Assembly: GCA_001599935.1 (NCBI GenBank)
Contig: BCIJ01000036.1
Coordinates: forward strand, 62,001 to 126,000
DNA: 64,000 bases
Origin: Holtermannia corniformis
Taxonomy: Eukaryota > Basidiomycota > Tremellomycetes > Holtermanniales
Direction of reading: 5' to 3'
Below are positions 1-64,000 of the stretch, piece by piece. Position 1 is the first letter of the stretch, and the number at the start of each line of letters is the position of its first letter. The notes below the pieces were generated by a model that did not search any database, was not told the origin of the DNA, and was given only the letters and a program-made list of their open reading frames with translations. The position numbers and the translations under genes were made by a program.

Positions 1-517
1 CGCGAGAGGCGCATTGGTAAGGTAGCCTGCGTCATGGCAAGCCCGCATGACTTCAAGTCCGCTCTGGACGCCAAGGATGCCGTCGTAGCGTCCACCGGTG
101 GGCTGGGTGTCTAAGCTAGGTGAGTCCTACTAGCCTGCAGCGTAAAGTACGCACCGAGGTGGCTGCCCATGCCGATCGGAGCCAGGCTGTTGTCCCGGCC
201 GGGTCGTACGGCAAAGATGTTGCCCATGGCATCGACCTGGTCGGGTCAGCTCAGTGACGGCTTCCTCTGATCAGCGACGTACAGTCACGGTACAGTCGAG
301 CTTCTTGGCTTCAGCGATGAACCACCTGCGCACCGTCGCATCGTCGTCGTTGAGCGCCAAGCGGTCTGCGCGGCCTCAGCATGATCCAGTGGAATCCAGT
401 GTACATACCCATGCCGCCATCAGGGGTGCAGCCCCACTGGCACGAGAACTGCAAAGTCTCGTTGAGCCTCTGGCCATCAACCTTGGGCTGGGCGGTGGAG
501 GAAGTAGCGACGGGCAT
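1..517 (-). CDS. M20-family N-carbamoyl-amino-acid amidohydrolase (HyuC/allantoate amidohydrolase type), 3' end missing
   Basis: Zinc-dependent amidohydrolases of this family cleave N-carbamoyl amino acids or ureido compounds, the last step of hydantoin, pyrimidine or purine breakdown. Only about the first 125 residues are present; the gene runs off the left edge. Joining four exons gives an N-terminal segment with GCTPDGGM, RLALNDDDATVRRWF, DAMGNIFAVRPGR and then GSHLDTQPTGGRYDGILG. The H and D of GSHLDT are the first metal ligands of the family. Three introns are read at about 366-408, 237-282 and 111-154, each 43-46 nt. The start is the ATG at 515-517; a non-ATG extension to 577 is open but not needed. 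Its exact substrate cannot be told from this part. Relatedness to bacterial HyuC matters because hydantoinase A/B homologues also lie in this window. Confident on family, less so on substrate. Confidence 0.85.
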
Positions 518-568
518 ATCGATTGTGTTGCTACATGGCTGCACGGCGCCTGACCTTATACCTGCTTG

Positions 569-666
569 CGAGCTCACGCAGGGCCCTCGTGAGCTCGAGG
601 CGGATCAGCATCGTGCCGCTTGACAAGTTCAAGTGTAAGCGACGGTCAGCTGGCAAAGTCGCTTAC
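569..666. promoter_or_regulatory. Two perfect inverted repeats upstream of the M20 gene
   Basis: The 380-nt gap between the M20 start and the aldolase stop holds no gene. It contains CGAGCTCACG (569-578) facing CGTGAGCTCG (588-597), and GTAAGCGAC (635-643) facing GTCGCTTAC (658-666). Both are perfect dyads of 9-10 bp per arm, the shape of dimeric-regulator sites. Two GCGGAT words, at about 602 and 689, are possible Zn2Cys6 half-sites. A regulatory role is inference. Confidence 0.4.
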
Positions 667-897
667 GGCGGGTGTGATGCGCTCGAGCGGATAACCAAGC
701 GATCGGCGCTTCCGCTCGGTGGCCCACCTGCTGTCCACTTTCTGCAAGCGAGGGCTGGAATTGCCTTTGCGCTGCAAACTCAAGCGAGAGTACCAACACG
801 CCAGCCAGCCCAGTGAACAGTTGCGGAATTCAGACGAACAGAATATGCCATACATCATGTACAAAACCTGACTACAGGACCCAGCCGATTCGCGCCC

Positions 898-1956
898 TCA
901 CAGTTTGTAGTCGCCGCCCGTAGTGCGGTCGATGTCCTGGCGGTAGGGCATAAAGTGAAATTTGCCGCTCGCCTCAGTGCCAGTCTCTGCAGCACTGTTT
1001 GGTATGAGCACATGCAGGTGTGGACAGATTGACGTACGTGAACTTTGCCTCGTCCTCTCCGATGGGCACTGGCTTTTCTCCTCGACCGGCGGCAGCGGCA
1101 TCTGTGAGCAGCTGCATCCTGCAGACCTTTTCGAGGTTGAGGAACCAGAAGGCAGCACTCTCGACGCTGCGAAATGGTAAGCAGAGCCAACAGAACAGTC
1201 CGAGCTACGCACGACTTGCCGACCGTCAGCAGCCCATGGTTCTGCAAGATGATTGCCTTTTTCTCGCCGAGAGCCTTGGCAATGTTGCGCGACTCCTCCT
1301 CGGCGAGTACAACACCGCCGAATGATGGGTACACGGCGAGGTCGTCGTAGAAGACGAGCGAGTCTTGTGTGATGTAGTCTGGCAGCTTTCCACTGAACAA
1401 GTGTGAGTAACAGCTCAGAGCAGCGTTGCAGCTTACAACGACGCAAACGCAGATCCATAAGGCGAGTGCGAATGGCATACGGCGACAACGTCGGGTCGGG
1501 CGTTGTGGATGACGGCGTGGATGGCAAACGCAGCCTGGTTGTAGACCTTTGAGCGCCCGTCGCCGCCTGCAATCACGTTGCCGCCGTGATCAATCTGGCA
1601 CGTCAGCATGATAGCAGATGGAAGAAGGGCACGCACCAGAAGCAGGTCGGACACGGTGATGCAGGAAAAGGCGACATGGAAAGGGTTGACCCAGAAGCAG
1701 TCGGTATGCTCTGGGTCACGCACAGTGAGATGCCCAACAACGCCCATTCCAAGCTCATGCTTTGCAAAGACGCTGAGGCCTATCAGCGATATCGAGGTGA
1801 ACCTGAGCAATGTACGCACCGGAACGCAGCTGCAAGAGCCTCGAGTCGGTGCTTGCGTTGCTCCTCGAGCGAGACGGGTATTGCATGCTCGGCACCGCTA
1901 AAGTCGAACGACTTGGCATTCTCCTGGACGGTGGTGGGTGCGACTGGGATGGTCAT
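898..1956 (-). CDS. Class II aldolase/adducin-domain protein
   Basis: Members of this family are metal-dependent aldolases or epimerases acting on small sugars or acids, plus non-catalytic relatives. Splicing six exons gives about 275 residues: an N-terminal lead with SLEEQRKHRLEALAAAF, then VFAKHELGMGVVGHLTVRDP, WVNPF, SDLLLIDHGGNVI, the metal-site region AVCHSHSPYGSAFA, then FGKLPDYITQD, ILQNHGLLTVG and VESAAFWFLNLEKVCRMQLL. The H-x-H of CHSHSPYG and the H of NHGLLTVG are the expected zinc ligands. Short introns (43-47 nt) restore the family frame each time. The start is the ATG at 1954-1956. The gene is divergent from the UNC93-like carrier, sharing a promoter of about 370 bp, and lies in the same orientation as the M20 gene. 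The fungal branch of the family has no assigned substrate that I can name. Confidence 0.9.
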
Positions 1957-2327
1957 GACTGTACAATGCGCTGGGCTGGGACGAGCTGACCTTGTCGCCT
2001 ATATCAGGTCAGCACCGCCAAGCGAGCCATGGATGGTTCGAGCCGAACTCTGCGATCCGCCTGGTTGCGAGCGATCCGCTCGGTCGACCTGGCCTTGGGA
2101 AGCGGCTGCTCAGCATTGGCAAACGACTGCACACGACTAGTCAAGAGCTCGTCAATGGTCCTGCTCCACCGTTATCGTATCCGCCCGTATCCGCCTGTTC
2201 ATTCTTGCCGACCCGATCTCGTTCACCTGACGCCGCTTGCTTGCATTGCCTGTATCGACTCCGGATCAGATCATGCAGGTATATCTAGGCAGAGAAACAC
2301 TGGCAGTCTTGCTCTTCTTCAGGCAAG
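1957..2327. promoter_or_regulatory. Divergent promoter between the class II aldolase and the UNC93-like carrier
   Basis: This 371-bp gap separates two opposite start codons. It holds a perfect tandem copy of the 10-mer CGTATCCGCC at 2176-2185 and 2186-2195, and two GCGATCCGC words at about 2052-2060 and 2071-2079. All four share ATCCGC, the complement of GCGGAT, which resembles half-sites of Zn2Cys6 factors. Co-regulation of the two flanking genes is inference. Confidence 0.4.
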
Positions 2328-4257
2328 ATGCACTTTCCTCCAGCCATCCCCAAGCTCGCCGGGACGCAAGCTCAAAACATCTTGGCTGCGTTCATTCTTG
2401 GTGCGGGCCCGGGCATCTACCTGTCCATTGTCGGCATGGGAGCCGGCGGAGGCCAGCCCTCGAGTGCAAAGTTTAGCAACATCAACAACTGTCTCGGCAA
2501 TGGTGTCTTTGCCTTGGCGAGCTTTTTCGCTCCTCTGTTCATCAAATATGCGAGTGAGTCGGATGTGTGCCGCGTGAGCTATACTGATGGGAGTAGACGT
2601 CCGCTGGTTCCTCATTCTCGGCCCTACTGGCTATGCAGCGTACATCATCGGCCTCATGTACTTTCAAGCAACCGACAAGATCGCCCTGCCTCTCGTCTTT
2701 GGCGTCTACTTTGGGTTAGGCGTGAGTTGGATGGTGTTGGGCTTGGAGACGACGCTGACAGGTCACAGTCATCGCTCACTTGGGTAGGAACAACGTACAT
2801 ATCCATGGCATACTCGACTCCGGCAACCAAGGGTCGTTTCATCAGTGAGTTTTGCTGAAGCTGACTCGAACATGGCTGACAATCATAGACACACAGTGAG
2901 TGTCAGCCTCGTCTTTGACAAGCGCTGAGTTTGCAGGTGGATTGGGCTTGCTTGCGGCAGTACCATTGGCTCGTCTATTGCATTCGGCAGCAACTTTCAC
3001 AAGAACAAGGTGGCTGGCGTCGGTTACGGTACTCTTGCTGCTTGGCTCGCCGTGCATCTTACCGCAGCGTAAGCCCTAATGGAGCAGTCGTTTCCCAACG
3101 CTCACATCTGTAGCTGCGTTGCCTTCCTGTTCATCCTCCCGACGGGTCGAGTCGAGACGCCTCACGGCCACCAGATCCCAGCCGGTGCCGATGCTATTGG
3201 GCGCGATCGATCGGCAAAAGACATCATGCTTGAGATGTGGTCAACCCTCACGAACCGCAAGGTCTTGTTCGTCATGGCCGCCATGCTGACCAGTGACTTT
3301 TGGCTGTGAGTAGATGGCATAAAGTGCAAGCGCTGACGATTGCAGCATCTTCATCGGCTCATGGAACTCACGCAACTTCAACCTTCGAACCCGCAGTCTC
3401 AACACTCTGTTGTATTGGTCTATCCAGAGTACGCCCTATGCTATATTCACACTGTCGCTGACATGCACAGTCCCGACCGCCGAGCTGCTGTCGTACCTGC
3501 TCGACCGCAAAGGCTGGTCCCGCCGCAAGCGTGGGCTTGCAGGCTTTGGTGCGCGCCATGTGCTATCCATACACCCGGCTGACCCTCTGCAGCGGTGTTA
3601 TTCTTCGTTGTCTGCGCTTCCTGGTCAGGCTACTTTATCTGGCAAGGGTTGAACCCCCGGACGGCCAACCCACTCAACAAGATTACCGTGATCGACTGGA
3701 ATGACGGAGCCCGCTACGGTGGTGGGCTCGTCGTGTACCTGCTGTTTGGCCTCGCGTACCCAAGTAGGTCGAACGAGATGTGAGTCTACCCAGCTGACCC
3801 TGGTGCAGCCTATCACGTCGTGCTTGTATACTACTTTGGCGCTCTCGCGACCGAGGGTGATCGCAAGATGGCCTTCTACAGCGGCATCTTCAAGGGACTA
3901 CAGGCGTCTGGCATCGTGAGCGGCCGTGCTACACAGCAGTGCGTTGCTGACCGCGCAGGCCATTGCATTCGGCATTGGTAGCACCAACCCAAACCTTCTG
4001 ACGGAGGCCATCTTTTACGCCGCATTCGCCATCGTCAGCTTGATCCCGATGGGTTATGCCTTCCTGAAATACGTCAAGGAGTGCGTTCACTCTGTGTCGG
4101 TGTGCAGAACTAACGAATGCTCAGCGAAAAGGCAGTTGATCTCTTTGAAAACGAAATGGCAGACGCAACGGCCACTGCTCGAGCAACCGAGGCACTGGAC
4201 GACGGAGTCGATGATTCGTCAAAAGAAGTCAGCAAGGTTAACATTGCCGCAGCTTGA
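2328..4257 (+). CDS. UNC93-like major facilitator membrane protein
   Basis: Polytopic membrane carrier of the fungal UNC93-like/DUF895 group, expected in the plasma or an internal membrane; substrate unknown. About a dozen exons give a protein near 480 residues with repeated hydrophobic helices (ILAAFILGAGPGIYLSIVGM near the N terminus, LILGPTGYAAYIIGLMYF, AIAFGIG, AIFYAAFAIVSLIPMGYAF near the end). The middle holds the group hallmark GSWNSRNFNLRTRSLNTL followed by SYLLDRKGWSRRKRGL and LNPRTANPLNKITVIDWNDG. The C terminus is a short acidic hydrophilic tail ending in VNIAAA. One exon is only 7 nt (ACACACA, 2889-2895) between two normal GT-AG introns; including it restores RFINTQWIGLA. It is divergently paired with the class II aldolase, so uptake of that pathway's substrate is a reasonable guess. 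The start ATG at 2328 is the first in a long open exon. Confidence 0.88.
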
Positions 4258-4329
4258 GGGCTGCTATAGACAGAGTGAGTGTGATTGTATGCATCGACAG
4301 ATCTGTCTATGGTCCTCTGGTACCTGGCA

Positions 4330-4653
4330 TCACGCCAAACGAGCCGCCTTCTCCAACCGCACCTTCATCTGCGTGTAGAGAAAGTCTGCAGTCGCGTTTG
4401 TGCCGCTCAGCCCTTTGTCGGCAATGCGCTGGCCAAAGTACGAGTTGTATTCTGCGCTCAACTGCTGCAGGATCTCCTTCTTGTCTTCTGGGGTTGCCGC
4501 CGCCGCTGCTGTGGAAGAGCAAAGCTGTTGCAGAAAGCTTTTGCGTGCTTCGATGTTGAGCTCGTTGTCGTCAAGCAGTAGGCTGGAGATGGACGGCTTC
4601 AGCTGGCTCACAACGCTGGCAGCTGTAGCATTCGCGGGCGAGGGCTTAGACAT
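4330..4653 (-). CDS. Small S-family protein, copy A
   Basis: Single-exon gene for 107 residues. I do not recognise a known domain. It starts with MSKPSPAN and continues with SQLKPSISSLLLDD, EARKSFLQQL, EILQQLSAEYNSYFG and ends TQMKVRLEKAARLA. The same order of elements (a helix with a basic R-K/R-x-aromatic-L core, a second helix ending in Y, and a terminal Q-M-x-x-+-L) recurs in at least five other loci here: 5132-5445, 5714-6031, 20090-20365, 20621-20938 and 31992-32237. No signal peptide or membrane segment is seen. It is the last of three tandem copies on the minus strand, converging on the UNC93-like gene. Predicted largely alpha-helical; function unknown. ATG chosen at 4651-4653. Confidence 0.6.
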   Translation of the reverse strand: MSKPSPANATAASVVSQLKPSISSLLLDDNELNIEARKSFLQQLCSSTAAAAATPEDKKEILQQLSAEYNSYFGQRIADKGLSGTNATADFLYTQMKVRLEKAARLA

Positions 4654-5131
4654 GGCCAAGGGTCTTCTTTGGCCCAGAACGTGTGGTGATAGTACAGGTT
4701 TTATATCATCTATGGAAGCCCATGATGCGTGTCGCATGTCAATCAGAAGGCCCATCTTGTATCGGACACTCACACAAAGGGGCCGAAGAGAAGATATGAC
4801 TCGAAGCGTCATGTTGCGATGGCGCAAATTGCTTTTACGCAATGTGGTCCGGGGCCTTCTCATCTCGTGGGAGAGGATGGTCAAGATCGTGTCTTGCTGA
4901 GCCCTGGCAGACATGACCCGGTCCACGCACAGTCAAGCGATCAGCGGTCGAGTAACGTATACCGCGCACCAGACACCGTCCCCGGAGGCGCGGTATGGTC
5001 ATTCCTGGGGGTCGCGACCCAGCTTTTCAACAAGCGCGACATCGCTATGAGTTGGGGCGGCAAATATGTGCATACGAGCCTTGCAGCAAAGCGTCTGCAC
5101 ATCACGCAGACGCAGCTAAATCGCTGATGAC

Positions 5132-5445
5132 TCAGGAATCGGCCGACAGCTTGCCCGCCCTCCTGAGCTTCATGGTCATCTGCACGGACCAGTAGCTCGC
5201 GGCCGCACTTGTACTTTGCAAGCCACCTCGGGCAACCTGTCTGCCGAACTCTCTGTCGTACGCTTGCGTAAGCTGACGGATAACTTCCTGGGTTTCGCCT
5301 TCGCCGCATTCCGATCGATCATGTCTGTCAACACTTGAAGAACAGCCTCGCGAGCCGAATTGACGAGCGCGTTGTTGCTGTCGAGAAGACTGGCGATGCT
5401 TGGTACCAGGCTCTCGACGATAGTAGTCACCGTATCGCTTGACAT
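5132..5445 (-). CDS. Small S-family protein, copy B (one intron or a frameshift)
   Basis: The N-terminal frame reads MSSDTVTTIVESLVPSIASL then NSAREAVLQ. The family C-terminal part (EVIRQLTQAYDREFG, then SVQMTMKLRRAGK) lies in another frame. Two readings are possible. Either an intron of about 47 nt (GTGTTG...CCCAG) joins AREAVLQ to EVIRQL, or a single-base indel near 5290 has broken a gene whose unspliced length matches the other copies. The donor GTGTTG is unlike the usual donors here, which favours the indel. Homology to copies A and E is clear from NSAR-x-x-x-L, the EVIRQLTQAY helix and the Q-M-x-x-K-L ending. Function unknown. Confidence 0.45.
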
Positions 5446-5713
5446 GGTACTGCTGGAGAGTGAAGTGCAACCTGTGCAGTGCTCCCGCTTACGTGCGGCT
5501 TCAAGTGGAGTCGTGCGATGCGGCCGCCTTCGATCTGCCATCCCCGATTCAAGAGCGGGTAAAGGACTGGCCTCGTATAGCGCTTGATGAGCTAGAGATG
5601 GCACTGTCACCTTGGGCCATCGTCTTCTCTTGACGAGGTCCTCACAGGAGGCGTGTCTTCCTCCAGTACTCGCGCCAACCGATATATGCCATCGAGGTTG
5701 CATCAACCTAGTG

Positions 5714-6031
5714 TTACTCGACAAGCGTCATACCCTGGCTGGGTCGCAACCATAAATGCAGCTGCGCCTCTAGCGCATTGCTGCCCGTGAGATCTGGTCC
5801 ATCCGTCATACCGACCGCCGTCAACTGTTGCTTGTACGCGCCGAGTATGCGAGTCACTGCGCCTTGTTGGATCGTTTCGGATTCGGCTGCGTACGCGGAC
5901 GAGAACTTCTGAAGCCAGTCGCGTCGGGTGCGCTTGCTAAAGGTCGTGCTTGGCGTCACTGTCGCACAAAGAGCGTCGCACAACTCGTTCAACTTTGTGT
6001 CAATCGACAAGCGCTCCAATGGCAAGTCCAT
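5714..6031 (-). CDS. Small S-family protein, copy C (divergent)
   Basis: Encodes 105 residues starting MDLPLERLSIDTKLNELC. It contains the family core TRRDWLQKFSSAYAAES, then AVTRILGAYKQQL and a C-terminal SNALEAQLHLWL, where AQLHLWL replaces the usual x-Q-M-x-x-+-L. Upstream in-frame sequence extends to 6184, but the ATG at 6029-6031 fits the length and N-terminal layout of the other copies. First gene of the minus-strand trio with copies A and B. No targeting signal is visible; function unknown. Confidence 0.5.
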   Translation of the reverse strand: MDLPLERLSIDTKLNELCDALCATVTPSTTFSKRTRRDWLQKFSSAYAAESETIQQGAVTRILGAYKQQLTAVGMTDGPDLTGSNALEAQLHLWLRPSQGMTLVE

Positions 6032-6333
6032 GACTGCTGCCTGGGAGGGAAATCCTCCACTCACCACTTGCTTAAGCACTATCAATTTGCCGCTGCCGGA
6101 CGCTATGGCGTAGTTGCATCCTTTCATGATGAGATCTCGGTCAATCCATGCTCCGGTACTTGTCTCCTTTCTACGTTCTTCCAAACGCGAACTAGGTGAA
6201 TGGAGATCCTCCTACGCATGCTGCCTGGGACATTTGGATCCGCGACATGTCAAATATGCTCTGAGAGAGACTCCCTTCTTCCCATGGTGGCGCTTCGACT
6301 GCGAGACCGACGCTGCATATTTACTATACATAA

Positions 6334-6576
6334 TCACCGGTAGCGTGTGCGCAGCATACTACGATATAAAGGGCTACTAGGCCTCTCAAGCGAGTCGGGA
6401 TATGGGATCACAGGCGCCGGCTTCGATGGGCGCTTGAGGTGTGCAACTGGTTGGGGTCGGTACGCGGCCGGTACGGGAGATTGATAGTTGACTTCGTTCG
6501 TACCAACGGCACTGGGCACCATTAAGCGATATTCATGCAGGAGAATCGAGACTGAAGAGGCGGATAGTGCGTTCAT
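6334..6576 (-). CDS. Hypothetical small protein
   Basis: An 80-codon ATG-initiated reading frame beginning MNALSASSVSILLHEYRL, followed by a proline-rich stretch (VPAAYRPQPVAHLKRPSKP). I recognise no family. The composition resembles the coding style of the window, but there is no homologous copy or splice evidence. It could be chance; the gap 6032-6333 next to it holds nothing I can identify. Confidence 0.25.
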   Translation of the reverse strand: MNALSASSVSILLHEYRLMVPSAVGTNEVNYQSPVPAAYRPQPVAHLKRPSKPAPVIPYPDSLERPSSPLYRSMLRTRYR

Positions 6577-7169
6577 GGTGGTTGCTGTACGTGTTGGATG
6601 TTCTTCAGTGGCGAATAGAACATCACACGCAGATCACGCCATCGCTTGACGAATCGCTTGGCGCCTTCGACCGATCACGTCCTTCTCACCGAGGCGACAG
6701 CTTCAAAGGAGCCTTGCGCAGTACTCCGTTGAGATCCACCATGGCCCGGACCGCGAGCTCGTCAGTTTGAGATGCCACCGGATTTCACCAACCTTCATGT
6801 GAACGGCCGGTTGTTGTTGACTGCGTTTCACCATCAACAACGGTCTCGACGCGTCTTTTCGAGGCTGAAGAGGTATCAGGTGGTGCGCAGTTGCCGTGAG
6901 ACGCCGTATACGACCGTTGTGGACTGCTCGAGACTTTCTCCGGCTGTGAAAGGTGCGCCAGTCGCCGGTTGACCCCTGACCATCTCCGCTGATGCTGAAA
7001 CGCGTAGGGATAACAAGCTCGACGTCGCTCAGGAGCATCCGCAAACCTGTGCGTGTGTTGACAAACGTCGCACGTATCCTCTCCCAGCTCACCGGACGGG
7101 ATTCCTTTCGTGCGCATTAAGCCCCTCGAGCAGCATCTACTTGCTTCCGCCGCCAACGTACTAGCAACC

Positions 7170-8378
7170 ATGTCCTCGATAGCGTCTGAACCCGAGACGA
7201 TCGACATGGCGTCTCTCACCTTGCATGATCCTCCTCAGATTAGTCCTACCTCCCCAGCCATGCCCGACCTCGCCTTTTCCCCAGACTCTGTCGATATCAC
7301 ATCCTTTGGCTCCCAGCCTGTGATCCAGACCCCTCCCACGGCAAGCGAGGACGACGTAGATCCAATACTGCAAGCCATGGTCTCGAAACAACCCTCGGCG
7401 CAGTTCAGAGCAAAGCCAATGCCCAAGTCGACCGCCGCGCTCGGTGTCGGGCCAAAGTTGTCCAAGGCGGCGGCATTGCGGATGGGCGTGCAGGTGACAT
7501 CAAGCAAAGACTCGGCGGTACTCAGGGGCACTCCAACGACAAAAGATGAGGAGACGCCGGGCTACAAGCGAACTGGGCTAAAGCTTGCAAGTATTCTGTG
7601 CCGGTAGGGCAATCTGTTGACTGTTTGCAGACTGTCAAATCGCTCGCGTCACCCAGCGTTGCGCCTCGGCCGACCAAAGCGTCGCTGATACGGTGCGGGC
7701 AAGCACCTGCAGTGACACCTACTGTGAAGTCGAGCACGCCAGCGACTCCTGATAGCACCAAGACGATTGAACGGCGGCGGTCAGTCCAGCTACCTTCGAG
7801 TCTCTCGGCACCCTCTATCGTTCGTCCAGTATGAGCACCAAGCAAAGCTGACGAACGCAGGCGCCTCGTCAGACCCGAGCATCAGCGCTCCGGACCGGCA
7901 GCGACGCGGCCAACGTGCCCGCTGCCTCGACGCCGAAGAAGCTGTACAGCGAGATGACACCAGAGGAAAAGGCAGAACGCAACAGGAGGATGTTTGCTGG
8001 TGTACCAGGGCATAGGCAAACGGGTAGCTTGTCGGTTCCACCCAAGAGCTTGGCGACGCCCAGCACGGTGCGTGATTGTGAGCGATAGCGCGTTCACGCT
8101 GATCTCTTTCGCAGGCGCCACGCCTGAACCGCGCCGCCATGCTTCGGACCACCCCGGCCAGTGCAAGTCCTGCACGACCACCGCCGTCCTCGTTTGGCTC
8201 GAACCCTGTCATCCGCGTCAACCCCAAGTCGGCCGTGTCAACCGCCAGTTCGAGCACGGGTACCGGACCAGACACCCTCCCCCGTCCCTCGCACCTCCGC
8301 CGCCAGTCAATGCCCGTCATCGCGCCGCGTCCGACGAAAGCGAGCTTGCTACGGCTGCAGAGTGGCACGAAAGCCTGA
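7170..8378 (+). CDS. Low-complexity Ser/Pro/Thr-rich protein with repeated PTKASL motif
   Basis: Four exons give about 350 residues, largely disordered. The N terminus is MSSIASEPETIDMASLTLHD. A motif, APRPTKASL, occurs twice: VAPRPTKASLIR after the first intron and IAPRPTKASLLR near the C terminus; AAALRMG and RAAMLR are related arginine/leucine patches. The central exon has a charged segment, KKLYSEMTPEEKAERNRRMF. The first intron starts with GCAAGT and ends TTTGCAG (7587-7630), a GC-AG intron needed to keep the frame; the others are ordinary GT-AG. ATG at 7170 is used because the longer frame starts at a GTG. No domain is recognised; a phospho-regulated scaffold is possible but unsupported. 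Convergent with the PUF gene. Confidence 0.6.
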
Positions 8379-8579
8379 AGAACCAGTTTGAACGAGATCA
8401 TGACCGATTATGGGATACGGCCTGGTGCCAACGAGTGGACTGTTGATTGTAATACCGGTTGATGAATGTACGTCTCGTCTCGCGCTCGGCAGCATTCACT
8501 AGAGATCGCATCGGGCCCGGCTATGGTACAAGACAAGACGCCCACTATAGCACACTCGGTAACGCCGCGCGAGCCAACC

Positions 8580-11500
8580 TCAGTCACGCTTCCAGTCCTT
8601 GTCGTCCGAGCTATCCGTCTCGTCCGAGTCGATCCCAGTCGCCGACGACGAGTCGATCTCGATCAAGTGTCCCGTCGCTGGCGAACCAGTGTCAGCCGCC
8701 ACGATCGCTGTCGCCATCCTGCCCGAGCGCGTCATGCCAACGATCGCCATGTCAGTGACGAGGCGCTCGACTGCGCGCGTGAGCGCCGTACGGGCCGGGT
8801 CCCGGCGCAGAGACGGAGACGTACTGGACGCGAGGTGCTTCGAGTACGAGTGGTTGAATTTGCGCATCTGAACGAGCAGCGGGCGGATGCGCGAGATCAA
8901 GACCTCTTTCTGGTCGTCGTCGGCGTACTGAATGGCGCGTTCTGTGGCGTCAGCTGGCGCAGGCGCAGTCGTGCGAGCACTCACGGACGACGTAATCTAC
9001 TTTGGTCAGCTCGCTTCAGCTCGCGCGGCAGTCGACTCACTCGCATAGCTGTCGCGCATGTACAGCGCCAGCGTACTCGTCCCTTCATTGTGGTCGGTCA
9101 TGATCTCGGCAATCAGTTCGCGGCGGTCGGCTGTTGCGGCAAACTGGATCGCCTTTTCGCACACATTCGAGGCAAACTTGTGGCAAGACACTGAAAAAGT
9201 CAGTCGCGCGTGCAAGCCTGCTTCCGACTGACTCTGGAGCATGTGCCCTTTGAGGCATTCAACCACGACGATGCGGTCTTCTGGTTCGCCGCACTTGATG
9301 AGATTTTGGACGACATAGTCTGCCGCGTCAGCTTGGTCGTTGATCACGGGAAACTCACTCCCAAACTGGTCTTGCATCAGGAGCTTGACATGCTTGTTGA
9401 GCTCGACGACGAGCTGGCGCGTTTGCGCAGGTTTGAGGTGTTCGAACGCGCGCTGGAGCACGCGGCAACCGTAGGGGTGGGCCGAGAGCTCAAAGATCTG
9501 ACCGCTAAGCGCGCGCACGACGAACATGAGCTTGGTCGGGTCGATGCGCTCGAACATGCGCTGGATGACGTGATTGCAGTTTGAGCTCTTGACGCACTCG
9601 ACGACGTGGCCGTCGAGCTCGGAGATGAGCGCGGTTTGCTGCTCGGCGGCAACATGCTCCAGGGCCTTTTGCACCACCTGGATAACGAGAAGCGGGGGAT
9701 GATAGCAAGAGGGGCTTGTCAGCTTCTGCCTTTTGCGATTGCTTTACGCACCCTGCAGCCGTACATCTGCATCGACAGCGAGAGCACATGGCCCTCCATC
9801 GACTTGGCGAGCATCGCTTTCTGGCGCTGATTGCCGTACTCGAACAGACGCTGAATCACCTGGGGAACACTGGTCAGCATCTGACGAGCGTAGGGCACGC
9901 CCACTGACGTAGTTGCCAAAGACATCGGTCATCAGTTGCAGCGCGCTGCCTTCGATTTCGTCAAACACGAGCTGCTTTTCTTCGGTCGCAGCCGCTTCGA
10001 GGCGCGTCTGGATGAAGCGAGAGCCGTATTGGTCGCCGGCAAACTCGACAACGTGACCTTTGATTTCCTACAGGGCGTCAGCCGTGCGTCTCGAGGTGCT
10101 GCTCGGGTTTAGAGATGGTCGATCGTTCAGTCCTTCACGCACTCGACTAGGTGTACGAGATTGCTCAGGTGTGCAAACACCGCAAGTGCCCTCCTATCTC
10201 GAGTATAACGAAAGCATGTCGCCGGGGACACGGCGCTGGCCAAGGCTCCCATTGCGCACATGGCGGACCGCAGAAGAGAGAACGACCCCGCGAAACGGTG
10301 CCGGAGGCACAGTGCGTCCATCGGCCGGGATTTACAGCGATGCGTGCCGCTGTACCACCGAGCGCTCAACGCACAAAGCTCAGTATACCGTCGGCACCAC
10401 GAGCAATAAAGGGCACATCGGACCACACATTCTGCCAGACATACACATGCAGAGCAACAAACTCACCAGCAAACTGGCATACACGCCGCGCTTGACCCTA
10501 AACTCTTCCAAGAACGCACTGCGCGGGACGGCGGGCGCCAAGTCGAGCAAACGATAGCTGGGTTCGTGCTGTTCACGTTCACGCAGCTTCTTACTCGTGG
10601 GTCCGTACGTGCGCTTGGCGGGAAAACGGGGGCCTCTGGCCGGCAGAGGTGGGGCCGGAGGCGGTAGCGGCAGCGGGTGGTATTCGGGCATCGGGTAGAC
10701 TTGGTAGTCTGCGTACATGGCGGGCGGGAGCGGCGTCAAGGGCGGTGGGTAGGGCGACATGGGACCCATCATGTGGGGTAAGGGCTGCGGGTGCAGGCGC
10801 GGAGTGAGCAATTGCGAGTAGGGCGATTTCTGAGGTGCGTCAGCAGACTGTTGATGTCTGATGGCGCTATCGAGCGAAGCGCATTGTCGTTCCCGAGCCA
10901 GCAACACCAACATCCGTCATGCAGGTGTCGTCGTACTTACAGAAACTGCGAACTGCGTTCGCAGTGATGGCACACGAAGGGCTGGAGCAAACCGGCAGCA
11001 AGAGACATTCAACGGTCGTGCGGGCCGCATGGACGCAGTGCCCACCGGGAGCAGTTGACACGCAGCGATCGGGCTCGGCTCTGTACAAATCGCCGTGTGC
11101 ATGCCTGTATCATCTGATATGGCTGTTCCCCAAGTACGGATAGACCGCTGATCTATCGAAGCGCATCAGGTAGACAACGCTAGTGACAGATGGTTCCTCT
11201 CCACATTGCAAGGCCGACACACATCGGGCGCCGACGAGCCGGCAGGGAAGTCAAACAGCGCATGATCCTCGGAGAGACGTGGTGTACGGATACTGCCTGT
11301 GTCGCAGTGCTTCAGACTCAAGCAAAACGGTTCAGCACCGAGATGCTGGTGCGCTGCGACGACGACTGAAGCATTGAGTCGACCCGAGCACAGAGTCTAC
11401 GGCGCTCGACGCAAGCACAAGAGAAAGCGCAAGGCTCAGACGGGACGGAACGCAGCCGAACAGACAAGAGTCACTCACCGCGCCGTCACGATCGAGGTCA

Positions 11501-11991
11501 TAGCCACCGTACATGACGCCCATTGGGACGCTCATGCCCATCGGGGACATTGGGACCGGCATCTGCATCTGCATTTGCATCTGCATTGGCATTGGCATGC
11601 CCATACCCATCATGGGCGAATGCGGCGGCGGGCCCCAGTAGCCTCCCGCGGCGCGATCGTCAAAGAACAGCGGTTCCGACGCCATCCCACCGGGCGGTGG
11701 CGGCGGCGGGTGGATGAGCGGGTAAAAGTCGTGGTGGTGGTGGTACGCGAGCTCGTCGGTGGCCGTGTTGGCGTGCGCGTTTGGCCCGAGCACGAGGTGC
11801 GAAATGGAAGGCGCGAGCGCGTTGATGGGATCGCCCGAGACTGCGGGCGTCGGCGTCGGCGGCAGGCGCGGGTACTGCGGCTCGGGATGCTCTTGCGTCG
11901 GCGAGGCGGTGATGATGGTGCCGTCGGGCGTGTCGGTGCTGGTGCTGATAAGGCTCGGTGCCGGTGTGGGTGCAGCTGCGGTTGCTGCCAT
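8580..11991 (-). CDS. Pumilio/PUF-family RNA-binding protein
   Basis: PUF proteins bind 3' UTR motifs and control mRNA stability and translation in the cytoplasm. The C-terminal half carries tandem PUF repeats with recognition helices such as [83 protein letters not shown] and a final NYVV helix, followed by an Asp/Ser-rich tail. Short introns interrupt several repeats. The N-terminal half is low complexity: [13 protein letters not shown] at the start, a histidine run, a proline run, then alternating Met/Gln and Met/Pro ([18 protein letters not shown]). Next come [18 protein letters not shown] and RSAFLEEFR just before the repeats. The first exon ends at about 11476 and the next clear exon starts near 10833. 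That gap is far longer than other introns here, so a small exon may be missed. ATG at 11989-11991. Confidence 0.88.
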
Positions 11992-13359
11992 CCTGCGAGC
12001 GGCACGTCAGCCGGCGCACATCTTCGGGTCGGGTGCAGCCAGGGGAGAAGACGATACGTACGTGAAGGCGAACGGGTGGAGAAGAACTGGTACATTGTCA
12101 GCGCCAGTGCCAACGACGACGAGGCAAGACGAGACGGACCTAGTGTCCGAGAAGCACGAGCAAGACGATCTCGACTGCCAAGACTGAGAGCGTCAGCATC
12201 TGTACGGACGGCTCGCGCTGGCGGCGACCGACCTGGTATCTCACACGCTATAGCACAGTAGATGTACGATGAGAAGCGAAGTGGGGAGCGAGCGAGTAGA
12301 TGGCACAGCGAGATGGTCTCTGTCGGTTTGCGGTCGTCGTTCACTCGGTCACTGTGGGGACACGGATGGGGCCAGGGGGAAGAAGCAATCTGGCGAGACG
12401 GGCGCGCAGTCTGCCCATGCCGCAGGGTGATAACACGCCCGTGCGCCGAGGAAGGATCACCGGCGCTGACGACCATCGCGCACGGCCACGGCGGCGGCGG
12501 CGGCGGCGGCGTAGGCGGTAATGAGCCGAGGGCGATCAGCAGCAGCAGCACCATCAGTGACACACATTGTTTCATGCTCGCCGCGAGGGACACACACAGC
12601 CTAGTGGCCAGCGATCAGCAGGACGAGCGAGCGCATAGGGGTCGACCGGTAGCGACGGCGGCGGCGGCGGCGGCGGTGAGCAAGACAGCAGTGGATGGAT
12701 GCACGAGTGGTGCGGATCCGAGCTGTCCGAGCACTGTGAATGAGGTGCTCGAGAGTGCACACGCTGCATGCTCATCAGCAGCAGTGTACACCGCCCTCGA
12801 CCCAGTGCTCAATCACCGACGCGCACGGACGCGGACCGCAAAGGACGGTCAAGGCGGAGCACACTGCACACAGCAGTGGCCGTACTAGAACACACCGAGA
12901 TCCGACGGTGCGGCCGAGGGACTACCGGGCGACGATCGTGTTCAAAGGGACTCGGACCGATCGAGCGCAGGGCAGAGACTATCGAGCAAAGTATCCGAGC
13001 GGCACGCAGTCACCCGACCCGGCAGGTGCCCACCGAGGGCATGTGGGTGATTGAGATGCACCCTCTCGGCGGGGTCTACACGCATTTCTGCATCCGACGG
13101 TAGCAGTGCACGCACAGACGGATCTGGTAGCATCCTTTGGCCGGTCAAGAGCGACTGAGGATGATGACAAGAGCCGTAGGGCGATCAAAGGATACATGCT
13201 GGGCGCGGGTGGAGACTAGCAGGACAGGGGAGCCAGAGGTGTCATACAGACTCCGCACGACATCCTTTCATCCGGCTAGCTTGGAAGACGAATGCAACCC
13301 ATGTATATGAACGCCGCGTTCGCTATCGCGAGTACATTCACTCTTATGTACTCAAAACC
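11992..13359. other. Intergenic region with GC-rich trinucleotide repeats
   Basis: No gene is supported over these 1.37 kb. The stretch holds GGC runs at about 12489-12512 and 12657-12676 and a short CAG run near 12538-12550. It probably includes the upstream and leader region of the PUF gene on one side and the promoter of the 13360 ORF on the other. The long open frames here are by-products of GGC repeats. Confidence 0.6.
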
Positions 13360-14022
13360 ATGGCAGACTCGTCCGACGTCTCGGAGCTCCAGCGGGGCCT
13401 AGCCGCCGCCATCCCATGGAACCTCATCCCCACCGAGATTCCGTTCATCACCGCCCGGTGGGCAGAGCCACTGAGCGAGCTGTCCGACAGTGAAGCGCGC
13501 TTGCTCGCCACCAACGCAACGGCGAAAAAGAGGAATGGCACGCTGATGCGCAACAGTCTGATCAATGCCGCATCCGCTAAAAGAACCCAACGCTCAGTCC
13601 AACAAACCGGCGAGTGGCGTACAGCAACGATTCAAGAACTACAGTCACGCATGGAGACCGCTCGACAGCGCGGGGTCACATATGCCCGGATAGAGCTCGC
13701 CAGGCAGATGGACGAGATCCTAACCGACGGGTCAGACGCTCAAACAGACATGATCGTCGCCGCATGCCGCCCACTGTGGTCCAATCTGCTCACCGAAGAA
13801 GCAGAGATCATCATGTCGTCCGCAAAGACGTCTCGATCCCTGCACACAAAACTCGACGACGACAGAAAGTACGTCAACGCTTATGCTGCCATGCACACCC
13901 TCCTACGTGATGGTAACATGGACACTTGCCAGAGCATGGTTGAAAAGGCAGAGACGGCAGAGGACAACGGGACGCTCGGGCCCGCGACGAGAGCCGTGCT
14001 TGACTTTGTAGCGAATAGCTGA
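13360..14022 (+). CDS. Hypothetical protein, 220 residues
   Basis: A single uninterrupted ATG frame starting MADSSDVSELQRGLAAAIPW. It is mainly predicted alpha-helical and charged: ELQSRMETARQRGVTYARIE, LARQMDEIL, LLTEEAEIIMSSAKTSRSL, NAYAAMHTLLRDGNM and a terminal ATRAVLDFVANS. No signal peptide, membrane helix or recognised motif. The long intact frame and the CCACC-like, A-rich context before ATG support a real gene. Function unknown. Confidence 0.55.
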   Translation: MADSSDVSELQRGLAAAIPWNLIPTEIPFITARWAEPLSELSDSEARLLATNATAKKRNGTLMRNSLINAASAKRTQRSVQQTGEWRTATIQELQSRMETARQRGVTYARIELARQMDEILTDGSDAQTDMIVAACRPLWSNLLTEEAEIIMSSAKTSRSLHTKLDDDRKYVNAYAAMHTLLRDGNMDTCQSMVEKAETAEDNGTLGPATRAVLDFVANS

Positions 14023-14670
14023 ATAGTTTGAGCGAAGACGGGAGGAGCTTGGGCCGCGATGCACGGTGTAGAATGCGAGTAGCAGGCGCGGACTCGGCTC
14101 GGCAGGACACGAGCATGCCATAGACTGGCGTTACCGAGAGCGTGTCATAAGCAGCAGCGCGTCCAGATGTCAGCGGACATCTCGACACCCGGCGTTGACG
14201 AGACACCCAAAGTGTATACGTGTCCCTGTCGACCCGTGTGTGTGTATGCACGCTGGTGTCACACATGTACGGCTTCCAACACAGCTCATAGATATGAAAG
14301 TTCGGCACGGCAGGTTCCCGACAAGACCGAAAAACGAGGTGCTGAGTCACGCAGTCAACGTTAAAGACCCGAGCCGATGGTAACTCGACCTCTCCAGGTC
14401 ACTACGCTTCGATTCGAGTCTCGTACAGTGCGGTTCATCGCCCCGGATCGGCGCCGGAGCTACTCGCGTTGCATACACCGCGCACGCTTGCTTGTTCACG
14501 GGGCGCGTCTGCAGTCTACACTCGACGAGGTACATACAGGAGACTCCATCCGTATTGTAAGAAGGCGATGCGTCTGGCAAGCGGGCCAGCAAGGCGTGAT
14601 GGCCATGCAATTTCACAAGTACAATCAAGGTCACCCAAGTTCGACGAAAATTAGGTCGCACTCTATCGCG

Positions 14671-14946
14671 ATGGCATCGCAGTACGCAGCAAAGGAATGG
14701 TTAGGCCAGACAGGGCACTATCCTGCAATCAAGGGCTTCGAACGGGGCTTGCGCCTACAAAGGTCATCACCCGCAGTCGAGGTAATCGAACCGCCAACTG
14801 TTGGCAATCAGATTCACCCACACCACAATCCAGCTAGCAACGTCCACGTCGTCGTCCTCGGATCTGTCAAGGCTTTACCAGCTGGAGAGATGGCTATCAA
14901 CCTGCGCAAGGAGCTCCCTGGCATATGCCAATGCTGTGAACTTTGA
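14671..14946 (+). CDS. Hypothetical small protein
   Basis: A 91-codon ATG frame starting MASQYAAKEWLGQTGHYPAI, with a histidine/asparagine-rich middle (QIHPHHNPASN), a short hydrophobic VHVVVLGSV and a cysteine-rich end (ICQCCEL). No family is recognised and there is no splice support. The flanking gaps 14023-14670 and 14947-15462 hold nothing else I can identify. Confidence 0.3.
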   Translation: MASQYAAKEWLGQTGHYPAIKGFERGLRLQRSSPAVEVIEPPTVGNQIHPHHNPASNVHVVVLGSVKALPAGEMAINLRKELPGICQCCEL

Positions 14947-15462
14947 AACGGCTACGAGCAAGTGACTCGATTCGGTGAGCACTGTTGGTCGATCGAATGA
15001 GAACAGACAGACGTTGCTCGTGGCACAGTCCATATGTTCTCAGCTTGCGCTGCGCGGCTCACAGCCGGTTGAGCGCGGACAGCAACGATGACCGTCGTTT
15101 ACGCCCGTACCACAGGCATCAGCAAAAAGAGGGTGTCGCGAGGGCGGTAGGCTTCTCGCGCAGAGTAATGCGCATAAAGGAGGCTTGCTTTGCCATCTCG
15201 CTAGAAGGTGATGCAATTTGCTAGCGGTCAAGCCAAGTGCGCACTCGATATCATCGCGCGCACTAAAAGTGTCTTGGGTTGATAGAAGGCAACACCGTCA
15301 AATCATCGCGATGGAGGACACTAGAGCGATCAAGATATTGAGGACCAAGGCCTGGCAGGCCACACAACGCTAGTCTTCGCTCGATGGTGCCCTATAAAGG
15401 ACGTGTCCCGTCACTGAGATATAAGGACCACGCCGGGAAGCACCTTGCCTCGGTCACTTCAC

Positions 15463-15747
15463 ATGGCATCTTCAACAGTCTACGACATTAAACACATAGC
15501 CGAAAATCTGACGGCTCAACTGCCAAGCGACACCAATACGGATGATGCACTGTTCCAGATGAAAGCCAGGAATTGGCACTCGACCCACTCGCACATGCCA
15601 AGCCATGTCCGGCGTGAAGCCGCTTCTCTGGCTTTCAAAAGTCGATCGGACAAGGTAAGAGAGTTATGGGTTATTGATCCACCGCCGGCACCTGCAGAGC
15701 CTGGCAACCCTCCCGACGATTGGACACTCGTTGACCATGCGGTGTAG
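15463..15747 (+). CDS. Hypothetical small protein
   Basis: A 94-codon frame starting MASSTVYDIKHIAENLTAQL and ending in a proline-rich tail (IDPPPAPAEPGNPPDDWTLV). The upstream sequence has a TATAAAG at about 15393-15399 and a TATAAGG near 15420, followed by a pyrimidine-rich segment, which looks like a promoter. It may belong to a species-specific set of short proteins. No homology with the S family is convincing. Confidence 0.35.
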   Translation: MASSTVYDIKHIAENLTAQLPSDTNTDDALFQMKARNWHSTHSHMPSHVRREAASLAFKSRSDKVRELWVIDPPPAPAEPGNPPDDWTLVDHAV

Positions 15748-16633
15748 TCCTCGTGAAACTAGCTCTGGATGCGAGGCATTACGCAGATACAGGCAGTAGC
15801 TCGTCGGCCTTGCCCTTTGCTGACAATACGATGGTAAACGACGCCAGTTCATCGAGCTGTCATTTGTGACTGCCATGGATATCTGATGACAAAGCCAAGC
15901 AACGCAGGTATTATCCAGCAGCTACGACATCGTCTCCGCTGACCTGGATTTGTGACCACTGCCGATGTGCCAAAGGTGATTTCAGTTGGATACGTTATCA
16001 CTTGTGGACAACAGTGCTCGCCTTGAAAGAAGCGAGTTGGGTATATCATCATCTGCGTGTTTCAGGCCTCGCAATCGCAGACACCCATTTCCGCATGTGG
16101 CAGCAGCCTGACTTGACCTATGCACACAGCCGATATGACCATAGCTATAGACAATTCGGCGGCGACGAGCAAGATTGGACAATCCAAAAGACAGGCTCTG
16201 CCGCGGAGATCAACTCGGTTACACCCAGTCCGTGAGCGATAGGCATGCAATGCACGACTCGATATAGCTCCAAGGAAAGTCGCTCATTCACGAGGCACAC
16301 ATCACGCATGTGCGTGTATGGTAATGCTAGCTCAACGTTGCGCTGCTGAAGGGCTGACGCACAAAGAGACCGGTGACGATCCCGCAAGGCCAGTTCGAAA
16401 GCAGTTGCCTCGAGAACTACGCGCTGAACACACATATGACACTCGCTGAACTGCCGCACAGAGTCTGGTAGCTTTACACTCACCAAACCCGTAGACCTGC
16501 TGCTTGTGCGAGTCATGATCGATAAAGATTCTGCCCAGATTTGAATATGTGGCCCGATGGTTGCATCGCGTATACATTGTACATTCGTCACTTGGCGTAG
16601 CGATCGCTAGTGCATGTCAGCTCGGTTCGCTCG
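15748..16633. other. Intergenic region without recognisable features
   Basis: Several short frames overlap on both strands, but none has a plausible start, splice pattern or family resemblance. I see no repeats, RNA genes or mobile-element ends in this 0.9-kb stretch, which lies downstream of FRG1. Confidence 0.5.
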
Positions 16634-17831
16634 TCAGTGCCAAACTGACCTCTTGAGCGCGGCTCTCCGATCAAGCATAGCCTCGGCGACCCGGCCCTCT
16701 TTCCGCGCCTTTTGGATATCCTTTCTGTCTGCGTCCGAGACGACTGAGCGGCCGAGAGACCAACCGTGGACTTGCTTGCTGTACCGTGTCGTCAGCGAGC
16801 TCTCGCACGATCCCGGCGCTGCACTCACTTTTTGGCAATCTCATCCTCGAGCGTGCCCATCGTTCCGCTCCCCGGCGCCTTCCTCCTCTTGGTCCCACCG
16901 CTCGCTTCGACCCTCGCCTTGTACACAAACTCGCGCTGGCACTTGACGATCCACTTTTCTTTGGGGCCGACCTCTTCGGCGTCGGCGCGGATGTCGATCA
17001 CGACCTTGCCGGCGGTCGGGGCGATGGAGGGTGGAGGCTTGGAAAAGGACATGTACGTCTTTGACGCGGTTTCGAGCGTCAACGTCGGGAAAGGGTGAGA
17101 AAGGGTGGTGGAGGAACTGGGACCAGGTGAGGAAGCAGACGAGGCAGGTAGAATGGCAGGTGTAAAGGACTCGAGTGGACCACGGGAGGGCGTATCGGCC
17201 GTCAGGGTACCAGAGGTGTTGGCAGTCAAGAAGGTGCCGCTGGGTCCATCAGCCTGGAATCAAGATGGACACGGCAGGACTCACGAGCCGGATCGCAGCG
17301 AGATGACTTCCTCGGCACCGGACAACCTTGACACGACCCAGACGTGGTTGACATCTGATGGCTCGAGCGAGTCGAGGATCTCGGACGTCGAGAGCTCGTC
17401 GGCGCCCTCGGGAGCCTGAGGGATGGGCAAAGCTGCGGCGTAGACCCGTTGCCGTGTTGCGTCCCACTGTCAACTGTTAGCGATGGCGATCGGATGCACA
17501 GTGTACGACTCACAGCAAGGCATGTCAGCGGCTGCGAGGGCAGGATGATGAAGGAAGGACCAGAGACTTCGAGTGTCGTCTCTGGGAACATCCAGCCTGC
17601 GACCGTCAGCATCACTGTGTGCTCTACTGGCACGCTCGACAGACCTGTCGGGTCTGCCTCTGCCAAAGCCGCCATGGCATCCTCCTCGCCCTCGACCTCG
17701 CGATGGGCTCGCTTCTTCTTCTTGACCGGTTTGTCTACACGGTGACGGATGAGGGCCATCGCACCTTGCAGAAAGCATTACTGACCACCCTTGAACGACA
17801 GTTTCTTGGCCTTTTTCGGTGCGTCGGACAT
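16634..17831 (-). CDS. FRG1: FRG1 homologue (actin-bundling / RNA-processing nuclear protein)
   Basis: FRG1 proteins are nuclear/nucleolar, bind RNA and F-actin and associate with spliceosomal complexes. The predicted protein (about 330 residues) begins MSDAPKKAKKLSFKGDKPVK plus KKKRAHREVEGEE, the lysine-rich N terminus of the family. The central fascin-like beta-trefoil part includes EVSGPSFIILPSQPLTCLAV, LEPSDVNHVWVVSRLSG and IDIRADAEEVGPKEKWIVKC. The end, DIQKARKEGRVAEAMLDRRA followed by ALKRSVWH, is nearly diagnostic. The first intron (about 50 nt) must be removed to join the two lysine-rich parts. A Ser/Pro/Thr insertion in the trefoil makes it longer than animal FRG1. Start ATG 17829-17831. 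Opposite in direction to ERO1, with about 250 bp between start codons. Confidence 0.88.
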
Positions 17832-18080
17832 TGTTGCTGGTCTGCAGCACTCTTGGGTCTCTCTCCAGCGTTCTCCCGATGGCCTCGATGTCGTTGTCGA
17901 CGTCGAACAAGCCGTCGTCGTCGTCGTTGGTTCACGTGTAGACTGTCGTCGTGGCCGTCGATCGCCAGCGCAACACGATCCTTCTTGCTTCAAACACCTC
18001 TGCAGACTCTGACAACCTTCTGCTGCCCTCTAGAGACCTGCAGCTGCCGTGCGAACCACACGTTGCATAGACGATCATCC

Positions 18081-20035
18081 ATGCTCGTGTCCTACCTCAC
18101 CACCACGGCCGCCTTTGCCCTCACAGCCGCCGGGAGCGGTCTCTTCGGCGAGGGCTCCAAGCCAGACAGCAAGATTGCTCGCAACGTCCTCGAAGGCAAG
18201 GCCGAGGGCTACTGCAGCGTGCGTCGCCCATGTCCCCATCGGTGTCAATGTGCTGACTATGTGACAGCCTTCCGGACCGATAGAGTCGACCCACTGCGCC
18301 CACGAACAGATAGAAGCACTCAACAAGGACCTCTTCCCCGCCTTGCACGACCTCGTCCAGTTCCCCTTCTTCCGTCACTACAAGGTCGACCTGTTCCGAG
18401 AATGCCCGTTCTGGTACGAGAATGGGTTCTGCATGAACCGGGACTGCGGCGTCGAAGCTGCCGACGAGGTAGGTGCAAGATATCCGGTCGCGCCGTGCTC
18501 ACACTGCGTAGTCTGATATCCCAGAGAAATGGCGAGCGCAGGCGCTCAGTAAAGTCCGGCAGTCGTCCACACCGGGGGTGAGTGCTGTCCGCATGACGCA
18601 GTCGGATCTGACGCCTAACAGGACGCCGCAAGCTGCTACTACCGAGAGCAAGACTTTTGCTACATTGAAGACGATGCTACAGACGGTGCGTGATCCTCAA
18701 TGTCACCTCGCTGACCGCCACAGACGGACAATACATAGACCTCCTGCTCAACCCGGAACGCTTTACAGGCTACGCCGGCGAATCAGCAAACCATGTCTGG
18801 CGAGCGATCTACGAGGAAAACTGCTTTGGGTTGAGCGAGGCTTCACTCGAGGCTAGCAAAGTCGGCTCGGCTGTGACTCCCACGGCCGCGTTTGGCAGGC
18901 TCAGCGAGGGCTTTGGGACCGAAATGATTCGACCCGGGCTCGTGCCGGACGACAGCGACATGTGTGAAGAAAAGAGGGTGTACTACCGGGTCATCTCGGG
19001 TGGGTGATGGCAAAGGATGGTGTCATGCTGACGAAATAGGATTGCACGCGTCCATCTCGATCCACATTTGCCACGAATACCTCGACCAGTCGACCGGTGA
19101 ATGGGTGCGTCCACATCAGCGCTCAATGCTTTACTGACTCGTGCAGTCACCCAACCTCCCCTGCTTCATCACTCGACTGGCATCCCACCCAGAGCGCTTG
19201 TCCAACGTCTACTTCAACGCCGTCCTGCTCCTTCGCGCCGTCGCCCGCGCCGCACCCTATCTCGAGGCATACGATATCGGCGTCGCACCGTACCCGTGCG
19301 ACCGTTCCGCTCTTCTCGATGACGACGCCAAAGCCAAGTCGACTCTCAACACGGTGCTGGACCTCGCCAGCGGTGATCAAGTTGGCAAAGGCTTTGACGA
19401 GGCGGCTCTTTTCAGCGGCAAGGACGCGGTAGTGAGTGCTGTAACGGTCTGAAACAAGCCACGCTGACCTCGCCAGGTGCTGAAAGAGCAGTTCAAGTCG
19501 CACTTCCGCAACGTGTCACGCATCATGGACTGCGTGGGTTGCGACAAGTGCCGGCTCTGGGGCAAGCTGCAGGTCTCTGGGATCGGCACAGCGATGAAGA
19601 TCCTGTTTGAACTGGATGACAAGGCGTTGGAGTGAGTGCGTCGATGTACCGCGATCGAAACTGACCCTCAAAGTCCCAAGATCAACCCCAACCTGTTGCA
19701 ACGATCCGAGGTCGTCGCCTTGTTCAACACTCTGCACCGCGTCAGCGAGAGCCTAGACGCCGTCGAGACGTTCCGGAGAATGTACGCCGAGACGCAAGCC
19801 AGCGAAGCTCGGAAACCGATCATTGTGCGTCTACGCGTCAAACTACCAGCACTGACGAAACCAGCCTCAGCCCGCACGGATAGACCCGCCCAGCCAGAAT
19901 CGAGCATTGCAGATATTGCAGCAAGCTGTCGCCGTCGCTTTCAGCGCTGTCGGAGCGTTGCGGCGGTTATGTCGAGGTTGCTTCGAGGTATGTTGGCGGA
20001 GAGTCAGCGCCGTCACATCGAAGTCAGAGCTATGA
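18081..20035 (+). CDS. ERO1: ERO1, endoplasmic reticulum oxidoreductin
   Basis: FAD-dependent thiol oxidase of the ER lumen that re-oxidises protein disulfide isomerase and passes electrons to oxygen. The start [20 protein letters not shown] is a signal-peptide-like hydrophobic segment. Then follow [17 protein letters not shown], a shuttle-cysteine region ([10 protein letters not shown]), [38 protein letters not shown] and the active-site block [19 protein letters not shown] with the CxxCxxC centre. Eight to ten introns of 40-50 nt are needed; family conservation fixes most joins. The protein is about 515 residues, normal for fungal ERO1, ending in a variable tail (VTSKSEL). Whether the last exon is extended by another intron is uncertain. 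Confidence 0.95.
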
Positions 20036-20089
20036 TGCATCACGTCTTTCGCGACAGTCCATCACTGGAATGCCAGCTGATCGCCGAAA

Positions 20090-20365
20090 GGACTCTCCAC
20101 TTTGAGATCCAGACACTGCCTCGTCTGGACTTCATGATAGCAGCTGCGCTTGAAGTCTGTACAGTCTGCCCTGCTCTTCGACCGCAGATACCCCTGATAT
20201 GCGGTGACGGCTACTTGGAGTGCGTTCTACACCGCCTCCGACTTGCCGGAGAAGACCAGCGCAAAGTCGCCAGCCAAGCGCCTCGGTCCTCGCAAAGTTG
20301 CTCAAGTCGCGCTTGACGCCCTTGTAGAGCCCAGTGATGAGGTCGGTATCAGCAGAGGATGACAT
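20090..20365 (-). pseudogene. S-family pseudogene, copy D
   Basis: The frame opens with MSSSADTDLITGLYKGVKRD, matching the N terminus of copy E. Similarity then continues in other frames: GDFALVFSGKSEAV, an in-frame TAG, and NALQVAVTAYQGYLRS in the second frame, then GSVWISKWRVL in a third. These match the core, the second helix and the terminal part of copies E and F in order. At least two frame changes and one stop mean it is not translatable as a family member. It is adjacent to intact copy E, in the same direction, so it probably arose by tandem duplication. Confidence 0.55.
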
Positions 20366-20620
20366 GGCGGGGACGCGGATGGGTACATCTCACCCGTTCG
20401 AGGCCTTGACAGCTTATCATGACATCACATGAGGCCATCGGGCGGATACGCGAAAGGATACGATGCAGCGGCCTTCAATTAATTGTTGGGCAGTCCAGCG
20501 CAGAGCGCTCGTACTGGGCAAGCCTTCATGTGGTGCAAAAAGCGCAGGGGCACAAAACAGGTCGTTGGCTTTCAACGATCGATCACCTGCATGATGTGCA
20601 GTCTGACGACTTCTAGTCTA

Positions 20621-20938
20621 TCAGTACAAGTGGTCTCTATTGCGGTGCGTGTTCATTACCTCCCGCCGGAGACGTGACTCCATTTGCGTCCTCAAGAAGA
20701 CACTGCCATGATAATCGGCCGTGTCGGCTTGACCTGTACTTGCCAAGTACTCGATGTATCCCTTTACGGTCGCGTTGATGACAGATGCTCGAGTTGGCGC
20801 GTCCTTGTACGAGAATGAGCGAGCAAAGTCTTCGAGCCACTGACGTCGAACAGACTCGAGCTCCTCAACCGAGCTGACAGAACGCTGGGCGCCGTTCACG
20901 ACGCCTTGGATCAACTCTGAGTCAGCCTGGGTGGACAT
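20621..20938 (-). CDS. Small S-family protein, copy E
   Basis: Intact single-exon gene for 105 residues: MSTQADSELIQGVVNGAQRS, then the core ESVRRQWLEDFARSFSYKD, SVINATVKGYIEYLAST and GSVFLRTQMESRLRREV, with a charged tail. It and copy F best display the family consensus: V/A-R-R/K-x-W-L-x-x-F/L near the middle and L-x-x-Q-M-E-S-R/K-L at the end. Predicted all-helical and soluble; no targeting signal. Function unknown. ATG 20936-20938. Confidence 0.6.
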   Translation of the reverse strand: MSTQADSELIQGVVNGAQRSVSSVEELESVRRQWLEDFARSFSYKDAPTRASVINATVKGYIEYLASTGQADTADYHGSVFLRTQMESRLRREVMNTHRNRDHLY

Positions 20939-21177
20939 AATGAGTATGAAAGAGCGCGGTTCTTGTGTCTAATATCAGTCTGCTTGATGAAATGGGTTCG
21001 ACCTCAGCGTGAAAGGAACGAAACCCCGACATGGACGATGTCTTGATTGTTCCACAGAGTGCAGCTGAGGGCCGCGAGTGAATGGAAGGTGTCTGCTGCG
21101 GATCTTGGTCTCGGTTCGAGCCGCCAATTTGTAGCATCACGCATGAACGGTGCCGAGCCATGCCTCGGTTGGCCGAG

Positions 21178-21670
21178 CGTTGCCGTCGTCTAGCCCGCCG
21201 ACGATGACGACCTTGTCGCCGCCCAAAGGAGCTGAAGCGAACCAACCGCGCGGCAGAGGCTGTTCGCCCTGCTGCTCAGCCTTGATGATCGCCAACTGGT
21301 CGTCGTTGTCGGCCTAGAGGATCCACGTGCCCGAGTGGAACAGACCGGCGCTATCGTGACCGAGATGGGCGGGGGCATCCAGCGTGCACTGATTGTCAGC
21401 TGAGTCGAATTGAGGGATGTACGCACGACAAAGCTGGTCATCTCCCACTGCCATGGTGTGGAAGTCACGATCCTCTGCCCCGGACAGCAAAATGTTGGCC
21501 CACTGAGCCGCGGCAAGGTCGTAGACCCAAACATCGCCATTGCAGGCTGTCATCTCCTTGCCTTCGCTTCCCCCCAGACGTAGAGTCTCTTGCCGTCGGT
21601 CACCATAGCGGATCCGACACGGGCGGATGGCTTGAGAGTGGAAGACGGTGCCGTGGCAAGAGACCCATCT
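21178..21670 (-). pseudogene. Kelch-repeat gene remnant
   Basis: Three kelch-like pieces are visible: ARVGSAMVTDGKRLYVWGG, ACNGDVWVYDLAAAQWANIL and WFASAPLGGDKVVIVGGLDD with a terminal TEAWLGT. They do not share a frame. A run of six G at about 21577 is one base short for YVWGGSEGKE, and a TAG follows HSGTWIL before the last repeat. No N-terminal exons or start were found. It looks like the decayed 3' end of a kelch beta-propeller protein; a sequencing error in the G run could explain one but not all defects. Confidence 0.55.
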
Positions 21671-22102
21671 ACACGCATCAGCCCTGAAATGTAGAGTAGA
21701 TGAGGAAGCAGATGCCAGGCGGATCGAGAGGAGGGTCCGGCTAAGGAATCACGCAGCTAGGACACACGCTAAGGGGAATCCGTCCAGCTCTGAGAGTCGG
21801 CTATGCCGATCGGAAGAACAACGCGCTGTCTTGAGTGAACCCTGGACACCGCGTTAAGCATGAAGTTGTCTTGGTGATCGACCAGCCGGAGGTCCGAGCG
21901 CGAGAACTAAATGTTGCCGGCATCAGTCTCTTCACGCACCCAATGTCAAGGACCAGAAAAGTGATTCAGAGCGCAGGCGACAGCGCACTGACGCTCAAGC
22001 TTGCTATGAACAACATGACGGCGCCAACAATCATTTGTGGACAATCAGCAACCGACCTCACGTTGATCGCAGCAACACACATACGGTGGGATCATCGGTC
22101 AG

Positions 22103-23534
22103 TCAATTTCCTATCGTTCCTCTGACCGCACGGAGCTCTCGATCGAAGCGCTGCCGGTCATTTTTGCGCAAAGACGCCAACACTTCGGTCTTCGCCTTGA
22201 GCATGCGATTCTCGCTTGTCAGCTGGTCGCGAACTTGCCTGATCGCAGCCAGTTCATCTGTAACTCGCTGCAGCTGAAGTGCTAGCAGCTAGCTGGTTTC
22301 TTGACTCTGTCGACTCTTGGCATGAGCGACAGTCGTCTGGCGCGGCATGTTGACTCATTGCGGATTCGGGAGTGATGCCTTCGCGTTGGCAAGCCGGCCA
22401 GCATCCTGATCAAACGCGTCTTCATTGGACTGTCTGCGCATTGAGAGTTGATCCGGTCGATGGTGCGTGTGATCTCTGGATGCTGTACTTGATTGATTCT
22501 GGCCGTCGGCAGTGCTTCGGACGCTTCGGACTCTCCCGTTGTCGAGTCGGTCTTGTGCGACGGGACTTCGTCCGCATAGCGGGTGCGCGCTACGTCTTGA
22601 TCAGACCATCCGGGCACTTTCGGCTGCGGCGAGGCTGACCACGGACCTGTGGCCACTCGACCAAAGTAGACGTGACATCCTCCCGCCGTGCGGCCGGCGA
22701 AACCCGGTCGCAATTAGAGTCGTGGGACGGACGGTACGACGAGTAGCTTTGGAGCCGCGCTTCGGCGTGTCAACTCTCGCTTGGGGATCAGCGGGAGTGA
22801 CGGATGACTCACTGTCAAACGTATCTCTCAGCTCCAGGCATTTGGCTGACAGGGTCTCGAGGCAGTCAACAGCTGGACGCTTGTAAGATTGTCCTAGAGT
22901 CCTTGTGAGCGTGTTGATGCGCGCGAGCAAAGACCGACCGATCTCACGCGTGTGCGGCAGGAGGTCGTAGCTCTCGAATCTTGCTGCTGGCTCGGCTGGC
23001 TTGGCCTTGCTGCGCTAATATCTCTGGTGAGCCTATAACAACTCGGCCGAATAGCTACGCACCGCGATAGGAAGAACCGCATTCTTCGCTGCAGCAAGTG
23101 ATTTTTTCTTCGCCATGTCCGATTCGGTGTGAGTGAAGGAGCTTGCTCTGTAAGATGCACACCTGACAGCCTGCTGGCTCGTGCTAGCCGTGTTTTTGTC
23201 TGTGAAGCACATCTTGCCTAACTCTCTGCACTGTTCGCACGCCTTGTCGCCCTGGTTGTGACACCCCCGCCCGGCGTCATGGCTGCCTGAGGACCATGCT
23301 CAGCCCTCATCAAGCCTACGCGGCGAATAACGCACCTCGTAGAGGAGCCACTCGTTCCAACTGTTACCTGCCCATTTGTCTGGCCTGGCTTGCTGTCTAG
23401 AGAGGTAAATTTCTTTCTCCTCATCGGTGAGCTGATACAGTATGAGCTGTTACATGCGGTCAGATCGCTTTGTTCGCAGCTGCACAGTGACATGCATTTT
23501 TCAGCGCTTTGCGAGCTGTTGAGCCCTTGGTCAT
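22103..23534 (-). pseudogene. Z-family cysteine-cluster/coiled-coil gene, copy 1 (one-base frame break)
   Basis: Layout matches the other Z genes: a tiny first exon (ATG 23532-23534), an exon with YQLTDEEKEIYLSRQQ and NSWNEWLLYE, an intron, then AAMTPGG and the cluster CHNQGDKACEQCRELGKMCF plus TDK. The cluster lies one frame off AAMTPGG. Restoring one base in the G-rich stretch near 23265 would give the usual W-x-H-N, so this is either a recent lesion or a sequence error. Downstream the frame is open again: AKKKSLAAAKN (basic), YDLLPHTREIGRSLLARINT, and a terminal coiled coil with LALQLQRVTDELAAIRQVRD and LTSENRMLKAKTEVLASLRK. The second CxxC of the cluster is not evident. Function unknown. 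Confidence 0.45.
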
Positions 23535-23561
23535 GGCTCTAACACCACTCGTCTCGTTGCC

Positions 23562-23590
23562 TCGTTGTCGTTGTCGTTGTCGTTGTCGTC
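23562..23590. repeat. TCGTTG microsatellite
   Basis: About five tandem copies of the hexamer TCGTTG between Z copy 1 and the 3' end of copy 2. Simple repeat; no role inferred. Confidence 0.8.
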
Positions 23591-23723
23591 ATGAACGTCA
23601 TCCCAACCTGTCGAGATCTTGAGTGGGGTTCACGGGTCTGCGTAGACGATCAGGTGTATGGACGTCCTGTCTAAGCCCAAGCTACCGTCGGCAGTGCGTC
23701 CGGGCAGCCATGCTATCACCGTT

Positions 23724-24738
23724 TCATACGTCTACGAGGTCGTCTATCGTTTCACCTATGAACGTGTCGCACTTCCTACGCAGCCTTGACAATTTGCTCT
23801 CCGCCGCCTCGCACCGCTCTGTCGACCGTGCCAAGGCTTCCTCCAGTTGTCGATTCTCCAACTCCAGCTGACGAAGCTTTCCTTGCAGCTCTTGGGCTGG
23901 CTTGGCGAGGACTTGGGTGCTTTCTTCGATTCTCTGGAGCCTGTCATTCAGCTGTTCGTGCTGGACGAGCGCTTTGTGCAGCTGCTGAGCTATCATGCCC
24001 TCGTCTGTCGTAATGGCGGATAGAGCGGGTGTCTCGGTACAGTGTTGAGCAACTGCAGGCGATGGCGACGGTGATTTGGGAGGCGTGACACCACCTGGCG
24101 CACACGCCCAGGAGGGTCTGGTATCCGCAACGGCATCTGAGATACTGTGAGGCTAGAGAGTGTGGGGCGGTCAGAAGACGTACCGTTCGAGCCGGAGGTC
24201 TTGGAACGCTTTGTGGCAAGCGCAGCGTCCTCATCGGCTTCTCGTTTGCACCCCGTGGGTTCTTCTCTGTGTTGTACAGGCAATCCCCGAAGATATCGCT
24301 CTTGCTTCTCCTGGCGAGGTTCTGCCTTGTCATGATGAGAGCAGCATCCACCATGCGAAGCGCATGAAGGGTACTTCCAGGAGTGCTTGAGCTTGTACCG
24401 GTCGGTGAAGCAACCCTTGCCCAATGATGCACACTCTGTGCACGCCTGATCGTCCTTGTTGTGATGCCATTTGCCCGGATCTCGCATCATCGCTGCCTGA
24501 CCACGCGGTGACGATGAGCTTGATTCCATAACAACGGGACTGACGGACTTGCGTGCATACCCATTCGTGCCATTTCTGCGTGGAGTAATGGGCTGGTCGG
24601 CGGTGATGATACTGGATCTTTTCGTCCTCGTTGAGTTCTTCACGCTTCAAAGGCGTGACCTGTAACCATCATCAGCTCACGCCGGGGTTGACTATGTCGC
24701 AGTGAGATGCGTACCGAGTTCAAATTGAACATGGTCAT
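23724..24738 (-). CDS. Z-family cysteine-cluster/coiled-coil protein, copy 2
   Basis: Four exons, about 285 residues. Exon 1 is tiny (MTMFNLNS). Exon 2 has VTPLKREELNEDEKIQYHHR and KWHEWVCTQ. Exon 3 opens AAMMRDPGKWHHNKDDQACT, then CTECASLGKGCFTD, SWKYPSCASHGGCCSH and a basic stretch (KREADEDAALATKRSKT) that looks like a nuclear localisation signal. Exon 4 is Ser/Pro-rich and then a long coiled coil (LQRIEESTQVLAK, LQGKLRQLELENRQLEEALA). Cysteine spacing C-x2-C-x6-C followed by another C-x-x-x-x-C group recalls Zn2Cys6 domains, but the basic DNA-contact residues between cysteines 2 and 3 are missing. Introns 1 and 2 fall at the same places as in copies 3, 5 and 6. Function unknown; a nuclear dimeric factor is the inference. 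Confidence 0.7.
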
Positions 24739-25195
24739 GATTGCTGGTTGCGTGGGGAGATCAGCTCCAGCTTGATCGCTCGTCTATGACTCACGGGCGA
24801 GTATAGCCGCACTCCACTTGGTGTCAACTTTGTCGTCGTGCACAGATGGCTCCACACGGCGCTCGTCGTTCCTGAGCTGTGCAAACTCAGCTTGCAGAGC
24901 AGCAGCAACGCCAAGCAAACGTAGAGTTTGTACACTTGTACTGCGGAAAACTCGTTACAAATCGGGGAGACGATAGCATGCACTCTGTCTGGCTTCGGGT
25001 GTGACACTTCAGCTCAATTTCTGCCAGTGCAAGGGGGCTCGGCAGCTAACTCTTCATCTCGAGTCACGCCTGGCGCTCACATGTCCCATGAGCTCCTGGC
25101 ACTTGTCACGCAATATGGCCTCTCGTGTTGGAATACGCCACTCAGCCAGCCATCCCTTCGGCAAGCCGGCATGACGCCGCATCTGGCGAACACTA

Positions 25196-25295
25196 CATCC
25201 GGCGCGGATGTAGCCAAGACAAGTCTGGCGCGCAGAGGATGTAGTCAAGGCGCCGAGGATGCGACGCATCCGGCGAGGATACTGCATCCGGCGAG
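25196..25295. repeat. Imperfect CATCCGGCG repeats and palindrome
   Basis: The word CATCCGGCG occurs at about 25196, 25267 and 25285, the last two as GCATCCGGCGAG direct repeats. The first forms the perfect palindrome CATCCGGCGCGGATG. It lies in the 636-bp gap between Z copies 2 and 3, where no gene is supported. It may be promoter-associated for copy 2 or a decayed minisatellite. Confidence 0.4.
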
Positions 25296-25375
25296 ACATC
25301 AGGGACGTCAGAGTTGTAGGCGAAAGCCTACAAAGAAGCGCCGTAGCGAGCGAGATGCATCACGGTTCTTCCCCA

Positions 25376-26317
25376 TCATCTAACATCTCGCCCTTCGGCC
25401 TCCCCGCGTCGCTTTGTCTCCTTTTCAAGCTTGCCCCGCAAGAGGTCGACTTCCTTCTCGAGGTCTGCCTTGTCCCGGGCGAGCATGTTGACATGAACAT
25501 GTAGCAAGTCAAAGTTGCTTTTGACATCACTTAATTTGTCGATGCCACCGCGCAACTGAGCTGCCATGCGGTCGAATAGCATCGGTGCTACCTCTGAATA
25601 TCGCTCCTTGTGTGCCGCGAAGGTGACTGTGACATTTTGGGTCGTCGTAGAGCCTGAAGGTAGTCCTATGGGTCGTGTTCGTCAGCGTTGACGTGCACCA
25701 GTCACTGCCTGCAAGGCGTACCGGCTTGCTCTCGTCTCTTACGGCGCTTTGCAGAGCGCGTGAGGACGTCCTCGGCCACGCGTTTGCCTTTTGGGGTTCC
25801 AATTGACGGCCCAGCGGTCTCAGCCGTTGGCTGTTGGATGTTCGGTTGCTGAACCTTGGGCTGCAAGACTTTCGGCTGCGAGACCTGCATGGGATGGTGT
25901 CCATCCCTTCGCGTATGAGAGCAGATTCCTGCGTGCGTGGCGCAAGCTGGGAACCCGACCCAGCTACGGAGCTTCTTCCAATCGGTAAAGCACTTCTCGC
26001 CGGCGACGTCGCACTGCAGGCAAGCATCGTCGCCCTTGTTGTGGTACCACCTCTCAGGGTCTCTCAGCATGGCTGCCTGGAGAATCGCAGGCGTCAGCAG
26101 GCGTCATCGCTCGGCATGGCTTGCCACAGACCTGGATGCCGACCCATTCAAGCCACCTCTCAGGAGTGCATTTCGCAGGTCTGCGATTCTCATACTGGTC
26201 GAGTTCATCTTTGCTGAGATCTTCGAGTTTGACAGGAGTAACCTACGCGGTACAAGTCAGCCTAAATCTTGTAACGTTGAGCATGGCGCTCACTGAGTCC
26301 ACCCTGAGCAGCGGCAT
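25376..26317 (-). CDS. Z-family cysteine-cluster/coiled-coil protein, copy 3
   Basis: Exon 1 is MPLLRVDS (ATG 26315-26317). Exon 2 has VTPVKLEDLSKDELDQYENR and ERWLEWVGIQ. Exon 3 starts AAMLRDPERWYHNKGDDACL, continues CLQCDVAGEKCFTDWKKL, FPACATHAGICSH, a QPKVLQPKVQQPNIQQP repeat and a basic segment KRVAEDVLTRSAKRRKRR (nuclear signal-like). Exon 4 holds VTVTFAAHKERYSE and a coiled coil (NMLARDKADLEKEVDLLRGK, LEKETKRR). About 265 residues. It is closest to copy 2 in sequence and gene structure; all joins are short GT-AG introns. Function unknown. Confidence 0.7.
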
Positions 26318-26590
26318 GTTCGCAAAAGCTCTTGGTTGCTCGAGGCTGAAAGCCTTGCGTGGTCTCGTGCGGTACCTGCGCAGCTCTTGACTTGGCGCCA
26401 ACCATGTTGAGATCTGAAACATCTTGCACGGACGGCCGCTCAGTCCAGCTTCGAGCTAGCTCGTGCAAGGTCGAACAGAGTGTAGGCCAGCTGCGTAGCA
26501 TCACCTTGGGCACGCGTTCAACGATGCATGGGGATACACGAGTATGCGGACGCCTGTATACCATCCAAAGCATATCTCTGAGGGACGGCA

Positions 26591-27494
26591 TTAGCTTGGC
26601 AATGAGCATGGTGATGGTTGACTGACCTTGCCCAGTGCGATGATCGATCGCCAGGCGGGGATGGCAGCCGTTTCACACCACGTCCGCGACATCCCGGGTA
26701 GCCTGAACGATGCGCTGAATTCGAAGCTTCTCTTGACGCAGGGCCGTCTTAAGCTCAAGACCTCCCGCGCGAGCTCAGCATTCAGTTCTTCCAGCTTGCC
26801 TTGCTCCGGTTCCATGACGTGGGTCCGCCCAACTAGGGGCAGCGCGTTCGCCTGGCTCGTGCAGGCTGCTTTGAAGGGCAGTGGTGCAGCGGGAGCCGAA
26901 GCAGACTGAATGGCCGACGCTTGGCTTGCCTCTGCCGGAAGGTCCGACGAGTCGGTGCAAGCCGGCAGTGTCTGCGCCGACGACTTTGCGCGCTTTACTG
27001 GGCTCGAGACGGGGCACACGGCCTTGCGCTTCAAAGACACCTCCCCGTCCTCGTCACCATATAGCGAGTCGGGCGGAGTATCAACTGCAATCAATCCCTC
27101 CGTCTCCGACGGCACATGGCCCTGCGAGGGAGTATCCTGTGATACCAGACATTTGGGCGGCCACCACCAGCACTTGAGTGAGTCATCGCTACAAGCGGCG
27201 CATCTGCGATCGCGCATGTCCCCGCCGTCGGTGTTGGTGAAGCACAGCCTGTCGGAAGCGAAGCACTGTAGGCACCTCGCGTAGTCTGGGTGGGGCTGGC
27301 AGTGCTGAGGGTCCCTCCGCATCGCGATCTGTGTGATCAGCGATGCTCCTTGTGAATCGAAGACTTGCCTCGCGCAAAACCCAGTCGCCTCAGCGGGTCG
27401 GATGGCGGGGATACACATGCGGACGGTCACGGCAGCGTTTCCAGTATGTCTGACGTTCCTCGACCGAGAGGGCCGCAAACTGAGCAGCGGGTAC
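26591..27494 (-). CDS. Z-family cysteine-cluster protein, copy 4 (start and C terminus uncertain)
   Basis: The exon after the first intron begins at 27494 with VPAAQFAALSVEERQTYW; the short first exon was not found, so the start is open. After intron 2 comes IAMRRDPQHCQPHPDYARCL, LQCFASDRLCFTNTDGG, RRCAACSDDSLKCWWWPPKC (a full second C-x2-C group) and a basic block LKRKAVCPVSSPVKRAKS. The coiled coil QGKLEELNAELARE then leaves its frame: in the next frame the helix continues as LELKTALRQEKLRIQRIVQ and stops at 26673. The annotated frame instead runs on to 26591 with an unhelical sequence. A one-base change near 26755 is therefore suspected. Function unknown. Confidence 0.55.
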
Positions 27495-27774
27495 CTGTTC
27501 TTTTGTCAGTGAAGTGGGGTGGAAGTGTACTCTAAAGCGCCTTCATCGAGCGGGGTGAAGCTTGGCGTTCGTGCAAGCGATCGTGGGGCTGAGACCAATT
27601 GCAATATCAGCCAAGCGTGTAGTATTTACATTTCTATATACAATCGCTTTCTATATGACCAGCCCTCGTTATCCACGTCTCCCCCCGGGTCAAGCTGCCC
27701 GCCAATCACTGCCTATGTACAACATTTGTCGTCAGAGGGTCGCAGGCACGTCGTTTTGCCCTTGACGCTTCGTG

Positions 27775-29207
27775 TCATGCCAGACTGCGGAGCTCAGCCT
27801 CTAGTGCAGACCGACGTGCTTTCCTCTTTTCACGATCAGCCTCCTCTGCTGCTTCCAACCTCAGCACAAGCGCCTTATTTTTCTCTTCAAGCTCGGTCTG
27901 ACGAGCGAGCTGGGTCTTGAGCTGCAGCCCAAGTCGGGCTATCTCCAGCTTGGCAGTCATGACAGCTTCGTCACGCGCGGAGAGCTCCTTAGCGTGTCTT
28001 GCGGCGTCCGCGCTTCGCCAGAATTCCAGCCGATTTGCGTGGGAGATGATTTGCTTGAGACTGGTCGCATACTCGTCTGTGGCTGGTGCGAGGTCCTGGG
28101 TCCCCTCACCGTCCAGTGCCGCTGTCGTATCCGGCTGTGCATTGGGAGTCGAATTTGCAGGAGGAATCGGAAGCGACGTAGGAGCGTTCCCCTGCGCAGC
28201 AGGCGCAGGCATCTGTCCAGAAGATGGCGTAGCTCGCACTTTCGCGATCGTGTCATGAGCAAGAGGGCCAACGCTCGCGCTTGCAACTGATTTGTCGGTT
28301 TCGCAGGGGGCGGTGGATAGCTGCTCGCTGGGCTGGTTGGTAGAGCTCGGAACACCCTTTGGGCTGGCGGCGGCTGGGGTAGCCGTCTCCTCGGGCATGC
28401 CAGTGGGAGCAGACGGGCTCCCAGCAGTCTTCGGGGCCTGCAGCGGCCGAGCGGGTGTGGCTGGAGTAGCCGGAGTCCGAGCAGGTTGCTCATCCGCGAC
28501 CGTTTCCTTTGGTGCGCCACTACCGCTAGAGTCCTTGCTGGTCGCTGGTGGTTGTGAGCTGCGTTGAAGTGTGAGAGTATTCAGTCGACTTACTGGTCGT
28601 AGCCGTCTTCAGTCGCTTTGCAGGGCTCGCCGTGGGGTCGGGAGTAGCGCGCTTGCCCGGGACGCCAGTCTTTTCCTTGTTGGAAGCCTCAGTCTGGGCA
28701 ACGCCTTCATCCAACTCGTCGTCGTCGTCGTCGTCTTCACTGTCCGACGCAGACGTCGAGCCTGTGTGCACGCTGCTTTGGCGAGGTCTCGCTACAGCGG
28801 GAGGCTTGGACCCGGATTGGTAGTTTGAGCATTTGCCCTTGGTACAAAAGGCGCACTTTGACTTGCGCCCGGATTTCGTGTCGGTGAAGCAGAGTTTGTT
28901 ACGAGCCGTGCACTCATCACACCGACGGGAACTGGGCTTCCATCGCTCCGGGTCCCTCTGCATGGCAATCTGCCTGCCTTCAGAAACGAAAGTCTGCGTT
29001 TGCAACGAATCGTACCTCACGCAGTATCACGCGGGACCATGTCGAGCTCCCTCTTCTGCCGGGCGGAGGATCAACTACACGCGCATGAAACGTTGTCTTT
29101 TCCTCCTCAGAGAGCTCGTCGTATTGCAGTATAGTTATCTGTGTTTCTAAGCAAAAATTTGTTGCTCTACCGAATTGTGCTTACCCCATTAATCTCTTTC
29201 GGCTGCA
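27775..29207 (-). CDS. Z-family cysteine-cluster/coiled-coil protein, copy 5
   Basis: Exon 1 MQPKEING (ATG 29205-29207). Exon 2 has ITILQYDELSEEEKTTFHAR. Exon 3 has IAMQRDPERWKPSSRRCDEC, TARNKLCFTDTKSGRKSKC and AFCTKGKCSNYQ, i.e. C-x2-C-x6-C-x11-C-x2-C-x4-C, the fullest cluster of the set. Then come an Asp/Glu run (SEDDDDDDELDEG) and a nuclear-signal-like PAKRLKTATT. Exon 4 is a long Pro/Thr/Ala linker and a coiled coil (LEIARLGLQLKTQLARQTEL, EEKNKALVLRLEAAEEADRE). About 430 residues. It uses an internal acceptor (ACCACCAG) after KRLKTATT to keep the frame. Function unknown; best member for structural work. Confidence 0.72.
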
Positions 29208-29678
29208 TGCTGTCGATCGCAGCGGTTCCTGGGTGCATGCATAAGATGCTGACGGCAGCACGATGAACAGTGAGAGCTACTTGCAAGCCTCCGTCGCGTC
29301 TTTTGGCATTCTTAGCAGTTTCGCCCAAATCGCCCAAAAGCCGACTTCGTGCCATCTCGCTCTGATCGTCAGCTTCGACGGCGGCTCAGCAAGCTCAAAC
29401 GTTCACCCTGCATCCTCCCCTTCTTCCTCCATTGTCTGCGCTCCGTGTCAGTCGGCTAAGAGTCCTCTTTATGGCCTGTTGGAGCCACGTCCTGCGTCAT
29501 GCATCACGTGTCTGCCGCACGGCCGTCGACGATGTAACGTGCGGTCAGCGTTTCTCGGGCAATTCGAGTTTGCATAACCTCCTCGCAAGGTCGAATGCCT
29601 AGGATCAACTACACATCACAATGTATATGCACCAAGCCGATCATACACAGTTCCTTGCCAATCGCGTGCCGATCACCG

Positions 29679-31011
29679 CTAACAGCTCCCGCCCGGCGAC
29701 CAAGCCTTGCCATCGGTCCGCCCGGCCTCCGTGAGCAAATTCCCAATCTCATGAACCTTGGCAAGCGCCTCGCGCAACCGCCCCCTCTCCTTGTCCGATT
29801 CGCTGGACTGAAGCGCCAGCACCACGTTCTCGCTCTTGAGCGCCGTATATTGCGCTTTGAGGGTGTCGAGCTGCTCTTTCAACTCCTCGTTGAGCTCCTC
29901 GACCTCGCAGATCCGCGCCTTGCTCTGGGCGTGAGCTTCCTGCTCAGCCTTGAACGCGTCGAACGCCGTCGTCCAACCGGCCGACAGACTGGAGTTGTCG
30001 TCTTTGAGTTGCTCGATCAAGGCAAGGGGCTTGACATCGCCTCGGAGATGCTCGAGTACGGCGTGATCATCCGCGAGCTGCTGATCCGTATCAGACTGGC
30101 CCTCGCCCGAGGTGTCTTGGGCAGCAGCGATGGCGTTTTCAAGCTCGACGATGCGAGCGTCGCGCAAGGCCAGTCGCTCGACGTGACGCTCTACCGCCCG
30201 CTCGAAGTCTCTGATACGCGCCTTGCACTCAGCGAGCTCTTGACGCTCGGCATCGCTGCTGTCGATACCAGACTGGTAGCCCTGAGCAAACGCGTTGACG
30301 ATTTTGGCGTGCTGGAGAGGCTGGGTGCTCGAGTTGGCGCTGGTGGAAGCAGCAGTCGATGCTGGGGGAAAGCCGTTGTCGCCGATGGTGGTGGACGGGC
30401 TGGGGGCGATCGGTGGGACCGAGTTTTTTGAACCTGTGCGGTCTGATGTGGCTGGCGCTGTGGGTGTCATCAGAACGTCTTCAGATCGATCAACGCGTTG
30501 CTCACCCTCATCCAGCATCTCGACGCCATCAGTCTCCAGTTTGACCTTCTTGCTCGCGCTCGCAACAGCATTCTCGTTGGCGTTGGAACGCTTGCTGACC
30601 GTCATGCTCCACGTGCCATAACTATTCGTCAAGCTGTTCGAGCAGTGACCCGTGTTGCGGCAATGCAGGCACTTGTTCGGATTACGAGCCAGCTTGTCGG
30701 TAAAGCACCGCCAGCCGCGGTTGGTGCACTCGGCACAACTGTTAGGCTTCTCATTCCTTTGATACCGCTCTGGCTGGCGTTCCCATGCGAGCTGGTATTC
30801 TCATCAGCTCTCCATCGGTAAGCCCGGCGATCTTACTCACCTCTCGCATAACCCACGCACTCGACTTGCGACTTGCGAGACCGTTCGGCTGGACTCTGTT
30901 CGGCACCTTGGCGTCGTAGTACTCGCGCTCGGACGGTGTGAGTACCTCGAGAGTGAGCTGGGTGATGCGTGAGCGTCTCGCGACAGCTTCCTCACCGCGT
31001 ACCTCCTGCAT
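29679..31011 (-). CDS. Z-family cysteine-cluster/coiled-coil protein, copy 6
   Basis: Exon 1 is MQE (ATG 31009-31011). Exon 2 has LTLEVLTPSEREYYDAKVPN and SSAWVMRE. Exon 3 has LAWERQPERYQRNEKPNSCA, ECTNRGWRCFTDKLARNPNK and CLHCRNTGHCSN: C-x2-C-x6-C-x10-C-x2-C-x5-C. Then KRSNANENAVASASKKVKLE (nuclear-signal-like), a Thr/Pro/Ser linker, and two coiled-coil stretches (IRDFERAVERHVERLALRDA and EVEELNEELKEQLDTLKAQY) up to the C terminus WSPGGSC. About 410 residues. It is the first gene in the direction of transcription and the most divergent in the RDP region. Function unknown. Confidence 0.7.
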
Positions 31012-31991
31012 GACTGCTTGTCGTTGCTCAAGACGTCGGCCGTAGATGTCCAACGAACAAGGATACGTCCGAGCACGGATCCTTACCCCTGTTCAACGGC
31101 CATTTGCTTCTTTTCCTGACGTCAGCGTAACACTTATTGCCGACCCTGTCAGACGATTAGCGACGTATGATGCGTCAGCTAGGTTGATCGTAAGTAAGCG
31201 AGCATTGCCTAGGCTGCCTTTACCTCGACAAGAACTCGTGATGCTGATCGCAAATGATGCCCAGTGATGACGGGGCACCCAGGAGCAAGAAGGATCAGCA
31301 CTGGATCGTTATCATTACATAGTCCAATAAGGTCAGCAGTTTACATCTCTTGGGCAGATAGTAAAGTGCTGCGCAGAGTGCACTGACCTCTCCGTTGCAC
31401 TGACCTCTTCTTTGACCATGCCAGCCGTCGATGAGTCATACTGAAGTTTGCGATACTGCTATAAATCTGTAGGATTTGCTGGGATGAGTTCGTCCGAGTG
31501 GGTGTGCGCAGCAGGGTGAGGCTGACGACGGTACCAGGACATACGTTGGCTACGATTCACGCACGGCCATAGCAAAGCCCGTGCTGATCGTACGACCATC
31601 GCGGCCCGGACTGACGCATACGTGGTAGCACTGAGCTTGTTAGCGTCGCACAAGACCCCTCCAACATTCAGTGCGAGCCTTGCAGCAGGCATATCGAGCT
31701 CAGCATCGCCAAGAAGAACGTACAATTTGTCGACACGTGACCGACATTACGACGAGGTTGCGATGATTAAGTGTGCGGTATGCTGCTTGCTGCTCATTTG
31801 GTTGCTGCTCATATGGTTGGTATGCTGCTCTTCTGGAGCGGCAGTATAGACACAGTCGCCGATTGCAACGCGCCCGGGGCGACATTCGATATGCGGTGAG
31901 TATGGGCAAGGTCTGGTGGAAAGTGGGCTTTCAAGCGACCAGCATCGATCGAACAGACTAGGCTACGTGCATGGGGCGCGTTACTAGAATC
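31012..31991. other. Intergenic region without supported genes
   Basis: This 0.98-kb stretch contains only short overlapping frames without ATG starts or splice logic. Around 31370-31405 there is a short direct repeat (CACTGACCTCT twice). A duplicated TGGTTGCTGCTCAT-like word lies near 31790-31815. Nothing further is recognised. Confidence 0.5.
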
Positions 31992-32237
31992 TTATTTGTT
32001 CAAGCCGAGCTTGCTCTCCATCTGCAACCTGAAGAGAGCTGATCCAGTGCGTCCGTGCTGGCTCTTATACTCTTTTATGAACTCGTTGACGGCTGAACGA
32101 GCGGCGGAAGTGCCCTTGTCTCCGTACTCCCTCTCAAGGTCGTTCAGCCACGTCTTGCGAGCGTCGCTGGTCATCTCATTCGGGCCGATGTTCGAGATGC
32201 CAGACTTGAGCGGCGAGAGGTCGATTGACTCTGACAT
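31992..32237 (-). CDS. Small S-family protein, copy F
   Basis: An 81-residue protein, the shortest member: MSESIDLSPLKSGISNIG, core SDARKTWLNDLEREYGDKG, SAVNEFIKEYKSQHGRTG, end SALFRLQMESKLGLNK. The ATG at 32235-32237 is used; a longer frame starts at TTG. The L-Q-M-E-S-K-L ending is nearly identical to the T-Q-M-E-S-R-L of copy E, 11 kb away. Intact, soluble-looking, function unknown. Confidence 0.6.
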   Translation of the reverse strand: MSESIDLSPLKSGISNIGPNEMTSDARKTWLNDLEREYGDKGTSAARSAVNEFIKEYKSQHGRTGSALFRLQMESKLGLNK

Positions 32238-32826
32238 TGTTGCCAAAAGTGGGCACAGAGGCGACAGCTCTTGTACTGGATGCGGCGGAGTTTCACACGC
32301 TCACTACAGCGTGACGCTTTGCACTCAGACTCCCAAACATAGATCGAGCCTCTGCCGGACCGCGGGCTGATGCCATCAGTCAGGAGCAAAGGATGGCTTT
32401 GCACTCCGCCTTCCGACTCGAGCCCCGACCGCACACAGGAGTGTCGAGTGTGAGAACCAAGCAGTCTACAATTGGTACGACTGCTCACAAACGTGCCCTG
32501 ATCGCCCGCGGGGCCAGATGAAATTCAGACATTGGGTGCGTCTTGGCGCTGACTGCCAAGACCCAACCGGATGCTAATTGGCAGCGCTCTCCACGCGGCT
32601 GCTGCAAGTGGACCATCAACGTGCGGCTCCCATCAATGTGCGACGTCTTGTACCAGGCGGGATCGAGACTGTCAGCGATGGTCGGGACCTGACTCCTGGC
32701 ATCAGGCGTGCTTCTCATGAACGTGCTGGTGCAGCCGCCGGCGTCTGTGGAGAGCGGTGTAGCTTACATAGTCCGACTGGACGCTGACCCTTGCCACTGA
32801 CCGACGACTGACAACCCACCGATACG
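32238..32826. other. Intergenic region upstream of the MFS carrier
   Basis: No coding signal is convincing in these 0.6 kb. They must contain the promoters of the S copy F gene and the MFS carrier, which point away from each other. I see no clear TATA box or strong dyad. Confidence 0.45.
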
Positions 32827-35048
32827 ATGCTCTCCCTTTGGGCCGCGTTCTCGCCGCTCGAGCGGCGCAACATTGCCATTTATGCGCTCGGCATCATGGT
32901 GAGTCAACCTGATGTGGCACTATATATCTTTGCCTGCTGACCCTCTGGCAGTGCTACAAGTTCGGCCTCGAGTATTTCAACGGCTCATTCATCACTCAGG
33001 CCAACGAACGCTTTTCCGCCTCGGAGCGGTACACCAAGATCGCCATGCTCACTGGGTTCAACAGCGCAATGCAATGCGTTGGCTCGATCCTGATCGCGCC
33101 CTTGATCAAGCGCTTCCCTACGAGATCGGTGCTGGCATCCGCTGTCCTTGTCTTTGGTGTCATCTCGACTGTTCCATTGATCGCGGATGCGGCAACCGGC
33201 GGTAAGCTCCGCTTCAAGACGGCAGACAACAAGACGCACTATGGATCGTGGGACCCCAATGGGTGAGTGAGGCTGGTGCGGCGCAATCACACGGGCTGAT
33301 TGCGAAAGTCTCTTTCCGATCTACATCATCTCGGGAATCGCCTACGTGTGTGGTACAATCTGTCGCAATACCACGCCTGCTGACAGAGCCAGGGTATGGT
33401 AGAGCTGATCCGCCGTGTCATCCCAAGGGACATCGTCGGCGGCGATGTGCAAAAGGTGCGTTAACCACGGCTCAAGCAAAGCTCACTTCTCAATAGTTAC
33501 GTCGAATGGATGCTATCGTTCACGTCTTGTACGAGATCGCTGGCACTACGGGTGCCTTCACCTCGTAAGCGAATCTGCTGTCATGCCAGGTGGCTTGGCT
33601 GAAGCGTGCAGGCCAACACTTGTCGGCAAATTCGGCTATGTGCGTGCTCGCTTTCGGGCGATTATTTCCTGACTCTCCGCAGAACTACTCTGCCCTCTTC
33701 TCGCCGCTTTTGTTCGCCCTCGCTGCCCTTGTCTGGCGCTTCGTCTCGGACGTCGAGACCCTTCCTGAAGGCGCCACTGCATCCAACCTGGCGGAGCTCG
33801 AGCGCGAGACCAAGCGCGGCTACCTGCACTCGATCTGGGTTGGCTTCCGTTCGTTTGGCAAGGCAACCTACTACGGGGCCATGCTCGTATGCAGTCACCG
33901 AAAGTACGCCTGGCTCATTACTGGCTATTCGATGGCGCTGTATGGTCACCGCTACCTCGAGGTGAGTGCATCGGTGTCATCTTGAAAAAGCGCTGACTCG
34001 ACCAGAACGGCCTCGCGCCCATCTTTGCCAAGCAAGTCCTCGGTGTCTCGTCCTGGTCACAGATCATTGTCGGCGGCTCCAAGTAAGCCTGGTGCTAGGG
34101 ATTCCGACTGCCGCTGACAATGCAAGCTTTGGCGAGCTGCTCGGAGCGCTCAGTGTTCTCCTTCTCACCAACAAGATCCAAACGCCGATCCCATGGCTTC
34201 GTCTCGACGCTCTGGCCTTGAATATGTAGGTTCTCGTCGGCGGGCCTTGAAATTGCATCTAACGGCCACAGCGTCTGGATCCTCCCCTTCATCGCCGTCA
34301 CCCGTGGCAGCGTCAACGGCGCCTGGTACGTGCCCTCGATGCGCTTGACCCGCCCCGCGCTGACGAGGTTCCAGGAAGATCGCCGCTTGCTTCATACCCA
34401 TCTCGTACGGCTGGGCAGCTGGTGATGTCTCTCTCGCTGCATACATCCAGAGCACGCTCGCCAAGATGGAAAACGTCGACCCGGACGTCTCAGCCCTCGG
34501 CGCGGTAATGGCTTTCGTGCGTCGCTTGCTTTCCCGTTCTCACAACGCTGAGACCCATGCGCGCAGCTTTACGTGACCTACATTGTCACCTATGCTGTCC
34601 TCAGCTCCGTCCTCGGCAAGTGGGTCGACAAGCAGCTTGCCGGCATCAAGGGCAACGACGCCATTGCTGCTGCCGCACGCAACGCGCTCAAATACGTTGG
34701 GTGCGTATGCTGCAACCTGCGCCTGTTCTGTGCTGACTTGCACAGCGGCGTACAATTCACCATCCTCTGCGCCGTCGTCCTGCTTAGCACCCTCATCCCG
34801 CGAGGTGCACTTTCGTTCAACCCCAAGCTCATCGACGGCCACAACAGTCTCGAAGGTCCGTCGCACACCAAAGGTCGTTCTGCTCGCTGATGCAGGGTGT
34901 AGATGACGAGAAGGCGGTCGGTAAAGACGCGTTTGCAAAACCCCAGGAGAGCCCTAGTGCCTACCCGGAGAAGATCCTCGACGAGTCGACTTCGCCCGAC
35001 TACCCCGTCTACGTCAACGGGGCTCAAGTACCGACAGCTGACAAATAG
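32827..35048 (+). CDS. Major facilitator superfamily transporter
   Basis: Membrane carrier of about 550 residues built from a dozen exons. It begins MLSLWAAFSPLERRNIAIYA, then FGLEYFNGSFITQANERF, SAMQCVGSILIAPLIKRFPT, a membrane pair around VLASAVLVFGVISTVPLIAD, the loop VIPRDIVGGDVQKLRRMDAI and VLYEIAGTTGAFTS. Later hydrophobic helices include ALFSPLLFALAALVWRFV, VGGSNFGELLGALSVLLL and VQFTILCAVVLLSTLIPRGA. The tail is hydrophilic (NGAQVPTADK). R-x-x-R between helices and the G-rich helix SNFGELLG fit the superfamily. Substrate unknown; it neighbours a Zn2Cys6 factor, a DapA-type enzyme and the oxoprolinase, so import of a related acid or amide is plausible. ATG 32827. Confidence 0.82.
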
Positions 35049-35157
35049 GCGATCCCGCGTTCGACAATTGTACGATTGTGATGCGATACACTGCCAGCGG
35101 TTGGTCTCCTTGGATACATGGCATGCATAACTTTATACAACTGGCGTCCCATCTCGC

Positions 35158-38100
35158 TCATCCCGCCGACCCGAAAAAGTCAGCCCAGGGCATGACTTGC
35201 TCATCAGCGACGCTCGTCGGCGTCGGCTCTGATTCTGGCGGTGACCACGTTGGGAACATCTCTGGTGTCGGTTGTTGGATGTATGGCTGCGCTGGTGGTG
35301 GAGACAGTTGTGCAGACGCCGTCCGCTGTTGTTGCAAGTATTGTGAGAACTGTGCCGGGTCATACGGCTGCGCTTGCGGCTGCGTCGTCGGCGCTGTCGG
35401 CGGGGCAAGGCCCATGTGGTGTAGCAGGGCTTGGAAGAAGGCCGGAGTGACGTAGGGCAGTTGCTGCTGCGTTTGCGTTTGCGTCTGACCCTGCATCTGC
35501 TGCTCGAGAGGTGATACGTCGGTCGGGAAGGAACTCGCAAAGCTGGGACATTAGTCTTGCAATCATACTCATTGGCGTACTCACCTGCCTCGAGAGCCCT
35601 GCGACGCCTGCGGTTGCGGTAGGTCGACCGGCGCAGCTTGTGTCGCCTGTTGCTGCGCGGCCTGCTGCTGGCCAAAGGCAAAGTGCCGCTGCTCGACCGC
35701 GGGCGTGGCACTCGGGATCAGGTTGTAGAAGGGTGGCTGTCTAGTATCAAGCGCAAACGGATGTGGGACCGCCTGCGGCTCGGTCGCGGGTGCCGGAGTG
35801 GTCAAGGTTGAAAAGTCCATCGAGAACATGCTTGGCTCCGTGAAGCTTGTCGATGGCCCAGCGTCGCTGTTTTGACCAAAGAACGAAGGTTGGTAAGCCT
35901 GGCCTTGAGATCCGATGCCGAATAGCGGAGGCGGCGTGACCGACTGCGTCGCAACGGGTGGTTGCACCGGCCTAGAGATCGGCATGACGGTTGGCGTCGG
36001 AGTCGGACCGGCGCAGACATACTCGTTGATGAGGTTTTCGAGAATGTCGGCCTTTTGCGTCCCGCTCGCCCACGAGATGCCGATGCGGCGCAAGAGGTTG
36101 ACGCAGTCTTGCGCAGAGCTGATGGCCTCCTTGTGCCGCTTGGCGGATCGATGCTGTACGGCAGCCAGCAAGTGGGTCGTTCCCGCGGTAAAGGCGATCT
36201 GCGGCATGGTGATGTTGGTATAGGCGAGGTCGAACAGCATGTGCCATTGCTTCATGAGCTGTAGGATGCGCGCCGCTGCCCGATCACACGTCTGGCAATG
36301 TCAGCTTGTCAGAAGTGGATGCTATGTACATACCTTGACCGCATAGTTGATCGAGTCCTGGTCAAGTCCGCGTCGCTGGGAGCCTGGCAGGTTGACAACG
36401 GGTCGGTAGGATGGCCGGTGCAGCAGGATCAGAAGCCAGTCGTGGGCAAGGTGAAGGGTGAGGATGTGCGGCAGCGCATTCTTGTACGAGTGCACAGAGA
36501 GTCCCAGTGACTCTGGGATCTGCTCGTACCACCGTTCGAGCGACATTCTACACCGATCAGCCATGACAAGGACGCATAAGATCAACCCACCGCAATTCGC
36601 TGACCGCCTTGACCTTGTTGAGCCCGCCTGAGCCTGCGCGCAGGCCATACACGGTGCTCATGATATCCGAGATCAAGATGGAGAGCTTGGCCGTTTCGAC
36701 AAACGTCGTGCTCATCATTGAGGGTTGCGAGCCAGAGGGAGCACCCGAGAGCTGGGACCGGATCTTGCTCCAGTCCCATGGGATCCGATCGATTTCTTCA
36801 TCGACCTCCGGCAGAGGGGTACTGCGCAGTCAGCATGGGTAGCAAGCAACAGTACAGTAATCACCTGTAATCCATCTTGGTGTGGGCTCTGCCAATGTAG
36901 ACCGACCATAGCTGCTCCTGGATGAAGACTGTCCAAAACGTATGGTTACGCTGTCACAACGATCAGCATGGGCAACGGAGGTGACAGTCACCCACCTCTT
37001 TGATCTCCAGCTCGGACAGCCTCCCGCTCGCTACCAGAGTCGAGCAATCGACGTTGAGACCGACTGCAGACTGTCAGCCATGCTCGATACTGGTCGCATA
37101 CACGCACGGGCCTCTGCTGCTCGGGCTGCAAGACCAAAGCTGAGCCAACCGTGACTGTGACCGCCGAGGGAGCTGTTGAAGCTGGACAGGATGGCAAAGC
37201 CTTGCACACTCGCCAGCGTCGGCTTTTGGCCTTCTCGATCCATATGCTTCAAGGCCTCGTTGGCAAACTGCTTGCGGACATCAAACGGCTTCAACGCCTC
37301 GTCGTCGGCAAACGCCAGGGCGACCGAGAGGATGGCATTGTGGAGCAGCGGGCTGTAGCACTGCGTTCGCGGCGAGGGCCGATCCGGAGGACAAGAGATG
37401 ACGGTGACGAGGTCCCTGTGGAAGGACTGAGGGGATACCCGCAGGGCCCAGGACGCAAAGTAGCGAAAGAAGCGATCGAGGACGACGGCGTGCTGGGCTG
37501 CACTGAGAGGGATGTCCTGAGGGAGGTACCGCCGGTGGTCATTCGTCCTCGCCGGTGGTTCCTCCTCGTTCCTTGCTGTTGTGCGCGGTAGGTGGTGAAA
37601 GGCAGAGGTCGGACCATAGAATGACACTTCGGACTCTCCGCCGCCGTTGAACTGTACGGTGAGTACTCAGAGTGACTCGACGGCTTGACTGACCAGCAGG
37701 TTGCCCAAAGCCTGTGAGACCTCGTCCGCCTGGGCGGCGCTGGCATCGTCTTCACTGTCCGACTCGCGGCCCAACTCGATATCTCGCGATGGCGCCGAGC
37801 CGCCCTGGCGCTCGATGATGTTCTCAAGGTCGCGTATCCGAGCTCGCAACGCGTTGACATATGTCCTCGATACCGGTTTGCGCCCATCATCGTCTTGCGC
37901 CCAGGAGCAGTCGAGCTGCACCAGTCAGTCGAGCCATCTCACGGCCGGACACTTGCCTTGGACTTGGCGCAGCTCCCACAGCATGGCTGCAGACCATCAC
38001 ACCGTGATTTCCTACAGGATGCTGTTGTGAGCACCGAGAGTCGTACGTCGCTTCTTGGCTCACCTCCGTCGACAGTTTAAACAAGCTTTGGTCACATTCT

Positions 38101-38212
38101 GTCTCTTTGGCCGCCGCTTGCTCGACTCGTTGTCAACATCCGGCGACGTGTGCGAAGGCCCAGCTATCGCGTTGAACGATGCCAAGCGACTATCGTGGCT
38201 TTGGCTCGACAT
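35158..38212 (-). CDS. Zn2Cys6 fungal transcription factor with fungal_trans domain
   Basis: Gal4-type regulator, nuclear. The N terminus MSSQSHDSRLASFNAIAGPS leads to a basic RRPKRQNVTK and the binuclear cluster CLNCRRRKSRCDGLQPCCGS then CAKSKLDCSW, with the canonical six cysteines. RTYVNALRARIRDLENII is the dimerisation coiled coil. The middle-homology region includes LDRFFRYFASWALRVSP, LLHNAILSVALAFADDEAL, GFAILSSFNSSLGGHSHGWL, FWTVFIQEQLWSVYIGRA and LAHDWLLILLHRPSYRP. The C-terminal third is Gln/Pro-rich, as activation domains often are. The intron inside the zinc cluster (37916-37956) has a GC donor. Start ATG 38210-38212. It lies between the MFS carrier and the DapA gene, making it the natural candidate regulator of this group (inference). 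Confidence 0.9.
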
Positions 38213-38440
38213 TGCGCCGTCGAACGACACTGTGCCTGCTCGCAAGACTACGACAAGGCGCAAGGTGGACTGCAACGTCTTATCGTGCTCAATCAAGCAC
38301 TCGCTAACCAAAGTCGTGGTCCCCGCACTGCAAGAAGCACTCGGCCAATGGCAGCTGACAGAGTGAACGCCTTCGCCGGAAGTGTAACGTCTGCCGCGGC
38401 ATCCTCGGCATCGGCCCACCGTTGCATGCTGATGATTGCT

Positions 38441-39500
38441 CTACAGGCTCTGCTCGAGTGCGTTCAGAGCGTCCAGAATCGTCGCTTGTGCTGCGATTTT
38501 CTCGGTGCTCGCGCTGGGCAGTGGGCTACGCGCGATGCCACTGCCATACCCATGGTACTTTTGCACAGCCGCCTGCTGATGTCAGTTGCGAGCCTCGAGG
38601 CGCTATGCTGCGCACCTTCAAGCCGGCAACACCGAGCTTGGCTTGCGCGCCGTCCGCGTCGCACAGCACATCTTGGATCGCCTTGGCACCCTTGATGTCG
38701 CCCGCTTGATACCGCTTGTACAACTCGACGTGAGCTTTGGGCGCCAGGTTGACGAGCGCAGCAATGACGCCGGACGAGCCGCCGACAAGGCCGTGCAAGA
38801 AGAACTCGGACTTGCCCGCCAGGACGCAAAAGTCTGAGCGCGGGGTGTGTGTGCTGACGCGGTGCAGTGTGCCGAGGTTCTGACGACGTCAGCGCGCGTA
38901 ACTGGCGCGAGGTCGGCTCACACCACAGGTCAGCTTGACGCCGACAATGTTGCGATGTTGGGCAAGCTCGATGATCGTGTCACTGCTCAGGTTGATACCG
39001 CTCGCGACCATGGGAAAGTTGTACAGCAGGATAGGGATGGGCGATGCGTCGGCCAGCGTCGTGAAGAACTCGGTGAGTACCGGCACCGTCATGGCACCCG
39101 GCCAGTAGTTTGGGGGCAGCACAAGCACAAAGTCGGCACCGGCCTCCTTGGCCTCGGTCGAGAGCTGCAATGTCTCTTTCCGGCTTGACGCGCCGGTTCC
39201 GGCAATGATCTTGACGTGCTTGAATCCATTGGAATCAAGTGTGCTCCGGACCGTCTTGATCGTCAGCTGCCGCTCCTCGGACGACAAGTGGACTGCTTCG
39301 CCGTTGGAGCCTTGGATGACTAGACCAGTCACTCCGCCCTATTCGCGCTCAGCCGATCCCGAGTCTCTCTACACCGGACGCACCTTGGCTAAGCGCAGGA
39401 CGTGGGTTTCAATCGCCTCGACATTGATCGACTCGTCTTGGTTGAAAAACGTCACGACAGGGCAGTAGACTCCAGACGGTGGGGCAGCGGCGTGCGACAT
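38441..39500 (-). CDS. DapA/dihydrodipicolinate synthase-family aldolase
   Basis: Class I Schiff-base lyase or synthase fold; fungal members act on 2-keto acids such as deoxy-sugar acids or hydroxy-oxoglutarate. About 310 residues: MSHAAAPPSGVYCPVVTFFN, a beta-strand region, GGVTGLVIQGSNGEAVHLSS (the G-S-N-G-E nucleophile-loop equivalent), IAGTGASSRKETLQLSTEAK, ILLYNFPMVASGINLSSDTI with the catalytic Tyr, and NIVGVKLTCG with the Schiff-base Lys. Then SEFFLHGLVGGSSGVIAALV and a terminal KYHGYGSGIARSPLP. Introns of about 45 nt remove frame changes in the middle and near the end. It is divergent from the oxoprolinase with a 276-bp shared promoter. Precise reaction unknown. Confidence 0.88.
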
Positions 39501-39776
39501 GGCTGCAGGTGGTATGACATGCCCAAGTCCTCGCCCTTCGCTATAAAGCCACGCAGAATCGCGCCCGGCTATGACTTCCAGCTCGTTGGCAATCCACGTG
39601 GCGCGCTCCGGCCGGAAAACGATCGTCGGCCAGCGTTCGACTCCCGGCGGCGCGCAGTGGCCGCCCGAGTGGCATAGCCGATCGCCCCGATTATATAGCC
39701 GGGCGGTCGAGGATGCTTGAAATGCACCAAGGTGGGCGAGCGACAGGCCAGCTCGAGATACAGGCTCGTACCCGCC
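39501..39776. promoter_or_regulatory. Divergent promoter of the DapA gene and fused 5-oxoprolinase, with a motif shared with the second oxoprolinase locus
   Basis: Both start codons flank this 276-bp gap. GCGCGCTCCG lies at 39601-39610 and GTTCGACTCCCGGCGG at 39635-39650. In the promoter of the second, split oxoprolinase locus the same two words occur on the minus strand (62626-62650), there directly joined and with one mismatch (GTTCGATTCCCGGCGG). CCGGCCGG at 39608-39615 is a palindrome of CGG half-sites, as bound by Zn2Cys6 factors. Shared control of both loci is inference. Confidence 0.5.
39692..39698 (+). promoter_or_regulatory. TATA-box candidate for the fused 5-oxoprolinase
   Basis: TATATAG, 79 bp before the assigned ATG at 39777. 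Position and sequence fit a core promoter. A second CTATAAAG lies at 39541-39548, closer to the DapA gene. Confidence 0.4.
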
Positions 39777-42700
39777 ATGACTTTGATGAAGATGCCAACT
39801 GCGGGAATCCGGATTGCCATCGGTCAGTTGATAGCGTCTTGTGTTGTTCACGAGCTGATAGCGTTGTAGATCGTGGAGGGACGTGAGTGATGGAGATTCG
39901 TTGAGAGGTTCGTGCTGAGCGTTACCAGCTTTACGGATGTCTCGGCCACCTTTCCAGACCGCCCACCACTCATCCTCAAGGTTCTGTCGGTGGACCCGAG
40001 CTACCCCGATGCACCTACCGAAGCCATTCGGCGAGTGCTGGAGCATGCACACGGCAAGGTCATCCCACGAGGGACCCCACTTGACGTGTCGTCCGTCCAA
40101 GTGATCCGCATGGGCACGACAGTCGCCACAAATGCTTTGCTGGAGCGGAAAGGCGAGCGCACAGCTCTACTGGTCACCAAGGGCTTCAAGGTGAGTGCAT
40201 CTGATGAGCTGTATCTGCCAGGTGCTGACTCACAATAGGACATCCTCCGCATCGGCAACCAATCTCGACCCAACCTGTTCGACCTGCAAGTCCGGAGACC
40301 GGGCATGCTGTACGAGGAGGTCGTCGAAGTCGACGAACGCGTGGTCCTTGCCGACGCCTACCAAGTGGACGACGTCGAGATCATCAAGGGTGTATCGGGG
40401 GAGAAGCTGCAAGTACTACGCAAGCCAGACCTCACCGAGGTTCGCAAAGACCTCGAGCGGTTACACGCCAAGGGGCTGCGAGCGCTCTCGGTCGCCTTTA
40501 TGCACTCGTATACCTTCCACGAGCACGAAGAGGCTGTAGGCGAGCTGGCTTTGGAAGTTGGCTTCTCGCATGTGTCACTGTGAGTGGATATTCTGCTGCT
40601 TTGACTCAAACTGATGATTGCAGGTCGAGCAAGTTGTCGTCAATGATCCGCATTGTCTCAAGAGGGCTCTCGGCCACTGCAGATGCCTATCTGACCCCTG
40701 AGCTCAAACGCTATCTGGCCGGTTTCAAAAAGAGCTTTGCAAACCTGCGGCCGGGCATGATCCAGTTCATGCAGTCAGATGGTGGTTGTAAGTCTCACGA
40801 CCTGTGTCAACCGGCACTAACACCCAACAGTGGTCAATGCCGAGGGCTTCTCCGGCCTGCGTGCTGTTCTCTCGGGACCAGCGGGTGGTGTCGTCGGCTA
40901 TGCTCGGACATGCTATGACGACGAACAGAAGGTAGCCGTCATCGGCTTCGACATGGGCGGTACTTCCACCGACGTATCGCGCTACGATGGCGAGTTTGAG
41001 CATGTTACCGAGACAACAACGTCCGGTGTGACGATCCAGGCGGCGCAGTTTGACATCAACACTGTCGCTGCTGGAGGTGGAGTCAGTGCTTGGCTTGGAA
41101 GATGGCCTGAACTGACACTCCTCAGTCGATCCTCAAGTGGGAGAACGGCTTGCTCAAGGTCGGCCCAGAGTCGGCTGGCGCGCTTCCCGGTCCTGCATGC
41201 TACCGTCGGGGTGGTCCGTTGGCCGTCACCGATGCCAATGTCTTCCTCGGTCGCCTTCTTCCTTCCCACTTGTGAGTAACTTCAGTACATGGGCATCAAC
41301 TGACAATTACAGCCCAAAGATCTTCGGCCCTAACGAAGACCAATCCCTGGATGTCGACATTGTGCGCCAAAAGTTCCACGAGCTTGCCGCGCAGATCTCT
41401 GAAGAGACTGGCGTCGTCAAGACACCAGAGTCAATCGCCCTCGGCTTCCTCACGGTCGCCACAGAAGCCATGTGCAACCCGATTCGCACCCTGTCTGAAG
41501 CGCGCGGTCACGAAACATCAAGTCACTGGCTGGCTGTGTTCGGCGGGGCTGGCGGTCAATCAGGCTGCGATGTCGCTGCGACTCTCGCCATCTCGCGTGT
41601 GGTGATTCACAAGTGCTCGGCCATCCTGTCGGCGTTCGGTATCGCCAAAGCCGACGTCGTTCACGAATCTCAAGCGGCATATTCGGGCAACTTCACGGCC
41701 GAATCGCGCTCGGCAATTCGCGAGCGCCTCGTTGCTCTTAGCAAGACGTCCGAGGGCGAGCTGCTCTCCCAAGGTCACCCCGAGGCTTCCCTATCGTCCT
41801 CGCTGTACTGCAACATGCGCTACGAGGGCGCCGATGCAATGCTCATGGTCCGCGAGCCAGAGGACGGCGATTTTGCTAGTGCATTCAAAGCCAAGCACCA
41901 TCAAGAGTTTGGTTTCTCCCTCGATAATCGCGCTGTCGTCGTTGACGACTTGCGCGCTCGAGTGGTAGCGGCTGGCGAGGACGCCGCCGAGCTAGCTTCT
42001 CGCAAACCACTCTCGCGCCAGATCGACGATGCGCGTGCTGCGCCAAAGAAGGCTACGCCGATCGAGACGACCAAGGTCTGCTTCGAGTCTACCGGTTGGA
42101 TTGATGCTGGTGTCTACAAGCTGGGCAAACTGGCACCGTCGACCATCATCAAAGGTCCGGCCATGATCATCGATGAGACGCAGACCATCATGGTCGTCCC
42201 GACGGCGGAAGCCGTTGTTCTCGAGGAGCATGTCATCATCGACATTGCGAAGAAGGACGAGAGGATCGATGCAAAGCTCGAAGTCGACCCAGTCCTCGTA
42301 CGTTGACGCGGCAAATCGGTTGTCTCGCACTGACGGTGTGCAGCTCAGTGTGTTTGGACACCGCTTCATGGCCGTGGCCGACCAGATGGGGCGTGTCTTG
42401 CAGAAGACGTAAGTTTCACCGTGACAGCCAACCACTCTTGCTCACCCACGCCAGCTCCGTATCCGTCAACATCAAGGAGCGCCTCGACTTTTCCTGCGCC
42501 TTGTTCTCTGCCGAAGGTGCGCTGGAACGTTCGCCGTCCTCACCATGCTAACGGCCACAGGCAACCTGGTCGCCAATGCCCCACATGTTCCCGCAATGCT
42601 CGGCAGCATGGGCATGGCCGTACAATGGCAGCACCAGCACTGGAAAGACAAGCTTGTTGACGGCGATATCCTGATCTCAAACCACCCGGTCGCTGGTGGC

Positions 42701-44258
42701 GTTCACCTGCCTGACATGACCGTGGTGACGCCCGTCTTCGACAACGAGAGCAAGAATATCATCTTCTACGTGGCTTCGCGGGGGCATCATGCAGATGTTG
42801 GTGGGATTCTGCCTGGATCCATGCCGCCCAATTCGAAGACCATCTTCGAAGAGGGCGCCTCGATCATGAGGTGAGTTTGAGTCGGGTAGTCGTGTCAGCA
42901 CTGACGTGATCAGCTTCAAGGTGGTATCCGGCGGCAAGTACGATGAAGCCGGCCTCCGCAAGCTTCTCGTCGACGATCCAGCCCAACTCCCTGGTGGTTC
43001 CGGCACACGTACGCTCCGTGACAACATTTCCGACATCAACGCCCAGATCGCTGCCACTTTCAAGGGCGTCACCCTCGTCAAAGCCATGATCGCCAAGTAC
43101 TCGCTCGACGTCGTGCTCATGTACATGTACGCCATCCAGCGCACGGCGGAAGACGCCGTGCGTGCCCTCCTCCGCGAGTTCAGCCGCAAGCACGCTGGCA
43201 AACCCCTTGTTGCTGTGGACCACATGGACGACGGCACTCCGGTCTGCCTCAAGATCACTATCGATGCCGACAGTGGTGACGCAGAGTTTGACTTTACCGG
43301 TACCGGGCCAGAAGTGTATGGCAACTGGAACGCCCCACGGGCAATCTGCAACTCGGCCATCATCTACGCATTGCGGTGTTTGCTCGATTCGGACATCCCA
43401 CTGAACCAAGGCTGTCTGAACCCAATCAAAATCATCCTGCCAGAGGGATGCTTCTTGAACGTGAGTACTCGATCGACCCCAATTGAAACTGACAGGACGC
43501 AGCCTTCACCAGATGCCGCCGTGTGCGCTGGCAACGTCCTGACCTCCCAGCGGGTCACCGACGTGGTGTTCAAGGCGTTCCAAGCTTGCGGCGCCTCGCA
43601 GGGCTGCATGTCGAACCTCACATTCGGCTACGACGCCTTGCCCGAAGAAGCCGATGCGCCCGAGATCTCGGCAACGGGTGTTCCCAAGAGCTTGGGCTTC
43701 TACGAGACGATTGCGGGCGGTGCCGGTGCCGGTCCGACATGGCACGGAACGAGCGGTGTCCAAACGTAAGTCTAGACCCGCTCGATATGCGTCGCTGACT
43801 GGTGCAGCAACATGACCAACACTCGCTCGACCGACCCCGAAATATTCGAACGCCGCTACCCCGTCATCCTGCGCCAGTTTCGACTGCGTGAAAACTCTGG
43901 TGGTCGAGGCCAGCACCAGGGCGGTGAAGGTGTCGTCCGCGAGCTCGAGTTCCGACGCGACTTGACGTGCTCGATCCTTTCTGAACGCCGTGGCGGTTTC
44001 CTGCCGTACGGTATGGCCGGCGGTGAACCTGCTGCGCGCGGGCAGAACCTGTGGATCTCAAAGGCGGGCCGTGTCGTCAACATGGGTGGCAAGAACACGG
44101 TCCCGATGAAGTGCGGTGATCGGATCATGGTCATGACGCCGGGTGGTGGCGGCTACGGGCCCGTTGGGGCCGAGGAGGCTGTCAAGGAGAGAAAGGAGAC
44201 TGTGTTTGTGGGCAATGGGTCGTACGCTGAGCGCATTGCGCTCCAGCACAGCAACTAG
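39777..44258 (+). CDS. 5-oxoprolinase / hydantoinase, A and B domains fused
   Basis: ATP-dependent opening of 5-oxoproline to glutamate (or of hydantoins), cytosolic. HyuA part: [104 protein letters not shown]. HyuB part: [120 protein letters not shown]. About 1,290 residues, the usual length for eukaryotic 5-oxoprolinase. The N-terminal ATP motif is restored only by a 13-nt exon (39870-39882) between two introns, so the start is the ATG at 39777 rather than 39912. Divergent from the DapA gene. It could be a hydantoinase; sequence alone does not decide. Confidence 0.93.
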
Positions 44259-44452
44259 ATTTGGGACCGGCTGTCGTTGTATATTCTATGCATTGGGGTG
44301 AGATCGAGAGGCTACTCGAGGGCGTAAGCGGAAGCTCTGCCATCGCCACGGCGGGCTGACAATCCCTTGTGCGAGTCAAGCATAAAGGTTTGTATCAGCA
44401 GAAGGCTATAGTAGCCCAGCGCAATCAGTCTGGCTGCACATCAACATCCACC

Positions 44453-44671
44453 ATGCCTGATACAACCCCGTGTATCGTCGCCGATCCCAAAGAGTGGGGT
44501 CTCAGTAACCTAGAGGCCACCACGAGCTACGCTTCACCTGCCATCGAGGCGTCCACGGGGACGGGCTACAACCTGGCTGGCTCCTTGGCGAGCTCAGACG
44601 ATGCTCAAGGCCAGCCATACGTTCAGGCGCCAGAATCCGACGGCTCACAAGCGCACCATCGGGCCGTGTAG
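44453..44671 (+). CDS. Small protein with GYNLAGSL motif, tandem copy 1
   Basis: 72 residues starting MPDTTPCIVADPKEWGLSNL and containing TGTGYNLAGSLASSDDAQGQ. The next gene (44875) has the same order of elements: an E-W-G near the N terminus, then G-x-G-Y-N-(L/V)-(A/I)-G-S-L-(A/P)-S-S and a Gln-Gly. The pair look like a tandem duplicate of an unknown short, polar protein. Confidence 0.45.
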   Translation: MPDTTPCIVADPKEWGLSNLEATTSYASPAIEASTGTGYNLAGSLASSDDAQGQPYVQAPESDGSQAHHRAV

Positions 44672-44874
44672 TTCGAGCACGTTCAGAGCCGCATGCACTG
44701 GTCTACACTCGTCCAACCAAGCCCAGTGACTGCGTGACTCAGACGTCCTTTGTATCTAGACAGCGACCACGTCCTTTGTCGATGTGAAGACTGTCAGTGT
44801 CCAGTGAGAGAAGCGCTGTCCCATCGTATAATCTCCTGCCTTGACCCTCGTCCGTCTTCGCACGCAAGCTCACC

Positions 44875-45072
44875 ATGACCGACGCACAGCAAGCTGAGCT
44901 TAGCCCACCTGAATGGGGCCAGCAAGACTGCGTGAAAGCACCGACAAGCTGGCTCGCCGAGCTGCCCAGACCGCTGCCAACAGGCTGGGGCTACAACGTT
45001 ATCGGATCCCTACCGAGTTCCGCCAGCGATCACGAACCCCAAGGTAGATGGGAACGCCGAGCCGCCTTGTAG
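44875..45072 (+). CDS. Small protein with GYNVIGSL motif, tandem copy 2
   Basis: 65 residues starting MTDAQQAELSPPEWGQQDCV and containing PTGWGYNVIGSLPSSASDHE. Related to the gene at 44453 as described there. A TATA-like GTATAATC lies about 50 bp before the ATG, and a pyrimidine-rich leader precedes CACCATG. Function unknown. Confidence 0.45.
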   Translation: MTDAQQAELSPPEWGQQDCVKAPTSWLAELPRPLPTGWGYNVIGSLPSSASDHEPQGRWERRAAL

Positions 45073-45123
45073 TGTATGTATGGTATCTACATGTGGTTGT
45101 ACAGTCTATCAGAGTGTGTGAGG

Positions 45124-47250
45124 CTACAACAGCTGCTGCTCTTCGCCAGCTCGCATGCGTTCTTGCGCCTCGCGCTCCTCTTCCCAGTCGATGGCTGCGC
45201 TTCGTGCCAGCACGCGCAACCAGTACCGTTCCGCTCTGGGTGAAAGCTGTGTCGGGATTGCATGTTCGACCCCGTCGACCATGACGCGCTTCGACCACGG
45301 TCCATGACCTGTTTCCAGATCCAGTCCAGCGTCTCGCAGCGCCTGCTCCTGTCGCTCAAGCTCTTCGACCGACAGGGTACCCGTTGCCACCAGCGCCCGA
45401 CTGGAAGCGATATGCTCTAGGTTGCGTCGGGCGTCTTGTAGCAGTACCTTTGAGGATTCGCGGATTTCGTTTTCGCGCGATCGGATCTGTTTGCGCCGTG
45501 CGGCGTCCCAGCCTGGGATCACCGTTACGAACCACAGGATGAACGGGATCACGAGCTGTGTGCGAATCCACGCGAGTCGTTGGCCTGCGGGATCAGCACG
45601 GTCGCCAGAGGCGGGGAACATGGTGGCTAGCAGTAGATCGCGGACGGTCGGGGTCGTGTTGGGTGGGTGAGGTAGATGGCGCAGGTTGAGGACGCCGTTG
45701 TCGGTGTCGAGGTGGAACAGGGACAGGCGCTCGATCAGGTGGCGGGAGCGGGCTTGGGCTACACTGCGGCGGTCGTACAGATCGTGGAGGGGCGTCTCGG
45801 ACACGGCTGCCGTTGCTGGACCGAGTGACGGCACGTCGCTCATCGGGGCTGGTACGCCTGCCGGCGGCGGCGTTGCCTGTACATCTGCAGCAGCGGCAGC
45901 CGGCACCGGTGCGTTCGGCGGCGCCCGCTCTGCCCGCCTCCTCGCCAGCCTAGTCTGTACCGTGCGCCACGTCCCGTGCACCTCCCAAACCCAATAGACC
46001 GCGCCCGCCGCCGCAATCATCATAAACCTCTGATCTGACCAGGCCATGCCGCGCGTTAGCATCCAGATCATTGCAGACAGCTTGACGGCCGACATGGTCG
46101 CGACGGGCACGAGCGGGAGGAGCGTGACGAGGCGGAGTGGGAGCACGATGCTGGCGAGCAGGAAGCGTGTGAGCGGTGAAAGTGGGCGTGCGGGTGGGAC
46201 GGGCTGCGTCAACGGCCGATATGGATCGGTCGTGAGGGTTGTGATTGAGCGTGACAGGCGGGTGAAGGATTCGTGCGCAGAGGTGAGGGAGGGCAGGAGG
46301 ATGTGCAGGTGGAGATACGAGGCGAGGTGGAAGAGTTGCTCGGGTGACATTTCGACCAGAGGCGGGAGGACGAGCTTATACTTGTAGCCACTGCAAGGGT
46401 CAGCATAATACGCAGCAGATACGTGTACTGACTCTAGCTCGAGCAACGTCTGGTTGGTGCTGTGCTGCTGCAGCTCGGTCCCGACGACCACCTTCCAGTC
46501 ACGCTTGACATTGTCCAACAGAGCATCCGACGGCTCGCGCTCCCAAAACACGTCGATCCCCCAAGCGCGCAAGCACGGCGCCAGCGCTCGCTGGGCAGCC
46601 TCTTCCGACACTACCGGCTTGGGCGTTACCTCGTCCCACGCGAGGGGCTCGACGTCGAGCAGATGACACAGATGGCGGCGGACGGCAAAGTAGGTGTAGT
46701 GCAGTGCGTCGGCGGCAGCGTGTGCGGTTGCTTGAGATGAGATGGCGGCGGCTGGTGGCGACGGCGCTGCTGCGCTTGGCTGCGGCCGAGTTGGCGTCGG
46801 TGCTGGAGCCAGAGCAGCAGTTGGCTGGGGATGAGCACCGATGGCAGCGTGCTGCAGCGGTCGAGCGAGCAGATGGATCGTCTGGGCTTCTCTCGACTGC
46901 TCGTCCAAGATGAGCCGCTGAGCGTTGACGGGCGGACCGAGTGGACGCACCTGCTTGAACACTTGGCCGACGACCTGATCATCCTCGAGAAACCTGCCGC
47001 TCCATACGATCCTCATCCCCTCGCGCTGTCCGAGCCCCTCGTCGACGAGACGCTGCTTGAGCTCGCCGACGCTGGCGGCCGGATCGACATCGACGACGGG
47101 CAGCGACACGGCGGCATCGTCCGACGGCGTCCTGACCGCGAGCCGGACTACAGACAGCTCGCTCCGATGCTCAGACAGCACAGGCATAGGCGATGGCTCG
47201 GGCAGCGTATGCAGCGGGACAGCAGGCGACGCCGGGTGGTCAGCACTCAT
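45124..47250 (-). CDS. Ubiquitin-like domain membrane protein (HERP/Usa1-like)
   Basis: The first about 130 residues resemble a ubiquitin fold: LPVVDVDPAASVGELKQRLV, EGMRIVWSGRFLEDDQVVGQ, NAQRLILDEQ. A Pro/Ala linker follows, then a helical region and two hydrophobic segments (FLLASIVLPLRLVTLLPLVP and MMIAAAGAVYWVWEVHGTW), plus another near LVIPFILWFVTVIPGW. The C terminus is charged and coiled (QEQALRDAGLDLETG, WEEEREAQERMRAGEE). An N-terminal UBL with later membrane helices is the plan of HERP/Usa1 proteins of ER-associated degradation; the assignment rests on architecture only. About 690 residues after removing a 42-nt in-frame intron (46391-46432; GTCAGT...GCTGAC...GCAG). ATG 47248-47250. 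Confidence 0.65.
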   Translation of the reverse strand: MSADHPASPAVPLHTLPEPSPMPVLSEHRSELSVVRLAVRTPSDDAAVSLPVVDVDPAASVGELKQRLVDEGLGQREGMRIVWSGRFLEDDQVVGQVFKQVRPLGPPVNAQRLILDEQSREAQTIHLLARPLQHAAIGAHPQPTAALAPAPTPTRPQPSAAAPSPPAAAISSQATAHAAADALHYTYFAVRRHLCHLLDVEPLAWDEVTPKPVVSEEAAQRALAPCLRAWGIDVFWEREPSDALLDNVKRDWKVVVGTELQQHSTNQTLLELESVHVSAAYYADPCSGYKYKLVLPPLVEMSPEQLFHLASYLHLHILLPSLTSAHESFTRLSRSITTLTTDPYRPLTQPVPPARPLSPLTRFLLASIVLPLRLVTLLPLVPVATMSAVKLSAMIWMLTRGMAWSDQRFMMIAAAGAVYWVWEVHGTWRTVQTRLARRRAERAPPNAPVPAAAAADVQATPPPAGVPAPMSDVPSLGPATAAVSETPLHDLYDRRSVAQARSRHLIERLSLFHLDTDNGVLNLRHLPHPPNTTPTVRDLLLATMFPASGDRADPAGQRLAWIRTQLVIPFILWFVTVIPGWDAARRKQIRSRENEIRESSKVLLQDARRNLEHIASSRALVATGTLSVEELERQEQALRDAGLDLETGHGPWSKRVMVDGVEHAIPTQLSPRAERYWLRVLARSAAIDWEEEREAQERMRAGEEQQLL

Positions 47251-47545
47251 CCTCGACCGATCCTCTGGCCGTTTTCCACGCTCGTTTCGGTTCGTCTAAT
47301 CGAGCCCTGCCTCGCCAGCACGAATCCGAGCTCGCCAGATCGATGTTCCAATGTACAAAGCAGTGGAAAAGGACGTCGAACAAGACGAGCTCCACGTCTA
47401 CGGGTAATCTTCGCGGTGGAAATAGATCCGCACGTTGTTGACATCCTCGACTTGTTGGTCGTCTTCAACTCGACATTGACAGCGTTAAAGTGATCAGCAA
47501 GTAGTGTGGACGAGCTCAGCAAGCCGCCGAGGTGCTACAGTCGCA

Positions 47546-49599
47546 ATGTCGGGCGGAAATGCAGACGCCGAACAGTGCGTTCCGCCGATATCCGCTCATC
47601 ACGCACATCTTGACTAACGACCGTGCTTGTGGTAGATCAACATCGTCTGTGTCAACCAGTTCAGCCTCGCTGCAATACCTCAACAGCAAGCTCGTGAGCC
47701 ATGGGTTTGTCAAGAGCGCTCTCTGCCTCGACGGCCTCACCGCCGAGCACGAAAAGGCCGTCGTTGCGGCCATGTCGAGCTTGCTGCAGCAGAGAGTGGT
47801 GCGCCCGGTGGTCGTGCTGCGTCACGTATGCTGAAGTATGGCCAGGACGACCTGCGAACAACCGAGCACCTCTCGGCAACAGTCCAGAAACAGCAGTACG
47901 ACGTCACGCGCCTCGGCTCGCAGCTCGCCCGGCTCACGACATCGCATACTCGGCTCGAAGCAGACTCTGCAGCGTTCAAGTCGCGCGAAGACGAACACCA
48001 GAAACGAGTTAAAGATCTGGCCGAGAGTAACCGGCTACTCAGGGAGGAGAACGCGCGTGCGAGAAACGCGCTGTTGAGTGTACGGGTGAATGCTCAGGTG
48101 TGTTTGGTGGGTGCTGAGCAAGTCGGCGGCTGATGCGGTCTACAAAGCATGAGACAAAGAAGACGCAGCTCAAGCTGGATAAAGCCAACGCTCAGCTGCA
48201 AAAGATGAGCAGTGATTCCGCACTCGCAGCGGCGCCCGCCGGCATCATCCACCTGAATCCAATCGCACCAGGCTCGGACGTGGCTGCGACAGTAAGCTAT
48301 CACTGTTTCACCCACGCTGCTGACCACGCCTAGCCCGAGATGAGCGCCCTGCTCGAGCTCTCGATCCGAGACCTCGCCGATATCCGGCAATCGCTGCAGG
48401 AAGAGACCGAGGCGTTCCGCCACGTCGTCCTGAGCGTCGGTAACAGCCTCCGAGAGCTCTTGGCGCTTTCTGCCGGCGAGCCGGTCAGTACCTACCAAAG
48501 TCCTGATAAACAGCACGCTGATCCCTTGCAGAACCCAGCTCGCCTGCTCCACTCGCAATTCTTCTCGGCGCCCGCAACCTCGTGGCAGCACGCGCCGCAT
48601 ACCGCTCAGATCGCATCGTCGACGTCGCACCCGACGTTGGCTGACCAGCGCTTGCGCGAGCTTGTCAGCCAGCTACGGGACCGGATCCTCGACCCCGTAC
48701 CCATCAAGCCTGCTGATCCATCCGCACCCGTCACGACGCACACTCTGTCCGTCGCCGAAGCGGAAGCAGAAGAGCGCAAAGTCGAAGAGATGCGGCGCCG
48801 GATCGCAGAGCTCGAGATGGACCTCGTCGAGGCTGGCAAGCGCGAGGAAGCGGGGCGTAAGCTCATGCACGAATTTGCCGCCAATGTGCCGGTGGCCGGG
48901 TGCGTCTCGGTTTCGGCATGGGACGGTTTACTGAAATAGATAGCTCGTCCTCGACGGCTCCGGATGATAGCTTGGACGGCGTTGCAAAGCGATTAACCGA
49001 GGCGGCGGAACTCGAAGCGATCCGTAAACGTCGAGAAGCGCTGGAGAGTGAGCGCCGGCGTGTGGCGCACGAAACGATTCTTCTCGCGCGGGAAAAGGAC
49101 AAGCTCGAGGTCGGTCTCTGCACACTGCCTGACATGAGCTAACGATCGTCAGGCTGAGCGCCGAGCCATCGCCACAGCCCAGCATACAGACAACCTTCCT
49201 CCCACACCACCGCGACCGATCGCCACGACCGATCTCTCAGATCCCGACGCGCCCGCCTTTCCAACGTTTGAAATGTCACCCAACCTGAAAGCCGTGCTGT
49301 ACCATCCGAGATCCCCACAGCCAGCGTCGAAGACTCGCCCAACGGCTCCAGGATCGCCGCATACGCCGCCGCGAGCCAAAGTGCATGCTGTCAGTCGACG
49401 GCGAAAACCGGCGGGACCGGGCACGCCACTGGCGCGCATGGTCATGGCGAAAGCTGTGGCCGCGGCGTCTGCGCGAGAGGGCGTGTTGGGCGTTGATGGC
49501 GGCAAGCGGACGAATGTGACTTCACGAGCGAGCGGGAGCAGGGAGCCGTTTGTGGGTGGGGCAGGGCCAAAGGCGGCCAGGAAGAGCACCTGGCGCTGA
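47546..49599 (+). CDS. ADIP-domain (afadin/alpha-actinin-binding) coiled-coil protein
   Basis: The N terminus MSGGNADAEQ is spliced (intron of about 60 nt) to SSASLQYLNSKLVSHGFVKS, LDGLTAEHEKAVVAAMSSLL, the start of the ADIP domain seen in SSX2IP-like and fungal centrosome/cytoskeleton-linked proteins. A long coiled coil follows: TVQKQQYDVTRLGSQLARLT, EDEHQKRVKDLAESNRLLRE, STKHETKKTQLKLDKANAQL. Then ALLELSIRDLADIRQSLQEE, further helices (ERKVEEMRRRIAELEMDLVE, EAIRKRREALESERRRVAHE) and a basic Pro/Ser-rich tail ending KAARKSTWR. About six introns. Likely a structural protein at spindle poles or actin sites by family; localisation is inference. Divergent from the UBL membrane protein (295 bp apart). 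Confidence 0.75.
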
Positions 49600-49618
49600 G
49601 GCGATGCATCTTCTGCTG

Positions 49619-50891
49619 CTAGTCTAGCTCGTCAAAGCCCAACACGCCAAACGGCTGACCCCAGAACAGCCGGCGTTCAGCGTCGACAACTGGAGTATAG
49701 TCACTCAGATGGCGGAGCTTGCCGGGCTGCTGGTGTAGCTCTGAGAGAGCAGCCAGGTCGTCGTCTGCGAGCTTGACAGTCTATGGCGGTCAGCAGGTCG
49801 TCTAGCACACGATCTGGACATACAGTGAGGTTCGCCGTGAGTCTTTCAACCTTTGACGTGCGAACAGCTGCAGACCATCCCCTCTGCAGTGCCCACGACA
49901 CCAAGACTTGAGCAGGCGACACGTTCATCTTGTCCGCAATCGCTCGCACGACATCGTCGTCACGCAAAGACGAGTCCGCCTGACCCAAAGCTACAGTCAT
50001 CAGCTCCCTGTCACACCGCCTCCCGCACGCACGGCTAAAAGCAGTCAGATGGATCCCATGAGCTCCACAGAGCCGCTCAAGGCTCTTCTGCGGTAGATAC
50101 GGATGAGCTTCGACCTGGGCACGATCCGCGCAGTCTCAATCAGCGGTTGTAGAAGCTTGGCGGGGATCTGGCAGATTCCAATCGCGCGGACTTTGTCCTT
50201 TGTTGCACGGTTCAGTCGGAGATCTTCGAGCGCTGCCCACGTTTCGAGGTAGGTCGGTGAGCTGTCGAGGGAGAGTGCGGTCAGAGTCCCGGAGGGAGGT
50301 TAGGTTTCGCGAGAGGACTTTGGCGATGGACGCACTGCTTTTCGGGTCCACTGCGAGAGGGAGGTGGATCCTAGAACCGTCAGTTGATAACTCGCGGCTT
50401 TGAGAGAAAGACCGACATGTACAGGTCGATGAAGCCGATATCGAGAGCCTGCAAGCTGTCATGAAAGGCATCGGCGACTCGGAGGTGGTCGTTTGCCCTG
50501 AACAGCATCAGCACAGATCTGCCGAGTAGTCGAAGGGCACGCACGCAAGCTTGGTCGTGACGAAGAACGATTCTCTCGAGATCCCAGACTCGCGGATGGC
50601 TTGACCGAGGATGGCTTCTTGACCGCAGATATGGGCAGTATCACTGCAATGTCATCAACTTGAACAACGCACTCGTATAGACCCACAAGTGCCTATAGCC
50701 AGCCTTGGCACCGTCAGCGTTACCGTCGACGAAAGAAGAACAGACTATGTAACCTTGATCGCCGCTGTCAGCAAGTCTAGCAGACCATTCGGGGTACCAA
50801 ACGATCCGCCGAGTGCGATACGCGGCATGAGCGGGCCGCTGCGCAGGACTGTGAGCGGCGCACGAACTATCGGCGCATAAACTCGAGGCAT
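49619..50891 (-). pseudogene. Decayed aldo-keto reductase copy
   Basis: Family sequence can be followed end to end: MPRVYAPIVRAP, LMPRIALGGSFGTPNGLLDL, HFDTAHICGQEAILGQAIRE, DSLQALDIGFIDLYM, SPTYLETWAALEDLRLNRAT, KVRAIGICQIPAKLLQPLIE, QVEAHPYLPQKSLERLCGAH, LGQADSSLRDDDVVRAI and LFWGQPFGVLGFDELD. Two things argue for decay. The catalytic Tyr of D-T-A-x-x-Y-G is Cys. Between ARIVP and QVEAHP about 10 nt are missing compared with the intact copy (54744-55966), breaking the frame; the join before SPTYLE is also not in frame by any normal splice. The Tc1-like element is inserted about 90 bp upstream of its ATG. Confidence 0.7.
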
Positions 50892-50981
50892 CTTTTCTGG
50901 TGAACAGCTACAGCAAGTCCGAGGATGGGTAACTGTCTCTGGAACACACATTGTCCGAGCCATGTCATACACGGGCCCCTA

Positions 50982-51050
50982 CAGCTGGTTGCATGGACCT
51001 TGACCGATTTCATATGTTGTACTGTTTTTCGTAAAGTGAGAGGGTGCCAT
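50982..51050 (+). repeat. Left terminal inverted repeat of the Tc1-like element
   Basis: Starts CAGCTGGTTGCATGG next to TA at 50980-50981. Identical to the reverse complement of 54251-54319 over the first 59 positions, with two mismatches in the inner ten. Confidence 0.93.
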
Positions 51051-51125
51051 AAATAACGCGGTTCGCTTCTCGCCTCATGAGGGCTGTCTTCGAGAGCTTT
51101 GTACATCACTTCCACCTAGTCAATC

Positions 51126-52790
51126 ATGCCTGTCAAACCGTACAAAGCTCAGCGTGCATCCCAGCAACCCTCTCGTGGTAGTGCCCGGATGGGAAACTTC
51201 GTGGCGCCCGACTCGCCGTCCAGGAACACGAGGAGCCATGATCGGGAGACCGAACAGACTGTATGTCGTAGTTTTCCACCAATACCGCAGCTGCAGGAGA
51301 TCTGACTACGTCTAGCCCTTGCGCGAGGTCTCGCCTACCCCTATCGCTGCCCCGCAGACCCCAATCCAAGCCACGACGCCACAGCCGTCGAAGAAAAGTA
51401 AGTTTCAGGTTCCGACACGTGCTCGCGTCGTACCATGTTCTAGTCGTCGACTTTACACGACAACGGTTCAACGAGCTGACGCCAGACTTCATAGTCAACT
51501 GGGTCATATACCTGACACCCCTCCCACCTCGTGTACAGCCATCCAAGAAGCTCACAAAGGTTCCGAAGTCAAAAGAAGCTGGGACCGACTACTACCGTCC
51601 CTTCGAGACATTTGACGAGTTCAAACAGTTCCTGTTGGATGTTCTTACGCCCAAGTCGACTCGCAAGGACGTGGTCAATGGTCTCGGCGCCTATACGGCA
51701 ACATACAAGGTGAATAGCAAGACAGATACGCCGACGCAGTCTAAAGTGGCACAATCTAGATCTCTGGCAAAGCCGGGCAGAAGTTGTTCGCATTGGACAC
51801 GTCTGATGTCTACGATGCTGTATTGGACAAGCTCAGGGCTTCCAAGAAGCCTGAATGTGCTCTGTCTTTCCAAGAACTTGACCCTGTACGTCTACTTGCG
51901 CGAAAATCACCAATTTGCCCGTATGTGGTGCTGAACTTGTTGTAGACGTCAGGTGAACTCACTCTGGACGAGCCAGAGAGCGGTGAAGACAAGGATGTGG
52001 GACAGAAGCGCCGCAAGCCAAAGGTGAGCGAGCAAGTTCGACCTCTAGTCGGATCCAATTACGTCATCTGATCCACGTCTTTCCTAGACTGCCGAGCAAC
52101 AGGATTATACGTTGGCGCTGCAAAAGAGACACGCCTGTGCCACCAAAGGCCACCTCTACTGCATCCCTCGGCCAAACCAGCCCCACCTGCAGCTGTGGCC
52201 GGAGCATTTCGCTGACTGGGTCGAAGCTTTGGTTGGTTCCTTTGAGTTTTGCACCCGGCAGGCTCGCTGACACCTGTTAGATCAATTCAAAGACATTGGA
52301 CGTGCCCTCCGCCACCATGGATAAACCCCCGGCAACGCCAGTCTTCACGATGCCTGTGAAAACCGTCCACATCGAGACAGTCGAGGTTTTTCCCGATGCC
52401 GAGCCTTCCACGACCAACTTTTCGGTCAATGCGCTTCCGCAGCCCTTCCCTGCTCATCCAGACGAGCCCACGACTTCTATCACCCTCCCAGAGCACCGGT
52501 GGTTTGCTCGCTCGACGTCTAACCAATCTGCCGACTCGTCTACATCCGGATTGCCCGAAGTTCGCCAAATGTCGCTCGCTGCCTTCTGCAGCCGCTACAT
52601 GATCCCTGCGCATGTCAAACAGAAGCTCGAGGCCAAGCGCATGACCGACACTCGCTTCTTGCGCTTTGTGTCGAAGACGGCTTGCGAAACTCGCTTCGAA
52701 CTCGACGAGTTCGAATTGGCCATGTTCTGGCAAGCTCGAGATGATTGGTTGGCTGGCCTGCCGTTCTCTGAGCCTTTGCTGGACGTGTAG
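51126..52790 (+). CDS. Transposon-borne accessory protein of unknown function
   Basis: Seven exons, about 445 residues: MPVKPYKAQRASQQPSRGSA, a Ser/Thr/Pro-rich N terminus, VDFTRQRFNELTPDFIVNWV, YRPFETFDEFKQFLLDVLTP, KAGQKLFALDTSDVYDAVLD, a basic GQKRRKPK, then LALQKRHACATKGHLYCIPR with HLQLWPEHFADWVEAL (a Cys/His motif followed by an aromatic helix). After a Pro/Thr/Ser-rich linker comes SLAAFCSRYMIPAHVKQKLE, LRFVSKTACETRFELDEFEL and AMFWQARDDWLAGLPF, a helical domain. I recall C-x-x-H-x-x-x-C-type sequences beside transposons in basidiomycetes, but cannot name a family. No nuclease, helicase or integrase motif is visible. Its place inside both repeats says it travels with the element; a DNA-binding or regulatory role is inference. 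ATG 51126. Confidence 0.75.
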
Positions 52791-52922
52791 AGGACTTGTT
52801 AAGCTTCATTTATGTGCAGTATGAGCGGTGGTTGTCATATAGCGTCTGGTGCATGTCCATCTTGTCATATGTGCCTGATTTGCCGAAAACCTCCGAAGTT
52901 GAATTACATGTCGTACAAACAC

Positions 52923-54139
52923 TCAAGCGCCATCGTACTCGACTGGGATGGTGTAGCCACTATGGCGGTACAGCCTCACGCCAACTGCAGGCTTGACAAG
53001 CTCTGAACACGCGTCATACAGCTCGCCAATGGTCTGACGCCCTCGGCCTCGAGTCCCGTCTCGTTGAAGCTTGGCTTTGAGCATGGAGAAGCTTTCTTCG
53101 ATGGGATTGAAGTCTGGGGAGTAGGGTGGGAGGTAGTGAATACGACAACCTGTGAATCAATCATCAGATCAGCGCGGGTGCCAAAAACCAGAGCACCTAA
53201 AGGGATGGCAACTACTCACCGGCGGCTTCGACCATCTCGGTGATTTGTGGGTGCTTGTGAATTGCACAGTTATCCATGACCAGGATACTGTTCTTGCCAG
53301 GATACGGGCTCATCACTGGTAGCTTTGTAGCCGGATAGCATGAGCATTTGACCCGTCAATCGTTTGGCAACTTACGACGTCATATTCGATGAAATCAGCA
53401 AACAAGGCGCCGTTGATCGATCCCTCTTCGATCCTGAGCGTCAAGTAGCCGTCGATAGACAGCAGGGGAAGCACAGAGTACCTGATAGTCATTAGAATCG
53501 TTGCAGAGCAAGCCAGACGATAAACGAGCGTACCGAATGCCGCGGCCAAAATCGCACGCGAATCTAGCACGAGCACCGGATCTTGCCCAACCACGGCGCC
53601 TGAAGCGTGTTCTGTTGTCCACAGCGCTTTCGTCACAGAATACAAGGTAGTCTGCAGGATATTCGCGCATAATCTCGAGGTATTCTTGGCGAACCAGCTC
53701 ATTTCGCTCGGCAGCGACTTTGGCGAGCTTTTTGTGGGTATAACCCTCCTTGGCGAGCGTTCGGCTGATCGTAGAGAGGCTTACGTCCCAGCCATTACCG
53801 TTGACAATCCGTAGAAGCTCGGAAAGCAGCGTATCCGGCCTGCGATCGATGATTTCGAGCATCGCATCGATCACTCCGCGCGGCAGTTTGGAAGCCGGTC
53901 CGTTGCCCTTGGTTTTCGGCGCGAACGAGCCTGTGTCGGATTTCCTGGCACGAGCACGTAGCCAAGACCGTTCGCTAATACCCAGTATCTTCAGATTGTC
54001 AGTAGCTGGTCTGTAGCCCATAAACGGACGCGTCAAAGTCAAAACACACCTTGAGATGGGGAACCCGCTTCCGACGATTCTCCACGTCCAGGATGTGCAT
54101 ACGATTGTACACGGCTTCGGCTATACGATTGAATACCAT
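52923..54139 (-). CDS. Tc1/mariner-type transposase, DD34E
   Basis: About 325 residues from five exons. The N terminus, MVFNRIAEAVYNRMHILDVE plus KILGISERSWLRARARK, is a helix-turn-helix region; VSLSTISRTLAKEGYTHKKL is a second one. The catalytic domain shows the first Asp in VFCDESAVDNRTRFRRRGWA, the second in ILVMDNCAIHKH and the Glu in HYLPPYSPDFNPIEE, with 34 residues between the second Asp and Glu. The remaining introns (52, 53 and about 70 nt) restore RYSVLPLLSIDGYLTL and the YSPDFNP block. Stop TGA at 52923. All catalytic residues are intact. The N terminus may extend upstream of 54139. Confidence 0.9.
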
Positions 54140-54250
54140 CTGGCTTCCGATAGTTGTAGTTGTCCAGGCTGTAGCAGGTGTTGTTGGACAGATACGATGA
54201 TTGTACACCTCTGGTCCTGGACGCGTATGGTGACGCGTTGGTACTACATT

Positions 54251-54319
54251 ATGGCATCCCCTCACTTTACGAAAAACAGTACAACATATGAAATCGGTCA
54301 AGGTCCATGCAACCAGCTG
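54251..54319 (-). repeat. Right terminal inverted repeat of the Tc1-like element
   Basis: Reverse complement of the left repeat with two differences; followed by TA at 54320-54321. Confidence 0.93.
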
Positions 54320-54469
54320 TAACCCGAGACGATCGGAACATGTGTAGATGTCATTTGAAGGACAGTACGTAGGTCAATTGAGCTCCTGTCCCAGAATTCT
54401 TGGAAAGAGTCGTCATCCTCAGGTCAAGCTTAATCAATCTATGCTTCTTAGGCCACCACCGATCGACGG

Positions 54470-54610
54470 CAGCTCGGACCAATGGCTAGATCCTCAAACG
54501 ACCAGCCTAGCTGCACACGCCCTTCGACGCTCCCGCCGGCCTCAAGATGTGCAGCTTGCCGGGCTGCGTGCACAAATCTGAGATGATCTCAAAGTCTTCC
54601 AGAGGTAGAG
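54470..54610 (-). pseudogene. Aldo-keto reductase 3'-end relic
   Basis: Reads DFEIISDLCTQPGKLH, matching DHDAISRLHTQPGKLQ of the intact neighbour. After a frame change it reads VQLGWSFEDLA, matching MLGWPFEVVGW. Nothing of the rest of the gene remains between the transposon and the intact reductase, so this is the last part of a third copy. The remainder of 54322-54743 holds nothing else recognisable. Confidence 0.6.
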
Positions 54611-54743
54611 TTGACAACTGTCGTACGAGCGGTATGGGCTTGCGTCAAGTGCACGCTCGTTTCGACATGGTTAGAACCCCTTGCCAGTCTCGAACATGAT
54701 CAAAGCAATGTCCATCACTTGCAAACTGCAGTCTGCGCTGCGC

Positions 54744-55966
54744 TCAATCCATCAGGTCCCAGCCGACGACTTCAAACGGCCAACCGAGCATCAAGCGCTT
54801 CTCATGGTCGACAATCGGTCCAAAGTGGGCCAACCACTGCAGTTTGCCAGGCTGCGTGTGCAAGCGCGAGATCGCGTCGTGATCTTCCGGGCTGAGCGTG
54901 AACGTCTAGCGTCGTTAGCACAAGCTCAGCCACGAAGCTGGACGCACCTCGAGGTTCTCGGCGAGACGCTTTGCGTTGGATGATTTCGGGATGACGCTCC
55001 AGCCTTTTTGAACAGACCAGGAGAGGAGCACCTGGCCTGGGGTTTTCCCTGTTTTCGCTGCAATGTCCAGGATGAGTGGGTCGCGAAGTAGCGGCGAGTC
55101 CGACTGGCCGATCGCTGCGACGTGATCAGTGACGGACTGCTGTACAGCGGCCGTGTACGTACGCGTATAAGCCATCAAGTGGATGCCCTTTTCGTTGCAG
55201 TAGCGCTCAATCGATTGTTGCGGGTGGTACGGGTGTCGTTCGACCTGGTTGACAGCGGGCAAGATCCGTGCCCCGGCGACCAGCTTGTCGAGCAACTTGA
55301 CGGCAAAGTTGGCCACGCCGATCGCTTTCACCTTGTCGCTTGTTGCCGGGTCCAGCCGGAGGTCTTCGAGCGAGCGCCAGGTGTCAAGATAGGTCGGTGA
55401 GGCGTCGATGGGGATCCCGGCGCCAGTGGCTGTCCGGCAGTCAGCAAGTCACGGCGTGAGCGACGGTCACGGACCGGGATCAACCACCTGCGGGCAGTGC
55501 TGGCTATGACAGGTCAGTCCAATACCGGTAATCCACGCAGTCCCACCCACATGAACAGATCAATGTAGCCGACGTTCAAAGCGTCCAAGCTCGCCTGCAG
55601 CGCCGTAGCCGCAGGGTAGTCTGTCCCCGCGATGAACTTTGTCGAAATGAAGAACTCTTCGCGCGGGATCCCAGACGCGCGGATCGCCTTGCCCAGCGGG
55701 ACCTCTGTACCGTATCGCTGCGCCGTATCGCTGTACCGCGCGTCAACAATCAGGTCGCGCCTGTGAGCAGATCGCTTACAAGAACCTGTAACCGACCTGG
55801 GGCGCGTCAGTCACATCACGTTTGATACCCGTAGAGGTGGCGTTGATCGTACCTTGATCGCAGTCGTCACGGCCTGCTCGATCTCCTCACTGGAGCCGGC
55901 CATGACCATGCCGAGGCCGACAGCGGGCAGCTTCTGACCAGTGTTGAGTGTGTATGAGTGCACCAT
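54744..55966 (-). CDS. Aldo-keto reductase
   Basis: NAD(P)H-dependent reduction of aldehydes or ketones, cytosolic. About 300 residues after removing six introns: MVHSYTLNTGQKLPAVGLGM, GYRFFDTAQRYGTEVPLGKA with catalytic Asp and Tyr, REEFFISTKFIAG (catalytic Lys), SLDALNVGYIDLFI then HCPQ where the catalytic His is expected, LDTWRSLEDLRLDPATSDKV, KAIGVANFAVKLLDKLV, LPAVNQVERHPYHPQQSIER, AYTPIGQSDSPLLRD, GKTPGQVLLSWSVQKGWSVI with PKSSN (cofactor phosphate site) and a C terminus ending EVVGWDLMD. All key residues appear intact, unlike the copy at 49619-50891. Start ATG 55964-55966. Confidence 0.88.
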
Positions 55967-56699
55967 GCTTGCTTCAGAGTGAGTGTTCGAACCGCTGCTT
56001 CGGTAAGCTGTGCAGACGGATCGAGCTGCCTACATATTAGTAGCAAAGTCAAAGGACCCCTGATAGGATCGATGACTCAGCAAGCGGTCTCATGGGCGAG
56101 AAGCCCGCGTTAGGATTATTCAGCGTTCCCATCAGCGGTGCGCGGTCAGCTGTAGACGATGGTCAGAGCGTTAACAAGCTACAACGCTGCTGTAGTCGGC
56201 GGAAGCACAGCGACAGGCGAGACGGGGCAGCACCGATACCGACACAATCGACGACGGGCTCGCAAGCAACTAGTTGTTATGCTAGGTAAATGCTAGGAAC
56301 GCAAGCACAGCAGCAACGCTGAATGTGCTAGAGCAAGTCGATGTTGATGGCGATGATGGTCTGTTGCAGTCTCTTGAACAATGCCGATGCAGCGCACAAG
56401 GCAAGCGGGAGGATCATCAGGCTTGGGTACAAGCTCTGCTAGATTATCATGGCCGAGACACGCACGAACAGGCGGCGCAGTCTCAGGCTCGAGCTCATCA
56501 GCCCCTCAGGCTTTACGCGCATCACAAGCAAAAACGGGAGAGCCTACTCAGGCTTCAGCTCCTAGTAGCTGCAGGAGCCGCCCGTACTGCCCGAGAGGCC
56601 GTGCAATACCTCGATGAAACGAGGACGGTCGCAACTGAACTCAGAAAGGCGTATCCATCTGGTGTGTGTCTTGTTCATACATCTACTCAGCTCATATCA

Positions 56700-57300
56700 C
56701 ACAGGCAACGTCAACTTGTCCGACTTGAAGCTTGAATATCTCCCGTCACACATGCCTGCTGCTCATCCCTGCCTCGGAACTGTCTCGACCGCCGGCACAG
56801 ACCGACCTAAGCGGTCGCTGACAATCGTAAGCTTGAACACAATCTGCTCGAAGCGCCGGACTAGTATCCATCGTGTGTTACAACCTGCTGAACAGAAATC
56901 ACCTCGCCGACAGTCACAACAAGCTGACGGGCCATCCGCCTGCGCCGCTGCTGCTGCCAGCGTGAAGATCTCCCACAATACTCTCACGACCCTGTCGTTC
57001 GACGTCACCACGGGGGTCTGTCCTACGGCGCTTCAGGCTTCCTTTTTACTGCGACGTCGCGCGCTCAAGGCCGCAACACGCTACCGCTCCCATCCCTGCG
57101 GGTACTCAACGTATAGCACAATCAGCTAGACAATGCTGCCATCACGGGAGATCTGCCAAAGACCCTGACGAGTCTCAATCTTTCGTTCGATGCACTGAAC
57201 GGCGTCATCTCCTGCCTGAATGCGCAAAGGCTGTCTGGTCTAATGAACCTCGGCTTGTCGGGCAATATGTGGCTAGCCAGGAATAGCCTTCTTATGTATC
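56700..57300 (+). pseudogene. Leucine-rich-repeat gene remains
   Basis: LRR units appear in shifting frames: NLSDLKLEYLP at about 56705, DSHNKLTGHPP near 56920, VKISHNTLTTLSFDVTT near 56960, then an open stretch AAITGDLPKTLTSLNLSFDA, LNGVISCLNAQRLSGLMNL, GLSGNMWLA at 57127-57280. No single splice model rescues all. The next gene ends with a typical LRR C-terminal cap, so these may be the front of the same ancestral LRR gene, broken by the inserted kinase-like region. The gap 55967-56700 before it holds no supported gene. Confidence 0.45.
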
Positions 57301-57463
57301 TCTACTGGCCCTCGGCGATGCTACATCACACGGGGGAGAGCAGTGAGGTGATACAGGGGCGGAGATCTATCCTAGCAATTCACTAGCACCTCACTACCAC
57401 TTCTTCCCTGTCCTTCCCTCAGTCGTCTCTGGACCGTCGACAGCAGCAACGAGCAACAGCACA

Positions 57464-60109
57464 ATGCTGGCTGATTCGGGACCACCGATATCCTCACAGC
57501 CATACCCTCAATTCGACACAAGCGTCACGTTTCTCGACTTTCTGCGCCGTTACAGATACTTTCGGCCAGGCCATGACCGGTTGGTCTCGGCTGACGACGC
57601 TGCATACGACGAGGATCCCCTAATCACCACGCCTGTATCTTCGGTCTCGCCTGAAAGAAACATACAAACTCTGGCTCGTCTTGGCCGGCTCGGTGTCACG
57701 TTCGTAGATGACCCCGCCATGATGGACAGCGCCGTCGCCGACTTCTTCTCTTCCATTAAGCCTGGGGTTATGATTGACCAGAGTCTGGTCGACTACGTCA
57801 ATACGCTTCGCCTCGGCCACGTTCGAAGTGTCTCTTATGCGAACGAGACGTCGCAAACAACCGCGTTCGCGTCGGAAGTTTGCGTGGTGATGAGCTACTA
57901 TATCCTGCGCAAGATGATGTACTATTTCAAAGACGGCGTTACGCAAGTCGGGAGCAAAGTGTCTGCGACATGGGACGTGCTGGAATCCTCGCAGAATACG
58001 GGCTCGTTCGATCTCGGATTCGGCGCACAAACGGCAAATGACCAAAGCGCCGCGGGGGCTCATTACATCCACGGCGTCGAAGCCGAGCGGCCATCAACCG
58101 GCGTGCCCGTCATTCAACGCCTACGCGAGCTGGCCGAGAGCGGACAAAGTCTTAGCCTCGCCACCTTATCGGCCCCTAGCTCCTTCAATGCTTTTCTGAT
58201 CAAAGTGCGTTCTCATCAGTTACCAGCGGTTCATGTGCTGATCCCGGGTTTGACGCGCAGCTACTCGAAGGAGCGCAGTATCATACACCGCTAACAGTCA
58301 TAGCGTCTACTTACACCACTGCTACTGTTCTCGCAATTAGTCCCCCTTCGCCGCGGACAGAGTACACCGAAGTTCGAGTCTCTTCCACATATAGGCGCGC
58401 TCCGCTGGATCCGAACGACTTCGGCGCACGCAATGTCACCATCCCTACCCTGCTCCTAGCCATGTCGATACGCTCCAAGACTAACACGCTGCCATCATAC
58501 GAGTCAACTTACGATTGGCCGAGCGGGGCAACTATTCGTTCCTGGTCGCCATCGACGAGGGCCAACTCCCCGAGTCCCAAACGCAAAGCAAGCGGCTATA
58601 TCGAACAACTGGTGTTAGCCAGTGCGCCGGCGCCGGCACAGGGACAGAGCCTGTACTCCGTCACTTGGGACGACTATATCCGAACTACGTTCGAGCAGCT
58701 ACGCGGACCCTTCAAACGACGTCGTGAGCTGGATGAAGAGCGGACGTTGCCGCAGACGGAGGGTGGCAAGCCGAGGCTGTTGAAGCTGTTCGAGTGTATC
58801 GGAGTTGGACACCTTGGCGACGTTTATCGCGGCCAACTCGAGGAAAAGCAAGTGGCTGTCAAGGTCGTATCCCCGGGTCTCCTCAACCCGCAAGCTACCA
58901 ATAACAGCTACAAGCCAGAGGATGCGGTGAAGGCAATTCAGCACGAAGCCGCCGTGTACGAGAAGCTACGCGCTCTACAAGGCACCTGTGTACCTCGCTG
59001 CGAAGGACTATGGAGGGGTGTGCGCTGCGGTTTCGAAGATACGCAAGACCCTTTCGCCGGCCGCATCTATCTACTCATCACAGAGTATATCCCTTTCGCT
59101 GTGAACTCGCCGACTAGTTTGCTAGCACCCGCTACGTCTTCTTCGACCATTCGAGTGCTGCTCGACGACGAAGACGCTGTGCGGATCAAGCATCTCTACG
59201 ATGCCATTCACCAACACGGCGTCTGCCATGGCGACGTCCAGATTCGGCATTGGCGCCGTCGTTCGAACGGCAGCTTGGCTTTGATTGACCTTGAACTCGC
59301 GCAATTTATATCAAAAAGCTCGAGATCCAACGAGGCTCGCAAGTCTCGGCAGGCTGTAGCTCACGAGTGGGCCCAGCTGGGATATCTACTACCCAGCGTA
59401 GCTCCATCGGGGCTGTACCAGCCCTCGACAAGAACGCTGGCGCTCAACAAATCGCAGACAAAGGCAGCCGTACGAAACGACGTTCTCGACTTGTCGACGT
59501 TGGAAACCGGTGTTGAAGACTGGCAGGCCCATGTCCGCATCGTCAAGATCGAAGCCGCCGGTGCCGGCCTCGGATCATTGCAACTGGGCGCAAGCTCGAC
59601 CCTGCCCGTCTTGAGTGACATCTACATCTCCGGCTCAGCGGTCACTTCGTCAACGCTACTGTCCCAGCTTGCGGCCGCGGCGCCCAACTTGCAGCAGCTC
59701 GAGATCGTCGGCTCGAATCTGACGGATCTCGAGGGCGTGCAGGCCCTCGTCGAGAACGGGCTCAAGACTCTCAACGTCTCGGGCGGTCGTGTGGCTGACA
59801 TCTCGGCGCTGGAGGCGGTTGCGCAACGCGTCAGAGAGGGTCAGGCGTGTGCGTTGGAGACGGTCGATTTGCGCGATAACGACATTGCACGGGTGAGTGA
59901 GCGCCGATGCGGATGCGAGGTTGATCGGATCACAGCTGTCTCCACTTCTTGGCTTTCTGCCCCTCGTGGCGCTATCTGTTGACGGCAACCCTTTCCGAGT
60001 GCCTCGGCGGCGAGTCTGGGAGAGCGGAGGTGAGTTTAGGATGTAAGATGTTATGCTAAGAGCAGGTACCGCGGGCCTGTTGACGTGGCTGCGCGATCGC
60101 GCCGAGTAG
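57464..60109 (+). CDS. Kinase-like protein fused to an LRR C terminus
   Basis: About 835 residues. Residues 1-400: MLADSGPPISSQPYPQFDTS and a region without recognised domain, with TTAFASEVCVVMSYYILRKM. At about 425-590 is a protein-kinase-like core: IGVGHLGDVYRGQL (glycine loop), QVAVKVV (Lys), LLITEYIPF (hinge), HGVCHGDVQIRHW in place of HRD-x-x-x-x-N, and LALIDLELAQF in place of DFG. The Asn and the second Gly are replaced, so activity is uncertain; it resembles fungal kinase-like proteins with H-G-D. From about residue 620 come LRRs (LQQLEIVGSNLTDLEGVQAL, LKTLNVSGGRVADISALEAV, LETVDLRDNDIARL) and the cap VDGNPFRVPRRRVWE and TAGLLTWLRDRAE, typical of LRRC40-like proteins. Introns at 58204-58260, 59893-59935 and 60031-60065. 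Confidence 0.65.
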
Positions 60110-60215
60110 TGTCCGACCAAGTTGTACAAACATGTATAATCGTCGTCCCGCCATCCACGTTCAGTACAGCCGAGACGCATATCCAGATCCATCCTAAAAT
60201 CATACAACTGCACGC

Positions 60216-62467
60216 TCAAGCCCCAAACGCCGCTTCCGCCGCGGCACGCTCTGCAAGACTGCCTCGAGCCTCCCATCGTCGCTTCTCCGCCTCCTTGGCC
60301 GCCTCCACCCGGTCCTCCTTCTTGCCCCAACCACCGCCACCAGGCGTCTGCAGCACCAACCGGTCGTTCGGACCAAACTTGACCGTCGCTTTACCTCCGA
60401 GGTTGACCTTGCGGACTTTACCCCCGACCTTGAGCGGTTGCTTGTACCACGTGTTGATCCCCATCTTGGCATCGTCGCCGCCTGCGAGGCCGTAGGGTGC
60501 GCGCGCGCGGCGCTCGGTCAATAGCGAGATGTTAATCTCTTCGAGGAATTCGAGATCACGGATCACACCGTTCCCGCCGTGATACTGGCCTTGACCGCCA
60601 GAGTTGGGGCGGTAGCCGAACTGGTGGAGGATGACGGGGTAGCGGCGCTCGAGGATCTCGGGGTCGGTGATACGCTGCGACACGTCAGTATGTGGGTGCG
60701 TTGCAAGTGCATAGCATACTCACAGTGTTTGTCATGTGGACGCTGGGCAAGCGGTCAGCAGCGTACAAGGCAGCCACGCAACTCACTGCACACCCGAAGT
60801 CCCATCCCACCCGTTCCCAGCGCCTGAACCGCCTGCAATCGTCTCGTAGTAGCCCCAGCCCTTTGTGACCTCGCCAGTCTCGGGATCTTTGCCACCCGCG
60901 CCGAAAGTCAAGTTGTTGCAGCAGCCTTGGCTGGCTGCGCACGCGTTGAACGCCTTGAGCACGACGTCGGTCACGCGCTGGCTGGTGAGTACGTTGCCGG
61001 CGCATACGGCAGCTTCAGGCGAGGGAGACAGCAGCGACTCTTCGGGGATGATGACTGCAGCGATCAGCACCTGTCTCGTCGGTAGCTCAGGTTGTATGGT
61101 AACACGGAGCAGCCGGGCACTCACTATCAAGTGGGACCAAACACCCTGCGTTCAAGGGGATATCCTCATTGACCATAGCACGCATGCTGGGCCTTGTCAG
61201 CTGCGATCATTCTATCAACCATACACACCAGTAGATGATCGCCGAATGCACGACGCTAATCGGCGCGTTCAGGTTGCCGCGCACCTCGGGCCCAGTACCG
61301 GTAAAGTCAAACTTGGCACTGCCCGTCTCGGGGTCAATGTCGATGTTCAAGACAATAGGCGAGCCGTCGTCAAGGTAGTCGATTGCCGAGAGGTGGTTGG
61401 ACCCTGCTTGGGTCGCCGACTTGCGGAGGAGGGAGCGGACAGCCTGAGCGGCGTTGCTGTTTATCCCTCAGTGAGGAACACGGTGGTCGATGGCACGAAA
61501 CTCACTTGCGGATGTGCATCATGTACTCGTGTACTGTTGCGAGCCCGTACTCTGTGACGAGGGCGCCCAGGAGCTGTACGCCCTTGTGGTTGGCGGCGAT
61601 TTGCTTCATGGTGTCAGCCTTTGCCTGTCACCACGAGACCCCACTCACCGCTTTGAGGTCGCTCTCGACGTCCTTGTAGTTTCTGCAACCACTGCAGCCT
61701 TCATACTCTGCCGGGTCCTCGACAAGCAGCTTGTACAAGCCTTTGGCATCGAACCGGCCACCGCTGACGACCTTGAAGCTCTTGACCTCTGCGCCCTCTT
61801 CGTACAGCTGGGTCGAGTTGGAAGGCATGGAACCAGGGATGATGCCGCCAATGTCGGCGTGGTGTGCGCGCGACGCCGTAAAGAAGATCAACTCGGGAGT
61901 ACCATTGGTCGTGTCGAAGACGGGCGTGATGAGCGTCAAGTCGGGCAGGTGGGAGCCGTACGCCGACGGGCTGTTGGTCAAGATGACGTCTCCCGGTGCC
62001 AGGGTCGCAGAGTGCAGCGAGTGCTGGTACTTGACGGCCATGGACATGGAGCCGAGGTGGACGGGGATGAAGCTATCAAGTCAAGGTTGGTGCGTGACTG
62101 CACGGACGTGCCTGTGCTCACGGTGCATTGGCAACGAGGTCACCGGTCGGACTGAAGAGGGCACAGCTGTAGTCCAGACGCTCCTTGATGTTTGTCGAGA
62201 TACTCCTGCGGTTGGCCGGTCAGTACGAGGGGCGATGTGGTATCAGTCAATCAACTGACGTCTGCTGCAACGACCGCCCCATGGCCTCGGCAATCGACCT
62301 GCCACGTCAGCATCCTGTTCGTTAGCTTGCATCCTGCTTACATGAAGCGGTTCGAGCTGGTTCCGGTCAGTCTCGACAGTCATCAGTAGCCGGGCGACAT
62401 ACAAGAGCGAGAGCGTGATCGGGTCATAGCCCTTTGCTGGCTTCTTGTCGATGGTGGAGTTGACCAT
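60216..62467 (-). CDS. Hydantoinase/5-oxoprolinase B subunit (HyuB-like), free-standing
   Basis: Begins [20 protein letters not shown], spliced to [20 protein letters not shown] and [20 protein letters not shown], matching the start of the B half of the fused protein. It continues [153 protein letters not shown] and [12 protein letters not shown]. About 590 residues. The A half is absent on this strand; instead an A gene starts 343 bp away on the other strand. Probable partner of that protein in one enzyme. The ATG at 62465-62467 starts a good open exon, and no A-type sequence precedes it. Confidence 0.9.
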
Positions 62468-62810
62468 TGTGAATACCAAGCTCGTAGAATGAACAGTCGC
62501 TGTGCGCAGTCCCGTCAGCGAGTATAAGTCAGTCCACGCCGTCAGCTCGCGTTGCACCTGTTGACCGAAGCGGAGCATGGTCCCGGTTCGGTGATAGCGG
62601 TTAATTACGGCAAAACTCGATTTCCCCGCCGGGAATCGAACGGAGCGCGCTGTCAGCCCCGTGCACCGACGGCAAATCGAGTTCAAGCGCGGCATATCGT
62701 TGTCGGGAATAGCAGCGGCGGTCACTCGGACAGCGCGCTCGGTGCTTAAGGAGTGTGAGTGGGCACTGGGCGAGTCAAGATCTTACCTTGCCTTGTGGGA
62801 TCGTACAGTT
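62468..62810. promoter_or_regulatory. Bidirectional promoter of the split hydantoinase/oxoprolinase genes with nested inverted repeats
   Basis: The 343-bp gap between two divergent start codons contains two perfect inverted repeats. AACTCGATTT (62614-62623) faces AAATCGAGTT (62674-62683). GAGCGCGCTGTC (62643-62654) faces GACAGCGCGCTC (62729-62740). Between and over them, 62626-62641 is the complement of GTTCGATTCCCGGCGG, shared with the fused oxoprolinase promoter at 39635-39650. This looks like a binding platform for a dimeric regulator; binding is inference. Confidence 0.5.
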
Positions 62811-64000
62811 ATGACGGGCGTATCAATGACTTCAACCACGCCTGACCACTCGATCCGGATCAGCATTGATAGGGTAGGTGCTGTGTGAAAGCTCAATGTT
62901 CTTGGCCATGCTCACCTGGATATGTAGGGAGGCACCTTTACCGATGTGCATGCCTCCTATACCGACCCGAATGACAGCAGCAAGCGCACAGAGCTTATCA
63001 CCAAGCTGCTGTCGCAGGACCCAAGCAACTATCGCGATGCACCGACCGAGGGTTGCAGACGGGTTCTCGAGATGATCACGGGCGAATCCCTGCCTCGCGG
63101 CGAGCCCCTGCCAACACGCAAGCTCGGTTAGTGTCTGTCCGTGCGTTGGTTTGACCGTGCTAAAGTCTACTAGAGTGTGTCCGGTTGTCGACCACGGTTG
63201 CAACCAACGCTCTACTCGAACGCAAAGGCGCAAAGCACGCTCTGCTCATCACCAAGGGGTTCAAAGACCTCTTGTCTATCGGTAACCAGGCCCGCCCGCG
63301 CATCTTCGACCTCAACATCAAGAAGCCCGGATCCCTCTACGGTGACGTCGTCGAAGTCGATGAGCGCGTCACCCTCGTCGGTTTCGCGACGGACCCGTTC
63401 CACGCCCAGCACAAGATCATCTTTGCCGAAGACGGCAGCGTCGAGAAGGCGTACACCGGAAACGGCGCCCAGCAGGGCCTCGTCGAGCAGGGCGCAAAGA
63501 TCGTAAAGGGGCTCAGTGGGGAGGCCGTGCACGTCATCAAGGAGCTTGATGAGGCCGCCGTGACGGAAGACCTCAGGAAGCTGTACGAGCAGGGCTACCG
63601 CTCTCTCGCTGTCGTCTTGGCCCATTCGTGAGTGAGAATGTCGATCCATCTCGACGGTGGCTGATTTCCCAGATACACATACCAAGCCCACGAGTTGGCC
63701 ATCGGCCGCATCGCCAAAGCCCTCGGATTCACCCAAGTCTCCCTCTCTTCCCAGCTCCTCGCCATGGTCCGCATGGTCCCACGAGGTGTCTCGACCACGG
63801 CCGATGCCTACCTCACCCCTGTTCTCAGTGACTACCTCGAGGGCTTCTACCAGGGCTTCGAGGGCGGCAAGGACGGTGACCTTGTTGTCGAGTTCATGGG
63901 CAGTGATGGTGGTCTTCTGGACTTGCGGGTGAGTCGAGTTGATCTGGGATTGTCCCCAGGCTGACAAGGCTTTGTCAGAACTTTACCGGATTGAAGAGTA
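62811..64000 (+). CDS. Hydantoinase/5-oxoprolinase A subunit (HyuA-like), 3' end missing
   Basis: Starts [20 protein letters not shown], and after an intron [20 protein letters not shown], the phosphate-binding start of the family. Then [20 protein letters not shown], an intron, [100 protein letters not shown] and [19 protein letters not shown] up to the edge. Thus only the first third to half of an A subunit is visible; whether a B domain follows beyond 64000 cannot be told, but a B gene lies divergent at 60216-62467. Sequence is clearly paralogous to, but not a recent copy of, the fused protein. R-L-S-T-T replaces the usual R-M-G-T-T. Confidence 0.88.

Follow-up and report, generated by a model that had tools for sequence, protein, structure and literature searches.

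A tandem array of cysteine-cluster genes in Holtermannia corniformis and its likeness to fungal Zn2Cys6 domains

We analysed a stretch of 64,000 nt from one contig of the yeast-like fungus Holtermannia corniformis (the window), which carries on its minus strand, at about 22.1-31.0 kb, six related copies (A to F), all in one direction. A six-frame scan of the whole window for C-x2-C-x5-8-C-F-[TS]-[DN] gave six matches, all in the array and all on the minus strand. ERO1 is a neighbouring gene. This agrees with an earlier note on this DNA as to the number and direction of the copies; complete gene models were obtained for four of them, with predicted GT-AG introns of about 50 nt, ranging from 46 to 56 nt, at common positions. 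The gene structures are predictions from splice signals and phase: copy B (23724..24738; exons 24738-24715, 24659-24549, 24496-24184 and 24136-23724; 286 aa), copy C (25376..26317; exons 26317-26294, 26242-26132, 26076-25722 and 25665-25376; 259 aa), copy E (27775..29208; exons 29208-29185, 29138-29016, 28969-28594 and 28544-27775; 430 aa) and copy F (29679..31011; exons 31011-30841 and 30791-29679; 427 aa). B, C and E agree in the place and phase of introns 1, 2 and 3 and in having an exon 1 of eight codons, and F retains the intron-2 position alone; the tiny first exon and the matching introns 1 and 2 noted earlier are thus found in B, C and E.

The remaining two copies are probably decayed. 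For D (26594..27510) we conclude this from an in-frame TGA at 27392-27390 inside its exon-2-like part, a stop four codons past the ATG where exon 1 normally lies, and an intron 2 whose donor is GC. For A (22103..23560, with an exon-2-like part at about 23443-23337) the reasons are a frame change upstream of the cluster and the presence, in the aligned stretch, of only one further cysteine after CFTD, which leaves the second half of the cluster incomplete; the bound 22103 is the coordinate given in the earlier note, and the downstream part of A lies outside the present model. Six intact genes, as first proposed, are rejected on these grounds. A seventh and distant member, G, lies on the same contig about 58 kb from F (C36:150649). 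Its link to the family comes from search values that are weak (E 0.02-0.04) and from its intron places and motifs, and the intron/exon plan of B, C and E is partly common to F and G.

From N to C terminus, the common plan reads L-x3-E-x3-[YF], RDPxxW, C-x2-C-x6-C-F-T-D, C-x2-[C/H]-x3-6-C, KR...KRxK and coiled coil. Each of its elements had been proposed before, in a stricter form than is found here. The L-x3-E-x3-Y segment is present in five copies, E having F in place of Y. The sequence M-x-R-D-P-x-x-W is exact only in B, C and E; its place is taken by WERQPERY in F and MRRDPQHC in D, and it is lost in A. CFTD, said to be invariant or nearly so, occurs in five of the six array copies, with CFTN in D and CFFP in G. 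The clusters lie at 24442-24341 (B), 26022-25921 (C), 27274-27170 (D), 28921-28829 (E) and 30737-30642 (F), and the C-x2-C-x6-CFTD of A at 23239-23198. The further cysteines expected after CFTD are replaced in part in B and C, where the second pair is C-x2-H and the arrangement C-x2-H-x3-C. Six metal-type ligands are nevertheless retained in B-G, with His at the place of Cys5 in B and C; histidine for cysteine is a tolerated change at zinc sites.

The nuclear-signal-like patch rich in K and R was recovered as a two-part motif, [KR][KR]-x8-14-[KR][KR]-x-[KR], in all six domains counted (B-G, copy A being left out). It lies at 24247-24200 (B), 25785-25732 (C), 27031-26984 (D), 28654-28607 (E) and 30593-30540 (F). 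The motif was defined after the copies had been seen, and taken for copy C alone it is present in 15% of shuffled tails. A C-terminal coiled coil is clearly predicted for B, C and F, where, of 500 shuffles each, 6, 1 and 2 matched the heptad power. For E, D and G the corresponding numbers are 90, 46 and 63 of 500, which is not significant; of the members tested (B-G), the coil earlier ascribed to the whole family is clear in three.

Over the cluster segment, each of the 21 pairs that A-G can form is more similar than its shuffles (z 2.8 to 28.6); similarity is high between the neighbours B-C, D-E and A-B and weakest for C-G and D-G. B, C, E and F are 33-52% identical over the aligned segment and have pairwise only 0 to 2 five-residue words in common. 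Codon positions were counted in five of the 15 pairs possible in the window; in four of them, B-C and E-F included, it is the third position that differs most, and on these counts we set aside as unsupported the earlier suggestion of a family under diversification. We read the array as a row of ancient duplicates, of which four seem intact and two are probably decayed. That it is instead a relic, with decay under way in the majority of copies and little function today in the frames that survive, is very unlikely: the frame change in A and, in D, the in-frame stop and the want of an open exon 1 where one would normally lie are what such decay would produce, whereas B, C, E and F hold complete frames over two to four exons despite their divergence, and third positions are the most different in B-C and E-F.

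Within the sensitivity of our searches, the family and its motif pattern are distributed on this one contig. No convincing eighth member emerged when the same genome was searched with C, E, F and G. Weak genome matches outside this contig fell on C13, C15, C5 and C27, and on inspection no cluster was seen in the C13 match. The protein search depends on shared five-residue words. With the five-copy alignment it scored 7991 candidates, none at E <= 1, and with residues 10-110 of copy E 28 candidates, none at E <= 10; these negatives say little, since B, C, E and F themselves share so few words that sister genes are barely findable. As a control, SSE1 of the same genome was closest, among the matches listed, to Tremellomycetes (Kwoniella at 74-77% identity, Papiliotrema laurentii and Cryptotrichosporon argae at 77%, and others of the class), so the class is represented in the protein database; none of the 120 matches listed was near-identical. 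Sequence searches of the PDB returned coiled-coil or short chance matches only, and a description of the family was not found in the literature titles and starts of abstracts listed, which is no proof of absence. Orphan status lies beyond the sensitivity of these searches. For the same reason the earlier "apparently undescribed" is not shown. A strong match to a described domain, named beforehand as the finding that would tell against it, was sought in Pfam and NCBIfam, and no copy had one at cut-off.

We next consider the Zn2Cys6 domain (PF00172), which the clusters resemble in their N-terminal place and in the order C-x2-C-x6-C ... C-x2-C. The rule CX2CX6CX5-16CX2CX6-8C, as stated in the excerpt of PMC10141177, describes only one of the six full clusters, that of D, which is itself probably decayed; the last spacer, 6-8 residues in that rule, is 3-5 in the other five. 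Against PF00172, G aligned over positions 1-37 of 39 (E 0.2, 12.2 bits, cut-off 21), while the other six domains (A-F) gave no match. None of the 42 PF00172 matches listed for the same genome falls in the window. Thirty of these have loci (L019-L048), and 12 of the 30 contain the full six-cysteine pattern in one frame; 11 went into alignment A5, whereas L044, with a second half that falls out of register, was omitted.

An HMM of these 11 domains, whose canonical members score 36-51 bits, gave at most 13.6 bits for the copies (F 13.6, G 12.4, E 10.2). Shuffles with the cysteines fixed reached the observed score in 4 (G), 6 (F) and 13 (E) of 300 cases, compared with 51 for A, 51 for B, 42 for D and 264 for C. 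E, F and G thus still resemble the Zn2Cys6 domains of their own genome beyond cysteine spacing, and A-D do not clearly do so; the earlier comparison, which rested on spacing, is right that the spacing is nearly that of Zn2Cys6 and falls short for these three. When profiles were compared (copy A being left out of these comparisons and of alignments A2 and A6), none of 150 random fills attained the observed score, and 8 of 150 shuffles of columns within intervals did so. An independently evolved zinc-binding domain, similar in spacing by convergence, would account for the missing Pfam and NCBIfam matches, for C-x2-H-x3-C in B and C, for the large part of the profile score that spacing supplies, and for A-D not standing clearly above shuffles. 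We consider it improbable, as E, F and G beat most cysteine-fixed shuffles and helices start at both C-x2-C pairs in the predicted model of F.

In that model (AlphaFold2) residues 1-50 fall into blocks with a pLDDT of 79-87, and a helix is predicted to begin inside each C-x2-C (22-27 and 44-49), in the register of Gal4. This may be a further likeness to Zn2Cys6, in which two C-x2-C helices are related by a pseudo-twofold with two zincs. The domain occupies about residues 55-110 of the F gene model. A predicted extra helix and strand ahead of the cluster and a long linker in F set it apart from Zn2Cys6, as does the replacement of Cys5 by His in B and C. The pLDDT is below 50 across nearly all of 54-161, and long helices are predicted at 159-362 (about 30323-29712). 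Modelling left G out, and the model of copy E is poor (pLDDT 54). With these models of E and F, Foldseek found no solved structure matching the domain: E gave one meaningless match, and F nothing below E 1 in the best 50 of 96 rows, many of them long helical proteins.

The basic residues with which Zn2Cys6 domains contact DNA are mostly absent, as the earlier note had observed: between Cys2 and Cys3, A-G have a mean of 1.6 K/R of 6 (7 domains), against 4.0 in all 12 domains of the same genome (Mann-Whitney p 0.00045). A search of the spliced products of B, C, E and F gave no match at E <= 0.1 to Fungal_trans, the middle homology domain that is common but not universal in Zn2Cys6 proteins. Both results weigh against a reading as rapidly evolving Zn2Cys6 transcription factors, still recognising specific DNA as dimers with half-site spacing set by the coiled coil, as do the five of six full clusters that break the rule excerpted from PMC10141177. 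The near-canonical cysteine order, the N-terminal position, the residual likeness of E, F and G and the canonical spacing of D speak for such factors. According to the excerpt of PMC4832277, a dimerisation element usually sits within a few residues of the cluster and is 15-25 long; in F, about 105 low-confidence residues are predicted to precede about 200 residues of helices, a coil both long and distant. On balance we think this reading possible and rather unlikely.

We infer, with a little better than even confidence, a local tandem family of nuclear oligomers in which the N-terminal domain is related to the fungal Zn2Cys6 cluster and has diverged from it. We think this likelier than an entirely new signature because E, F and G resemble Zn2Cys6 beyond spacing and G aligns along PF00172 over almost its full length, though at a score well under the cut-off. 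In each protein the zinc ligands would lie in C-x2-C-x6-C ... C-x2-[C/H]-x3-6-C, with the added N-terminal helix and strand (the strand at the end of RDPxxW) near the CFTD strand. The two-part basic signal would take the protein into the nucleus, and the C-terminal coiled coil would let it pair or oligomerise, a long disordered linker lying between cluster and coil; the basic motif and the predicted coils of B, C and F fit a nuclear oligomer, and to that extent the nuclear dimerising factor first suggested. Since most basic recognition residues are lost, the cluster would more likely contact a protein partner, or DNA in some other way, than read DNA as Gal4 does. The present set would have arisen as genes duplicated along the array and A and D later decayed.

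A bolder version, which we hold to be doubtful, is a family of zinc-binding nuclear adaptors born in this tremellomycete lineage, in which a Zn2Cys6 cluster or a look-alike became a protein-contact module. It would have gained the helix-strand cap, lost the DNA-reading face and one cysteine-spacing rule, and been carried on long coiled-coil arms before multiplying into a local array. If the main reading is right, the commonest fungal DNA-binding cluster would have lost its DNA-reading residues with its metal ligands kept, even with His for Cys; the passage from reading DNA to some other role would become directly testable inside one array, and family profiles would be known to overlook such clusters. 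A merely diverged transcription-factor family would represent gene-family turnover of an ordinary kind.

Among other known domains, the C-S-H of B and C brings to mind the C-x-H of the copper fist (PF00649). Six cut segments gave one match to it (E 0.013). G matched at E 0.033 as 66 aa and 1.6 as 310 aa, with 14.2 bits against a cut-off of 25, and the other six domains did not match; G covers 14 of 39 model positions, and its first C-x2-C-x6-C lies outside the match. A parallel in architecture may be Aspergillus PacX, described in the excerpt of PMC4832277 as having a zinc binuclear cluster and a long coiled coil far off in sequence. There the order is reversed, with an N-terminal coiled coil and a C-terminal cluster that conforms to the consensus, and the homologues reported are from Leotiomyceta (ascomycetes). 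According to the same excerpt, PacX is a nuclear protein with a predicted two-part basic signal, and its authors raise the possibility of protein contact through the coiled coil.

A six-frame scan of the window for C-x2-C-x5-8-C-F-[TS]-[DN] returned six matches, all on the minus strand and all inside the array, which upholds the six same-direction copies of the earlier note (A to F, from low to high coordinate, about 22.1–31.0 kb). The array lies on the minus strand of contig BCIJ01000036.1 (C36), of which the window covers 62001–126000, in an assembly of 20.2 Mb and 55 contigs, which served as our own-genome dataset. Among the best named matches listed for the SSE1 frame of this genome were Kwoniella species (74–77% identity) and Papiliotrema laurentii and Cryptotrichosporon argae (77%), which places the host in the Tremellomycetes.

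Splice sites were picked by eye for fit to frame and alignment. Copies B, C and E share a four-exon plan with an exon 1 of 8 codons and three GT-AG introns of 46–56 nt, the first two in phase 0 and the third in phase 1; F has a sole intron of 49 nt, at position 2. The predicted products have 286 (B), 259 (C), 430 (E) and 427 (F) residues. Copy D carries an in-frame TGA at 27392–27390 within its exon-2-like part, an ATG at the usual exon-1 place with a stop four codons later, and a GC donor for intron 2; a very short extra intron could in principle remove the D stop. In A the frame changes immediately upstream of the cluster, and a single further cysteine lies within the aligned stretch. Because the models of B, C, E and F are complete and A and D bear these lesions, four of the six proposed genes look intact and two are probably decayed.

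Small single-frame proteins flank the array on its own strand, one of 105 aa (20624–20938) and, on the opposite flank, one of 81 aa (31995–32237). The two are paralogous (31% identity, BLASTP E 1e-8 in a single comparison); a genome search with the 81-aa protein found no other relative at E ≤ 10, and also missed the 105-aa paralogue. Neighbours include PUF/NOP9-type repeats (9009–9743, minus), an ERO1 end (19636–20313, plus) and a possible MFS transporter (32913–33266, plus), the latter two from matches below cut-off, and hydantoinase/oxoprolinase A and B (41116–43766, plus). A possible transposon remnant (53398–54120, minus) gave weak Tc3-type transposase helix-turn-helix matches below cut-off (E 0.00045 and 0.0037).

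Querying the genome with E, F, G and C recovered the array copies and a single further place with the array plan, the distant member G (about C36:150.65–151.06 kb), on the array's strand and about 58 kb beyond F. Its search values are weak (E 0.044 with query E, 0.038 with query F, 0.018 for G against F). G has L-S-x-x-E, H-P-D-R-Y replacing RDPxxW, all six cysteines and a two-part basic motif; it also has a phase 0 intron at position 2 and, at the position of intron 1, an acceptor site. Outside C36 there were four other matches, all weak, one of which was read and showed no cluster; the member counts are lower bounds. Two canonical Zn2Cys6 matches lie outside the window within about 6 kb of G, at C36:144649–144765 (minus) and C36:152079–152180 (plus), 2 among 42 listed for the whole genome.

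Pairwise z scores were mostly highest between neighbours (B–C 28.6, D–E 13.8, A–B 12.7, E–F 11.9), with A–C at 12.7 and C–F at 11.6 among non-neighbours, yet just 5.2 for the neighbours C and D. Likeness between neighbours fits tandem duplication. G is most similar to F (z 9.9), then to E (z 8.3). The earlier note saw a family under diversification, which the codons do not support: differences at positions 1/2/3 were 24/20/33 of 62 for B–C, 23/22/32 of 52 for E–F, 16/14/19 of 43 for D–E and 8/6/10 of 24 for A–C, with A–B the exception (18/15/17 of 37). With third positions the most variable in all but one of the five counted pairs, the pattern suggests constraint on the cluster rather than positive selection.

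The arrangement C-x2-C-x6-C-[x11-15]-C-x2-[C/H]-x3-6-C is kept in B to G, with histidine as fifth ligand in B and C, and identity between copies falls as low as 28% over aligned stretches. Two points argue for metal binding by the putative cluster: its ligands are kept amid near-total change elsewhere, and the non-cysteine fifth ligand is histidine. D alone passes the Zn2Cys6 cysteine-spacing rule given in PMC10141177. Basic residues from the second to the third cysteine average 1.6 in A–G versus 4.0 in 12 own-genome Zn2Cys6 domains.

Pfam named no family at its cut-offs for the copies; G aligned with positions 1–37 of 39 of the Zn2Cys6 family PF00172 at E 0.2. Profile–profile comparison gave a score of 19.6 (probability 58%), which none of 100 free column shuffles (cysteines fixed) and none of 150 random fills reached. 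Within-interval column shuffles reached it in 8 of 150 cases, so much of the score is cysteine spacing. Sequence by sequence, cysteine-fixed shuffles matched the observed score in 4 (G), 6 (F), 13 (E), 42 (D), 51 (A), 51 (B) and 264 (C) of 300. There is moderate evidence, from sequence comparison, that the family descended from a Zn2Cys6 cluster, with C probably the most remote.

AlphaFold2 was given the F frame and five aligned copies, the first two residues preceding the modelled splice site. The first 50 residues were modelled in blocks of pLDDT 79–87: helix 2–7 directly ahead of the RDPxxW-like segment, strand 12–15 starting at the last aromatic of that segment, helix 22–27 starting within the first C-x2-C, strand 31–34 formed by CFTD, and helix 44–49 starting within the second C-x2-C. 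Gal4 has two helices at places matching 22–27 and 44–49. On this model, RDPxxW and CFTD would be conserved because they supply a cap and two strands. The E domain modelled alone reached a pLDDT of 54 and was set aside. Foldseek found no partner for the E model or, among the matches listed, for the F model, whose search was swamped by long helices.

The KR patch proposed earlier recurs as [KR][KR]-x8-14-[KR][KR]-x-[KR] in all six copies tested (B–G), a motif that was defined once the copies had been read and that shuffled tails contain at a rate of 0.4% to 15%. Its position in B, C and E is 10–16 nt upstream of intron 3. The proposed C-terminal coiled coil gained support in B, C and F, where few shuffles reached the observed heptad power (6, 1 and 2 of 500) and weak matches to coiled-coil families, all below cut-off, agree, but not for E (90 of 500), D (46) or G (63). 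By eye only, the E C-terminus reads as a charged helix.

Most likely, the family's proteins would oligomerise in the nucleus, with zinc-stabilised heads carried on long helical arms. Because most recognition residues are gone, we would expect the head to make contact with protein, or with DNA in a novel manner. PacX, a precedent described in PMC4832277, joins a zinc cluster to a long coiled coil that lies far from it and may make protein contacts, but there the order of cluster and coiled coil is the reverse of that in the array proteins.
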